Source: Zanthoxylum bungeanum (lineage: Eukaryota; Streptophyta; Magnoliopsida; Sapindales; Rutaceae). Taken from it: a DNA stretch of 64,000 nt. Of this stretch, positions 1-64,000 are shown piece by piece. The stretch is taken from contig SKCR01021131.1 in the NCBI GenBank assembly GCA_019454045.1, positions 1-64,000 of the forward strand. Reading direction: 5' to 3'. The first letter of the stretch is position 1, and every line of letters starts with the position of its first letter. Made by a program: the position numbers and the translations under genes. The notes below the pieces were generated by a model. That model did no database searches and had not been told where the DNA came from. It was given only the letters and a program-made list of their open reading frames with translations.

Positions 1-569
1 ATCCAAATGTCAAGTCCATTTTTCTAGATATGCATCTAAAGTATTATTTCACCTACATAAGAGATAAAAGTCACAATAAAAATATATAAAACGTAAATTT
101 AATTATTATACTAAATTAAGGGGATTAATGAAACTATAAATGTAAAATGATTGATTTTTCTTTTAATAAATATGTATTTTTTAGTGTTCATCAATATGCA
201 TAAAATAATTATATATGTAAAATATAAATTTCTAAACCATTCATGATTATCTCCTTACCTAAAATATCTAATTTTTGACACTCTTGTCTACTAGTTTTTT
301 TCTTCTTTTTACCACTATTGACTTGAAGGTTTGATCCTCTAAAACTTGTCAACACAACTTTCTTCAGTCAGAAACTAAGTCACTAACAGAAACTAGTCAC
401 TAACAGAAGTATTGACAAAAGAAACAGTTGCTTGCCTAAGACGCAACATACGTACTTCAATCCTTATAAGTTAAAGGCACGCAATTCAACCAAATAAACT
501 GCATCTTATCTGAGTCATGATAAAAGAAAATGAGGTATGAGGTTCTTCTCATCTATCCCCGTTTAGTGA
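1..569. other. Intergenic, no gene seen
   Basis: AT-rich sequence with no ORF, RNA gene or transposon terminus that I can recognise on either strand. Confidence 0.5.
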
Positions 570-637
570 AGCGTTAACGCTAACGTTAGTGTTTTAATGT
601 TCTACCAAATGAGTAAGTTAACGTTAGCGTTAACGCT
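570..637. repeat. Perfect 19-bp inverted repeat (hairpin)
   Basis: The arm AGCGTTAACGCTAACGTTA at 570-588 is repeated exactly as its reverse complement at 619-637, with a 30-bp loop. Each arm is itself partly palindromic (GCGTTAACGC, TAACGTTA). It may be the core of a short foldback element or MITE; I could not find outer termini or a target-site duplication. Confidence 0.7.
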
Positions 638-1410
638 CATAAAATCATAATCTCATAACATGAGATTATTTTTTGATGCTAACTTATATTATGGCGTTGT
701 TATATAACTTATAAACTAGTTTATATTCTCCGATAATATTCTCTACCAAACGCATCCTATATGTTGCTGCTTTTATCATCCCTCTCGTGTATCCAACAAT
801 GGAGAACGGGTGCACAGTCAGTTTGCACACCCAAAATTCATCCACAGAGAAACTCAAACTCTAATTCTAGCTCCACACTTTCCGTTTATAATATGCAAAT
901 CAGTCGAAGAGATTCTTATTCGGTTTTTTTTTTCCTGCTATTTTAATAAAATTATGTGGCTATATATATACTCCAATCATTTCCCCACCTAGTAGAAAAA
1001 GTCTTTTGTTTGATTTGTTCTATTTTGCAGCTTCGAAATTGTTTTTGCAAGTTATATGTTACTCCGAAGCTAAGACTGAGTTCTTCTCCATTTATCTTTA
1101 TAGCTTTCCAAGATCAAGTTGCAAAGTGCAAAATGGGAAATAATTTCTTTCAATGCTTGTATTTGAACAAGTAACCAAACAAAGATAGTTCTCCACTTAA
1201 ATTTCAAATTGTCACAAAGCAATGAAATTGCCTCAAATTGAATTGCTTATTTGTTCCAACCATCCATTCAAGATCCAAAAGCTTGCAAATGGATAACAAT
1301 GAAAGCGTACTGAGAGTATGGAAACAAACGTACAGCCAGTTGAGAAAAACAGTGACTAATTCTGTCTCGGGAACTTGCTTGTCTTCTTTTTCAATGGTAG
1401 CATTGAGAAA
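638..1410. other. Intergenic, probable 3' flank of the minus-strand gene
   Basis: Only short open frames of no recognisable similarity occur here. The part next to 1411 would contain the 3' UTR of the minus-strand OEP16-type gene. Nothing else can be supported. Confidence 0.4.
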
Positions 1411-3008
1411 TTATTGATCAACGGTATATCTTTTCTTGGTGGTGTAAGGGTAATATTCCTTGCCATTGTCTATTCTTGTAGTCTGACCTCCAGCATCGAT
1501 GAGAGCAGAAGTAACCGCCAGTGCTGCGCCAGCAGAAATAGCTGATGAAATGCACCTTCCTGCAACATGGAGAGCACATCAACCGATTTAATATGTTTGC
1601 TGATGAAAGAGTGGACAAGATTGAAGTTTTAAAAAATATACTAAAGATTGAAATCATTGATCAATCATGTGCCAGGGAAGTGTAAAGATCATGTGCAATC
1701 TTTATAATCTATAAAACTCTATAAATCAATTTTTCCACGAACTATACTATTAAATCATACGCATTAAACAAGAGCATCTCCCAGTTCGGCCGCGGTTCAA
1801 ATATCAGCATGAAATTAATTCGATTTATCCACCTTCAATGGACATATGCTTTTAAAAAATGAGGGATTTTTTCAAACTTTAACATTTTTTTTTGGGTGGA
1901 TGATAATTTCCCTATTTTCATTCAGACATCTATCAGATTCAAAATTTGAGCAGATACTGAAATAAAACTGAGAACAAGGTACCAAACTAATGCAAGGAAT
2001 AATACATTGTTAGGCAAAGGGGAAAAAAGGAACAGGAAAGAAAGCATAGTGTTAGATTGATGCTCTAAAGCAAAAGATGCAAATCATTTAGTTATAGCAC
2101 AAAATGGTTACAAGTCATATAGCCAGTTGCAGGGTATATTCACCATTATTTTGGAACCAATACCTAATAAAAGTTGTTGTTCAATGAGATTAACAATAAT
2201 TTAGCATTCCAGGTCCTGGCCCCAAACATTGGCATTTTCAAGACAATCTAAGAAATATAATGAATTAAATTCATAGATTTCAAATGAATGACATAATATC
2301 TGGCATTACTCACCAAAAAACAATGAAAAAAAAACGAACAAACAAACAACCACAAAACAAAGATAAAAGAAAATGCAATTAAATTTATGCAACAATAACA
2401 GCTAGTTACCTGGTAAAAAGTACACGATGTGTTGTAGTTATGTAAAGTTCTAAAGACAATAACAAGTTCTCAAGATTTGAGGAGAGAAATTTACTTCCCA
2501 AGGTAAAGAGACCAAATCATCCAAAAGCATAAATCAATGCAAGCCATAAATGTAGGAGATAAAACACTAGGTTAATTACATTTCTCATCAAGCTACAGCA
2601 AATAAAATCCATTAATTTTTGACAGTAAGAATCAAAACAAAAATAAAAAGCTAAACATATAAAGAAAGAATTCTCACCTTTGTAGCCAAGGATGGATGCC
2701 CCAGCAACAAAACCACCAACTGCTCCATTGACAAAGTCTCTCTTCATCCTGTAATGCTGCACTAACTGCTCAACCCCAATGTAAACTCCCCCAATTGCAG
2801 CAAAGGTCATCCCATAATTACCCATCATCTTCAGTGTCCTTATCAGCCCTGGGAGTGCAACTCTTCTCTCCACACGAGGGACGTCTTGCCAAGTAGCAAC
2901 AACAGTACCGAATATAGTTCCAGCAACTAAACCAGTTGTTGCCCCCTTAATCGACTTCATAATTGGCGTATCCTCATCCTCCAAATACCTAAGCTCTGCC
3001 GGGTCCAT
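1411..3008 (-). CDS. OEP16-3: Outer envelope pore protein 16-3 / complex I B14.7-like (Tim17/22/23 family)
   Basis: Two coding exons are seen: 3008-2678 (331 nt, starting with ATG in an AGCAATG context) and 1559-1411 (149 nt, ending in TAA). The intron has donor AAAG|GTGAGA and acceptor TTGCAG|GAAGG and splits a glycine codon. The joined product is 159 residues, which is the length I recall for Arabidopsis OEP16-3. Four glycine/alanine-rich hydrophobic segments lie near residues 24-40, 65-82, 91-109 and 114-130, as in the PRAT (Tim17/Tim22/Tim23) family. The N-terminal motif LRYLEDEDTPIMKSIKGAT and the C-terminal EYYPYTTKKRY tail are characteristic. In plants this protein is reported as an amino-acid-permeable channel in plastid envelopes and as the B14.7 subunit of mitochondrial complex I. 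A 5' UTR intron is possible, with a CAG|GTGTTT donor near 3450 and an acceptor near 3033. Nothing looks broken, so this is probably a working gene. Confidence 0.9.
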
Positions 3009-4566
3009 TGCTTTCTTCTAAGTGGGTACTAATCAAATTTGCAAACAGATCAACCAGCCATCAGATCACATTCAAACTAAATTAGAGCATTACATTTCCC
3101 AAAAAAATTATTATTTATTAAAACAATGAAAAGAACTTAACCACATTGTAACATAGCTTAGTTCAACACATTTATCAAATCAAATGCACCACTAGCAATA
3201 TGCCAAGTAAATTAGCACCTAAAATCAAAGCATAATTTAATCTTTGGTGATAAAATCAAAACAATGAATTAGTTCAACATTGATAAGATAAATTCCAAGT
3301 AGTTGAAGAAGAAGATCAACCATTACCAAACCCTACAAATGTTTCCAAATAAAAAACTAATTTCAATTCGGAATTTGAAAAAACAATGGATTTTTTTCAA
3401 CGAATTATTAAATTAGTAAAAAGATATAAGACGAAGAAAAGAGAAACACCTGAATAGGATGGAATTGGGAGAAGGCGAGTTTCAGCTCGAGCGCAAGAGC
3501 TAAGAGACGTGATTTTATTAAGGGAAATTATCAACGCAGCACTTCTGGTTTAGGGAAAGTAATATAACCACCAAGAATTTTTTATAATGAGTTAATGACA
3601 TTGGATCACTGATTTATGTTTCATATCAATAAATCACTTCTTTATTAATGGTGTTAAGCGAATGATGATATATGAAGAGTATTTTTATTAAATCACTATA
3701 TTATATTGAGTCCTTGATATAAAATAAAAAGATTAGGAGGTGTAATGATATTGTCAGAATTTTTTTGATGGTGCAGAGATAATCTTTAAAAATAAATAAT
3801 TAAATAATTAAAATAACAATAATAATAATAATCATATGATGATTACAACGACGAAGACTTATGATCAAACGAATCTTTCACAATGTCAAAATATATGTAA
3901 TATGATTTAGTATCAACAAAATAGCGAAATCATAAAACATAATTTCTCCATAAAATATTCACCGAGGAAATTAGTTTCCATTGCAAAATAATAGGTAAAA
4001 TTGTTAATAATAAATAAACACAGCCAAAAGATAATGACTAGATGGATCTTAATAGACACACGCGTACACTTCTCAACTTTCTCACCAGTCACCATACTGA
4101 CGCACGCCTAGATCCCCTACCATACACACACTGAGGCACTTACCTCTCTCACCAGATGCATGTTTGTCACAACTCTCTCGCTCCACCAACAACGGTGATG
4201 AATACCTATAATATATATTTTTCAAGTGTATTTACCATTGATTTTTCTCCTAAATTATGTTCTTAAATGTGTTAAATGTACTGATATTTATTGTTTTATT
4301 GTTTATGATGCATTATATAAAGAATTGAACAAAAATAAGTGAAATCCCAAAATTCTCGATTTGCACCAGTGACTTCATAATTTACACAACTTTTAGTATT
4401 TTGACCATAACTTTCTCATACGATGTCCAAATGAGGTGATTCATGTTGAGTTGGAAAAAAAAACTCAATTATCTACAACTTTATAGTTACATTAAAGACT
4501 GAATCGAACTATGTCTTAGTCAAAATTGAGTTTGAAGTTGAAGGTGATGTAATGTGTTGATATTGA
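3009..4566. other. 5' UTR/promoter of the OEP16-type gene, then AT-rich intergenic DNA
   Basis: The first ~500 bp should hold the leader and perhaps a leader intron of the minus-strand gene, whose transcript probably starts near 3450-3550. The rest is AT-rich. No convincing ORF, RNA gene or transposon end was found. Confidence 0.4.
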
Positions 4567-4899
4567 GCAATGTTTTAAAAACCAGACCAGTGATCAAACC
4601 AATGATCCAAAAAGATTGAATGGGTCAGTGGTTCGACTGGTTGAACCGTTCTGAAAAGCCGGTAGAATCAGCATACGTTATAAATAATTTTATTAAATTA
4701 AAAATTATAAAAAAAATATTAAATTTTAGTTTTTGGTTTTTAAAATTAAAAAAATTGACCTGGTCCAATCCGGTTTACCGATTTTTTCCGAGTTTGATCG
4801 GTTTTTTTGCTACCTAATTTTTATCACTTAACTAGACCGGAGTCACCGTCGGTTCTTAGTTCGACCGGTCGAACCAGCTGGTCTGGTTTCAAAACATTG
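4567..4899. mobile_element. MITE-like element with terminal inverted repeats
   Basis: The left end CAATGTTTTAAAAACCAGAC and the reverse complement of the right end, CAATGTTTTGAAACCAGACC, match with one substitution and one indel. The interior is rich in GGTTCGACCGGTCGAACC-like palindromes. Short DNA elements with AACCGGACC-type ends are common in plants. No transposase is encoded, and the exact ends and target duplication are uncertain. Confidence 0.6.
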
Positions 4900-5462
4900 A
4901 TATTGATTAAGTCAATGTCGAGACATTCAAAATCAGAGAGCAAAACTAACTCAATGTTGTGATATCCAGTAACCCAATATCGCAACATCATCCAATATCC
5001 CGTCATTGAGACCTCAGTGTCACAACATCATCCAATATCGCGACATCAATGGGTAAAACTCTAAAACTGAATAGTAAATTTGGTTTTTATGATATCTATA
5101 TAAGGGGAACGTCTATGGTTACTTTGTATACATTTTTTGGGAGGAAAATAAGCCTCTTATGAGGCAAAAATTCTCTCTAAACACTAACTATTCAAGAACA
5201 ACCAAGAATAAAAATAAAAAAGAGAACATTGAAAAACTTAGAGTTTGAAGATTGACAGCATTTATAATTTATTTTCTTTATCAATTCTTTGTTATTTTTT
5301 ATATTGAATATCATGATGATTTTGTTTATCTTCTTAATCATGAACCAAATATGTTTCTATGATTATAATGAAGCTCAATATGAACTTTTGTTAATTGAAT
5401 TTCTTTTATAATTGATTTGTGACATTTTATGTGGATTGTTTATCATTCTCTTTACTTAATGT
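4900..5462. other. Repeat-derived spacer with TATA-like site
   Basis: A short direct repeat occurs at about 4960-5040 (AATATCGCAACATCATCC and variants). CTATATAAGGGG near 5097 resembles a plant TATA box, so this may be debris of an old LTR. No coding capacity was seen. Confidence 0.3.
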
Positions 5463-5934
5463 TGTTGGGGCAAATGTGGAACCCATAGGGTCAGATCGGT
5501 GCCCCGCGCAGCGGAAGTGGATATAATCCGCGAATATCTAGTATTGGTGTATTTTTAAAATTAATAAAATACAATATTCTATTTTTCAAGTGTTTAGGGA
5601 AAAATATTATTCCAGTTTTCCCGAGAGGGAAGCGTTGCAGCGCCAAAACTGGCTCTGCAACGCTGCCCAGCAGCATTATTGCTGCATGCAGTCAACGCTG
5701 CAAGCGCACTAGGTGCGCACGAGTATGAATTGGTCTGAATTTTCCGATTTTTATCTCGATTAAATTTTTTTCGGATCCAGATTTATTTTGGGGTTTTCCC
5801 TAAACACTTGAAAAATAAAATATTATATTTTATTAATTTTGAAAATACATCAATGCTAGATATCCACGGGTTAGACTCAATTCCGTTGCGTGGGGCACCG
5901 ATCTGACCCTAGGGGTTCCACATTTGCCCCAACA
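5463..5934 (+). repeat. Copia-like LTR (472 bp) with ~140-bp foldback arms
   Basis: The segment starts TGTTGGGGCAAATGTGG and ends with the reverse complement, CCACATTTGCCCCAACA. The inverted match extends about 140 bp inward from each side, so it could fold into a long hairpin. Three bases after the end is TGGTATCA, the usual Copia primer-site start, which favours an LTR over a simple MITE. A Copia-gag-like remnant follows at 6433. Related sequence in the opposite orientation lies at 39446-39611 and 47539-47820. The inverted structure is unusual for an LTR and may come from two LTR ends joined head to head. Confidence 0.6.
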
Positions 5935-5937
5935 GAA

Positions 5938-5945
5938 TGGTATCA
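5938..5945 (+). other. Primer binding site remnant (initiator tRNA-Met type)
   Basis: TGGTATCA lies 3 nt after the LTR end. This matches the first eight bases of the tRNA-Met-complementary primer site typical of plant Copia elements; the following bases have diverged. Confidence 0.55.
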
Positions 5946-6432
5946 ATAACAAGGCTTAACCACACAACACATGTTTTTTGAATCTATGCCATAGTAATTT
6001 TAATTTAATTATGCATAAATCATATTGGATATGTATTGCATGTTTTAAATTAAAATTTTGACCTGATTAAATTAATGACTTAATTGTCATAAATCTCCTG
6101 TGATTAGGTGATTAATTTATTTAAATAATAAGGTATTAATAATGTTGGAGCATTATTGGATGGACCGTCTTGTCAATATGAAGATGAATGAGTTTTCACT
6201 ACTTATATTCAAGACCGTCATTATTGTGAGGGTATAAGTGCTCAGAACTTAGGTCGCTTCGGTAAAATGTTAGATGTAGCGTGATGAGTTAACGCAGTCA
6301 CCCAATACCATCATTATTGTGAGGGTGTACATACGAAGCTCATTGGTGCACATTGACAAGTATACACATGTAATACGTATTAGTCCAATACCGTCGATAT
6401 TGTGAGGAGTCTTAAACTACTTAGAGTATGAG

Positions 6433-6705
6433 ATGAACATCCACCTTGACTTGGAATCAGAAAGATTGAGGTATGCTACGCTCAATCCAATGTCTGTCGA
6501 ATTTATTTCTAATTTGCTTAGATTGTACGTAGATGTACCAAATGCTTGGAGCATTACAAGAGCATTCAAGGAGTTGTTCAAAGCAAATCAAGAAATTGAG
6601 ATATTTCGGAGGTCTAAAGAATTTTTCCATGCTACGCTCAAGGATAAAGGAGTGGTTAGCATTCATGTTTGGAACATGATTGACCAGATCCGATATATGG
6701 AATGA
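6433..6705 (+). pseudogene. Copia gag remnant (UBN2-like fragment)
   Basis: A 90-codon open frame shows the plant Copia gag layout: a loop like RYATLNPMS near residues 13-21, an alpha-helical AWSITRAFKELF stretch, then EIFRRSKEFFHATLKDKG and a terminal WNMIDQIRYME. This resembles the family pattern of a conserved K-F-x-A/T-x-L-x-x-G block followed by 'KMI..I..LE'. It is far shorter than a complete gag and has no zinc knuckle or polymerase behind it. The element is cut at 6729 by the LTR of Gypsy element A. Confidence 0.6.
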
Positions 6706-6729
6706 CAGAACATTTAGATAGATGATTGG

Positions 6730-8522
6730 TGATAAGCGGAAAATATATCAATATTTACCGCCCCTTTTACTTAATATTTTGTATAGTTTCTCGAGTTTTG
6801 TGAATATTTTGATGTGTTTTGTGTTATTTTGTAGATAAATAAAATTTCAGGACATAATGGAATCAAATAAAGGCTAAAACAACGAAAAATGGCAAAATTG
6901 GAATTTCACATCGTGACGCGCATATCTTCTGCATCGCAACGCGCCGAGGTTACTATTCTGCTGACACTCATCATCGCCATGTCAGCACATGCGTCATCAT
7001 TACGTCAGCATCATGTTAGCACAATAATTCACTCTGTCGACACGCGCCATCCCTTACGTCAGCATGACATTAGCGTCACGATGTGCAAGCCTTCACGTGT
7101 CGCGACATCGAGCCAATAATTTTGCCTTTCCACGTGTCATCATCTCGTCAAAGCCGCGTACACGTGACAAATGCGTCACGACGCGTAAGCTTCACGCATC
7201 GCGATGCGCAGGGCTAAAATTCACCTATAAATTGAGGCCGAATTCATTTAAAATTTCCGTACTTTCTTCTGGGATTTCCTTAAGAATACTAAGAAGATAT
7301 TATCTTGTTTGTTTATTTACAACTTTCTTGTATTTAATTTTTATTTTAAGCAATAGATCTTTCTTTATTTTACTTTAAAGTATAAGTAGGTAACTTCTTT
7401 CTGCTGGGGTGAAAGGTAAAACTTTTAGTATTATAATTTAGATTAATCTCTTTTAGTTATAATATATAAACTATCTTAAAACCTGACTTAATGAGATACC
7501 ACCTTTATGTTCGGTTGGACTTAATTAAATTGATTTTAACCTGATTTAATTAGATACCGCCTTTATGGTCGGTTGGAATTAATCAAAAATCTGACTTAAT
7601 CAGGATACCGCGTATTTGGTCGGTTGGTAGTGTCATGCAAATTTAAATATTATAATAAGAAATATTTCTAAATTAGAAGTAATAAAAGTGGATCCTCTAA
7701 CCCCAGCATTTTATTTCATTGTTTTATTTTACCTTTTAATATTCAAGTTTATTTTATGTCATTTTCTTTATTTAAGTTTTTAATAATCCTAGATATGTGT
7801 TGTAACTAAATACCGTATCTAGGGTTGTGATGAATTCCAATATCACTGGTTTATAAGTTGGTTATTTTGTGTCTTGGGTAATATATTGGTTTATTTATTG
7901 AGTCTTAGTCTTAATGCTTCTTGTTAACTGGCCATTAATAAGATTGATTTGATAAACTTAAAATGAACTTGGAAAATAGATTTTAGGTTTCAGCCTTAGA
8001 CTCAATAGCTCACGATCTCACTTTAGGGTAAATGTCCTTATGGTAGATTTCCTTACATGATATGAATATACATTTCGAGCGGGGATAGCCATAATTGGAA
8101 CTTAAACTTAATGAATTCGGAGTTTCTTAATTAACATAGGAATATAGTTAATTGGGTTACTTTAGGTGTTTGCATCTGACCATCGGAAGAGGCTTTTGCA
8201 TAACTTCGTGTTCCAGGTTAATAAACCAATATATTGCACAAACATGAGATAATCACTTCATCTTTTAAATATATTGGAAGGATTCACAACCCTAGATAGC
8301 TTTATAATATTGATTTTTTTCCTTTAATTTACTTTCGCACTGTTTTAATTACTTGTCTTTAGTAAACATCACCAATCAAACAACAATCAAATCAATTAGA
8401 TACTCGTAGACATTTAGCTTTATAAATTTATAGCATAGGTATTAAGTCCTCGTGGGATGGATAAATTTATACTACTTGAGCGATATGTGCGCTTGCGTTA
8501 CGTGTGTGTTTACCACCGGTCA
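6730..8522 (+). repeat. 5' LTR of Gypsy element A (1793 bp)
   Basis: The LTR starts TGATAAGCGGAAAATATATC and ends CCACCGGTCA just before the primer site. It contains copies of the family's GACC-N-CCGCC...GGTCGGTTGG motif at about 7490-7630 and shares its 3' half with the other Gypsy LTRs here. The U3 part (about 6900-7200) carries CGTGACGCG/CACGTGTC repeats. Confidence 0.85.
7225..7232 (+). promoter_or_regulatory. TATA box of element A LTR promoter
   Basis: CTATAAAT lies at the junction of the CACGTG-containing U3 and the R/U5-like half of the LTR, the same relative place as in the other LTRs of the window. Confidence 0.55.
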
Positions 8523-8528
8523 AGTTTT

Positions 8529-8546
8529 TAGCGCCGTTGCCGGGGA
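8529..8546 (+). other. Primer binding site, tRNA-Asp type (element A)
   Basis: TAGCGCCGTTGCCGGGGA matches 17 of 18 bases of the complement of the plant tRNA-Asp 3' end including CCA (TGGCGCCGTTGCCGGGGA, recalled). It sits 6 nt after the LTR. Confidence 0.8.
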
Positions 8547-8654
8547 CTTATTTGTCTTTTACTATGAATTTTGGGGTTAGATACCTTTACTTGTGTCTAA
8601 TTTTTTTTTACTTATTATTTTTATTTTCTTGTGTTTCAGGTTCTCAGACACTAC

Positions 8655-9950
8655 ATGAGAAGGACCAGAAGCTTTGAAATTCGTCCGCTTGACCCAAAAA
8701 TTGAAAGTACAATCAGACAGTTGAGAAGGGAAAGGCGAGAAGGCCAAGAAACATTGATCAACATGAACAATCAAGAACCTGAACCTTTGGAAGTTGCACC
8801 ACCTATTCCCATTCGAGACAGAACTATTTCGATGGTTGACGGCTTCATACCATGTATTGTACTTCCTCCCTTACCAGTAAATGCATGTGACATCAAAACA
8901 TGCATTCAGATGATACAACAATCAGTTCAGTTTGGGGGGGAGTGCAACTGAAGATCCTAATGCCCACATCAGTAACTTCCTGGTAGTTTGTGGCACATTC
9001 AATTACAACCGAGCAGCAGAAGAAGCAATGAGACTGCGTGTGTTCCCATATTCCTTGAAAGACATAGCTAAGGCTTGGCTATATTCACTACCAGCAGGTT
9101 CCATCACAACTTGGAACACTCTTGCCACCAAATTCCTTGCAAAATATTTCCCCCAGCCAGAACAGCAAAGCTAAGGAACGACATTACATCATTTGTGCAA
9201 CATGACTCAGAATCCGTCTGTGAAGCTTGAGAAAGGTACAAGGAATTGCTCAGAAAATGTCATCACCATGAGATTGCAAAGTGGCTACAAGTCCAAACCT
9301 TATACAATGGACTTTCTGGACTAATGAGAACCACAATAGATGTTGCTGCTGAAGGAGCTTTAATGGCAAAATGAGAAGATCAGGCTTGTGATTTAATTGA
9401 AGAAATGGAAAACAACAATTCCTTGTGGCCAACAGAAAGAAGCATGATTCAACGAATAACAGGAATCCACGAAGTATGAGGCAACACAGCATTGAATGCC
9501 AAGCTGGATCAGATTTGTAAATTCATGGAAACTCTTAGCATGCATGGTAATACTGGATCCACATGTTCACCATATGGAGGAGCACTATAGGCAGAATCTT
9601 ACAACCAATATGATGAGACGGTGAATTATGTCAGCAATTTCAATAGACAGGGAAACAATCCGTATTCCAATACCTACAACCCAGGTTGGAGGAATCGTCC
9701 CAATTTCACATGGAGCAACACTTCAGGGCAAAGGAACAATCAAACACCCAGATTTCAACAATAGAACAAAGGCCAAGAGTATGAAAAAGAACCAGGAATA
9801 ACAGAAGTGTTGGCCCAGTTGAAAAAGCAAGAAGCAAAATACGACGCTTTAGCAGCTGTGGTTCAAAATCAAGCAGCATCTTTGAAAACACTAGAGAATC
9901 AAATGAGACAACTGGCCAATGCTCAGAGTTATAGACCGTAAGGTACCCTT
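8655..9950 (+). pseudogene. gag of Gypsy element A (disrupted)
   Basis: The frame starts at ATG 8655 with an MRRTRSFEIRPLDP N-terminus also found in element C. A frameshift in a G-run at about 8934-8941 moves the gag domain to another frame. The retrotrans_gag domain is clear at 8932-9174: a FNYNRAAEEAMRLRVFPYSL block, then AWLYSLPAGSITTW and FLAKYF. Stops and frameshifts follow through about 9950. Gag would form the nucleocapsid-like particle. It is not functional as read. Confidence 0.8.
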
Positions 9951-10379
9951 CCTAGCAACACAGAGCCGAATCCAAGAAATAGAGGAAATGAGAAATTTCA
10001 AGCCATCACTTTGAAAATCGGCACAGAAATCAACAATGATGTTGGAGTCAATACATCCACTGAGGAAGTTCCAAAAGAAAGCAACAAAGCAAATCTACAG
10101 ATGGGGAAAAAGAGGCAAAAGAAAATGATCGAGAAAGATTTACTCCACCTCCACCTTTTCTACAGTATCTCCAGAAACACAAACTGGATAAACAATTTCC
10201 TCAATTCCTGGAGATCTTCAAAAAGCTACATATCAACATTCCATTTGCAGAAGTGTTGGAAAAAATGCCCAGCTATGTCAAATTCATGAAAGATATTCTG
10301 TCACGGAAAAGAAGATTGGGAGATTACGAGATAGTAGCATTGACAGAATAATGCAGCGCTATCATTCATAGGAAGCTTC

Positions 10380-10800
10380 CCCCAAAGTTGAAAGATCCTG
10401 GCAGTTTCGCCATCCCTTGCACCATAAGAGAACATTACTTCGATAAGGTTTTTTGTGATTTAGGTGCTAGTATTAACTTGATGCCTTTGTCTATTTACAA
10501 GAAACTGTAGATTGGAGAAACAAAGCCCACCTCAGTCACTCTACAACTTGCTGATAGATCACTCACATTTCCGAGAGGTGTAGTGGAAGATGTATTGGTC
10601 AAAGTCGATAAATTCATTTTCCCAGTAGATTTCATTGTCTTTGGCATGGAGGAAGACAAAGATGTACTCGTCATCCTCGGGAGACCATTCTTGGCTACAG
10701 TTTGAACCGTTATTGATGTATAAAAATGTGAACTAACCATGAGAGTGCAGGACCAAAAAGTAACATTCAATGTTTTCAAAGCCATGAAATTCCCGAATGA
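10380..10800 (+). pseudogene. Retropepsin-like protease of element A (disrupted)
   Basis: CDLGASINLMPLSIYKKL around 10455-10505 is the aspartic-protease DxGA active-site motif in the form typical of plant Gypsy elements (D-L-G-A-S-x-N-L-M-P). It is followed by the ILGRPFLAT flap/C-terminal motif near 10670-10695. In-frame stops occur, for example after KKL near 10508. Confidence 0.75.
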
Positions 10801-11118
10801 AGAAAAGGGGGAGGAATGTTTCAGACTTGATGTAATAGATAGTATCATCCAGAATATTGATGCAATGCAACTTTCTACTGACAAACTTGAAACTTGCATC
10901 ACCAACATGACTGACAGAGAACTAGATGATGAGATTCTGGAATGTATCAACTATCTTGACGGACCCTCTAGCTTCAGATTGACACCACAGGTGGAAAGTT
11001 TGGAACTACCAATAAATGAGAGAATAAGCCTTCGATTGAAGAACCACCGCAACTGGAACTAAAGCCACTTCCGAGCCATCTCAGGTACGCTTACTTAGAA
11101 AACTCTTCTGATTTACCT

Positions 11119-12509
11119 GTGATTATTTCTTCATCGCTAACATGGGTGCATGAAGATAAGTTGCTAAGAGTGCTACACGAGCACAAAAAAGCTATTGGCT
11201 GGACTATAGCAGACATTCGAGACATTAGTCCATCTTTTTGCATGCACAAAATCTTGATGAACGACGAGTACAAAGCCACAATGGAGCATCAACGGAGAAT
11301 AAATCCAATCATGAAAGAGTTCGTAAAGAAAGAAATCATTAAATGGTTGGACGTCAGCATCATATACCCCATTTCTGACAATACTTGGGTGAGTCCTATG
11401 CAATGTGTACCCAAGAAAGGAAGAATGATTGTACTTACAAATGAAAAGAACGAGTTGATTCCAACAATGAGGATAACTGGATGGAGAGTATGCATGGACT
11501 ACAGGAAGCTGAACAAAGCAACAAGGAATGATCATTCCCCGCTACCATTCAATGACCAGATGCTAGACAGATTGGCGGAACATGAATTCTACTGTTTTCT
11601 GAACGGATACTCAGGGTACAATCAGATTGCCATCGCCCCATAAGATCAGGAGAAAACCACTTTTACATGCCCGTATGGTACTTTTGATTTTCGCATGATG
11701 CCATTTGGACTCTGTAATGCTCCTGTCATATTTCAACGTTGCATGATGGCCATCTTTTTAGACACGCTGGAACAAAGTATGGAGGTTTTCATGGATGATT
11801 TTTTTGTGTTTGGAGACTCGTTCAACCACTGCTTGCAAAATCTGGAAAAAGTGTTACAAAGATGTGAAGATACCAATCTGGTACTCAACTGAGAGAAATG
11901 CCACTTCATGGTACATGAAAGAATTATCCTGGGACATCGAATCTCAAAAAAGGGAATCGAGGTAGACAAAACAAAGATAGAAACAATAGAAAAATTACCT
12001 CCACCATCATCTGTCAAAGGGATTCACAGTTTTCTCGGACATGCAGGATTTTACAAGAGATTTATCAAAGACTTCTCCAAGATTGCTAACCTCTATGCAA
12101 TCTGCTGGAGAAAGATGTGCCTTTCAACTTCACCAAAGAATGCCACCATGCTTTTGAAATCTTGAAACAGAAGCTGGTCTCTGCCTTCATCATAGTAGCA
12201 CCAGACTGGACGCTTCTATTTGAGGTGATGTGCGATGCTAGTGATTTTACTGCAGGTGCAGTTTTGGGACAACGCAAAGTAAAATTTTTTCACACCATCT
12301 ACTACGTCAGTAAAACTATGAATAAAGCACAACTCAACTACACAACAACTGAAAAGGAGTTGCTCGCAGTTGTGTTTGATTTTGATAAATTCTGCTCCTA
12401 TTTATTGGGTCCAAAAGTGGTGGTCTACACAGATCATTCAGCAATCAAATACCCGATCGCGAAGAAAGATGCCAAGCCCAGATTGATCTATTGGGTACTT
12501 CAACTGTAA
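11119..12509 (+). pseudogene. Reverse transcriptase and RNase H of element A (disrupted)
   Basis: The RT blocks are in order: WVSPMQCVPKKG, WRVCMDYRKLNKATR, the FDFRMMPFGLCNAPVIFQRC block, and the YxDD-type motif as FMDDFFVFGDS near 11790. The thumb/connection segment SFLGHAGFYKRFIKDFS follows. RNase H starts near 12200 with [10 protein letters not shown] and continues through [12 protein letters not shown] and [11 protein letters not shown]. Stops (for example 11641-11643 and 11890-11892) and a frameshift near 12100 make it non-functional. These domains copy the RNA genome to DNA and remove the RNA strand. Confidence 0.85.
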
Positions 12510-12713
12510 TAATTTGACGTGGAGATCCGAGACAAGAAAGAGACAGAAAATAAAATGGCAGATCACTTATCGAGGCTCGAGAATGGAGAAACAACTGGCA
12601 ATGAGATGACAATCAAAGAAACTTTTCCAGATGAAGAGTTGTTTGCTATCAAGTAGCATGAGATCCCATGGTATGCTGATTATGTAAACTACAAAGTATC
12701 GGATAAATGGCCA

Positions 12714-13600
12714 TTGGAATGGATACATCAACAACGAAAGAAATTCTTCAAAGAAGTCAAGCACTATGTCTGGGATGAGTCGTACCTATGCAAACATTGT
12801 GCTAATCAATTATTGAGACGTTGTGTACCACATGAAGAGGTCAATAGTGTTCTGCAACATTGTCATTCATCACCATACGACAGACATTTCAGCGGAGATA
12901 AAACTGCAATCAAAGTCCTACAATCAGGTTTGTTCTGGCCGAACTTGTTTAAAGATACTTACTTATTCATTCTTCAATGTGACAGGTATTAGATAACAAG
13001 AAGTGTTTTGAGGAGAAATGAATGACATCTTCAAAGCATTCTCGAAGTAGAGATATTTGATTTATGAGAGATCGATTTTATGGGACCATTTGTTCCATCA
13101 TTTGGAAACTTTTACATCTTGGTTGCAGTAGACTACGTCTCCAAATGGGTTGAAGCAATAACACTGCCATCAAATGACTCAAAAGTGGTTATAAAATTCC
13201 TTAAAAAGAATATTTTCACTCGCTTTGGAACACATCGGGCAATCATCAGTGATGGTGGCATACACTTCTACAACAGATACTTCGATGCACTCATATCCAA
13301 ATACATAGTTACTCATAAAGTTGCCACTGCTTAATATCCGCAGTCAAATAGACAGGTTGAAGTTTCCAACAGAGAAATCAAGAGAATCTTGGAGAGAACC
13401 GTTGGATCAACAAGGAGGGATTGGTCTAAAAAACTAGATGATGCATTATGGGCCTCTTGGACAACTTACAAGACACTCATTGGTATGTCCCTATGTCGAA
13501 TGGTGCTTGGGAAAGCATGCCATCTGCCTGTGGAGCTTGAACATAAAACATATTGGGGCACTGAAGAAGTTAAATCTTGATCTACAAGTAGCAGAAGAGA
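12714..13600 (+). pseudogene. Integrase of element A (disrupted, C-terminus lost)
   Basis: The zinc-binding region is recognisable as H...CHSSPYDRHFSGDKTAIKV...LQCDRY (12850-12990). The catalytic core follows: [10 protein letters not shown] with the first acidic residue, IISDGGIHF with the second, and [10 protein letters not shown] with the glutamate. An in-frame stop separates the second and third parts near 13332. A late segment ending YWGTEEVK / LNLDLQ marks the end of the recognisable family sequence. The C-terminal DNA-binding domain is missing. Confidence 0.8.
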
Positions 13601-14282
13601 AACGAGATGAAAACCTGCCGGAGCAAAGCCAAGCAAACCCACAAAAGATTGTTATCCACGCAACTCCTGTGAATCCCGCAGGAACAAAGCCCATGAAACC
13701 CACAAAAGATTATTATGAGTGCCCAAGAAAGCATAACGAGGTTTGAAGATTAGAAACCCGTGAAGAACAAAGCCTCACGAACCCCTAATTGCTTGAAACG
13801 CCACAAAAGACAACAACTTCCTTTGATAAGTTTTGAAGAGAATCCACTCTTCCATGGTTAGCCATCCACGGCCTCACCACCAATGTGCCTAACGACAATA
13901 TTAATTTTTTTGGGTTAAAACATTCATCATTTTTATTAATGACAGGCTTGCTTAAATAATACAATGGAAATCCTACCTTTAATATAAAAAAACCAAAAAT
14001 AACCCTAGGTAATAATCCTCATTACAAATAAAATCTTGGACCCTTAACATTTGGCCCACTCTAGAATAAACACTAACATTAACCCCATCTGAGAGGCCTT
14101 CACTTATATATCTTAAACCCCCTTCATTGCCAAATAATGTGAATGAATTATCGTGCTTCTTCCTTTGATGCTTGGATCCATGCTTCGAGGATTGTTTTCT
14201 TTGAATGAAAAATAAAAAAAGGTTGAATTGTTCGAAGAGATTGAAAATTTTAATTTAAACTGCAACAATAAAATAAAATATT
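13601..14282. other. Unidentified spacer
   Basis: Two imperfect copies of a ~60-bp unit (ACCCACAAAAGATT in both) occur at about 13630-13720, followed by AT-rich sequence. I recognise no gene or transposon terminus. It could be the degraded 3' part of element A or of the Copia element it entered. Confidence 0.35.
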
Positions 14283-14540
14283 GGGGCTGGAGGATCCACT
14301 TTTAATATTTAAAATTTAGATATCTCACTTTTTATAATAAATAAATTGTCATTATTACCCAATTAATTTATTCCAGGAATTAATTATGCCAAAACAAATA
14401 AAACCAGCCATATAGGCGGTAGTAACTTTGTCTATAACAAGTCGAGTTAGGTACTCAATTATGTCAAATAAATAAAACCAGCCATATAGGCGGTAACAAA
14501 GTTTGTTAATAATTAATACAAAATTAAATTAAATTAAATA
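14283..14540 (-). repeat. Diverged Gypsy LTR fragment
   Basis: Two copies of ACCAGCCATATAGGCGGTA and the sequence near CTGGAGGATCCACTTTTAAT correspond to the mid-part of the array LTRs but are clearly more diverged. This appears to be an older fragment in the same orientation as the array. Confidence 0.6.
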
Positions 14541-14890
14541 TTAATCATTAGATTATAATTTATATATTATAATATAAGTGAGAGTAATCTAAATTTTCGC
14601 CCTTCTCTTTTTATCTACAGTCTTACCTGTGGCTACCCGTAAGCTAAACATTGATTGTTCTATAAGCTTCTACTAAGAGAAACTTCTAGCCAAGCCATTT
14701 GAAAGTAAGCTCAAGCTTCACCGGGATAGGAGCGAAAAGACACTTTTCTGATTTCAAGTAGCAAGGGAACACAAGTAGACACTTTTGAGGCACAAGAAGC
14801 AACTGAGGGGACACAAAGAGTAGTAAAAGAAGTACAAGGGATCATAAAAGCACTTCTTCTGATACTGATGCCAACCTTAACCGCAAGGAG
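14541..14890. other. Left flank of the tandem array, no gene assigned
   Basis: An 85-codon frame on the minus strand (14711-14968) runs into the LTR and shows no family pattern I recognise. The stretch may be part of an older repeat into which the array inserted. Confidence 0.3.
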
Positions 14891-14895
14891 GGGGG
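14891..14895. repeat. Target-site duplication GGGGG, left copy
   Basis: GGGGG abuts the left end of the array (LTR end AGACCGGCG, expected TGACCGGCG). The same five bases follow the right end at 37343-37347. Five bases is the normal Gypsy duplication, but a homopolymer is weak evidence on its own. Confidence 0.55.
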
Positions 14896-15805
14896 AGACC
14901 GGCGTAAACACACGCGTATAACGCAAGCGCACATATCGTTCAAGTAGTATAAAAAGTATCGATCCCACGAGGACTTAATATCTAACTTATTAATTTTATG
15001 AGGTTAAATGATTACTAGTATCTAACAGGTTGTTTGATTGTTTTGAAATGGTGACAATTCTAAATTTAAAAACAAGTAAATAAAATTGTTCGAAAGTAGA
15101 TTTTAAGAAAATTCAATATTAAAAACTATATAGGGTTGTGATTTCTTCCAATATCATTTTAAAGATGAAGTGATTATCTTAAAGTTGGGTAATATATTGA
15201 TTTATTAACCTGGAACACTAAATTATGTGTAAGCCTCTGTCGATGGTCAGACACAAATACCCAATTTAACCCAATTGAACCATATGTCTATGTCAACCAA
15301 ATTATCTGGATTCATTAAGTTTAAGTTCCAATTATGGCTACCCCCGCCCGACATGTATATGTCTATCCTGTAAGGAAATCTATTAAAGGGTTATCAATCC
15401 TCAAGGAAAATCGTGGGCTATTAAGTCTAAGGCTGAAACCTAAAATCCCTATGTCTAGTTAATTTTAAGTTTCCCAGTTCAATTTTATTAATGGCCAGTT
15501 AATGAAAAAGCATAAGATTAAGACTCAATAAATAAATCTTTATATTACCCAAACCATAATCTAACCCCTTATAAACCGGTGATATTAAAAGTCATCACAA
15601 CCTCAGATAACTAATTTAGTTACAACACATAACTAGGGCTAGTAAAAACTTGAAAATAAAAGACATAAAGTAAAAATGCGGTAAAGTAAATACTGAAAGG
15701 TAAATTACAATAAAATAAAATGCTAAGGTAAAAGGAATTACTTTTACTACTACTAATTTAGATATCTCCCATAATATAATATATAAACTTATGATAACAT
15801 TACCA

Positions 15806-16011
15806 ACCAGCCATATAGGCGGTAACCTGATTGAGTCAAATTAAGTCCAACCAGCCATTAAGGCGGTAAAAAGATTTGTCAATGAACCTGCCATATAGGC
15901 GGTAAGAAAGTTTAATTACCAACCGACCAATCTGGCGGTATCCTTGATTAGTCAGGTTTAAACCAGATTAAAATGAATTACCAACCGACCAATTAAGCAG
16001 TATCCTTTTTA
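15806..16011 (-). repeat. Minisatellite inside the LTR (CCAGCCATATAGGCGGTA family)
   Basis: Five copies of a roughly 18-20 bp motif CCRRCCA-N3-GGCGGTA occur every 33-60 bp. Each is semi-palindromic (ACC...GGT). The same array recurs in every Gypsy LTR here, for example 16937-17140, 22560-22765, 23700-23905, 29650-29855 and 30790-31000, and in opposite orientation at 7490-7625, 32000-32140 and 50175-50365. Its role is unknown; it could be a protein-binding array or simply replication slippage. Confidence 0.7.
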
Positions 16012-17420
16012 CAAAAACTTGACCGGCGTAAACACACACGTATAACGCAAGCGCACGTATCGTTTAAGTAGTATAAAAATATCGATCCCAGGAGGACTTA
16101 ATTCCTACTGTTGTTATTAATTATTGAATCTATTTATTTACAAATATCTAATTGAGGGTGAAAAGAATGATTGCTTGATTGATTGGTTGATTGTAGATTT
16201 TCTAAATAAATAAATAAATAAAAAGACAAAAGAAAATACTAAGGAAAATAACAAAAGACACAAAGATCTAGGGTTGTGAATCATTCTAATATCTTTTAAA
16301 AGATGAAGTGATTATCTTATGTTTGTGTAATAAATCGGTTTACTAACTGGAACACGAAATTATGCGAAAACCTCTGTCGATGGTCAGACGCAAATACCCA
16401 GTTTAACCCAATTGAACCATATGTCTATGTCAACCAAATTATATGGATTCATTAAGTTTAAGTTCCAATTATGGCTACCCCCGCCCGACAGGTATATGTC
16501 TATCTTGTAAGGAAATCTATTAAAGGGTTATCTATCCTCAAGGAAGATCATGGTTATTAAGTCTAAGGCTGAAACCTAAAATCCCTATATCTAATTCATT
16601 TTAAGTTTCTCAGTTCAATTTTATTAATGGCCAGTTAATGAAAAGCATTAAGATTAAGACTCAATAAATAAATCTTTATATTACCCAAACTATAATCTAA
16701 CCCTTTATAAACCGGTGATATTAAAAGTCATCACAACCCCAGATAACTAATTTAGTTACAACACATAACTAGGGCTAGTAAAAACTTGAAAATAAAAGAC
16801 ATAAAGTAAAAATGCGGTAAAGTAAATACTGAAAGGTAAATTACAATAAAATAAAATGTTAAGGTAAAAGGAATTACTTTTACTACTACTAATTTAGATA
16901 TCTCCTATAATATAATATACAAACTTGTGATAACATTACCAACCAGCTATATAAGCGGTAACCTGATTGAGTCAAATTAAGTCCAACCAGCCATTAAGGC
17001 GGTAAAAAGATTTGTCCATGAACCTGCCATATAGGCGGTAAGAAAGTTTAATTACCAACCGACCAATCTGGCAGTATCTTTGATTAGTCAGGTTTAAACC
17101 AGATTAAAATGAATTATCAACCGACCAATATAGCGGTATCCTTTTTAAGTCAAATTTTAAATAGTGATATATTATATTTAAGGGAGATTAATTTAAATAG
17201 TAATAGTAAAAAAGTTACCTTTCACACTAGCAGGGGGAAGTTACCTCCTCATGGTAAATAGTAAAAACTGTAAAAATAAAGAAAGTAAATTACTATTATT
17301 ACAAAACGTAATTAAAATTAATTACAAAACTTAAATTAAAAGAAACTAGAGAGAGAAACTCTCTATTTACATCAATGAAGTGAGAGAGAATGATACCACT
17401 AAAATTGGAATTCCGCGCTC

Positions 17421-17428
17421 TATTTATA
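17421..17428 (-). promoter_or_regulatory. TATA box, composite LTR 1
   Basis: The minus strand reads TATAAATA just downstream (in transcription) of the ACGTGGC cluster and upstream of the R/U5-like part. Equivalent sites occur near 24186 in composite LTR 2 and 49884 in the solo LTR. Confidence 0.6.
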
Positions 17429-17565
17429 GGCGTCAGTAAGGGTAGCGCATCACGACGCCCAGCTCGCGTCGCGACGCCCGTTTTGTCAACGTGGCACGCT
17501 CTGGTTCGTCGACTGCAGATTCTAGATAAGGTTATAAGGTGACAGGTGGCAAGGTGGTTGGGGCT

Positions 17566-17875
17566 CAATTATTGTGACACGTGGCGGCTCGTGATTGGCT
17601 GATTCAGATTCTTATCCGCCACCTGTCAGATATGGATAAGATAGTCAATGATTGATGCTGACGTGGTGCTGACGTGGCGACACGTGGCAAAGTGACTGTC
17701 GGCACCATAGAAATAAGACACGTGGCACTTCCGGATTGGCTGATGATGACGTGGCGATGACGTGGCAGTTTGACTCGATCAACCTGGTGATGTGGATGAT
17801 GAAGTGATAATGACGTGGAGTGACACGTGGCCATGGCGATTGTCGGCACCGTAGGATGATGACACGTGGCACGAC
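17566..17875 (-). promoter_or_regulatory. ACGTGGC (G-box/ABRE-like) cluster in LTR U3, copy 1
   Basis: By my count about five CACGTG hexamers and six further ACGTGG cores lie within 310 bp, mixed with ATTGGCTGAT (CCAAT-box-like) repeats. They lie upstream of the LTR TATA box. In plants such cores bind bZIP and bHLH factors and occur in ABA- and light-responsive promoters; whether this LTR responds to either is inference. Confidence 0.6.
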
Positions 17876-18150
17876 GCACGTTAGCAAAGTCAAAATTTTC
17901 TAAGATTCTGATTTGTGGACCAGGGGCAAGTTTGGCGTCGCGACGCTGAAGGTCTTGGCGCGCGACGCGGAAAATTACCAAAATGCGATTTTTCCAATTT
18001 GTTTTGGTCCAAATTACCTCTAGAATATCCTGAAAATTTATTTATCTACAAAATAACAGAAAACACATCAAAATATTCACAAAACTCAATAAACTATACA
18101 AAATATTAAGTTAAATGAGTGGGAAATAGTGATAGATTTACCACTCATCA

Positions 18151-18168
18151 CACCCCAAACCTAACATT
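18151..18168 (-). other. Polypurine tract of internal region 1
   Basis: The minus strand reads GTTAGGTTTGGGGTG immediately before the LTR start TGATGAG. Copy 2 at 24941-24959 has one more G. This is where plus-strand DNA synthesis would be primed. Confidence 0.7.
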
Positions 18169-19112
18169 TTGCTAGTCCTCGAGCAAAACATAGAATAAAA
18201 TAACATAATTTAACTAAGCCACTTTCGTAGGGATCACAGTTGTATTTAGCGTATGCAACAAATATTTAAACCCCTAGGTGTCCATAGTGGACGAGTTGTA
18301 GTCTCGTGAGGGTTTACAGCAATGATACCCACAAACATTTTACAAAAGTAAAAAGGGAGTGAAACTAATGCACACAAAAGCAAAAAGACAAGCGAAAAGA
18401 GAATAAAGAAGTTAGTGACTAATCAGGTGAAACTTCTACTCCAAATTACTAGTTGTTTTGTTTCTTTCTAAATTACTGAATAAGTAAATTCTCCGATTAT
18501 ATTTACCATTCTCCATATACACAGCCAACATAAGATTAAACAACTCATTTTTACCCACAACAGTCACAAGTGTAGTTGATAAGAGAGTAATATTTTTGTC
18601 CTAAAGTTTTATCAGAATTCACACCTTTTTGTAGCAATGGAATAATTTTTCTCATTTTTCTGATTTTTTCTTTGATTTTTTTTATTTATTTATATACAAT
18701 ACTTTCCGTCTATGTAGCGAGTGTTGGGTCGGTGGCTCCCAAACCAGTTGGTTTTAGGGCACAATGTGTTAAAACACCCTTACAGACTTAATAACTCGGA
18801 TCGCAGATTTTTTTTTTGAGATGCTTCCTCCAATTAAACTAGAGCACTGAATATTACAAACTTTTCAATTTTAGCTCATGTCTGTATGTTACTATGCATG
18901 TTGATAATATCTCCTAACTGAGCATATGAAGATCCATTTTAGTCCGTATTATGGAGAATTCACAAATTAAATAATTTAAAAGGAAATAAACAGAAATTAA
19001 CTTGTTTCGTAATAGGTTTGAGATACGTCTAAGGAGTGGAAACTCCTTATTCAGCTATCTCTTACTAATTTCACCTTTTTAGTCAAAATAAAAACACAAA
19101 AACGCAAAATAT
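18169..19112 (-). other. Non-coding 3' part of internal region 1
   Basis: The stretch is 3' of the LOG-like sequence in element orientation. It closely matches 24960-25915 in copy 2. No ORF or motif is recognised. Confidence 0.5.
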
Positions 19113-19727
19113 TTTTGAAAGAATAGGGTCAACTTGTGGTTCATAGGCTAAGAGTTGGTCTATTAGATCTGGAGCAATTCTGGCAGTGAATAGGAGTTCT
19201 TTCATAGGTTTTGACACGAACCCAATTATCCGAGCATCATTAAGAAACACACAAAGAAAATCATAAAATCCTTCAACGTTGTACAGTCCAAGCGGTTTCT
19301 GGTGTATGTTCAGGTTCGCCCAAGATAATACTATAAAAATTTCCTCTAATGTGCCCAAGCCACCTGGCAAAGCGATAAAAGCATCAGCACGGTTGATCAT
19401 TTCCACTAGTCGCTCGGACATACCTGGCACAATAAGTTCCTCTCTGTTTGATGATCCAATAAGATTTGCCTCTGCCAATGGTTTTGGGATGATTCCCAAA
19501 ACGTGACTGCCTCCTTCTTGTACGGCCTTTTAAACGATTCCCATAAGTCCAAGATTGCATCCGCCATATATTAAGTGCATATTCCTTGCTGCTAAGACTC
19601 GACCCAATTCATGTGCTGCTTCTATGTATTGTGGCTTAACACCAACACTACTACCGCAAAACACACATATGTTTTCAACTCGTCTTCTTGAAGTGGCTTC
19701 AATTTTTTTATGTATTTCTTTCTCAAA
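19113..19727 (-). pseudogene. Captured LOG-like (cytokinin nucleotide phosphoribohydrolase) copy 1, broken
   Basis: The frame shows the LOG family core: an ADAFIALPGGLGTLEE motif (PGGxGTxxE, the nucleotide-binding/catalytic signature), then WANLNIHQKPLGLYNVEGFY. LOG enzymes release active cytokinin bases from riboside monophosphates in the cytosol or nucleus. It is in sense with the retrotransposon and has no introns, unlike typical plant LOG genes. An in-frame TAA at 19530-19532 replaces a serine codon present in copy 2. The 3' end is lost: relative to copy 2 about 270 bp are deleted at 19113, so the frame runs into unrelated sequence. Confidence 0.85.
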
Positions 19728-20163
19728 TCAGGATGCCTTCCAAAGTGCAATGATGAGTTGAATTTATAGAACCTGAAAAGGGTGTGTAATAATAGCACTA
19801 GTATTTTCCCTATGACGTTTGTTAGCTAAATAAAACAAAAGAAATCGTGAAATGTCAAAAAGTCTGGATCATGTCTACGAAAATAACAAAAGAAAAGCAA
19901 ATCAAAGCAATTATTAAGGCAATGAAATTTTGTACGCAATACGCCACTAGCTTAGTATAAATTCATAAGGATGTGTCTCAAGAATTTATTCTTTACTAAG
20001 CCATCACAAATGAATTAGCTCTCTTATTTCTGATTGCCAAACACCATTCCTTCTGTCTTAAAATGCTCCATTTGTGTTTTCCCTACAAAAATAACACACA
20101 AAATTAAAAACTCTACAACATGTATACACAAAATATAAAAATAGAAATTACAACAAATTGTAT
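19728..20163 (-). other. Spacer between the LOG-like and gag-like ORFs, copy 1
   Basis: No coding sequence is recognised. The corresponding part of copy 2 is 26805-27241. Confidence 0.5.
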
Positions 20164-20185
20164 GGGTTGCCTCCCTGCTAGCGCT
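20164..20185 (-). promoter_or_regulatory. Conserved block GCGCTAGCAGGGAGGCAACC, copy 1
   Basis: This block is found at the same place, after the polyprotein and before the accessory ORF, in array copy 2 (27242-27263) and in element C (35980-36001). It is followed by a T-rich stretch ending in TTTGTAG or TTTACAG, which resembles a 3' splice site. It may be part of a leader or splice region for the downstream ORF; this is inference. Confidence 0.45.
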
Positions 20186-20226
20186 AAATTTTTCGTCTTC
20201 AGCCAGACGTGAATGAAATCCATATG

Positions 20227-21168
20227 TCAAGGAGATTTCAGCGTCGTTTTGGATATCCGATTAAAGACAATCCCATGAGCATTGCTTTTGAAGGATCTCT
20301 TCCAACGGTAAAGTGGCAAAAAATATTTTGTCACATTCAGTGTTTGTGCCACCTTTTTAACCTTTGTTGCTCCAGTGGTTCCTGAAAAGAAAGAAAGAAA
20401 ATCAGGAGGTCTCGTATGGTGCTTGACTTTGAATGGAAGTTCCATTCTGTCAAGCTTCTGGGTGATATCTTTGATTTTTACTCCCCAAAACAGTGATGTT
20501 TTGCCTGAATGCTCTGGATCTTCAATTTGGTCTGAAAATTGCTCCTCAATTTGCTCTGTTTCTTGCTCCACCTTTTCTTCATAGATGTATTTTAAGATTT
20601 TTGCGTTCAGTTCTTCATCTATCATCTGTGAAAAACATGCTCCATAAGGGTCAACCTGAGGATGTAAAGATGTTCCTGACATTAGGTCTTCATCCTCTGA
20701 TACGAATGGAATGGATGGTTCAGGTAGATCTTCATTAAACATCATGGTAAAGCATGCTCCAAGATCTTCAATTTGAGGATTGAAAGTTTGATCCTCCGTT
20801 GTTAGTGCAGTTGGTACAAATAGATCAGCTTCATCCTCGTCAGAATCTGAATAATAAAAATCAAATTGAGACTTCGCTGGTTTGGGTTCCCGAACTGATA
20901 CCTCTTGTTGTTGATACTGCCCAGCCTCATCCTCTGCTAAGGTGTCATTATGGATCTCTGGGTACTCGAAGGCTTCATCAGTGTCATCTAAAAATGCTTC
21001 TTGAGGTATGAAGTTCTGGTTTTCTGTTAATTGTCTGATCTGATCTGTTATTCTCTGTATGGATTCTGTTTGACTCTGAATACTTTCAAGTTGATTCTGG
21101 AATGTTTCAAGCATTGTATCCAACTTTTCATCTCGTTTCTTGAACACATCTTTGAGCATGTCAATCAT
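20227..21168 (-). CDS. gag-derived acidic/coiled-coil ORF, copy 1 (313 codons)
   Basis: The frame opens at ATG 21168 (MIDMLKDVFKKRDEKLD), but upstream in-frame codons from about 21516 probably belong to the original gene and contain stops. Residues about 1-50 are heptad-like and glutamine-rich (coiled coil). The middle (about 70-215) is strongly acidic with a duplicated motif (GACFTMMFNEDL and GACFSQMIDEEL). The last ~80 residues are basic and aromatic (FSGTTGATKVKKVAQTL, YFLPLYRWKRSFK). I do not recognise the C-terminal domain. With the zinc knuckle upstream, it is most likely the C-terminal half of a rearranged gag. Confidence 0.5.
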   Translation of the reverse strand: MIDMLKDVFKKRDEKLDTMLETFQNQLESIQSQTESIQRITDQIRQLTENQNFIPQEAFLDDTDEAFEYPEIHNDTLAEDEAGQYQQQEVSVREPKPAKSQFDFYYSDSDEDEADLFVPTALTTEDQTFNPQIEDLGACFTMMFNEDLPEPSIPFVSEDEDLMSGTSLHPQVDPYGACFSQMIDEELNAKILKYIYEEKVEQETEQIEEQFSDQIEDPEHSGKTSLFWGVKIKDITQKLDRMELPFKVKHHTRPPDFLSFFSGTTGATKVKKVAQTLNVTKYFLPLYRWKRSFKSNAHGIVFNRISKTTLKSP

Positions 21169-21516
21169 CTGATCTTCTTCTGATTGTTGATGAAGATCAT
21201 TGTAGGTGGGTGGTGGATAAGATGGAAAATGTGGTTATGTGAAATGTGATGGCTAGTCATACTATGAAGGATCTTGATAGTTCTGCCACCCTGGATGGTA
21301 GTTGTATTCGCAATAATCTCTAGGGTGGTTACCATTACATATGTCACATCTCCCCATTGTGTCTTGTTAAGCAAATGTGGTATTGCTTGGTTCTGGCATC
21401 CAGTGATAATTGTAGGGCTGGACAACATGCCTCAGAAAATCGGACTGTTGCTCCCAGATTTGGGGTGTATCTTCTAGTAAAGCTCGAAATCTTTCAATCT
21501 CCCAATAATGTTCCAT
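21169..21516 (-). pseudogene. N-terminal gag part with zinc knuckle, copy 1 (stops)
   Basis: ATG at 21516 opens MEHYWEIERFRALL. A TAA interrupts the frame before the zinc-knuckle-like CDICNGNHPRDYC (C-x2-C-x3-H-x4-C). Three further stops lie between the knuckle and the coiled-coil ORF. The first TAA is shared with copy 2 at the same position, so the shared ancestor was already interrupted there, or translation began downstream. Confidence 0.6.
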
Positions 21517-21629
21517 TTTTTCAATCAACGGAAAACAAAATAAAGAAATAAAAATTACAGATAAAAATAAAGAAAATTAGATACAAGTAAATTAGATAGC
21601 TTCAAAATTAATAACTCAAGAAAAATAAG

Positions 21630-21647
21630 TCCCCGGCAAAGGCGCCA
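21630..21647 (-). other. Primer binding site, tRNA-Asp type, internal region 1
   Basis: The minus strand reads TGGCGCCTTTGCCGGGGA, one mismatch from the expected complement of the tRNA-Asp 3' end. It lies 6 nt inside the LTR end. Confidence 0.8.
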
Positions 21648-21653
21648 AAAACT

Positions 21654-24600
21654 TGACCGGCGTAAACACACGCGTATAATGCAAGCGCACGTATCGTTCA
21701 AGTAGTATAAAAAGTATCGATCCCACGAGGAATGAATATCTAAGCTATTAATTTTATGAGGTCAAATGATTACTAGTATCTAACAGGTTGTTTGATTGAT
21801 TTGAAATGGTGACAATTCTAAATTTAAAAACAAGTAAATAAAATTTTTCGAAAGTAGATTTTAAGAAAATTCAATATTAAAAACTATCTAGGGTTGTGAT
21901 TTCTTCCAATATCATTTTAAAGATGAAATAGTTATCTTAAAGTTGGGTAATATATTGATTTATTAACCTGGAACACTAAATTATGTGTAAGCATCTGTCG
22001 ATGGTCAGACACAAATACCCAGTTTAACCCAATTGAACCATATGTCTATGTCAACCAAATTATCTAGATTCATTAAGTTTAAGTTCCAATTATGGTTACC
22101 TCCGCCCGACACGTATATGTCTATCCTGTAAGGAAATCTATTAAGGGTTATCTATCCTCAAGGAAGATCGTGGGCTATTAAGTCTAAGGCTGAAACCTAA
22201 AATCCCTATGTCTAGTTCATTTTAAGTTTCCCAGTTCAATTTTATTAATGGCCAGTTAATGAAAAAACATTAAGATTAAGACTCAATAAATAAATCTTTA
22301 TATTACCCAAACTATAATCTAACCCCTTATAAACCGGTGATATTAAAAGTCATCACAACCCCAGATAACTAATTTAGTTACTACATATAACTAGGGCTGG
22401 TAAAAACTTGTTAAATAAAAGACATAAAGTAAAAATGCGGTAAAGTAAATACTGAAAGGTAAATTACAATATAATAAAATGCTAAGGTAAAAGGAATTAC
22501 TTTTACTACTACTAATTTAGATATCTCCCATAATATAATATATAAACTTGTGATAACATTACCAACCAGCCATATAGGTGGTAACCTGATTGAGTCAATT
22601 AAGTCCAACCAGCCATTAAGACGGTAAAAAGATTTGTCCATGAACCTGCCATATAGGCGGTAAGAAAGTTTAATTACCAACCGACCAATCTGGCGGTATC
22701 CTTGATTAGTCAGGTTTAAACCAGATTAAAATGAATTACCAACCGACCAATATAGCAGTATCCTTTTTACAAAAACTTGACCGGCGTAAACACACATGTA
22801 TAACGCAAGCGCACGTATCGTTCAAGTAGTATAAAAATATCGATCCCACGAGGACTTAATTCCTACTGTTGTTATTAATTATTGAATCTATTTATTTACA
22901 AATATCTAATTGAGGGTGAAGAGAATGATTGCTTGATTGATTTGGTTGATTGTAGATTTGCTAAATAAATAAATAAATAAAAAGACAAAAGAAAATACTA
23001 AGGAAAATAACAAAAGACACAAAGATATAGGGTTGTGAATCATTCTAATATCTTTTAAAAGATGAAGTGATTATCTTATGTTTGTGTAATAAATCGGTTT
23101 ACTAACCTGGAACACGAAATTATGCGAAAGCCTCTATCGATGGTCAGACGCAAATTCCCAGTTTAACCCAATTGAACCATATGTCTATGTCAACCAAATT
23201 ATCTAGATTCATTAAGTTTAAGTTCCAATTATGGCTGCCCCCGCCCGACAGGTATATGTCTATCTTGTAAGGAAATCTATTAAAGGATTATCTATCCTCA
23301 AGGAAGATCGTGGGCTATTAAGTCTAAGGCTGAAACCTAAAATCCCTATGTCTAGTTCATTTTAAGTTTCCCAGTTCAATTTTATTAATGGCCAGTTAAT
23401 GAAAAAGCATTAAGATTAAGACTCAATAAATAAATCTTTATATTACCCAAACTATAATCTAACCCCTTATAAACCGGTGATATTAAAAGTCATCACAACC
23501 CCAGATAACTAATTTAGTTACAACACATAACTAGGGCTAGTAAAAACTTGAAAATAAAAGACATAAAGTAAAAATGCGGTAAAGTAAATACTGAAAGGTA
23601 AATTACAATAAAATAAAATGTTAAGGTAAAAGGAATTACTTTTACTACTACTACTAATTTAGATATCTCCCATAATATAATATATAAACTTGTGATAACA
23701 TTACCAACCAGCCATATAGGCGGTAACCTGATTGAGTCAAATTAAGTCCAACCAGCCATTAAGGCGGTAAAAAGATTTGTCCAAGAACCTGCCATATAGG
23801 TGGTAAGAAAGTTTAATTACCAACCGACCAATCTGGCGGTATCTTTGATTAGTCAGGTTTAAACCAGATTAAAATGAATTATCAACCGACCAATATAGCG
23901 GTATCCTTTTTAAGTCAAATTTTAAATAGTGAATATATTCTATTTAAGGGAGATTAATCTAAATAGCAATAGTAAAAGAATTACCTTTCACCCTAGTAGG
24001 GGGAAATTACCTCATCGTGGTAAATAGTAAAAACTGTAAAAATAAAGAAAGTAAATTACTATTATTACAAAATGTAATTAAAATTAATTACAAAACTTAA
24101 ATTAAAAGAAACTAGAGAGAGAAACTCCCTCTTTACATCAAAGAAGTGAGAGAGAATGGTACCACTGAAACTGGAATTTCGCGCTCTATTTATAGGTGTC
24201 AGTAAGGGTCGCGCATCGCGACGCCCAGCTCGCGTCGCGACGCCCGTTTTGTCAACGTGGCACGCTCTGGTTCGTCGACTGCAGATTCTGGATAAGGTGA
24301 TAAGGTGACACGTGGCAAGGTGATTAGGGCTCAATTATTGTGACACGTGGCGTCTCGTGATTGGCTGATTCAGATTCTTATCCGCCACGTGTCAGATAGG
24401 GATAAGAGAGTCAATGATTGATGCTGACGTGGCGACACGTGGCAAAGTGACTGTCGGCACCATAAAATTACGACACGTGGCACTTCCTGATTGGCTGATG
24501 ATGACGTGGCAATTTGACTCGATCAGCCTGGTGATGTGGACGATGACGTGGAGTGACACGTGGCGACACATGGCGATGGCGATTGTCGGCACCGTTGGAT

Positions 24601-24940
24601 GATGACACGTGGCACGACGCCTGTTAGCAGATCGGCTGTGATGGTGACACGTGGCACGACGCACGTTAGCAAAGTCAAACTTTTCTCAGATTCTGATTTG
24701 TGGACCAAGCGCACGTTAGGCGTCGCGACGCTGAAGGTCTTGGCGCGCGACGCGGAATATTACCAAAATGCCATTTTTCCAATTTTCACTGTTTTGGTCT
24801 AAATTACCTCCAGAATGTCCTGAAACTTTATTTATCTACAAAATAACAGAAAACACATCAAAATATTCACAAAACTCAAGAAACTATACAAAATATTAAG
24901 TTAAATGAGTGGGAAATAATGATAGATTTACCACTCATCA
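21654..24940 (-). repeat. Composite LTR 2 (shared by both array units)
   Basis: The architecture matches composite LTR 1: full LTR 24940-22778 (2163 bp) fused to a 5'-truncated LTR ending at 21654. It serves as 5' LTR of internal region 1 and as 3' LTR of internal region 2, the classic signature of a recombined tandem element. Confidence 0.85.
24250..24665 (-). promoter_or_regulatory. ACGTGGC cluster in LTR U3, copy 2
   Basis: By my count about eight CACGTG hexamers plus four other ACGTGG cores lie in 415 bp upstream of the LTR TATA box (TATAAATA near 24186-24193 on the minus strand). This copy is better preserved than copy 1, where two sites have changed to CACCTG or CAGGTG. Confidence 0.6.
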
Positions 24941-24959
24941 CACCCCCAAACCTAACATT

Positions 24960-26126
24960 TTGCTAGTCCTCGAGCAAAACATAGAATAAAATAACATAAT
25001 TTAACTAAGCCATTTTCGTAGGGATCACGGTTGCATTTAGCGTATGCGACAAACCTTTAAACCCCTAGGTGTCCATAGTGGATGAGTTGTAGTCTCGTGA
25101 GGGTTTACAGCAATGATACCCACAAATATTTTACAAAAGTAAAAAGGTAGTGAAACTAATGCACACAAAAGCAAAAAGACAAGCGAAAAGAGAATAAAGA
25201 AGTTAGTGACTAATCAGGTGAAACTTCTACTCCAAGTTACTAGTTGTTTTGTTTCTTTCTAAATTACTGAATAAGTAAATTCTCTGATTATATTTACCAT
25301 TCTCCATATACACAGCCAACATAATATTAAACAACTCATTTTTGCCCACAACAGTCACAAGTGCAGTTGATAAGAGAGTAATATTTTTGTCCTAAAGTTT
25401 TATCAGAATTCACACTTTTTTGTAGCAATGGAATAATTTTTCTCATTTTTCTGATTTTTTCTTTGATTTTTTTTTTATTTATATACAATACCTTATGTCT
25501 ATGTAGCGAGTGTTGGGTCGGTGGCTCCCAAACCAGTCGGTTTTAGGGCACAAGGTGTTAAAACACCCTTACATACTTAATAACTCGGATCTCAGATTTT
25601 TTTTTTTACTCCATCACTTTTTGAGATGCTTCCTCTAATTAAACTAGAGCACTGAATATTACAAACTTTTCAATTTTAACTCATGTCTGTATGTTACTAT
25701 GCATGTTGATAATATCTGCTAACTGAGCATATGAAGATCTATTTTAGTCCGTATTATGGAGAATTCACAAATTAAATAATTTAAAAGGAAATAAACAGAA
25801 ATTAACTTGTTTCGAAATAGGTTTGAGATACGTATCAGGAGTGGAAACTCCTTACTCAGCTATCTCTTACTAATTTCACCTTTTTAGTCAAAATAAAAAC
25901 ACAAAAACGCAAAATATTTTTGTAATTTTTGAAAATTTTTCAAATTTTTTTTTATTTTTCGAAAAATTTTGGACTAAAAATAAAAACAACACACAAACTA
26001 AAAACAAGGTACTGATCAACTAATTCCTTCCTCCAAACCTAAATGAGACCTTGTCCCCAATGTCTTAAACAGTAGAAGAATAGTTTAGAAGATAGTATCT
26101 GGTTAGTTGAAATTCTACAGGAAAAG
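24960..26126 (-). other. Non-coding 3' part of internal region 2
   Basis: Matches copy 1 with an extra ~270 bp (about 25915-26185, which includes the true end of the LOG-like ORF) that copy 1 lost. Confidence 0.5.
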
Positions 26127-26804
26127 TTAAAGATTAAGATCCAGATTAATCCGACGCCTCTTACCACGATCGTCCTCAGACCAATTTATCTTTGAAAGGA
26201 TAGGGTCAACTTGTGGTTTCTAGGCTAAGAGTTGGTCTATTAGATCTGGAGCAGTTCTGGTAGTGAATATGAGTTCTTTCATAGGTTTTGACACGAACCC
26301 ATTTCTCCGAGCATCATTAAGAAACACACAAAGAAAATAATAAAATCCTTCAACGTTGTACAGTCCAAGCGGTTTCTGGTGTATGTTCAGGTTCGCCCAA
26401 GATAATACTATAAAAATTTCCGCCAATGTGCCCAAGCCACCTGGCAAAGCGATAAAAGCATCAGCACGGTTGATCATTTCCACTAGTCGCTCGGACATAC
26501 CTGGCACAATAAGTTCCTCTCTGTTTGATGATCCAATAAGATTTGCCTCTGCCAAGGGTTTTGGGATGATTCCCAAAACGTGACTACCTCCTTCTTGTAC
26601 GGCCTTTGAAACGATCCCCATAAGTCCAAGATTGCCTCCGCCATATATTAAGTGCATATTCCTTGCTGCTAAGACTCGACCCAATTCTTGTGCTGCTTCT
26701 ATGTATTGTGGCTTAACACCAACACTACCACCGCAAAACACACAGATGTTTTCAACTCGTCTTCTTGAAGTGGCTTCAATTTTTTTATGTATTTCTTTCT
26801 CAAA
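26127..26804 (-). pseudogene. Captured LOG-like (cytokinin nucleotide phosphoribohydrolase) copy 2, almost full length
   Basis: A single intronless frame of about 225 codons opens after a TGA at 26805-26807 and shows the LOG layout: ENICVFCGGSVGVKP at the N-terminus, LIYGGGNLGLMGIVSKAVQ (the glycine-rich GGGSxGLMG-type motif), HVLGIIPKPL, then ADAFIALPGGLGT with the motif-final glutamate kept. The length is close to the ~210-220 residues usual for plant LOG proteins. There is no ATG start; translation would need a fused upstream start. One nonsense codon (26220-26222, where copy 1 encodes tyrosine) precedes the last 31 codons, which end in LDLNL. The lack of introns points to capture from a spliced mRNA. 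It could also be a domesticated paralogue, but its place between gag-like ORF and polypurine tract in two elements argues for capture. Confidence 0.85.
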
Positions 26805-27241
26805 TCAGGATGCCTTCCAAAGTGCAATGATGAGTTGAATTTATAGAACCTAAAAAGGGTGAGTAATAATAGCACTAGTATCTTCCATAGGACGTTTGTT
26901 AGCTAAATAAAACAAAAGAAATCATGAAATGTCAAAACGTCTGGATCATGTATATGAAAATAACAAAAGAAAAGCAAATCAAAGCAATTATTAAGGCAAC
27001 GAAATTGTGTATGCAATAAGCCACTAGCTTAGTATAAATTCATAAGGATGTGTCTCAAGAATTCATTCTTTACTCAGCCATCACAAATGAATTAGCTCTT
27101 TTCTTTCTGATTGCCAAACACCATTCCTTCTGTCTTAAAATGCTCCGTTTGTGATTTTCCCTACAAAAATAACACACAAAATTAAAAACTCTACAACATG
27201 TATACACAAAATATAAAAATAGAAATTACAACAAATTGTAT
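26805..27241 (-). other. Spacer between the LOG-like and gag-like ORFs, copy 2
   Basis: Equivalent to 19728-20163. No coding content seen. Confidence 0.5.
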
Positions 27242-27263
27242 GGGTTGCCTCCCTGCTAGCGCT
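27242..27263 (-). promoter_or_regulatory. Conserved block GCGCTAGCAGGGAGGCAACC, copy 2
   Basis: Same block and context as at 20164 and 35980. Confidence 0.45.
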
Positions 27264-27304
27264 AAATTTTGCGCCTTCAGCCAGACGTGAATGAAATCCA
27301 TCTG

Positions 27305-28602
27305 TCAAGGAGGTTTTAGCGTCGTTTTGGATATCCGATTAAAGGCAATCCCATGAGCGTTGCTTTTGAAGGGTCTTTTCCAACGGTAAAGTGGCAAAAA
27401 ATATTTTGTCACATTCAGTGCTTGTGCCACCTTTTTAACCTTTGTTGCTCCAGTGGTTCCTGAAAAGAAAGAAAGAAAATCAGGAGGTCTCGTATGGTGC
27501 TTGACTTTGAATGGAAGTTCCATTCTGTCAAGCTTCTGGGTGATATCTTTGATTTGTACTCCCCAAAACAATGATGTTTCGCCTGAATGTTATGGATTTT
27601 CAATTTGGTCTGACAATTGCTCCTCAATTTGCTCTGTTTCTTGCTCCACCTTTTCTTCACAGATGTATTTTAGGATTTTCGCGTTCAGTTCTTCATCTAT
27701 TAACTGGGAAAAACATGCTTCATAAGTGTCAACCTGAGGATGTAAAGATGTTTATGACATTAGGTCTTCATCCTCTGATACGAATGGAATGGATGGTTCA
27801 GGTAGATCTTCATCAAACATCATGGTAAAACATGGTCCAAGATCTTCATTTTGAGGATTGGAAGTTTGATCCTCCGTTGTTAGTGCAGTTGGTACAAATA
27901 GCTCAGCTTCATCCTCGTCAGAATCTGAATAATAAAAATCAAATTGAGACTTCGCTGGTTTGGGTTCCCGAACTGATACCTCTGGTTGTTGATACTGCTC
28001 AGCCTCCTCCTCTGCTAAGGTGTCATTGTGGATCTCTGGGTACTCGAAGGCTTCATCAGTGTCATCTAAAAATGCTTCTTGAGGTATGAAGTTCTGGTTT
28101 TCTGTTAATTGTCTGATCTGATATGTTATTCTCTGTATGGATTCTGTTTGACTCTGAATACTTTCGAGTTGATTCTGGAATGTTTCAAGCATTGTATCCA
28201 ACTTTTCATCTCGTTTCTTGAACACATCTTTGAGCATGTCAATCATCTGATCTTCTTCTGATTGTTCTGATTGTTGATGAAGATCATTATAGGTGGGTGG
28301 TGGATAAGATGGAAAATGTGGTTCTGTGAAATGTGATGGCTCGTCATACCATGAAGGATCTGATAGTTCTGCCACCCTAGATGGTAGTTGTATTCGCAAT
28401 AATCTCTAGGGTGGTTACCATTACATATGTCACATCTCCTCATTGCGTCTTGTTAAGAAAATGTGGTATTGCTTGGTTCTGGCATCCAGTGATAATTGTT
28501 GGGCTGGACAACAGGCCTCAGAAAATCGGACTGTTGCTCCCAGATTTGGGGTGTATCTTCTAGTAAAGCTCGAAATCTTTCAATCTCCCAATAATGTTCC
28601 AT
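27305..28602 (-). pseudogene. gag-derived ORF, copy 2 (stops and frameshift)
   Basis: This corresponds to the copy 1 region 20227-21516. ATG at 28602, the shared TAA, the zinc knuckle CDICNGNHPRDYC near 28400-28440 and the coiled-coil/acidic region (27752-28399) are all present. A one-base loss near 28362 shifts the frame after the knuckle. Nonsense codons lie near 27750 and 27590 where copy 1 reads glycine and glutamate. A six-residue EQSEQS duplication lies near 28265. The C-terminal domain is open only as a separate frame (27305-27571). Confidence 0.7.
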
Positions 28603-28715
28603 TTTTTCAATCAACTGAAAACAAAATAAAGAAATAAAAATTACAGATAAAAATAAAGAAAATAAGATACAAACAAATTAGATAGCTTCAAAATTAATAA
28701 CTCAAGAAAAATAAG

Positions 28716-28733
28716 TCCCCGACAACGGCGCCA
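28716..28733 (-). other. Primer binding site, tRNA-Asp type, internal region 2
   Basis: The minus strand reads TGGCGCCGTTGTCGGGGA, one mismatch from the expected tRNA-Asp complement, 6 nt inside the LTR. Confidence 0.8.
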
Positions 28734-28739
28734 AAAACT

Positions 28740-31059
28740 TGACCGGCGTAAACACATGCGTATAATGCAAGCGCACGTATCGTTCAAGTAGTATAAAAAG
28801 TATCGATCCCACGAGGAATGAATATCTAAGCTATTAATTTTATGAGGTCAAATGATTACTAGTATCTAACAGGTTGTTTGATTGATTTGAAATTGTGACA
28901 ATTCTAAATTTAAAAACAAGTAAATAAAATTGTTCGAAAGTAGATTTTAAGAAAATTCAATATTAAAAACTATATAGGGTTGTGATTTCTTCCAATATCA
29001 TTTTAAAGATGAAGTGGTTATCTTAAAGTTGGGTAATATATTGATTTTTTAACCTGGAACATTAAATTATGTGTAACCCTTTGCCGATGGTCAGACACAA
29101 ATACCTAGTTTAACCCAATTGAACCATATATCTATGTCAACCAAATTATCTGGATTCATTAAGTTTAAGTTCCAATTATGGCTACCTCCACCCGACAGGT
29201 ATATGTCTATCCTGTAAGGAAATCTATTAAAGGGTTATCTATCCTCAAGGAAGATCGTGGGCTATTAAGTCTAAGGATGAAACCTAAAATCCCTATGTCT
29301 AGTTCATTTTAAGTTTCCCAGTTCAATTTTATTAATGGCCAGTTAATGAAAAAGCATTAAGATTAAGACTCAATAAATAAATCTTTATATTACCCAAACT
29401 ATAATCTAACCCCTTATAAACCGGTGATATTAAAAGTCATCACAACCCCAGATAACTAATTTAGTTACTACACATAACTAGGGCTAGTAAAAACTTGAAA
29501 ATAAAAGACATAAAATAAAAATGCGGTAAAGTAAATACTGAAAGGTAAATTACAATAAAATAAAATGTTAAGGTAAAAGGAATTACTTTTACTACTACTA
29601 CTAATTTAGATATCTCCCATAATATAATATATAAACTTGTGATAACATTACCAACCAGCCATATAGGTGGTAACCTGATTGAATCAAATTAAGTCCAACC
29701 AGCCATTAAGGCGGTAAAAAGATTTGTCCATGAACCTGCCATATAGGCTGTAAGAAAGTTTAATTACCAACCGACCGATCTGGCGGTATCCTTGATTAGT
29801 CAGGTTTAAACCAGATTAAAATGAATTACCAACCGACCAATATAGCGGTATCCTTTTTACAAAAACTTGACCGGCGTAAACATACACGTATAACGCAAGC
29901 GCACATATCGTTCAAGTAGTATAAAAATATTGATCCCACGATGACTTAATTCATACTGTTGTTATTAATTATTGAATATATTTATTTACAAATATCTAAT
30001 TCAGGGTGAAGAGAATGATTGCTTGATTGATTTGGTTGATTGTAGATTTGCTAAATAAATAAATAAATAAAAAGACAAAAGAAAATACTAAGGAAAATAA
30101 CAAAAGACACAAAGATATAAGGTTGTGAATCATTCTAATATCTTTTAAAAGATGAAGTGATTATCTTATGTTTGTGTAATAAATCGGATTACTAACCTGG
30201 AACACGAAATTATGCGAAAGCCTCTGTCGATGGTCAGACGCAAATTCCCAGTTTAACCCAATTGAACCATATGTCTATGTCAACCAAATTATCTGGATTC
30301 ATTAAGTTTAAGTTCCAATTATGGCTACCCCCGCCCGACAGGTTTATGTCTATCCTATAAGGAAATCTATTAAAGGGTTATCTATCCTCAAGGAAGATCG
30401 TGGGCTATTAAGTCTAAGGCTGAAACCTAAAATCCCTATGTCTAGTTCATTTTAAGTTTCCCAGTTCAATTTTATTAATGGCCAGTTAATGAAAAAATAT
30501 TAAGATTAAGACTCAAAAAATAAATCTTTATATTACCCAAACTATAATCTAACCCCTTATAAACCGGTGATATTAAAAGTCATCACAACCCTAGATAACT
30601 AATTTAGTTATAACACATAATTAGGGCTAGTAAAAACTTGAAAATAAAAGACATAAAGTAAAAATGTGGTAAAGTAAATACTGAAAGGTAAATTACAATA
30701 AAATAAAATGTTAAGGTAAAAGGAATTACTATTACTACTACTAATTTAGATATCTCCAATAATATAATATATAAACTTGTGATAACATTACCAAAACAGC
30801 CATATAGGCGGTAACCTGATTGAGTCAAATTAAGTCCAACCAGCCATTAAGGCGGTAAAAAGATTTGTCCATGAACCTGCCATATAGGCAGTAAGAAAGT
30901 TTAATTACCAACCAACCAATCTGGCGGTATCTTTGATTAGTCAGGTTTAAATCAGATTAAAATGAATTATCAACCGACCAATATAGCGGTATCCTTTTTA
31001 AGTCAAATTTTAAATAGTGAATATATTATATTTAAGAGAGATTAATCTAAATAGCAATA
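28740..31059 (-). repeat. Composite LTR 3, left part (5' LTR of the array)
   Basis: The truncated LTR copy (28740 to about 29860) and the fused full LTR (from 29868) are as in the other two. It stops at 31059 inside AATCTAAATAGCAATA, where element C begins. The missing 5' portion of this LTR is found beyond element C at 36594-37342. Confidence 0.85.
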
Positions 31060-33158
31060 TGATGAGCGGAAAATATATCAATATTTACCGCCCCTTTAAC
31101 TTAATATTTTATTTAGTTTCTCGGGTTTAATGAACTTTTTGATGTGTTTTAGTTTATTTTGCAGATAAAATAATATCGGGTCTCAATGAAATCATTTAGG
31201 ATGAAATATGGGTCAAATAATGGCAATTATTGGACTTGATATTTTAATTTTGGAGATTGGAAACTTGAAAGGGCGTTTTGACGAAGTGCAGTTTTGGAAA
31301 TTCCAATTTTGCGCATCTGTCGTATGTTGGGTATAACTTTTTACTCAGATATCGGATTGAGCTGATTCAAGTTCCAGATTAAAGAAGACTCAAAGATCTA
31401 CAACCTTTAAAGACAAAATAATTTCGAATTCTGAAGATTTCATGCCCGAAATTGATGAACTATCCAGAAGTGTGTGGTGTGTAATTATTAAAAGTCATTA
31501 TCAATCATTTTCAAAGTAAAATATAATTAATAAAAATTATCAAATCACCACCCAACAAGATAAGCAATTAGTGGAGCAATTATGGATTTGGTGGAGTAAT
31601 TAGTGGAGAAATTAATAATGGATTTGGTGGAGAATTTGATGGATGATTTGATGGTGGCAAAATTTTGCCTATAAATACCAAGCCATTTCATTTGTAAAAT
31701 TCATACTTTCTTCTTTGAAATTCTTAATGAATAAATAAGAAGATTGTATCTAGTTTAGTTATTTACAGTTTTTAGTAATTAATTTTCACTTTCGCACTTT
31801 CTTTTCTCTACTTTTCAGTTTTTACTTTCCACAATTTACTTTTACGCACAACATTTTCTTTCTTTACTTTTGCAGTTTTATTTTTCAAGCAATGATGAGG
31901 TAATTCTCCTTTGCTGGGGTGAAAGGTAAAGCTTTTATTATTACTATTTAGATTAATCTCCCTTAATTATAATATAAAAACTATTTAAAACCTGACTTAA
32001 AAAGGGATACCGCTATATTGGTCGGTTGGGTAATTATTATAAATTGGTTTTAACCTGACTTAATATGGATACCGCCTGGTTGGTCGGTTGGTAATTAATT
32101 ATTAATTTGACTTAATCAGGATACCGCCTATATGGCTGGTTAGTAATTATCACGCAAAGTTAATATATTATATTAAGGGAGATATCTAAAATAGTAGTAA
32201 TAAAAGTTGATCCTCTAACCCCAGCATTCTCTTTTATTATACTTTTACTTTATTTAATTTCAACAATTTACTTTTCAGTAATTTATTTTTAATTTTTTTT
32301 ACTTTTTACTTTTTACTTTTTACTTTTTACTTTATTTACTTTTCAGCAATTTACTTTTCAGTATTTAATTTTCAGCAATTTACTTTATGTCTTTTATTTT
32401 ATTTAAGTTTTTACTACCCGTAAATATGTGTCGTAACTAAGCCAGTTATCTGGGGTTGTGATGAATTTCAATATCACTATTTTATAAGGGTTAGATTATA
32501 GGTTGGGTAATTTAAAGATTTATTTATTGAGTCTTAATCTTAATGCTTTTTATTAACTGGCCATTAATAAAATTGATTAGGTAAACTTAAAATGAACTAG
32601 ACATAGAGATTTTAAGTTTAAGACCTTAGACTCAATAGCCCACGATCTTCCTTGAGGATAGATAAACCTTTAATAGATTTCCTTACAGGATAGGAATATA
32701 CCTGTCGGGCGGGGGTAGCCATAATTGGAACTCAAACTTAATGAATCTAGGTAATTTGGTTGACATAGACATATGGTTCAATTGGATTATACTAGGTATT
32801 TGTAATTGACCATCGGAAGATGCTTTTACATAATTTAGTGTTCCAGGTTAATAAATCAATATTTTACCCAACTATAAGATAACCACTTCATCTTTTAAAT
32901 AATATTGAATAAATCACAACCCTGGATAGTTTTTATAATTTGAATTTCCACCAACCTACTTTCGAACCATTTTATTTACTTGTTTTTAAATTTAGAATCG
33001 TCACCATTTTAAATCAATCAATCAACTTGTTAGATATTAGTAATCATTTGACCTCATAAAATTAATAGTTTAGATATTAAGTCCTCGTGGGATCGATATT
33101 TTTATACTACTTGAACGATACGTGCGCTTGCGTTATACGTGTGTGTTTACGCCGGTCA
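31060..33158 (+). repeat. 5' LTR of element C (2099 bp)
   Basis: Starts TGATGAGCGGAAAATATATC and ends TTACGCCGGTCA. The first ~80 bp and the R/U5 half match the other Gypsy LTRs, but the U3 (31200-31660) is unrelated to the ACGTGGC-rich type. It carries instead direct repeats of GGATTTGGTGGAG-type units at 31565-31655. A TTTTTACT microsatellite lies at about 32295-32340. Confidence 0.85.
31670..31677 (+). promoter_or_regulatory. TATA box of element C LTR promoter
   Basis: TATAAATA at the U3/R position equivalent to the other LTRs. Confidence 0.6.
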
Positions 33159-33164
33159 AGTTTT

Positions 33165-33182
33165 TGGCGCCGTTGCTGGGGA
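33165..33182 (+). other. Primer binding site, tRNA-Asp type (element C)
   Basis: TGGCGCCGTTGCTGGGGA, one mismatch from the expected complement of the tRNA-Asp 3' end, 6 nt after the LTR. Confidence 0.85.
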
Positions 33183-33288
33183 CTTATTTATCTTTCACTA
33201 TTAATTTAGAGGTTAGATACGTTACTTTATCTAATTTCTTTTTACTTATTGTCGTTGTTTTCTTGTGTTTCAGGTTCTCAGAAACTAC

Positions 33289-34660
33289 ATGAGACGAACC
33301 AGAAGCTTTGAACTCCGATCGCTTGACCCAGAAATTGAAAGAACCATCAGACAGTTGAGAAGGGAAAGGCGAGAAGGCCAAGAAGCTTTAGTCAACATGG
33401 AACCTGAACCTTTGAACGTTGCACCACCATTCCCATTCGAGACAGAACCATTCCGATGGTTGACAGACTCATTTCTTGTATTGTATTTCCTCCCTTACCA
33501 GCAAATACATGTGACATCAAAACATGCATTCAGATGATTCAGCAGTCAGTTCAATTTGGGGGGAATGCAACTGAAGATCCTAATGCCCACATCAGTAACT
33601 TCCTGGAAGTTTGCGGAACTTTTAATTACAACCGAGAAGCTGAAGAAGCAATGAGACTGCGTGTTTTTCCATACTCCTTGAAGGACAGAGCTAAAGCTTG
33701 GCTACATTCACTACCACCAGGTTCTATCACAACTTGGAACACTTTAGCCACCAAATTTCTTGCAAAGTACTTTCCACCAGCCAGAACCGGAAAGCTGAGG
33801 AATGACATCACATCCTTTGTACAACAAGATTCAGAATCCCTCTGCGAAGCTTGGGAAAGGTATAAAGATTTACTCCAAAAATGTCCTCACCATGAGATTC
33901 CAAAATGGCTTCAAGTCCAAACATTCTATAATGGGCTTTCTGGAATAATGAGAACCACAATCGATGCTGCGCGCTGGAGAAGCTTTAATGGCAAAAGGAG
34001 AAGATCAAGCCTGGGACCTAATCGAAGAAATGGCCAACAACAATTCCTTGTGGCCAACAGAAAGAAGCATGATAAAAAGAATTGCAGGAATTTATGAAGT
34101 TGGAGCAAACACAGCAGTGAATACCAGGCTGGATCAGATATGCAAATGTCTAGAAACACTTAGCACGCAAGTTGTGAACATCGCTGAACCACAAGTTCAC
34201 CATATGGAGGAGCACCAGAACCAAACCAACATGAAGAGACGGTGAATTATATCAACAATTTCAACAGACAGGGGAACAATCCATATTCCAACACCTATAA
34301 CCCAGGGTGGAGGAATCATCCTAATTTATCATGGAGCAACAATTCAGGCCAACAGCAAACTATCCACCACCTGGATTCCACCAGCAGAACAAAGGCCAAG
34401 AGCATGAAAAAGAACCAGAATGAAAGAATGGTTTGCAGAGATGTTCAAAAAGCAAGAAGCAAAAACGATGCTATGTTTCAAGCTCAAACAACATAATTCA
34501 AAGTCAATCTGCTTCTATTAAACACTGGAGAATCAAATGGGACAACTGGCAAATGCTCAGAGTTACAGACTGCCAGGTACCTTTCCTAGCAACACAGAGC
34601 CAAATCCAAGAAACATGGGGAAGGAGCAATGTCATGCCATCATGTTAAAAAGCGGGGTAC
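33289..34660 (+). pseudogene. gag of Gypsy element C (frameshifted)
   Basis: ATG 33289 opens MRRTRSFELRSLDPEIERTI. The retrotrans_gag domain is in the next frame (33456-33970): NREAEEAMRLRVFPYSLKD, AWLHSLPPGSITTW, FLAKYF, CEAWERYKDLLQKCPHHEIP and VQTFYNGL. Further frame changes occur near 33450, 33970 and 34240. The order and content match element A's gag, and this copy is slightly better preserved. Confidence 0.8.
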
Positions 34661-34999
34661 TGAAATCAACAAAGATGTGGAGTCAATTCAACTGCTGAGG
34701 AAGTTCCAAAGAAACAAAGCAACAGATGGAGGAAAAAGAACAGATCACTCCACCTCCACCTTTTCCTCAACGTCTTCAGAAGAACAAATTGGACAAACAG
34801 TTTTCTCGTTCTTGGAAATCTTCAAAAAGCTGCATATCAACATTCCATTTGCAGAAGCGTTGGAACAAATGCCCACCTATGCCAAATTCATGAAAGATAT
34901 TCTTTCACGAAAGCGGAGATTGGGAGATTACGAGACAGTAGCATTAACAGAAGAATGCAGCGCTATCATTCAGAGGAAACTTCCCCGAAGTTGAAAGAT

Positions 35000-35466
35000 C
35001 CTGGCAGTTTCACTGTTCCTTGCGTCATAGGAGAACATAACTTTGGTAAGGCTTTATGTGATTTAGGTGCTAGCTAGTGTTAACTTGATGCCTTTTTCTA
35101 TTTTCAGGAAATTACAGATGGAGAACAATGCCAACTTCAGTCTCACTGCAACTTGCTGATAGAACGCTCGTATTTCCAAGAGGCGTAGTTGAGGATGTGC
35201 TGGTCAAGGTTGACAAATTCATTTTCCCAGCAGATTTTATTATCCTTGATATGGAGGAAGACGCAGACGTGCCAATCATCCTTGGGAGACCATTCTTGGC
35301 TACAGGTCGAACCATTATTGATGTACAAAAAGGAGAACTAACCATGAGGGTACAAGACCAAGAAGTAACATTCAATGTTTTCAAAGCCATGAATTTCCTA
35401 GATGATGAAAAGAATGAGGAATGTTTCAGACTTGATGTGATACACCAGTACCGTTCAGAACTCTGA
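35000..35466 (+). pseudogene. Protease of element C (disrupted)
   Basis: The CDLGAS active-site motif near 35055-35075 is followed by a four-base direct duplication (GCTAGCTA) that shifts the frame. The remainder (35128-35466) is open and contains [14 protein letters not shown] and [13 protein letters not shown], the normal end of the plant Gypsy protease. Confidence 0.75.
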
Positions 35467-35589
35467 TGAAAAACAAAGTTCTACTGACAAACTTAAAGCA
35501 TGTCAATTACCTGTGGAGCCTGAAGATAAAGCGCACTACGTACTGAAAGAGCCAATTATTGCTCTACAAACAACACAGAAGAGAAAAAT

Positions 35590-35940
35590 TTCCACCAGCT
35601 CAACGAATTGGAGGAATTTCACAATCAGCCTTTTGAGGATGCCAAATGTACAAAGAAAATGGCACAAGAAACGACATGATGAGAAGTTAGTACGCATACA
35701 ACTGGAACCAGGGCAGAAGGTACTGTTAAACAAATCAAGGGTGAAATTCTTCCCATGGAAGCCAAAATCACGGTGGTCAGGTCCATTTGTGATCACCAAA
35801 GTTTTACCAAATAGAGCCGTTAAGATACATGATCCTGACGCTAACAAAACTTTCAAGGTTAAAAACAAGCGTGTCAAGCACTACTGGGGAGAATCATTTG
35901 AGCGACAAAAAGAAAGTGTCACACTTTCAGATCTAGCCTA
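35590..35940 (+). pseudogene. Integrase C-terminal domain remnant of element C
   Basis: The frame carries LEPGQKVLLNKSRVKFFPWK, then SRWSGPFVITKVLPNRAVKI and FKVKNKRVKHYWGE, the C-terminal GPF/Y-type domain of plant Gypsy integrases, ending at a TAA at 35939-35941. Because protease sits only ~130 bp upstream, roughly 2.5-3 kb of polymerase sequence has been deleted between them. Confidence 0.8.
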
Positions 35941-35979
35941 ACGTTCAAGAAGAGACGTCTAGCTGACGACTTTAAACTT

Positions 35980-36001
35980 AGCGCTAGCAGGGAGGCAACC
36001 C
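35980..36001 (+). promoter_or_regulatory. Conserved block GCGCTAGCAGGGAGGCAACC in element C
   Basis: Same block as in both array copies, here between the end of pol and the accessory ORF. It is followed by a T-rich stretch ending TTTTTACAG at about 36062, a plausible splice acceptor. Confidence 0.45.
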
Positions 36002-36079
36002 ATGCAATTTGTGTATATATTGTGATTTGGTGTGTTTTATTTTTGTGTGTTTAATTTTTACAGGTTTAGTCATTTCAAG

Positions 36080-36490
36080 ATGGAAGAAGCTCTCGCAAAT
36101 CTTCGCAAGCAATTTCCTTCTCTCCCTCAAAAATCTCTCATGAAAGTTTACAAAGCTCGCTTGGAACGAATGAGACTACTGACGATCCATGGTATTCCTA
36201 ATGATATTCGTTGGGTAATTGAAGCACGAGTCCGATTGGCAGGAATGGTGTCTGATAATCGCGAAGACAAAATTAACTTCATTAGGGATGGCTTGAGTAA
36301 GGAGTCTTTAGATGATATATCTTTAACTCTTGAGACGCATCCCAGTGGATATGTTCATATAGCCATTCGCAAATTACATACACAATTTCAAAAAGAAAGA
36401 CAACAGTTAAGTCTTGGGAATCTGACTCAAAAAGACCCTGTTTGCCAATTTATAAGAAAATTGGATGGGAAGCTTGTCCCTGACGCATAG
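36080..36490 (+). CDS. Accessory ORF of element C (136 codons), function unknown
   Basis: ATG 36080 begins MEEALANLRKQFPSLPQKSL and the frame ends with TAG at 36488-36490. The product is mostly charged and helical, without signal peptide, membrane segment or zinc ligands. It lies in sense between integrase and the expected 3' LTR, where Athila/Tat-type elements often carry an extra ORF. It is intact while gag and protease around it are broken. The same slot in the array elements holds the LOG-like gene. I do not recognise a family; an N-terminal fragment of a captured host gene is possible. Confidence 0.55.
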   Translation: MEEALANLRKQFPSLPQKSLMKVYKARLERMRLLTIHGIPNDIRWVIEARVRLAGMVSDNREDKINFIRDGLSKESLDDISLTLETHPSGYVHIAIRKLHTQFQKERQQLSLGNLTQKDPVCQFIRKLDGKLVPDA

Positions 36491-36593
36491 ACGTTAATCA
36501 AGTTGTAAATTCCTGTATATATTATATCTCTTTGTCTTTTCCTAATAATTGTGATTTGTTTTATTGTTTTCTTTTAATTTTCTCCGACAGGAT

Positions 36594-37342
36594 CCAGCTC
36601 GCGTCGCGACGCCCATTTTGTCAACGTGGCACGCTCTGGTTCGTCGACTGCAGATTCTGTATAAGGTGATAATGTGACACGTGGCAAGGTGGTGGGGCTC
36701 AATTATTGTGACACGTGGCGGCTCGTGATTGGCTGATTCAGATTCTTATCCGCCACGTGTCAGATAGGGATAAGAGAGTCAATGATTGATGCTGACGTGG
36801 CGACACGTGGCAAAGTGACTGTCGGCACCATAGAATTGCGACACGTGGCACTTCCTGATTGGCTGATGATGACATGGTAGTTTGACTCGATCAACCTGGT
36901 GATATGGATGATGACGTGGCAATGACATGGAGTGACATGTGGCGACACGTGGCAATGGCGATTGTCGGCACCGTAGGATGATGACACGTGGCACGGCGCA
37001 TGTTAGCAGATCGACTGTGATGGTGACACGTGGCACGGCGCACGTTAGCAAAATCAAACTTTTCTCAGATTCTGATTTATGGACCCGGCGTACGTTAGCA
37101 CTGTTCGGCGCACGTTAGACGCCGCGACGCTGAAGGTTTTGGCGTCGCGACGCGAAAAATTACCAAAATGCCATTTTCCAATTTTCACTGTTGTGGTCCA
37201 AATTACCTCCAGAATGTCCTGAAACATTATTTATCTACAAAATAACACAAAACACATCAAAATATTCACAACCAAAATCAAGAAACTATACAAAATATTA
37301 AGTTAAATGAGTGGGAAATAGTGATAGATTTACCACTCATCA
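36594..37342 (-). repeat. Composite LTR 3, right part (LTR start of the array)
   Basis: Matches the U3 end of the other array LTRs, with about eight CACGTG hexamers (36670-37040), and finishes with the LTR start TGATGAGTGG on the minus strand at 37342. Together with 28740-31059 it rebuilds one composite LTR interrupted by element C. Confidence 0.85.
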
Positions 37343-37347
37343 GGGGG
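37343..37347. repeat. Target-site duplication GGGGG, right copy
   Basis: Follows the LTR start of the array directly and matches 14891-14895. Confidence 0.55.
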
Positions 37348-37482
37348 TGCCGAAGGCAGGGCTAGTGATTGGAGTGAAGTCGTAACTATAGAATCCCTCT
37401 GATGTAGTTTTGATCCTTCTTTCGAGCTAAGCCGCTAAGCAATCCTTCTTTGTTTGGTTTGCAGAGACGAACTTTTTCGTTG
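37348..37482. other. Short spacer between array and Copia element
   Basis: 135 bp with no recognised content; the pre-insertion target of both neighbours. Confidence 0.4.
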
Positions 37483-37487
37483 ATCGG
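37483..37487. repeat. Target-site duplication ATCGG, left copy (Copia B)
   Basis: ATCGG precedes TGTTGGG at 37488 and also follows CCAACA at 47539-47543. Confidence 0.8.
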
Positions 37488-39445
37488 TGTTGGGTTATCT
37501 AAGAACTAGCCAAGGATCTAATAAGCATAAAATTGTGTGAATAAACTATGTAAGATTGCGGAAAAAATACTTACATAGATCGGCAAGGTAGGATGTGTAG
37601 AGTTCAAAATTTTTGCTCCTTTGAAGTTGCTTTAAGCTCCTCTTTGATTGTATGTTGAGCTCCAAGCTTTGGTGAATGAATTCCAAACTCATGGGAGTAG
37701 TTTCCCTATCACCTTTGTATGATTCTTTGTGTGCTAGCACTTGAGAATTTTTGCAACAAAATTCCTCAAATCTTCTTATCACTCTCGGCAAAGTGAGAAG
37801 CAATGAGAGAGGGAGAGAGTCACGGTTTTGCAAGGGAAAAAGAGAGAAAATGTGTTGTGTTGACTTGTTTTTAATTTCATTAAAATTAAATAAAAGACAT
37901 ATACCAAATCCAAGTTTTGGTAAAAGTCTATCACAAATCAAAGTAATGTGTTTAACAAGTTAACTTCAAAAAATATCTACTAACTTCCATCAAACAAAAG
38001 CTAAGTATTTCACTAATGATGTGACTTATTGTGGGCCCCACTTTAATTCAAAATCCGAGTGGGCCCGCAAATACATTCCGGACTCGGGTTCGTTAATTCC
38101 GAATTAACGAATTTTCCGTTGCGACTTAATTAAATCAAATTTAATTAAATAATAATGCCTAGCAAAATTACTATTAAAGTCGCTCGCGAATTAATTCTAA
38201 ATTAATTCGTTCGCCCGAATTAAAATCCAATTTTAATTCCGTTATGAAATCTAATTTCATTTAATATATCGAATATATTATTTTAATCGATTAATTCCGA
38301 ATTAATTGTTCTCTCTCTTTTATTTGAATTTTATCCCAGATAAATTCTCGCTGTAATTAATCCTATATTAATTTTCTCTCTCTTCTAATTAATCCCAGAT
38401 TAATTATGTTCGAGTCATACGTCATTGGTGAATCTTCGGAAAGTGACCATGAGATCCCTTGATATGTTGGCAGTAAATCCGGTTATCAGACTATCCGAAT
38501 ATGTGCGTACCTCATACCACATTTTTACCGATTTACAAGACATGGTTGGCTTCTAGCAAAGCACCGTGCCTACCCAATTCTCCAAAAATATTCTTTTAAG
38601 GAATATGTAATCTATGTCAAGCGTAGTATACGTAGTATTGCGTATTCCGATCCAGTATCGATATCACATGCTAGGCCTAGGGCTGGAATTATGTCTGCCC
38701 CGTACGAACATATATCGGATCTCTGGTAACTAGTCTCTATAATCGGATAATCATGACCTAATCATATTATCCCGATGACCGCAGTACTTAAGAGTACTAG
38801 TTTTGTATCCTGTGTGATCATCATCTCCATATGACTGGAGTGATACTTCCATCTTGACATCACACCCAATACACTACGATTCTCAGTATACCCTGAAGAG
38901 GCGTACACAGAACCTGTTAAAGCCCCGGACAACCAAAACCAAAGTATACTGATTGTCTTAAGTATTAGCGATGCAAGTCTCAGGTTAAGACCAAATACAC
39001 CTACCCTGATTCGGATTCCCATAGACACATAGTCATACTACCAATGGGATTCCAAGGGGTCTATCCAGAGCGAAGCTGTTCCCGTACCATCGGTAAACAC
39101 AACCTCCTATCACACTTGCATAAGTATCAAATACTTAAATATATGAGAACTATGCCGTTATGCTCCCACAACGTGCACAAGTGCAATACTATTCTATTCC
39201 GCATTATCGATGTCCAGTCTCGATAATACTACGACTAGAGATATTTAATGATTAAACCTTAGTGGATTAATATTGTGTCATATCTTATTAATCCGGTACT
39301 AATCATATGGACTTTTATCATTTATATATCTTGGTAATCTAATTACAAATGATAAAAGAGCAATTTCCTTTGTCACATAGTTTATTTGTACAACAACACC
39401 ATGTTCTGTACAAATAGTGATGTTATGGGTCATAATTGTCCAACA
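37488..39445 (-). repeat. 3' LTR of Copia B (1958 bp)
   Basis: Plus-strand reading starts TGTTGGGTTATCTAAGAACT and ends CATAATTGTCCAACA. It matches the 5' LTR at 45594-47538 with scattered differences. It is followed not by the polypurine tract but by a copy of flanking DNA (39446-39611). Confidence 0.85.
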
Positions 39446-39656
39446 ATCGGTGCCCCGGGCAATGGAAGTGGGTCTAACCCGTGGATATCTAACATTGGTG
39501 TATTTTTAAAATTAATAAAATACAATATTGTATTTTTCAAGTATTTAGGGAAAAACCAAAAATAAATCTGGATCCGGAAAAATTAATCGAGATAAAAACC
39601 GGAAAATGGTGTTGTTGTATTTTTTTTAAAATTAATAAAATACAATATATATTTTT
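39446..39656. repeat. Copy of the element's outer flank embedded at the 3' LTR
   Basis: 39446-39611 repeats, with a few changes, the DNA found outside the 5' LTR at 47539-47701, beginning with the target duplication ATCGG. From about 39608 it switches to GGTGTTGTTG and a second short copy of AAAATTAATAAAATACAATA, then to the duplicated LTR tip. Confidence 0.8.
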
Positions 39657-39734
39657 CTTTGTCACATAGTTTATTTGTACAACAACACCATGTTCTGTAC
39701 AAATAATGATGTTATGGGTCATAATTGTCCAACA
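39657..39734 (-). repeat. Duplicated 78-bp tip of the Copia B LTR
   Basis: The last ~78 bp of the LTR (plus-strand reading CTTTGTCACATAG...TTGTCCAACA) occur a second time here, directly next to the polypurine tract (minus strand GGCCAAGTGGGAGA, 39735-39748). This is the true internal boundary of the original 3' LTR. Confidence 0.85.
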
Positions 39735-40429
39735 TCTCCCACTTGGCCTATAGCCAATCACTCAAGTGTCTACACCTGAACTATGTACGGGTCACTCAAA
39801 CTTCTACTGAGAAACAACTTTCGTCAGCGGATTTACAATGTTATCTGATGCGTTTTATTCGATCATCACTTCGCCACGATGTATGATCGAACGAATCAGA
39901 TGAAATATTCGAAGTATATACTTGGATCGTGATGAGACCGTAATTCTTTAGCCTGTGTTGTAGCTCAGCTCAGCTGCTAACAGAACTATACCTAATCTAA
40001 TTAGGATTATATAGATCCAAAATGCTTATATTGTTGCCTCAGCTGCAAAGCAATGTCCTGCTTTTGTTATTTATTCGGCAACATTATCTTTCTTGGAAGA
40101 TTTCCAGCTCACTATTCCGTTATTCAAAGTAAATATGTACCCTTATTGAGACTTAAAGTCATCTTTGTCTGTTTGGAAACTTGCAGCGGTGAACCCAGTA
40201 CCTCAAGTTCTCATTCTCCATAGCTTAAGAAAGCATCCTTAGTTCGTCTAAGATATTATGATGTTCTTAACATCAATCATGTGACCATCACCTGGATGGC
40301 CTGATTGTGACTCCATATGCTCAAAGCATATGAGACACCAGGTCACGTACATTTCAAAATGCACGAGTTCTCGGAGAGTTCCAACAACTTTTAGATCTAT
40401 CCAGTAGTAAATCCTTATTCCTAGAATAA

Positions 40430-40830
40430 AGGTTGCCTCTCCCAAGTAGTCTACGGAGAATTTTCATGAAAGCCATGCTTTCACCATTATTAATATGGAA
40501 TATCATTCCAAGAATAATATGTCATCAATGTAAAGGACAATCATTGTCAGTGCGCCTCACTAACCTTCTTATATACACAAGAATCATATTCTTTTTGAAT
40601 GAAATCATATACCATTATGATCTTATCAAAACGTTGATTCCAAGAACTCAATGCTTGCTTCAATCCATAAATGGATCGATTTAACTTGCAAACCTTGTTT
40701 GCATATTTGGGCACAACAAAACCGTCAGGATGTTGTAAACATCCTCCTAAAGGTTTCCGTTTAAGGAAAACGGTTTTGACGTTTAGTTGTCATATTTCAT
40801 AAATGAAACATGCAGTATTAGCAAGCATTA
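40430..40830 (-). pseudogene. Copia B reverse transcriptase remnant
   Basis: The minus-strand translation shows LNVKTVFL (for the QMDVKTAFLNG block), HPDGFVVPKYANKVCKL, RSIYGLKQALSSWNQRFDKI and LYIDDILF in changing frames. These are the RVT_2 motifs including the DD catalytic pair. Confidence 0.8.
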
Positions 40831-41079
40831 TCCGAATGTATTTGATCATGGCAACAGATAAAAGGTTTCTTCATAGTCGACACTATGTCGTTGACGATAC
40901 CCTTTCTGTACAAGCCTAGTTGTGTACATTTGTATGTTGCCATCCATGTATGTCTTCCTTGAAGACTCATATAGTACCAATAGGCACAATGCCTTCTGGT
41001 ACATCAACTAGTGTCTAAACTTAGTTGGTATACATGGAATCCATTTCGGACTTCATGGCACTTTGCCATAAAAGGAGTC

Positions 41080-42100
41080 GATACCTTATATCACTTCCTC
41101 ATACGTAGCCGGTTCGTCTTCCTCAATAAGACTGACATCTACATGAGGTGAGATCAGAAACCCATACCTCCCAGGTTATTTTCTGACTCTCTCCGACCTA
41201 CATGGTTCTTGTGTATTTGAAGATTATTGGTACAGTTTCATCCCTGATGAACTGTTGGTGTTCCGTGAGGACTCGGTGCCTGGAACAGTATTACTCCGAT
41301 TTTCATCGAGTCTTACTATCCTCCCACTTACCACTGCATTTTGGTATTCCTCTTAGGAAAACAGCATGGAGAGCAACAATTACATTTTTCTCATGTGAGG
41401 TTATAAGTACTATACTTTGGTTCCTTAGGACAACCTACAATAGGCACTTATCCGATTTGGGTTCTAGTTTGGTATCATCCAAAATTTAGTGTATGCCCAG
41501 CATTCCCAAATCTTCAAGAATGAGAGAAAACCCGATTTCTTCCTGTTCATATCTAATATGAAGTCTGTCTAACAGATTTTCATGGAACCTTATTCAAAAT
41601 AAGTATTGCACTGTTTAATGTGTATCCTCAGAAGGAAATTGGTAGCTCAGAGCGACTCATCATTAACCTTACCATGTCCAACAAAGTTCGGTTTCTCTGT
41701 TCGGACACATCGTCAAATTGAGGTGTCCCTGGAGGAGTCCACTGTGAAAGAATACCATACTCTTTTATGTAATCTTGAAACTCATATGTTTAAGTATTTT
41801 ACACTATTGTCCGACCATAATGTTTTTAATACTTTTATCGGTCTGTTTTCTTTCTTCGTGTCGAAACTCTTTGAATTACTCAAAAGTTCCTGACTTGTGT
41901 TTCATAAGATACACATAACCGTAACGCGATGCCACATCCGTAAAGGTTACGAAGTATTCATATTCATCTCTAGCTTAGCTAGACATGGGCCCAATTACGT
42001 CACAATGAACGAGGGCTAACAGATCGGTGGCACTTGCACTTTTACCAAGTAAAAGGTATTTTAGGCACTTTGCCTAATAAACTAGATTCATATAAATTAT
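41080..42100 (-). pseudogene. Copia B integrase remnant
   Basis: Minus-strand fragments such as YGYVYLMKHKS, FEKFKEF, a WSDN-like element and SQWTPPGTPQ (for the conserved S-x-P-x-T-P-Q block) appear in order upstream of RT in element orientation, with many stops. Confidence 0.7.
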
Positions 42101-42639
42101 GTGAATTAGAATCAAATCTGTCCTAATACCCACTCTTCGAAAGTGTGGATATACGAGTCTTGTTAATGTGTCCCAGACAACAATGCCACATTTAAGTCTC
42201 AACAGATTTATTCAGTTTGAGCTTTTGTTTGTCATGTTATATGTTGAGATTAATTTATATTCTAAATATAAATACTGTATTATTACATCTAATGTGCTTA
42301 TCTCAATATCATCTTTATAAACAAAACACTTAGTGTTCTAGAATAATGTACACCCGCAACAGGTTAAATAGATACAAGATAATGTTTCTAGTCAAACTAG
42401 GTACATTATAACAGTTTCATAATTCAAGTACTTGCCCAAATGGTAGTTCCAAAACTTAGGTTCCCACAGCCAAAACAGCGACTCTCGTCCCATTTCCGAC
42501 TCATAGGTCGATCTCAACTGAAGTCAGTCTCCTACTAATCAGCAGATTCTGCACATCAGTACATATTTATGTACCACATCTAGTATCAAAAATCTAATTT
42601 TGAAACCAGTAGTGAACATGTTTATGACAAACATACTTG

Positions 42640-43250
42640 AAGCCGGAGCCTTGCCCCACCTTCACTTCCTTCATGTCTGCCTTGTCCATACGGCAGTCAC
42701 GCTTCCAGTGACCCCGTTTGCCACAGTTTACGTAAACATCTTGGGATATGTCCTTTATCTTCCCAGAAGACTGTGATGATTTTGCCTTTTCCCCTTTTCA
42801 CATCCATAGAAGCCCTCGGCCAAGCCTAGACCTTCTGGGATGTAGGAGTAAGATGCGCCTTGTGCTTCTTGCCCTTTTGTAAGCTCTGACTCTGTCTCAT
42901 TGACCATAGCCATTAACTCTCCAAGAGTTTTCTTTTGCAATGGGTACTTCTAAGATCTAAGTATAGATCTATGAAGATCCTTCATTTCAATATCATATTA
43001 TAAGGATCTAATCCTTAGTTCTGACGAAGAAATTAAGGAGTCATTGTGGCAAGCATAACAGATTGAGCATTAAAGTTATCATCACCATGAGTCTTCCAAA
43101 GCTCATGCTCCACTATTTTCTCAACTCCGGGCTTAGGCCCGAGATGTCACTCTGTCAAATAAAGTAACTTCTCGGCTCCCAGGACTATCCTGAGGTTCTA
43201 TTCGCAATCTGGAAATTCAAGCCGCTTAAAGACATTTTCACCCAGGATTA
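42640..43250 (-). pseudogene. Copia B gag remnant with zinc knuckle
   Basis: CGKRGHWKRDC near 42690-42725 is a CCHC knuckle whose first cysteine has been lost. KKTLGELMAMVNETESEL (42755-42940) is the conserved helix before the knuckle in this gag type. Confidence 0.7.
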
Positions 43251-45577
43251 TGTTTTAAACGCTAATCTTTCAGTTATCTTGATTCCAATAGTCCAACTAT
43301 CCAATCAACAATTTCGGGTACAATCGAATATAATGATTTCTATAGTCTAACTATATAATCAATTACTATTGATTGGTTAAATTCAAATATATTGATTACT
43401 ATAATCCAATATATAACTATAAATGAAGTAGTTTGAATACAGTCCAACTGTTTAATTAAAACAACAATTGAATATTAGTCCAACTAATATATTTATATTT
43501 AAATAATGACGAAAAATGAAATAAGCGCTTATTGGCAGGTATCTAAATGAAATTGTAAATTTAATACTTGCCTCCCACTATTTTTCGGCGAGCCTCTAAC
43601 CCTCTGTGGAGTACTCGGGAAACATAGTTTCCTAGTGGGCTAGGATCCCGTTAAATAACACACAACCTTGACTTTGGCCAACAAGCTGTATGATATTTAA
43701 CTAGGTAGATCTCTAAGATCAATTGGATCTCATCCAATTCCTAGATCCAGTAGGTGGACCTCCAAGTCCGAAACATATATCCAATATATGTCAATATATC
43801 TGATATATTCCCTAACCTTTTTCCTCTGAATCAACTAAGCCTTGGCTTTGGCTCAACAAGCTTAATGAAACCAGTTAAGTGTGACTCATTGACAGTGGGA
43901 AAGCTTCGTAATCGAGGCCGATGAACAAGAAGTGACCTTGACTTTGGCCAACAAATCACAACTTGCCCAAGGCGTGCGATATGGAACAAAGCTTTCATGA
44001 TTCAAACACATCCGCGATGGACATGATCTTGACTTTGGCCAACAAACCAATGTCAATCTTGGATCTTGAGAAAAAAACCATTCAATGGAAGGAAAATGCT
44101 TAATATGAAATGAGGGTTTTTATCGCGATTTGGCAACCAATTTATTATCTTTGATTAGGTCTCATCATACACCCTAAAGCATGCATTCTAAAAGCATAAT
44201 AAGGCGCGATAAATAAAATAATAATGATATTCGGATGGATATATAACAAATTGTTCTAGAACAAATCTCTCATTTTCCTCTCTCCCGCTAGCACTATTCT
44301 AACTTCTACCCAATTACATAATACTTCTAAGAAACCTCATTTACATTGAGGGGAATTGGTGAGAAGAGAATTACAAAGAGTCGAGAGATAAAGGTTGGAC
44401 ACACATGTCCAATTTAATAAATTCTAAATTTATTACAATAATTTCCAAAATTGCCCTCACCCATCTAATATTCATCTGATATGCATTATTCATACAATAC
44501 ATCCATGTATTCACACAAAGCATGTTATTCAATCAATCTAATCTAATTAATTAATCTTTGAATTAAGTGATCATCCAATGTTCAAACAACGATTTGATTT
44601 GCGCGAGTCCAACTCGTTTGAGAATAAGTACTCTAAGTGCGTATTCTTGAATTATATCGAACTATAATTTTAAATCCAATTTATTTTGTATTCAATACTA
44701 ATTATTTATTTAATTCCAAATTAAATAATACACTTTATTAATGTGCCTTTTAGACTTAGATTCTAAATCTAATCTTAATGGGTCTCAAAGCCTAATTAAC
44801 ATCCAATGTCAATTTAATTAAAGTCCAATGGGCTTTCAATTAATTTATTAAGGCATGGACTTTAGCAACCAAAGCCCAATAAGGAATCACCATTTGCCAT
44901 AAAATTAATTTTGGCCCATTAGGCCCAATTAAATTTTAAAAGGCCCATTTATTATATTTGGACTTTATGGAAATGATTTTAGGCCCAATTGGATCCAACC
45001 AATTATCCTAAACCAAATTTGGCACAACCAAGCCCATTAAGCCCAAATACAACAACATTAGCCCAATTCAAAATTAAAGGCTAATTTATTTAATCACAAT
45101 ATTCCAAATATCACAATTATTTATTAAAGTGTATTAGCCATAAGTAATTAGTTAAATTAATATTTCCAAAACACCAATTACACTAATTAATCATGCTTTA
45201 ATTAATCAACTTATGTCCAACACAAACTGAAGCAAAATCAATCCCAACATGCTTCCAATAGCTCACAGCAATATGGATATTTCTTCATCAATTTCGATTT
45301 CAATCCAATTAAATCACAAATCAATATATCCAAGCATTTTAAACACATCCAATGGCCTAAAATCAAAATCACCATGAGCTACAAAGGGTCAATGCATTCG
45401 GCCAAGCCCTCAAATTTGGGGAAAATTAATCCAATCAATTTTTCATAAATTTAATCATGCATAACTCTTAGTTATCATTATCTAAGCATACTTAAACACT
45501 CAATTTGATTAAATCAAGCTCCAAGCAAAAATACCAAAATTCAGTATATAAACCCTAGTACATTTCATGCTTAAATT
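43251..45577 (-). other. Copia B upstream gag/leader region, heavily decayed
   Basis: AT-rich, with repeated GACTTTGGCCAACAA units near 43670-44050 and several GGCCCA motifs near 44760-45070. No intact coding frame is seen. Confidence 0.45.
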
Positions 45578-45591
45578 GGGTTCTGATACCA
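45578..45591 (-). other. Primer binding site, tRNA-Met type (Copia B)
   Basis: The minus strand reads TGGTATCAGAACCC two bases after the 5' LTR, matching the initiator tRNA-Met complement used by most plant Copia elements. Confidence 0.85.
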
Positions 45592-45593
45592 AT

Positions 45594-47538
45594 TGTTGGG
45601 TTCTCTAAGAACTAGCCAAGGATCTAATAAGCATAAAATGTGTGTGAATAAACTATGTAAGATTGTGGAAAAAATACTTACATAGATCGGCAAGGTAGGA
45701 TGTGTATGGTTCAAAATTTTTGCTCATTTGAGGTTGCTCCAAGCTCCTCTTTGATTGTATGTTGAGCTCTAAGCTTTGGTGAATGAATTCCAAACTCATG
45801 GGAGTAGTTTCTCTATCACCTTTGTATAATTCTTTGTGTGCTAGCACTTGAGAATTTTTGCAACAAAATTCCTCAAATGTTCTTATCACTCTCGGCAAAG
45901 TGAGAAGCAATGAGAGAGGGAGAGAGTCACGGTTTTGCAAGGGAAAAAGAGAGAAAATGTGTTGTGTTTACTTGTTTTAATTTTCAAAAAAATTAAAAGA
46001 CATCTACCAAATCCAAGTTTTGGTAAAAGTCTATCACAAATTATGGTAATATGTTTAACAAGTTAACTTCAAAAAATCTCTACTAACTTCCATCAAACAA
46101 AAGCTAAGTATTTGATTAATGATGTGACTTATTGTGGGCCCCACTTTAATTCAAAATCCGAGTGGGCCCGCAAACACATTCCGGACTCGGGTTCGTTAAT
46201 TCCGAATTAATGAATTTTCCGTTGCGACTTAATTAAATCAAATTTAATTAAATAATAATGCCTAGCAAAATTACTTTTAAAGTCGCTCGCGAATTAATTC
46301 TAAATTAATTTGTTCGCCCGAATTAAAATCCAATTTTAATTCCGTTACGAAATCTAATTTCATTTAATATATCGAATATATTATTTTAATCGATTAATTC
46401 TGAATTAATTGTTCTCTCTTTTATTTGAATTTTATCCCAGATAAATTCTCGTTGTAATTAATCCCAGATTAATTTTCTCTCTCTTCTAATTAATCCTAGA
46501 TTAATTATGTTCGAGTCATACGTCATTGGTGAATCTTCGGGAAGCGACCATGAGATCCCTTGATATGTTGGCAGTAAATCCGGTTATCAGACTATCCGAA
46601 TATGTGTGTACCCCATACCATATTTTTACCGATTTACAAGACATGGTTGGCTTCTAGCAAAGCACCGTGCCTACCCAATTCTCCAGAAATATTCTATTAA
46701 GGAATATGTAATCTATGTCAGACGTAGTATTGCGTATTCTGATCCAGTATCGATATCACATGCTAGGCCTAGGGCTGGAATTGTGTATGCCCCGTATGAA
46801 GCATATATCGGATCTCTGGTAACTAGTCTTTATAATCGGATAATCATGACCTAGTCATATTATCCCGATGACCGCAGTACTTAAGAGTACTAGTTCCGTA
46901 TCCTGCGTGATCATCATCTCCATATGACTGGAGTGATACTTCCATCTTGACATCACACCCAATACACTACGATTCTCAGTATACCCTGAAGAGGCGTACA
47001 TAGAACCTGTTAAAGCTCCGGACGACCAAAACCAAAGTATACTAATTATTGCAAGTATTAGCGATGCAAGTCTCGGGTTAAGACCAAATACACCTACCCT
47101 GATTCGGATTCCCATAGACACATAGTCATACTACCAATGGGATTCCGAGGGGTCTATCCAGAGGGAAGCTGTTCCCGTACCATCGGTAAACACAACCTCC
47201 TATCACACTTGCATAAATATCCAATACTTAAATATATGAGAACTATGTCGTTATGCTCCCACAACGATCACAAGTGCAATACTAGTCTATTCCGCATTAT
47301 CGATGTCCAGTCTCGATAATACTACGACTAGGGATATTTAATGATTAAACCTTAGTGGATTAATATTGTCTCATATCTTATTAATCCGGTACTAATCATA
47401 TGGACTTTTATCATTTATATATCTTGGTAATCTAATTACAAATGATAAAAGAGTAATTTCCTTTGTCACATAGTTTATTTGTACAACAACATCATGTTCT
47501 GTACAAATAGTGATGTTATGGGTCATAATTGTCCAACA
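45594..47538 (-). repeat. 5' LTR of Copia B (1945 bp)
   Basis: Plus-strand reading TGTTGGGTTCTCTAAGAACT...TTGTCCAACA. Next to it are the primer site on one side and the target duplication ATCGG (47539-47543) on the other. Confidence 0.85.
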
Positions 47539-48475
47539 ATCGGTGCCCCGCGCAATGGAAGTGGGTCTAACCCGTGGATATCTAACATTGGTGTATTTTT
47601 AAAATTAATAAAATACAATATTATATTTTTCAAGTATTTAGGGAAAAACCAAAATAAATCTGGATCCGGAAAAATTAATCGAGATAAAAACCGGAAAATT
47701 CAAACCAATTCAGACCCGTGCGCACCTAGTGCGCTTGCAGCGTTGACTGCATGTAGCAGCAACGCTGCTGGGCAGCGTTGCAGCGCCAAAACTGGCGCTG
47801 CAACGTTTCCCTCTCTAGAAGACTGGAACACTTTTTTTAAAAAAAAAAATTTAAAACCTTAAACAATTTTAAAATCGCCCAAAATAATTTTAATTTCAAA
47901 ACCAACCACAACAAATATTATGAAATAAACATATATGTATTCTAAAAATATATACGCATTTCTTTGAATCACATTACAACCCAAAAAAGAATCCCACAAT
48001 GAAATGACTCATGAACAATTCTAGGTCACTCAAATGTGGTCAAGTGATTCTAGAATGGTAGCCATAACTCTAAGCTTTAATCTAGAGTTTCAAACTCTAA
48101 TTTTATGTCTATGTCTAACATAAATATTTTGACCCAATTATCAAGCATATTGTGTTTATACTTCTAAGGCATCCTAACACAATTTATTAGCCTTATTTCA
48201 ACATTAAGTTATGTGATCATGCATCCAATACATAAAAGAACATAACTTAAGAGAAGTTCAAACTTACCTAGCAAGCTTGATGTAAAGATTCAATCTTCTT
48301 CTTTTTGTTTAAATGATAGGAGAACCTCCAAGGTTTGCAAGCTTCACTCAAAGATCCAATCTTGATTCCAATGTTATCAAGCTTCAATCCAAGATCCAAT
48401 ATTGATTTCTCCTAGATGAAATATTGTAGAGACCTCACAAGCTTCTCTAAACACTTCTCTAACTTAGGCTAATTT
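47539..48475 (-). repeat. Older Copia-like LTR debris, including a GC-rich hairpin
   Basis: 47539-47820 resembles the foldback LTR at 5463-5934 in the other orientation (CGGTGCCCCGCGC, AGTGCGCTTGCAGCGTTGACT). It contains a perfect 12-bp hairpin CGTTGCAGCGCC / GGCGCTGCAACG at 47776-47805. The remainder to 48475 is AT-rich with direct repeats of AAGATCCAATCTTGAT-type units near 48280-48410. Confidence 0.5.
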
Positions 48476-51400
48476 TGTTAGGGTTGGTGCTCGAAGTGCC
48501 AATCCGGATCGTATTTATGTCTGATTCATGAATATGAACAATTCATTTTTTTCCATAATATTACTTATTTATGGAAGTACTTCTTGCTTTTATATACATA
48601 TTTGATCTAATTACGATTAGATTGGAACTAAATATGGTTTAGTGATAATATATTTTGTAGTGCGTAATTACAAAGTAGTTTGTAATTGACATTGGGAAGT
48701 GTCACTACTATAAGTATATTATCAAATAAAGTTCTTGGTCAATATTTACTAACACAGGTCAGTTAGTAAAATCCCTTGAGACCAGTACATGTCGTATATC
48801 GAGACTTGGTCCGATGGTTTATCCCAATGAATAATGAGTCTTGGGAGACTCATATAGACGTGTAGGTGTTTATTTGATAAACATTGAACGACTCACCGAA
48901 TATTTCCTAATAGATGGTACACCAACGTCAATATGAATATTCTCGAGTCGAGTAATAGAGTGGTCCTTCGACTAGAGATACCACTGTGGATATATGAGAT
49001 ATCCTTCACACTTTGATGGCAGTCATGTCACCGATCTATTTAGATCAGACCTCCGCATGTTCGTTGGGTGTTGACTGTTGCTCATGATATCCTGTGAGTA
49101 ACATATAGAATCCATCAGTCCTGTGTACAAGGCATATGTATCATATACGTATTTGCGATCTAGTAAATCCATGGCCATGGTATATTTCGGAAGCTAGTTC
49201 CGAGTGTTATTTAGAGATCGTAAATTTAAAAGTCGACTATATTATACCTTAGGGATTTGACATTTTTATCTATATCCCCGGTATAATATTGATAGCTTGT
49301 GATGAAGGGATTATACGTATGCAATGACCTCGACTTGCATAATTTAGCGAGATTATCTACGGTCGTCATAATTCATGAGTGGGTGATGAGTGGTAAATCT
49401 ATCACTATTTCCCACTCATTTAACCTAATATTTTGTATAGTTTCTTGAGTTTTGTGAATATTTTGATGTGTTTTGTGTTATTTTGTAGATAAATAAAGTT
49501 TCAGGACATTCTGGAGGTGATTTGGAGCAAAACAGTGAAAATTGGAAAAATGACATTTTCGTAATTTTGGGCGCGTCGCGACGCCTAATGTGCACCGGGT
49601 CATGCTAACGTGCGCCGGGTCAATGGGTCAGAATTTGAAGTTTGACTTTGCTAACGTGTGTCGTGCCACGTGTCATCATCACAAGCGATCTGCTAACGTG
49701 CGCCGCATGCCACGTGTCAAAAATTAAACGAGCCGACATTAGCCAGCTGCCTTGCCACATGTCACCTTATCTCTCCAGCCGCCATGCCACGTGTCAGATA
49801 AGATGCGAAGCAACGAATCAGAGACTGCCACGTCGTCGCGCCGCGCCAAGGCTTGCACGGCTCGACGCGCACCTCTTACTCGAGCCTATAAATTCGGCTC
49901 GAATTTTCATTTTCAAATATACCATTCTCTCTCACTTCTTTGATGCAAAATGGGAGTTTCTCTCTCTAGTTTCTTTTAGTTTTTAGTTTGTAAATAGTTT
50001 TAATTACGTTCTGTAATAATAGTAATTTACTTTCTTACTTTTTACAGTTTTTACTATTTACCATGATGAGGTAACTTCCCCAGCTATGGTGAAAGGTAAT
50101 TCTTTTATTGTTACTATTTAGATTAATCTCCCTTAAAAATAATATATTCACTATTTAAAATATTGACTTAAAAAGGATACCGCTAGATTGGTCGGCTGGT
50201 AATTCATTTTAATCTGGTTTAAACCTGACTAATCATGGATACCGCCAGATTGGTCGGTTGGTAATTAAATTTTCTTACCGCCTATATGGCAGGTTTATTT
50301 TGGTTTCACCTTTATGGCTGGTTGGACTTAATTTGACTTAATCAGGTTACCGCCTATATGGCTGGTTGGAAAAATAATCACAAGTTAATATATTATATTA
50401 AGGGAGATATCTAAATAGTAAACAGTAAAAGTTGATCATTTTACCTTAGCATTTTATTTTATTTTACTTTTCAGCTTTTACTTTATGTCTTTTACTTTTC
50501 AGCATTTTTACTTATTGTCTTTTACTTTTAAGTTTTTACTAGCCCTAGTTATGTGTTAGTTATCTAGGGGTTGAGATGAATTCTAATATCACCGGTTTAT
50601 AAGGTGTTATTTTATAGTTTGGGTAATTTAAAGGTTTACGTATTAAGTCTTAAGCTTAATGCTCCTTGTTGTCTGATCACCAATAAGATTGATGTGGTAA
50701 ATCTAAAATGAACTAGACATAGGGATTTTAGGTTTCAGCCTTAAACTTTAGCCCACGATCTTCCTTGAGGATAGATAACTCTTTAATAGATTTCCTTACA
50801 GGATAGACATATACCTGTCGGGCGGGGTAGCCATAATTGGAACTTAAACTTAATGAATCCAGATTATTTTGTTGAAATAGACATATGGTTCAATTGGGTT
50901 AAACTGGGTATTTGCGTCTGACCATCGACAGAGGCTTTTGCATAATTTCGTGTTCCAGGTTAGTAAACTGATTTATTAACAAACATAAAATAATCACTTC
51001 ATCTTTTAAAAGATATTAGAATGATTCACAACCCTAGATCTTTGTGTCTTTTGTTATTTTCCTTAGTATTTTCTTTTGTCTTTTTATTTATTTATTTATT
51101 TATTTAGCAAATCTACAATCAACCAAATCAATCAAGCAATCATTCTCTTCTCCCTCAATTAGATATCTGTAAATAAATAGATTCAATAATTAATAACAAC
51201 AGTAGGAATTAAGTCCTCGTGGGATCGATATTTTTATACTACTTGAATGATATGTACGCTTGCGTTATACGTGTGTGTTTACGCCGTCAGTGGGTGAATT
51301 ATGGACACGAAATTGGATTCCGTGATGGATAAACCTAAACTTAGAGAGTCCCACAATATGAAGTGTACTCGTTGAACACTTGGGCAACACGTTATGAATA

Positions 51401-52870
51401 ATATAGATTATTCATAATACTTCACCGGATTAAATGAGTTAATTCGAATCGTTTAAACGGTTAAACGAAAATGCATGCATTAAAGGTATTTCGGTCAATT
51501 AATAATTAATGTGTATTTATATTTGATACAAAATTTTATTTGATACATATTAATTAATTGTCAAATAAGATTTTGACACATGCCATTAATATATGTATTT
51601 GTTATTTAAGGTAAATAAAAATACATATATAATAATAATCACATTAATTAATTATTTAGGTATTTAAATGTTAAATATCTAGATAATTAAATTATTTCAA
51701 TATTACATAAATGTTATGCGATATGTTTGATTATTATTGGTTAAATGTGGCATGATTTTATTAAGCTTAAAGTTTACAAATTAGATTTATTTACTTAAAG
51801 TTTATTATTATTTAATTAGATTAAATTGTACAAATGACCATTTTGCCCCTCAAAGTCGGTCAAGGCTTATTTTTTAAGTTGAAAATTTTGTTTTCTCCTT
51901 TCATGAGAAGCCATGGCCGAATACCTCCATAAAGAAAAGCTCCCAAAATTTTCTTGAAGAGTCAAGGAAGAAAGTGAAGAAATTCAAGAAAAAGTTTAAG
52001 GAAATTAGGAGATTTGGAGGTAATCTTCATAACTCTTAAACTTAGAAAGTTTGTTTCTTGTTCTTCAGCATCTAGACAAGTTCTAGGGTTTCTTCCTTTA
52101 TTATATATTTTGGGGGTTTTGATTTAGTGGATGGATTTGGAGGCTTAATGCATGTGTGAAGTTAGATTGGATAATATTGGTGTAATATTAGTTCAATTTA
52201 TCATTTGATGACTTGTTGCCATTCTAGAGTGTTATGACCACTCTTGTAACTCCTAGAATTATTCTTGAGTTCTTTATTTGTGGTGACTTTGGTTGATGTA
52301 AATACTAATATGATTAATGTTGAGAAAATTGGATTTAAAGCATGAAAAATGATATTTTTGGTTACCAAATCAGATCTAGAATTTTGGTGACTTTGGTGAT
52401 GAAAAGTATGTTGTATAAATGTATTGGATGTGTTTTGGGCATTGGAACAATTGCCGGAAATTATTTCGGAGTTGAAATATGTGAAAACGGCGAAAAATGA
52501 CGTTACCGGGTGAGTTTCGGACTTACCGGGTGTCCGTTGTCCAAACAGTGAATTGTCACTATTTGGGAAGCCCAATGAACTGCCCAAGCACTATTGGATC
52601 TGACATGGGTAGCCCCCGTGTGTATTGGTTGGTCGGTTCGGACAAAAACGTGTTTATGTCATTTTGGGGAAAAATATTTTCGTAAAAGTTTCGCAATGTT
52701 TCTAACCTATTTATGTCATTATTTGATATCGAATAAATATTTTTAGGTGAAATATGAATGAATTATTCATATTGGATATTGAATAATTTATTTGGTAATT
52801 TTAAAAGTTTTAAAGTTGCGATTTCGCCCGAACCGCGAGCTTCCGCTGCTCCCGCGCTAAAACCCCAACA
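48476..52870 (+). repeat. Solo Copia-type LTR, interrupted by a Gypsy solo LTR
   Basis: Starts TGTTAGGGTTGGTGCTCG and ends CGCTAAAACCCCAACA. Removing the nested LTR and one target repeat leaves about 2.48 kb. The flanks AATTT and AAATT agree at four of five positions. No internal domain follows. The body is similar in layout to the opposite-strand LTR at 52871-54379 (TGTTGGAGTTGGTGCTTGG). Confidence 0.6.
49384..51289 (+). mobile_element. Solo Gypsy LTR (1906 bp) with target repeat GTGGG
   Basis: The LTR begins TGATGAGTGGTAAATC and ends TACGCCGTCA. GTGGG lies directly before (49379-49383) and after (51290-51294). It is the same family as the array LTRs, including CACGTG sites (49670-49800), a TATA box in GCCTATAAATTCGG near 49884, and the GGCGGT minisatellite in the opposite orientation. 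Formed by recombination between the two LTRs of one element. Confidence 0.9.
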
Positions 52871-54379
52871 AAATTCTCTAAGAATTTATTTGTACTTCGC
52901 TTTCTCAAGCTTTTGCTTTGCTTAATTAAAACCTTACTAAATCTTGCTATTTATAGCAAAACTTAAATAATTTTTAATTAATAAAAGTTATAATCAACTT
53001 TTAGGTGGGCTTAATCTAATTTATCCAAATATGTATAATTAAGTGTGACTAATTTCCATTATTTACCACTTTGATTTAATCCAATTAAATCAAGCCAAGG
53101 ATTAGGAAATGGATTAGTTCAATGTTTGCCACTTTGATTCAATCCAATTAAATTAAGCCAAAATCACATATTATTACATACTTACAATTAACATAATATC
53201 CTCAAATGATAGAGATAATTATGATTTTACAATTAAGCATTTGTGTAATTATTGAATTAATCCAATTGGCTCAAAGTAAATAATCAATGTTATCCAATAA
53301 CACTTGATTATCTTAGTTGATAATTATAATATCGAATATTATCTTTTATCAAAATTAATCGGCTACCCAAGTGCTCAACGAGTACACTTCATATGGAGAC
53401 TCTCTAAGTTCAGACACGTTCGTCATATAACCCTAGCTAATATGTACGCAATTCGGCCACCTCCGAATCCGTGAAGAACACGAATGAACTTTCTGAACTA
53501 TACAAGTTGAGGTCATCACATATGTTTAACAATTCTTCCGTCGTAGGCTATTCGAGTTGTGCTTAGGAAACATAGAATACACCGTAAAATTTCCAAAGGC
53601 GCACATCTCATGTCGACATGTCCACGATTCTTCACAACTGATGCGATCCACCCTAAGTGATCGGCTTTGGCCAAAGTCTTAAGAATCGTGACTTACTCAT
53701 ATGGATACCTAAACCCATTTATGGTACACATACGGGCCGACGGATCCTATCTTGATTCGCACTTGATTACTGAGTGCATCGGTCCACACCCAACGAACAT
53801 CTAGAGGCCAGACCATGAAAGGTTTCTGACATACATGACATCAAAGTATAGAGGATCTCACACAAAATCAATGATACCCTATAGTCAAAGGATAACATAT
53901 GCTACTCGAATCGAGGAGATTCCTATTGACGATGGTGTGTACTTCCAACTATTATGAATCACATGTGAGTCATTCAGTATTCGGTCTAACCAATACCCAC
54001 ATATCTATACGAGCTTCCAAAGCTCATGGTACATCGGGTTAAACCATTGGAACTCTAATTCCAATATACGATATGTGCTAGTCTTATAGGTTATAGGAAT
54101 TCGACCGTATTCCAAATGACTAGGAATATATATTATACTTTAAGAATAATTTATAATAAAATACTTATCTCAATGTCGGACCACCTAGTGTCCAATATTA
54201 CTACATGACTATTCTAAGGTCGATGTCATTCTTAACATATTTATACATCAATCTAATATGCATAATGAGAATACCATTAATAAGGTTTGAAATGAAAATG
54301 TAGTTATTTTATTAATAAATAATAAAATATAAAGTACTATACATTATACGGATTGACGCTCCAAGCACCAACTCCAACA
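52871..54379 (-). repeat. Copia-like LTR fragment, minus strand
   Basis: The minus strand starts TGTTGGAGTTGGTGCTTGG at 54379 and shares motifs (ACACCCAACGAACAT, ATACGATATGT) with the plus-strand LTR at 48476. Its other end is unclear; it may continue on the far side of the nested solo LTR. Confidence 0.5.
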
Positions 54380-54970
54380 AATGTATTGTATTACTTGATC
54401 ACCAGTAGGATAGGTGTGGTAAACCCTAATGAACTTGGAAAATGGAGTTTTGGTTTGGCTTTGGGAATTGATGACACATGATTTTATTCATAGAATCGAT
54501 TTCCCTTCAAAATAAGAATATACATGTAGGGATATGTGATCATAATTAGAACCTGATCGTAATGAGTTTGGCTTATATTAATTATCACATGAATATAGGT
54601 AATTGAACTATTTTGAGAGTTTCTACTTGACCATCGAAAGAGACTTGTAGATAACTTCGTATTCTAGGTTAATAATTGATGATTGTTGATCAGTTATAAA
54701 GAGATGAGAAAGATGTAAAGAAATATTATGAGGAAGTTGTTACCCTAAATTCTTATTACCTTGCTACTTTCGCTTGTTTATTATTTACTTTATTTTTACT
54801 TTAATTTATTAGTTAATATCTCTTTCTTCATAATCGTTAGTATAAATAGGGTTAGAGCTGATAAAACTTTAGTATTCAACATTACTAATAATTTATCGTG
54901 AGATCGATATCTTTTTATATTACTTGTACAATACATTCACTTGTGTGCTATACAAAATCACTATCAAACA
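54380..54970 (+). repeat. Old, diverged Gypsy LTR 3' part
   Basis: TTGACCATCGAAAGAGACTT, AACTTCGTATTCTAGGTTAA and GTGAGATCGATATCTTTTTA follow the order of the R/U5 half of the Gypsy LTRs in this window but with many differences, so this is an older insertion. Confidence 0.6.
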
Positions 54971-55288
54971 GCTTCGCCAAAAGCTCCCCCACGCACAACC
55001 ATCGGAAATAGCATTATCAAAACAGTTCTCATGCAATCACAGAATAATAAAAGGTTTGAGATGTTAATTTTTGTGCATTTTCAATTCAATAATAATATGA
55101 ATTATCATTAAATTATCATTTATCATTTATTTATTTTTGGAAATTATTTATGCATCACTAAGGAATTCTGTCCACATCACTACATTTCATAGCCTTTATA
55201 TTTTATATTAAGGAGCCACTATCATTTAATGATTTGACAAGAATACTTTTTGGATGTCATCATTCACTTGACACCGTTAACAGAAAAG
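54971..55288. other. Intergenic, no gene seen
   Basis: AT-rich, nothing recognised; the last 8 bp (CAGAAAAG, 55281-55288) are the left target duplication of the following MITE. Confidence 0.4.
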
Positions 55289-55857
55289 TAGAGGTGACAA
55301 AACGAATTAATGAATCAAATTCGTGTCGAATACTAAACGAATCGAATCATAATGTACTAAATTCGAATTCGATTCGTTTATTAAACGAATCCTGATATTA
55401 GATTCAGATTCGATTTCTTTAATAAACGAATATTCGTATTCAATTCGTTTACATAAAATTAAATGAATCGAATCGAATTTAGTATTAATTTAATAAATGA
55501 ATATTCGCATTTGATTCGTTTACAAAAAATTAAACGAATCGAATTTTGTATTGATTTAATAAATAAATATTCGTAATCGATTTGTTATTCGTTTAATCAA
55601 AATTAAATACAAAATATTAGTTTATTTTTAGGGTATAAGTAGTTAATTACTAAAATAATCTTCCTATTAAATACTTTTATTCAAAAAATTTAAGGGTAAA
55701 TTTGCAATATAATTAAACAGATACTAAACGAATTGAATTCAGATTCTATTCGTTTATGATCACATTTATTAAATAATCCATTTTTCAAGCTCATATTCGC
55801 TTTAAAGCGAATCGAATCGAACAAATAAACGAATCTTGACCCAAATTATCACCCCTA
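55289..55857. mobile_element. hAT-type MITE (569 bp)
   Basis: The left end TAGAGGTGACAAAACGA and the reverse complement of the right end TAGGGGTGATAATTTGG form imperfect terminal repeats of the TAGGGGTG type seen in plant hAT elements. The flanking 8-bp repeats CAGAAAAG and CGGAAAAG differ at one base, and 8 bp is the hAT target size. The interior is built of AAACGAATCGAATC repeats. No transposase. Confidence 0.8.
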
Positions 55858-55864
55858 CGGAAAA

Positions 55865-56075
55865 GTGACTTATTGATACAAAACACAAATATAAATGGTG
55901 GATTGTCATTATCGGAAATCTATAGTGGCTACATGTATTTTCCTCAAACCTGAGGTGGTGTAGAGATAATTATAAGTGACTCGTTGATACAAAACACAAA
56001 TCATAAATGATGCAGTATCATTATAAAAAATCTACGGTGGCTATATATATTTTCCAGACGGTGCGGAGATAATTT
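55865..56075. repeat. Diverged tandem duplication (~105-110 bp x 2)
   Basis: Two units each begin GTGACT(T/C)(A/G)TTGATACAAAACAC and end with TGGTGTAGAGATAATT or CGGTGCGGAGATAATT. A related stretch is seen at about 3600-3780. No coding content. Confidence 0.6.
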
Positions 56076-57041
56076 CCCTTTTATTAATTGCAGTAATGAC
56101 TACTAATATGCTTGAGAGCACAACGTGTCTTGACTATTTTACCATCAATCTTTTTCCCTTTTGCCGTCCGGTTGCTCTTTGCCTGTTATTTTACATTATT
56201 TTCAATTTTAAAAAATATATTTATGGTAATTTAAATTGATGAAGATAACGTTTTCAGATAAAAATTGCTTTAATAATATTTTTATAAAATTACTTTATAA
56301 ATGTCTTTATAGGAAAATACTCTCACAAAACTCCATAACTAAAAATGAAAATTATCATAGGTCTCTTTATAGTTTTATTTATCATAAAAATATAATAATT
56401 TTCATAATAATTTTTTTAAAAGTTTAGATGGGATGAGAAATCTCACCTATTAAATATAAATTCTTATCGATATACTTATTGAATCAAGGTGAACAGGGAT
56501 GTAAAATACATTCTCTAGTTGAATTGCGTTCGAAACACGAGAATGAGAGAAGCTGTGATCAACACTTCACCAAAAATTAGTCAATAACTCTAGGATTTTT
56601 TTTTTTTAAAAAAAATATATTTTTTTTCAACTTATAAATCTATACAAGAGATGTGGAGTTTCAATTCTCATAGCATAGACTCCGAAATTATGGAAGAGTC
56701 ATAAAATATTTAGAAAAAATATTTCTTAAAAAAATATTTCTTATTTTCTTATTGTTGATAGTTGATGAGATATAAGATTTAATTGGAAATAGTTAATAAA
56801 TAATGGAGAAAATTGAATATTGGCAAGTTATATGATGAAAGGTGATATTAGACTCTTAATTACTATAATATCAAAATGTAGGGTCCTGGGTGATAAAACA
56901 CTTTATGCGATAAAACAACCCGGGACTGATCCGTTTTAAACCAGGAACGACGTCGTCAAGTCCGCAGAACGAAACGAAACTGAACCCAAAACTCCATTAA
57001 AGCAAGCTCTCTCAGTTTCTCAAATTATCTCATACTGAAAC
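56076..57041 (+). promoter_or_regulatory. Upstream region and 5' UTR of the C53 gene
   Basis: The first 800 bp are AT-rich without ORFs of note. The ~150 bp before the ATG contain a palindromic ACGACGTCGT (about 56948-56957), an ACGT-core site of the kind bound by bZIP factors. No clear TATA box at the expected distance. Any stress regulation is inference. Confidence 0.4.
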
Positions 57042-60000
57042 ATGCAGAGTCAAGAAGACATACGAAATCTTCCCATTGACATCACATTCTCTCGTCTCGG
57101 AGGTAACGAAACGACTCTCACTCACCTTCAAACTTTGCTTTTGATTTTTTTTGTTAATGGGATTGTTTTATTTTTTTCTCTTTTAATTGTGAAGAATGGT
57201 TGGTTGATCGGAAACGAATACCGTACGATTGGAGAAAACGAATGGCAGTGATCAGAGCTAAAATTTCAAAGGAATTCAACTCGTTGCCTAAAGACATCGA
57301 TCCTTATTTCCACACTCTTGACTCCGAAGGTATTTTTTTAATCTCTTATCTTTCTTTCTTTCTTTCCTTTTTTTTTTTTTTTTTTTTTATTTTTTTTCTG
57401 GGATTTTTAATTGATTGATCTAATTTGTAAAGAGAGAATATTTATTTACTTTTTATGAAAAACTCGATGTTTTGGATTGGAATTTGGAATTCAGTTGTTT
57501 TGTTTAATGTCACAAGTACAACACCTCATTTTCAAATATACCGGTTGTATGATGATTTTTGTTGTTGTTGTTGCAGGAATTGGTCACTTGGAGGCCAAAA
57601 AATTTATGAAATACTTCTGAAATCATCCCCAGAAAGCCGAAATATATTTGGCCGGCTATCGGGTGCTGCTGTAATACACTATGCTCTCTCTCTTTCATTC
57701 TCAGTACCTGCATTTGTGTGGTAGTTGTTTATTGTATTTAATTTTTTATATAGGGTTCTTGGGAAGCAATTGTGCGTTCTTATGAAAAAGATGATATTTT
57801 TCTTGGTGAGGCTGCTCAAATTATGGTTCAAAATGTAAACTATGAGATGTGAGTTTATCGCACTAAACCACTTCTTTTGATGTTGATGTTTGAGTTAAGG
57901 GATAACAAAAATTGTTGATGGAGTGTTTTTCAAATATGAAGTCCATATCAGAAGAAACAGGTGCAAAAGATTCAGCAACAATTAGCGGAACTTGATCGCA
58001 AGGAGGCTGATATAAAAAGAAATGTGGCTCTCTCAGCAACTAAATATGCCGAGGCTTGCCAAGAACTTGGATTGCAGGTTACTTACTCCCCTCATTTATC
58101 CTTACGTTCTTTATATTTGATATTCTCTGCTTCCTTATTTTATGTTGTTACCAGTATCGTTGCTTGGTGCAGAGCATGCTACTACTGATGGTTGACAAAA
58201 TAATTTGATCTGTGTTGCTTTTTGACATTCTATGTTTCATAATGATGATTGATTCTCTTTACAGGGGACAAATGTGAGGCTTGAACTATTAGAGACTGCA
58301 AATTCGCTTCCAAGCACGTTGACTAGAATTTTGGAAGTCATAAATAGTGATGCGATATTACAAGCTATGGAGTATTATTCCAATTTTGTCAGAGATGCTC
58401 ACACGGAAAAGGATGTAAGCCATTGATTGTTATTTGATCTAACTCATGATTACGGTGGTCACATGCCCAATGATCAGTCAAAATATATTATATACAGATG
58501 GAGTTTTTTGTCATTTTGATCCTCTTTCACTAATTTAGCCTTCAAATATGATTGCAGAAATCTTCAGTGGCTGTCTTACTGAACTTGAAAGACATTCGTG
58601 AAAATCCGCCATTGTTGAATGTCTCTGCAGCCTCTGAGATCCTTGGTTCTACTAATGTTCAATCAAACACTAATGATGAACATAATGTGGGAGGGGACAC
58701 AAATGCTGCTGGAGATAGCATTGACTGGGATATTTCAGTTGACAGTGCTGCGATTGATTGGGATATTGGTACTGTGGAAGAAACAGAAGATGCTGGTAAT
58801 GGCTTGGGTCCTTATGAAATAGTTAATGCCAGTGAGATCTTACAAGGTTCTCAGGAAACTGATCAATCTCCATCAAATAAGGAGGGCAATACCATGCCTC
58901 CTGAGGTATCTGCTTCTGAGATATCATGGGATTTTAGTGTTGAAACACCTCAAGTTGATGTGATTGACAATGCCAATCTGCCAAGTATCAGTGTGGAAAA
59001 TCAGAAATCCGCTCCAGATACCTTCACTCAAACCCCAGGAATCAATGAAGCCAGAAGCCAGCTACTGGAAACTGAGTACAGGAATAAGATTCTTGATGAT
59101 TTATATGAGGTATATTTTGACCCATCATTGTATCGGATCAGCCCATGTCATTGCATTTTATTTTTCCCTTTCCCCTTTTTTTCTGCATTGTTTAAAACAC
59201 GTATATTCACTCTAAAAAAAAATATAGAAGAATTTTTTTTTATATTTGTCACTACTTCAAAGCATTACTAAATCTAGAATATATGCTTGGTATTGATGCT
59301 ATGTTGTCAGCTCAAAGCTTTCTTAAATCAACGATTGGTAGAATTGAGGAATGAGGAGACGTTGTCCTTGTGCAATCAAGTCCAATCAGTTGCTGCCTTG
59401 GTATTGCAGCAGTATTCTCCTGATGCTATTGAGACTATATTATCTGATGTTTCATTGGTCATTTCCTTGCTGACAAATAGGAAAACGCGGGACCACATCA
59501 TGATTCTCAATTCCAAAAGGTGCTTCCAGTAATATAGATGGATCTTGAGCTATAAGTGTGTTTTATTTTTTATTCTACTTCCGACAAATATTTGGAAGTT
59601 AGCGGAGTTGATTTCCCTCCTTTTATTAAGTGAAATTTACTAACCCACTAACATCTACTCGATGAAATACTTGCTTTTCAGTCTAAAATAACTATAGAAG
59701 AATTTGGTTGGGTAGCTTAGGACTATTAGTTTGCATTCTACATAGAATTCTTTATTTTTGAAGACCAGGGATACAAAAAAAAAAAATGCATGAGGTTGGG
59801 TGTTTTCAAACACGGTTTTCAAATATGGTCCTAAAATAATTTCACAGTTTGTCGATAAAAAAAGCTGTTTTCATTATTTTTATTGAGATGGTAACCAAAC
59901 TGCATTCCAATCAATGTAAAAATGGTCTTGAATTGCAAACCAAATGCTGTTTTTTATGGTCTGTGATGCATCATTATTTGTGACCTGGAGGTCACAGGTT

Positions 60001-60640
60001 CGAGTCGTGAAAACGGTCTATTTGCTAAAAAAAAAAAAAAGCAAGGGTAAGTAGTAGTGTTTTTCCTTACTGAGTTGGACTTATATATGGTTTTGATATG
60101 AATTGCAGATATCTAGACAGACTAGTTAATGCATTGGAAGAAAAGAAACATCACGAGGTGAAACTGAAAGAGGGATTGAAGGACTTAGCTTCCAAACGCA
60201 TGGAGCTTCAAAATTCTTTATCTTCATCATGGCCGAAGCAGGCGAGTTTCTGATATGATAAACTGGATAACTAATGTTCAATTACTTTTGGTCTGTTCAT
60301 GTTATCTTTTTTTCATATCCCGTTTTTAACAGCCTAGGTAAAAACTCTTCTAAAATCCTCTCTTGCTTGTTTACTTGCTCTCTTTGAAATTTACCAACAA
60401 AATTGTATTATTTACCTGAAAAGAATAATTTGTTCTCCCTGTTTCATTACGTGGTTTAATTTTTGACAGAATTATAATTAAATGCTCTTTAAATTGCAGG
60501 AAGCAGCTCTTAACAAAACCAGGGAGCTGAAGAAATTAAGCGAGAGTATGCTTTCGTCCATGTTTGATGGAAGACCTGTAAACATAATTGGAGAGATTAA
60601 CGCATTGTTGAATAGTGGTATTAGTATGCAAATTCACTGA
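57042..60640 (+). CDS. C53: CDK5RAP3-like protein C53, UFMylation-linked ER-phagy receptor
   Basis: Ten exons: 57042-57102, 57195-57329, 57577-57670, 57754-57848, 57942-58077, 58265-58414, 58558-59109, 59311-59519, 60109-60241 and 60500-60640 (TGA). Total about 568 codons; Arabidopsis C53 is near 550. The start [20 protein letters not shown] and motifs such as [43 protein letters not shown] and [11 protein letters not shown] match the family. Exon 7 encodes the acidic disordered region with IDWDI-type shuffled ATG8-interacting motifs near residues 278 and 291 and SWDF near 347, used to bind ATG8 and UFM1. C53 works with UFL1 and DDRGK1 at the ER during ribosome stalling. Exon 3 lacks one base in an A-run (57597-57602), shifting the frame. 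The last intron has a GC donor (CAG|GCGAGT). All other junctions are GT-AG and in phase. Confidence 0.93.
57597..57602 (+). other. Apparent single-base deletion in C53 exon 3
   Basis: Exon 3 reads GIGHLEAK in the frame set by exon 2, and [21 protein letters not shown] in another frame; the switch is at the run of six A. Exon length is 94 nt where 95 would keep phase with exons 2 and 4. Either a real frameshift allele or a homopolymer error in the assembly. Confidence 0.8.
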
Positions 60641-61276
60641 GTAGATATTCGAAATTGGATAGCAGGATGAAGGAGAATTCCTCTATTTAGTTATTTATTT
60701 AGATGTAAACTGGAGCCTGATTGACAACCATTTTAGTGGTGTGTATTCTAACAGTTCAATCACCATACCTGAGCAAAGTTTGGTAATTCAGATGGTTATA
60801 TTGTTGTAAGAATGGTGCGGGACCTTTGCGCGTCATTGGTTTGTTGAATCTTGCTAATGTATCCCGGTACCTATACCACGGGTATTGGAGTTGAAATCCA
60901 AACCATTGAACTTGACACGGGGGCATTGAATCAAATTAATATGGGTTACATAAGAACATTTGTAACAGAGATTCCAAAGGCATTGGGCATATAGCTGCTA
61001 TGTACAAAAAGAGGATACACAATACATCAATTTCACAAAACAATACAACAATGTCTGTCAGCAAAGAGATCAGTGAGAAGAACTCACCTTCACAGTTTCA
61101 CTTCCCACCACACTGAAAGAATCAGTAGCTGGGGATGCCAACTGAGAGGCCTTGTGCTTAAAAAATGTCCTAATAATGAACTGAAGAGAGGTGCATATGA
61201 AACCTCGGATCAACAATGCTGACAGAATCTAAAAGAGTGTGTTTATGTTGCTGTACCCAGTCAATGAGCTGTGACC
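60641..61276. other. Convergent 3' region between C53 and the kinase pseudogene
   Basis: Contains the 3' UTR of C53 and, from the other side, the former 3' UTR of the kinase. No other gene seen. Confidence 0.5.
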
Positions 61277-62095
61277 TTAGATGGACATATACCTCACTGC
61301 AGGGGATCCCATGAATCGATTATGCGTTGATCGGAAAGATCTCTCAAAGGGATCAACTTCAGGACAATCTGCTACACTCGTTTTTTACATGCAGTGCTTT
61401 TGTACCAGACGAGTCAGCGAATCCACAGTTTCAGACATGGGAGGTCGAAATTCCTTCTCAGGCTGCTTGAGTTTCCTATCAGTTCGAACAGGAAAGAAGC
61501 CATATCATAATATCATGTGCCTATGTGGGAAAAAATTTGAAAGTAGTAGTAACTGAATGCGAAGGGAGACAATATGAGCAAACTGGGAAAGAGCCCTGGA
61601 GGAGAAATTTTTTATGATCCTAGGATCAACCATCTGCTCCAAACACTCACGGTCTTGAAGCCTGGATGAAGCCCATTCACCAAAGATTGCTCTTGTCTAG
61701 GTCTTGAATCGTGTTACAAATTGAAGAAACTGACTCACTACAACAAAATATATGGAAAATTTTGTAAAAAGAAAAGTATGAACATGAACAATACCTATCC
61801 TTTCCCGTTAGAGACTGTTAGAAAGAAACTCGGAAGTTTTGTGACGAACGCTTATGCCCAATGCCACACAGCTACTGATATTCAAATAAATGTAAAGTAT
61901 TTCAAGTCAACTGCAGCATGAAATCGATTCCTAAATGTACTTACCTTGAGTTAAACACTGTTGCTGGTAAGAGACCTCAAAACAGCTAGCCCACTGTCAC
62001 AGACATGTGGTAGTAGTTCTTCATCAAGCAAGATGTTGGCCGACTTGAGGTTGCAGTGAGAGACAGGAGGAAAGAATTTGGAGTGAAAATAGCTT
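61277..62095 (-). pseudogene. STRUBBELIG-family LRR receptor kinase (SRF2-like) pseudogene, C-terminal kinase part
   Basis: On the minus strand, [20 protein letters not shown] (62070-61995) is the catalytic-loop region of SRF kinases, in which HRD is naturally replaced (HCN here), followed by [16 protein letters not shown]. After an intron, SRPRQEQSLV and WASSRLQDRECLEQMVDPRI appear in different frames (61700-61610), then SRALSQFAHIVSLRIQ, and EKEFRPPMSETVDSLTRLVQ (61480-61410). The tail EVDPFERSFRSTHNRFMGSP ends at TAA 61277-61279. Defects: TAA in the exon after SNSV, a shift after SLV, a degraded GYIAPEHG region, a damaged intron near 61555, and TAA after QKHCM. LRRs, membrane segment and the kinase N-lobe are absent. 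SRF proteins are plasma-membrane receptors, several lacking kinase activity. From memory SRF2 adjoins C53 in Arabidopsis, which supports orthology. Confidence 0.8.
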
Positions 62096-62192
62096 AAAAA
62101 ATCAGTTGTAGCGTGAAAACTGAAAGTTGGTGTTTATCCTAAGGTTCTTACCGTATGCGGAATTAATCACAATTAATCAAGACAAATCCTAA
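62096..62192. other. Spacer between the kinase pseudogene and the CACTA end
   Basis: About 100 bp, AT-rich, with AATTAATCACAATTAATCAA repeats. Upstream kinase exons are missing from here on. Confidence 0.4.
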
Positions 62193-62530
62193 CACTACAA
62201 GAATTATGGCTTTTAGCGTTCAAATATTTAGCGTCGAAACATTATGCGACGCTAATAGTTAGTTTTAGCGTCGAATATTACTTTCGACGCTATATGTCAT
62301 ATTTTTAGCGACGGAATAAAACTTCGACGCAGAATATTAATGTTTTGGCGTCGCAACTATATTTCGACGCTAAAAACAGAACTGTAGCGTCGAAAAATAT
62401 TCGACGCTGAATAATTATATTATTGTAATAAGTTTTGGTGCCAGATATTACACTTTTAGCGTCGAAATACGGAGTCGACGCCAAAAATATAATTTTAGCG
62501 TCGAAAATATATCGTCGCTAAAGGTGTATG
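62193..62530 (+). mobile_element. CACTA-type transposon end with palindromic subterminal repeats
   Basis: CACTACAAGAATTATGG at 62193 matches the CACTACAAGAAA terminus of plant CACTA (En/Spm-like) elements. It is followed by about ten copies of AGCGTCGAA or its complement TTCGACGCT, often paired as short hairpins. Such arrays bind the CACTA transposase. No opposite terminus (TTCTTGTAGTG) is seen before the window ends, and no transposase frame is visible, so this is a single end or a truncated element. Confidence 0.75.
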
Positions 62531-63100
62531 AAGTTTCCACCGGCAAATCCTGACTCTTTCGCGTCTAAATTCAATTCGAAAATATAATTAATGTGCCTAT
62601 GGATTTTCAACAAGCAACCAAAAAATAAAAAAATTAATAAATTGCGGAAAATAATCAATAACACAAAATCAACACAATAATTTTGGTGACGAAATGGAAA
62701 ACTCGTGCGAGTAAAAAACCACTCAGGGTATCTCGGCTACCAGCCCAATTCACTATATAGAGAAAAACTTACTATGATAGTCAAGACCTATGGTGGTAAC
62801 TCCACCGATTCAAGTACCTCTAGACTGCAAGAACTCAAGCAACTTGTAGGCATTGCATTTTTACACATAAGTCCATATGACGAGTCTCATTTTGGAGACA
62901 CTACCTTTTAAGTCACGGAGGTCACGGGAAACGGACATCGGAATGAGAAATTCAGAATAAACAAGGTTCACTGTTTTCGTTAGTGCTGCGTTCGTGTTTA
63001 CGTTTGAACGTCAAACGGATTGCGGGCGTTCGTGCCGCGTTCGAGAAAGCGTTCGAACGGTGTCGGTAATTCTGGTTTTGCTGCTAGCCTCACATCCAGC
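62531..63100. other. Unassigned sequence with GC-rich inverted motifs
   Basis: Low-complexity repeat-like DNA. Near 62985-63060 there are nested CGTTCG/CGAACG inverted motifs that could form a foldback. No gene recognised. Confidence 0.35.
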
Positions 63101-64000
63101 CCAATTAGCCCCCCAAAGCCCATAAAACACATCCCAATTTAAATAAATAAATATTAATTAAAACATTAACTAAATAAGATAATAATTAAATTAATTAAAT
63201 AATTAAATAAAACATATACCAAACATAAAATAAGCAATTACCAACTTAAACTAAAATCATGCCTAATTTAAACAAATCACATACTAAATCAAAAATATAA
63301 TCATACCAAGTTAAAATCAATCAACCAATTAAAGCCAATCATATATTTGACTTCCTAATCTAATAAGATAATTACCAATCTAAAATATGTATTCCTAAAC
63401 CAAACCAAATCAAATCCCTTGCTTTCCTTGTCCAACACCAAATCAAATCCCTCTTTAATTAGCCAAATCCCTTTCCTTGTCAAGCCCAACCCTTTGCCTA
63501 TAAAAAGAACCCTTCACCAACCTTCTAGTCCCTAGTCCCTAGCTCATACACAACACACATAAAAATTACAGGAAGAACACACCCAAAAAGAGTAAGCAAA
63601 AGATAAAGAGGAGACGGCAGCGAAACCACAAGGAAACAGTAGCAAAAGACGGAGAACAACGACTCAAAACAGTAAGACAACGAACGAGAACAGTGAACCA
63701 GTGAACCGGGAGAGTTGCGGAGCATCCACCCTTCCGACGATCGTGTACCGTACATCCGAGAGGTGATTTAAAAGGTTAGACCTGAGGGTACTTTTTCATT
63801 AGTTTATATTCATTTTTGTTATTATTATTGAATTCTATTCGCATGAGAGTCGTTTATGGATGCATGTTGTGGCTTGAATGAAATGGAAGAGTGTCGTCTC
63901 TTGTGGTATATAGGATGGAAACCCAGACGTAAATTCCGTAGCCGAATCCGAATGGACGGTAGTGCGGTCTGTACTTGGGATACAACTCCACGTACCACTT
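63101..64000 (+). repeat. Possible LTR or transcribed leader, cut by the window end
   Basis: AT-rich upstream DNA, a TATA-like TATAAAAAG at 63499-63507, then a purine-rich stretch (63580-63720) and TCCGACGATCGTGTACC. The layout resembles the U3-R-U5 of a plant LTR or the 5' end of a gene, but neither LTR end is in view and no protein is recognised. Confidence 0.3.

What the first reader, a model, noticed from the sequence alone, without database searches (positions are those of the whole stretch)
18151..28740. A LONELY GUY-like cytokinin-activation gene carried inside a non-autonomous Gypsy retrotransposon
Both internal regions of the array carry, in sense and at the same place before the polypurine tract, an intronless LOG-like frame with the PGGxGTxxE signature. 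Copy 2 (26127-26804) spans almost the whole protein; the LTRs on either side have primer site and polypurine tract, so the gene moved as part of the element. Plant LOG genes normally have several introns, so capture from spliced RNA is the simplest reading. The ORF is linked to LTRs with strong-looking promoters, so an element copy elsewhere in this genome could make a LOG-like protein or small RNAs against host LOG genes.
Basis: partly seen in the sequence, partly recalled or inferred. Interest (0 to 1): 0.9.

Follow-up and report, generated by a model that had tools for sequence, protein, structure and literature searches.

The report
Retrotransposons carrying a cytokinin-enzyme gene
A large plant genome is full of jumping genes that carry their own copy of a plant hormone-activating enzyme gene, and that gene bears the marks of having been kept working by selection while the elements multiplied, although the two copies in this stretch are themselves broken.

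Summary
Both internal regions of an LTR-int-LTR-int-LTR array (minus strand) carry an intronless LONELY GUY (LOG) frame. Both window copies are broken: ATT stands where relatives start, and each has an in-frame stop. LOG lies inside elements that jumped: of 20 other copies, 17 have primer site and polypurine tract on either side; of 7 with both ends in reach, 6 have 5-bp target duplications. A 24-base tag of the family occurs 16,297 times. In 20 tagged places picked without looking at LOG, 18 hold LOG DNA and 3 are fully open; pN/pS is 0.265, against 0.91 and 1.85 in shifted frames. LOG is an old extra ORF of the family, not a recent capture: 2 of 20 copies also have pol, and element-type LOGs form one group apart from canonical plant LOGs. 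LOG-domain ORFs in gypsy elements of Citrus and Populus are in print. Added here: scale, selection, a basic plus LxLxL tail, and a neighbouring carlavirus-like nucleic-acid-binding ORF.

The parts
14896..18150 (-). LTR 1 (3' end of array)
   Evidence: starts TGATGAGTGG; 3.8% from LTR 2
18151..21653 (-). Internal region 1
   Evidence: primer-site-like TGGCGCCTTTGCCGGGG behind LTR 2
19110..19703 (-). LOG copy 1, broken (ATT start, in-frame TAA, 3' deletion)
20230..21516 (-). ORF with CDICNGNHPRDYC zinc-knuckle-like stretch where other copies have gag-pol, copy 1
21654..24940 (-). LTR 2 (shared by both units), with internal 1.14-kb tandem duplication
24941..28739 (-). Internal region 2
24941..24953 (-). 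Polypurine tract AGGTTTGGGGGTG before LTR 2
26130..26780 (-). LOG copy 2; open 26220-26741; ATT start, in-frame TAG near the end
27308..28602 (-). Zinc-knuckle-like ORF, copy 2 (broken)
28717..28733 (-). Primer binding site TGGCGCCGTTGTCGGGG, similar to the tRNA-Asp 3' end (tRNA sequence recalled)
28740..37342 (-). LTR 3 (5' end of array), split by a nested insert at about 31060-36594
31060..36594 (+). Nested piece of the same family: LTR part, gag 33235-34321, bits of pol, NABP-like ORF 36077-36487; no LOG detected

Best explanation
The LOG frame is a long-established 3' extra gene of a very abundant Ty3/gypsy LTR retrotransposon family, probably of the Athila lineage. Shown: it lies between primer site and polypurine tract in copies that jumped to independent sites; it occurs in copies with RT-RNaseH-integrase, in copies with gag alone, and in window-type copies with neither; its coding sequence shows purifying selection over the family's history; element-type LOGs are one group, apart from canonical plant LOGs. 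Inferred: one old acquisition from a spliced plant LOG mRNA; the protein is an active cytokinin-nucleotide phosphoribohydrolase (catalytic motif kept) that raises active cytokinin in the cell where the element is expressed, so that meristem or germ-line precursor cells divide more or stay competent and more new copies are inherited. Its basic plus LxLxL tail suggests a nuclear step, perhaps through TOPLESS-type corepressors. The window copies are decayed passengers of a gag-pol-less derivative.
For: Family. Inside jumping elements: PBS and PPT on either side in 17 of 20 loci, TSD in 6 of 7. Copies with pol: RVT_1 2.9e-30, RT_RNaseH 2.1e-36, rve 1.9e-17 in L028, the same domains in L011. Abundance: 16,297 exact tags, 0 in the control. 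Selection in the 18 LOG-bearing of 20 tagged loci: pN/pS 0.265, bootstrap 0.215-0.305, shifted sense frames 0.91 and 1.85. Yardsticks in the 20 loci chosen by LOG score: LOG 0.136 (19 compared), gag 0.197 (9), RT part 0.106 and RH-INT 0.119 (one comparison each), NABP 0.369 (12), zinc-knuckle ORF 0.555 (7). Among 8 gag-pol-less copies LOG gives 0.171 over its first 195 codons. One group: (99/96). Introns in 3 of 3 host LOG genes fetched.
Against: Most tagged copies are dead: 17 of 20 have no complete open LOG, and both window copies are broken. No expression or enzyme data. Copies of different kinds have near-identical LOGs, so segments are probably exchanged and selection seen in gag-pol-less copies may be inherited from coding-complete kin. 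The tag was itself chosen from LOG-bearing copies, so 18 of 20 is not the share of LOG among all gypsy elements. Copies were ranked by protein score, which favours open frames. The Athila label was not tested with an RT tree. That relatives in other plants lie in elements rests on literature for Citrus and Populus, not on DNA read here.
Confidence: 0.72

Rival explanations
1. The LOG was captured recently by a non-autonomous element of this host from a host LOG mRNA and is a passenger without function.
For: Intronless frame; host LOG genes have introns; the window copies are broken.
Against: Presence in copies with pol, pN/pS 0.265 with shifted-frame controls, a separate group shared with other plants, element-type proteins up to 88% identical in other, unnamed sources.
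Confidence: 0.04
2. The element LOG keeps the fold but works mainly as a nuclear regulator: its basic and LxLxL tail brings TOPLESS-type corepressors or tethers element nucleoprotein, and cytokinin activation is secondary or lost.
For: Tail: basic cluster in 78 of 85 and C-terminal LxLxL-like end in 70 of 85 element-type proteins, against 1 of 117 and 0 of 117 canonical LOGs; the tail is disordered in the model of P0001.
Against: Catalytic-site residues (R98, E121 of P0005 numbering) are nearly invariant and invariant, which argues for activity; no binding data; LxLxL is a short motif; 4 of 20 own-genome LOGs have lost the tail by frameshift.
Confidence: 0.2
3. LOG and the NABP-like ORF are retained only because they ride with gag-pol in the same RNA (linkage), with no benefit to the element.
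For: Extra ORFs of plant elements are often highly divergent and of doubtful function (Neumann 2019 passages).
Against: Linkage does not give low pN/pS; the linked zinc-knuckle ORF is at 0.555 while LOG is constrained.
Confidence: 0.05
4. The element LOG came from a bacterium rather than from a plant mRNA, which would also explain the lack of introns.
For: Identity of element-type P0005 to the 80 best bacterial LOGs (39-48%) is like that to three canonical plant LOGs (43-44%); motif PGGLGT.
Against: The 12 bacterial rows fall on one side of a branch with 100/100, apart from element plus canonical plant LOGs; the root is not known.
Confidence: 0.1

Closest known systems
Extra ORF with YgdH/LOG domain in Ty3/gypsy elements of Citrus and Populus (Alvarado-Marchena et al. 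2022, PMC9289625, passages read; Steinbauerova et al. 2011 not held, its abstract recalled as naming two Athila-like elements similar to LOGL4)
   Same: LOG-family domain in Ty3/gypsy LTR retrotransposons
   Different: Here: another host genome, 16,297 tagged copies, presence in copies without gag-pol, measured purifying selection, tail motif, neighbouring NABP-like ORF. The Populus case is reported there only with a filter switched off
Canonical plant LOG (cytokinin riboside 5'-monophosphate phosphoribohydrolase), e.g. At2g37210
   Same: Fold, PGGxGTxxE site, catalytic R and E
   Different: No introns, PGGLGT instead of PGGYGT as a rule, basic plus LxLxL tail, separate branch
Orchid gypsy elements with an AlkB-type RNA demethylase ORF (PMC9289625)
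   Same: A plant gypsy lineage that kept an acquired cellular enzyme
   Different: Different enzyme and lineage; its activity was shown in vitro (abstract seen), here not tested
Carlavirus cysteine-rich / nucleic-acid-binding protein (Pfam PF01623, PF05515)
   Same: The neighbouring ORF of the same elements scores above the curated cut-offs in 3 of 3 copies tested
   Different: Encoded by an LTR retrotransposon, typically 182 aa; the likeness rests on Pfam alone: no named virus is among the 120 of 277 relatives listed

Membership tests
LOG family (PF03641, type-I LOG) | Profile match above cut-off | tested here: met
   115.2 bits vs 27 for window copy 2, 98.8 for copy 1
LOG family (PF03641, type-I LOG) | PGGxGTxxE motif and catalytic Arg/Glu | tested here: met
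   Invariant or nearly invariant in alignments A1 and A2; window copy 2 reads PGGLGTLAE
LOG family (PF03641, type-I LOG) | Rossmann-like LOG fold | tested here: met
   Model of relative P0001 matches 2a33, E 1.8e-20; the window copy itself was not folded
LOG family (PF03641, type-I LOG) | Phosphoribohydrolase activity on cytokinin nucleotides | not testable with these tools
   needs an assay
Canonical plant LOG clade | Falls among canonical plant LOGs in a tree | tested here: not met
   Separate group 99/96; canonical 98/96
Ty3/gypsy LTR retrotransposon | LTRs, PBS, PPT, TSD | tested here: met
Ty3/gypsy LTR retrotransposon | gag, RT, RNase H, integrase in gypsy order in some copies | tested here: met
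   RT, RNase H, integrase in L028 and L011, gag in L010; absent from the window's two LOG-bearing units
Athila lineage | RT-RH-INT phylogeny places it in Athila | not tested
   no reference set fetched; tRNA-Asp-like PBS and 3' sense extra ORF fit, but the tRNA sequence is recalled
Athila lineage | No archaeal-type second RNase H (which marks Tat) | tested here: inconclusive
   no second RNase H family listed for the L028 and L011 pieces; absence from a Pfam listing only
Carlavirus-type NABP (neighbouring ORF) | Profile match above cut-off | tested here: met
   Carla_C4 22.9-31.6 bits vs 20.9; Viral_NABP 24.1-30.3 vs 23 in L022, L025, L028
Carlavirus-type NABP (neighbouring ORF) | Silencing suppression or RNA binding | not testable with these tools
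   needs an assay

The most novel reading that the evidence does not exclude
The family carries a two-gene host-manipulation cassette: a carlavirus-like nucleic-acid-binding protein that blunts RNA silencing, and a LOG enzyme with a nuclear, corepressor-recruiting tail that shifts the cell toward a high-cytokinin, dividing state. Together they let the element multiply in meristem or germ-line precursor cells, and the cassette has been kept across plant orders.
Probability: 0.25. Interest if true: 0.92.

Novelty: new variant of a known kind. Interest (0 to 1): 0.68.

Why it matters
Few plant retrotransposons are known to keep an enzyme of host metabolism (my knowledge plus PMC9289625). Here the gene shows coding constraint similar to gag in a family with thousands of copies, which makes a testable case for an element that changes its host cell's hormone state to aid its own spread. 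It also warns that proteins annotated as LOGL10 or LOG-like in plant genomes can be of the element type (P0041 Populus).

Tried and rejected
Recent capture and bacterial origin were considered and found unlikely. A pattern for PGGYGT[LM]EE meant to find host LOG genes found 5 places, all element copies; a second pattern found 27 canonical sites. Viral contigs gave no plant element with LOG: none, only distant relatives (21 loci, best 40% identity). Papers: (Pfam names and numbers of the NABP families) listed 2 unrelated papers; (carlavirus, retrotransposon, Athila, at least two) had 352 papers, 15 listed, and the one holding all three words, PMC5967125, is about viral proteases (passages). Searches for LOG in LTR elements listed only PMC9289625 as relevant (3 papers; 1 each); one search found none; one search had 17 papers, 15 listed, seen as a listing only.

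Limits: the 20 loci L009-L028 come from a list ranked by LOG protein score (150 scored of 63,701 candidates), so their open frames are not a fair sample. The 20 loci L109-L128 are + strand places on the first contigs of the list, out of 16,297; they need an exact 24-mer, which favours younger copies, and the 24-mer was chosen because 17 of the 20 LOG-ranked loci hold it, which favours LOG-bearing subfamilies. Two of these 20 (L113, L120) had no LOG hit and L128 only the last 25 codons; they are counted as misses. L118 is open with ATG and stop but was skipped by the fixed motifs of my script, so the 22 copies there lack it. In the tail count, 29 of 114 element-type rows without a recognisable C-terminal box were dropped, the 114 are defined only as hits without PGGYGT and include at least one bacterial-looking row (P0117). 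A regular expression for catalytic residues was written wrongly and gave 0 of 114; the statement on those residues rests. Tree rows are my selection from the listed hits. Absence of pol in the nine gag-bearing copies rests on ORF listing and on the room between LTR and LOG; Pfam was run on two of the nine (L009, no gag-pol family; L010, gag).
Full report
What is there. The window lies in a 3.956-Gb assembly of 51,709 contigs (G000, contig C18239), a plant by its contents; the species was not identified. On the minus strand it holds LTR-internal-LTR-internal-LTR. LTRs start TGATGAGTGG, are about 3.3 kb long and contain a 1.14-kb tandem duplication. Behind the LTRs stands a primer-site-like TGGCGCCGTTGTCGGGG (tRNA-Asp-like, from recall) and before them a polypurine tract. 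LTR 1 and LTR 2 differ at 3.8% of sites and the internal regions at 3.5%. LTR 3 is split by a nested piece of the same family (31060-36594, + strand).

The LOG frame. Both internal regions carry a LOG frame in sense. Neither is intact: both have ATT in place of ATG, copy 2 has a TAG near its end, copy 1 a TAA inside and a deletion behind it. A 217-residue relative (P0001) folds as LOG (mean pLDDT 84.5, residues 203-217 below 50), best match At2g37210.

It is an element gene. The own-genome search scored 150 places, all below E 1e-100, of 63,701 first-look candidates; 145 of the 150 have no stop in the match. Of 20 of these fetched with 10 kb, 17 have a primer site and a polypurine tract, allowing a few mismatches, on either side of LOG, and of the 7 tested with both outer LTR ends in reach 6 have a perfect 5-bp target duplication; L019 has none. 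Three kinds occur: with pol (L011, L028), with gag but no room for pol (9 loci), and window type with neither (8 loci); L022 is truncated and unclassified. So LOG belongs to the family, copies with pol included, and the window elements lack gag-pol but carry it.

Scale and selection. A 24-mer next to the polypurine tract occurs 8,119 + 8,178 times, 0 in the reversed control. Of 20 such places fetched without looking at LOG, 18 hold LOG DNA (one only its last 25 codons) and 3 are open from ATG to the normal stop. If 3 of 20 held for all tagged copies, about 2,400 open LOG frames would exist; the exact binomial range is 3-38%, 520-6,200. Pooled pN/pS against one open copy is 0.265 (bootstrap over loci 0.215-0.305); the two shifted sense frames give 0.91 and 1.85, the antisense frames 1.24, 2.66 and 0.37, the low one being the frame whose codons share third positions with the sense frame; without the two most divergent loci the ratio is 0.233. 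In the score-ranked set LOG (0.136, 13 of 19 open) is like gag (0.197, 0 of 9 open) and the pol pieces (0.106 and 0.119, one comparison each) and unlike the zinc-knuckle ORF (0.555, 0 of 7 open); NABP lies between (0.369, 2 of 12 open). Pairwise Nei-Gojobori on 22 copies gives dN/dS 0.211. Within the 8 gag-pol-less copies the ratio is 0.171, but their LOGs are nearest to those of gag-bearing copies in 7 of 8 cases and in the eighth too, so segments are probably exchanged.

Origin. Canonical LOG exons occur at 27 sites; 3 of 3 fetched show exons cut by introns, while the element frame is continuous. In a tree of 54 proteins that I selected, 26 element-type rows are one group (99/96), 16 canonical plant LOGs another (98/96) and 12 bacterial ones a third (100/100); the quick tree of 96 rows agrees, except that one row I had labelled canonical by its motif (P0068) falls with the elements. 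Named element-type rows in the trees are from Xanthoceras (P0066) and Diplodiscus (P0056); the Populus protein P0041 is not in the trees, but P0037, 97% identical to it, is. An old single acquisition from spliced plant LOG RNA is the simplest reading; it is inferred, and the root of the tree is not known.

Tail. Of 85 element-type proteins with a readable C-terminus, 78 have a basic cluster, 70 an LxLxL-like end and 60 a strict LxLxL; of 117 canonical LOGs 1, 0 and 1; of 76 bacterial ones 0, 0 and 2. LxLxL is a form of the EAR motif; papers on pathogen effectors that meet TOPLESS through it appear in the listing (titles and starts of abstracts seen). In this genome 4 of 20 ranked copies have lost the tail by a frameshift, while the 3 open tagged copies keep it. 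Its function here is inferred.

Neighbouring ORF. Between pol and LOG lies a 182-residue ORF that matches Carla_C4 and Viral_NABP above cut-off in 3 of 3 copies tested. Relatives number 277 in the protein collection (120 listed); the named ones are from Xanthoceras, Populus, Acer and Rhamnella, and no named virus is listed. Two contig lengths, 8,723 and 4,511, appear both in the LOG list (P0073, P0060) and in the NABP list (P0270, P0264), each with a source in common, which suggests linkage in other plants but does not prove it. In the window a shortened NABP lies at 36077-36487 (+), lacking the zinc-finger part.

Known and new. PMC9289625 (passages) reports the YgdH domain, otherwise found in LOG proteins, in gypsy consensus sequences of two Citrus species, and of Populus with a filter off, and cites Steinbauerova et al. 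2011, which is not held. Neumann et al. 2019 (passages) scored only extra ORFs of 250 codons or more, so a 217-residue LOG would not have been counted there. A sunflower study (passages) describes other extra ORFs in Athila elements. So the kind is known.

Verdict. Observation confirmed; interpretation partly supported. The window copies themselves cannot make the full protein as it stands in relatives, but other copies in the same genome have complete frames.

Noticed in passing
window 36077-36487 (+); L022:4150-4695, L025, L028: Carlavirus-like nucleic-acid-binding ORF in the same retrotransposon family, typically 182 aa in relatives from several plants; the window copy lacks its zinc-finger part.
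   Followed up: partly
window 8601-13605 (+): Gag and pol of a related element, 84-85% identical to family members, without a detectable LOG or NABP copy in the window behind it.
   Followed up: partly
window 20230-21516 and 27308-28602 (-): ORF with a zinc-knuckle-like CDICNGNHPRDYC stretch where other copies have gag-pol; no convincing Pfam family; weak constraint (pN/pS 0.555).
   Followed up: partly
window 58552-59268 (+): Open stretch matching CDK5RAP3 (PF05600, E 3.1e-14), possibly an exon of a host gene.
   Followed up: no
L010, L012, L019, L025: Four of 20 LOG copies share a similar frameshifted C-terminus, which removes the basic/LxLxL tail.
   Followed up: no
LTRs, e.g. window 21654-24940: About 1.14-kb tandem duplication inside the LTRs of the array, variable among other copies.
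   Followed up: no
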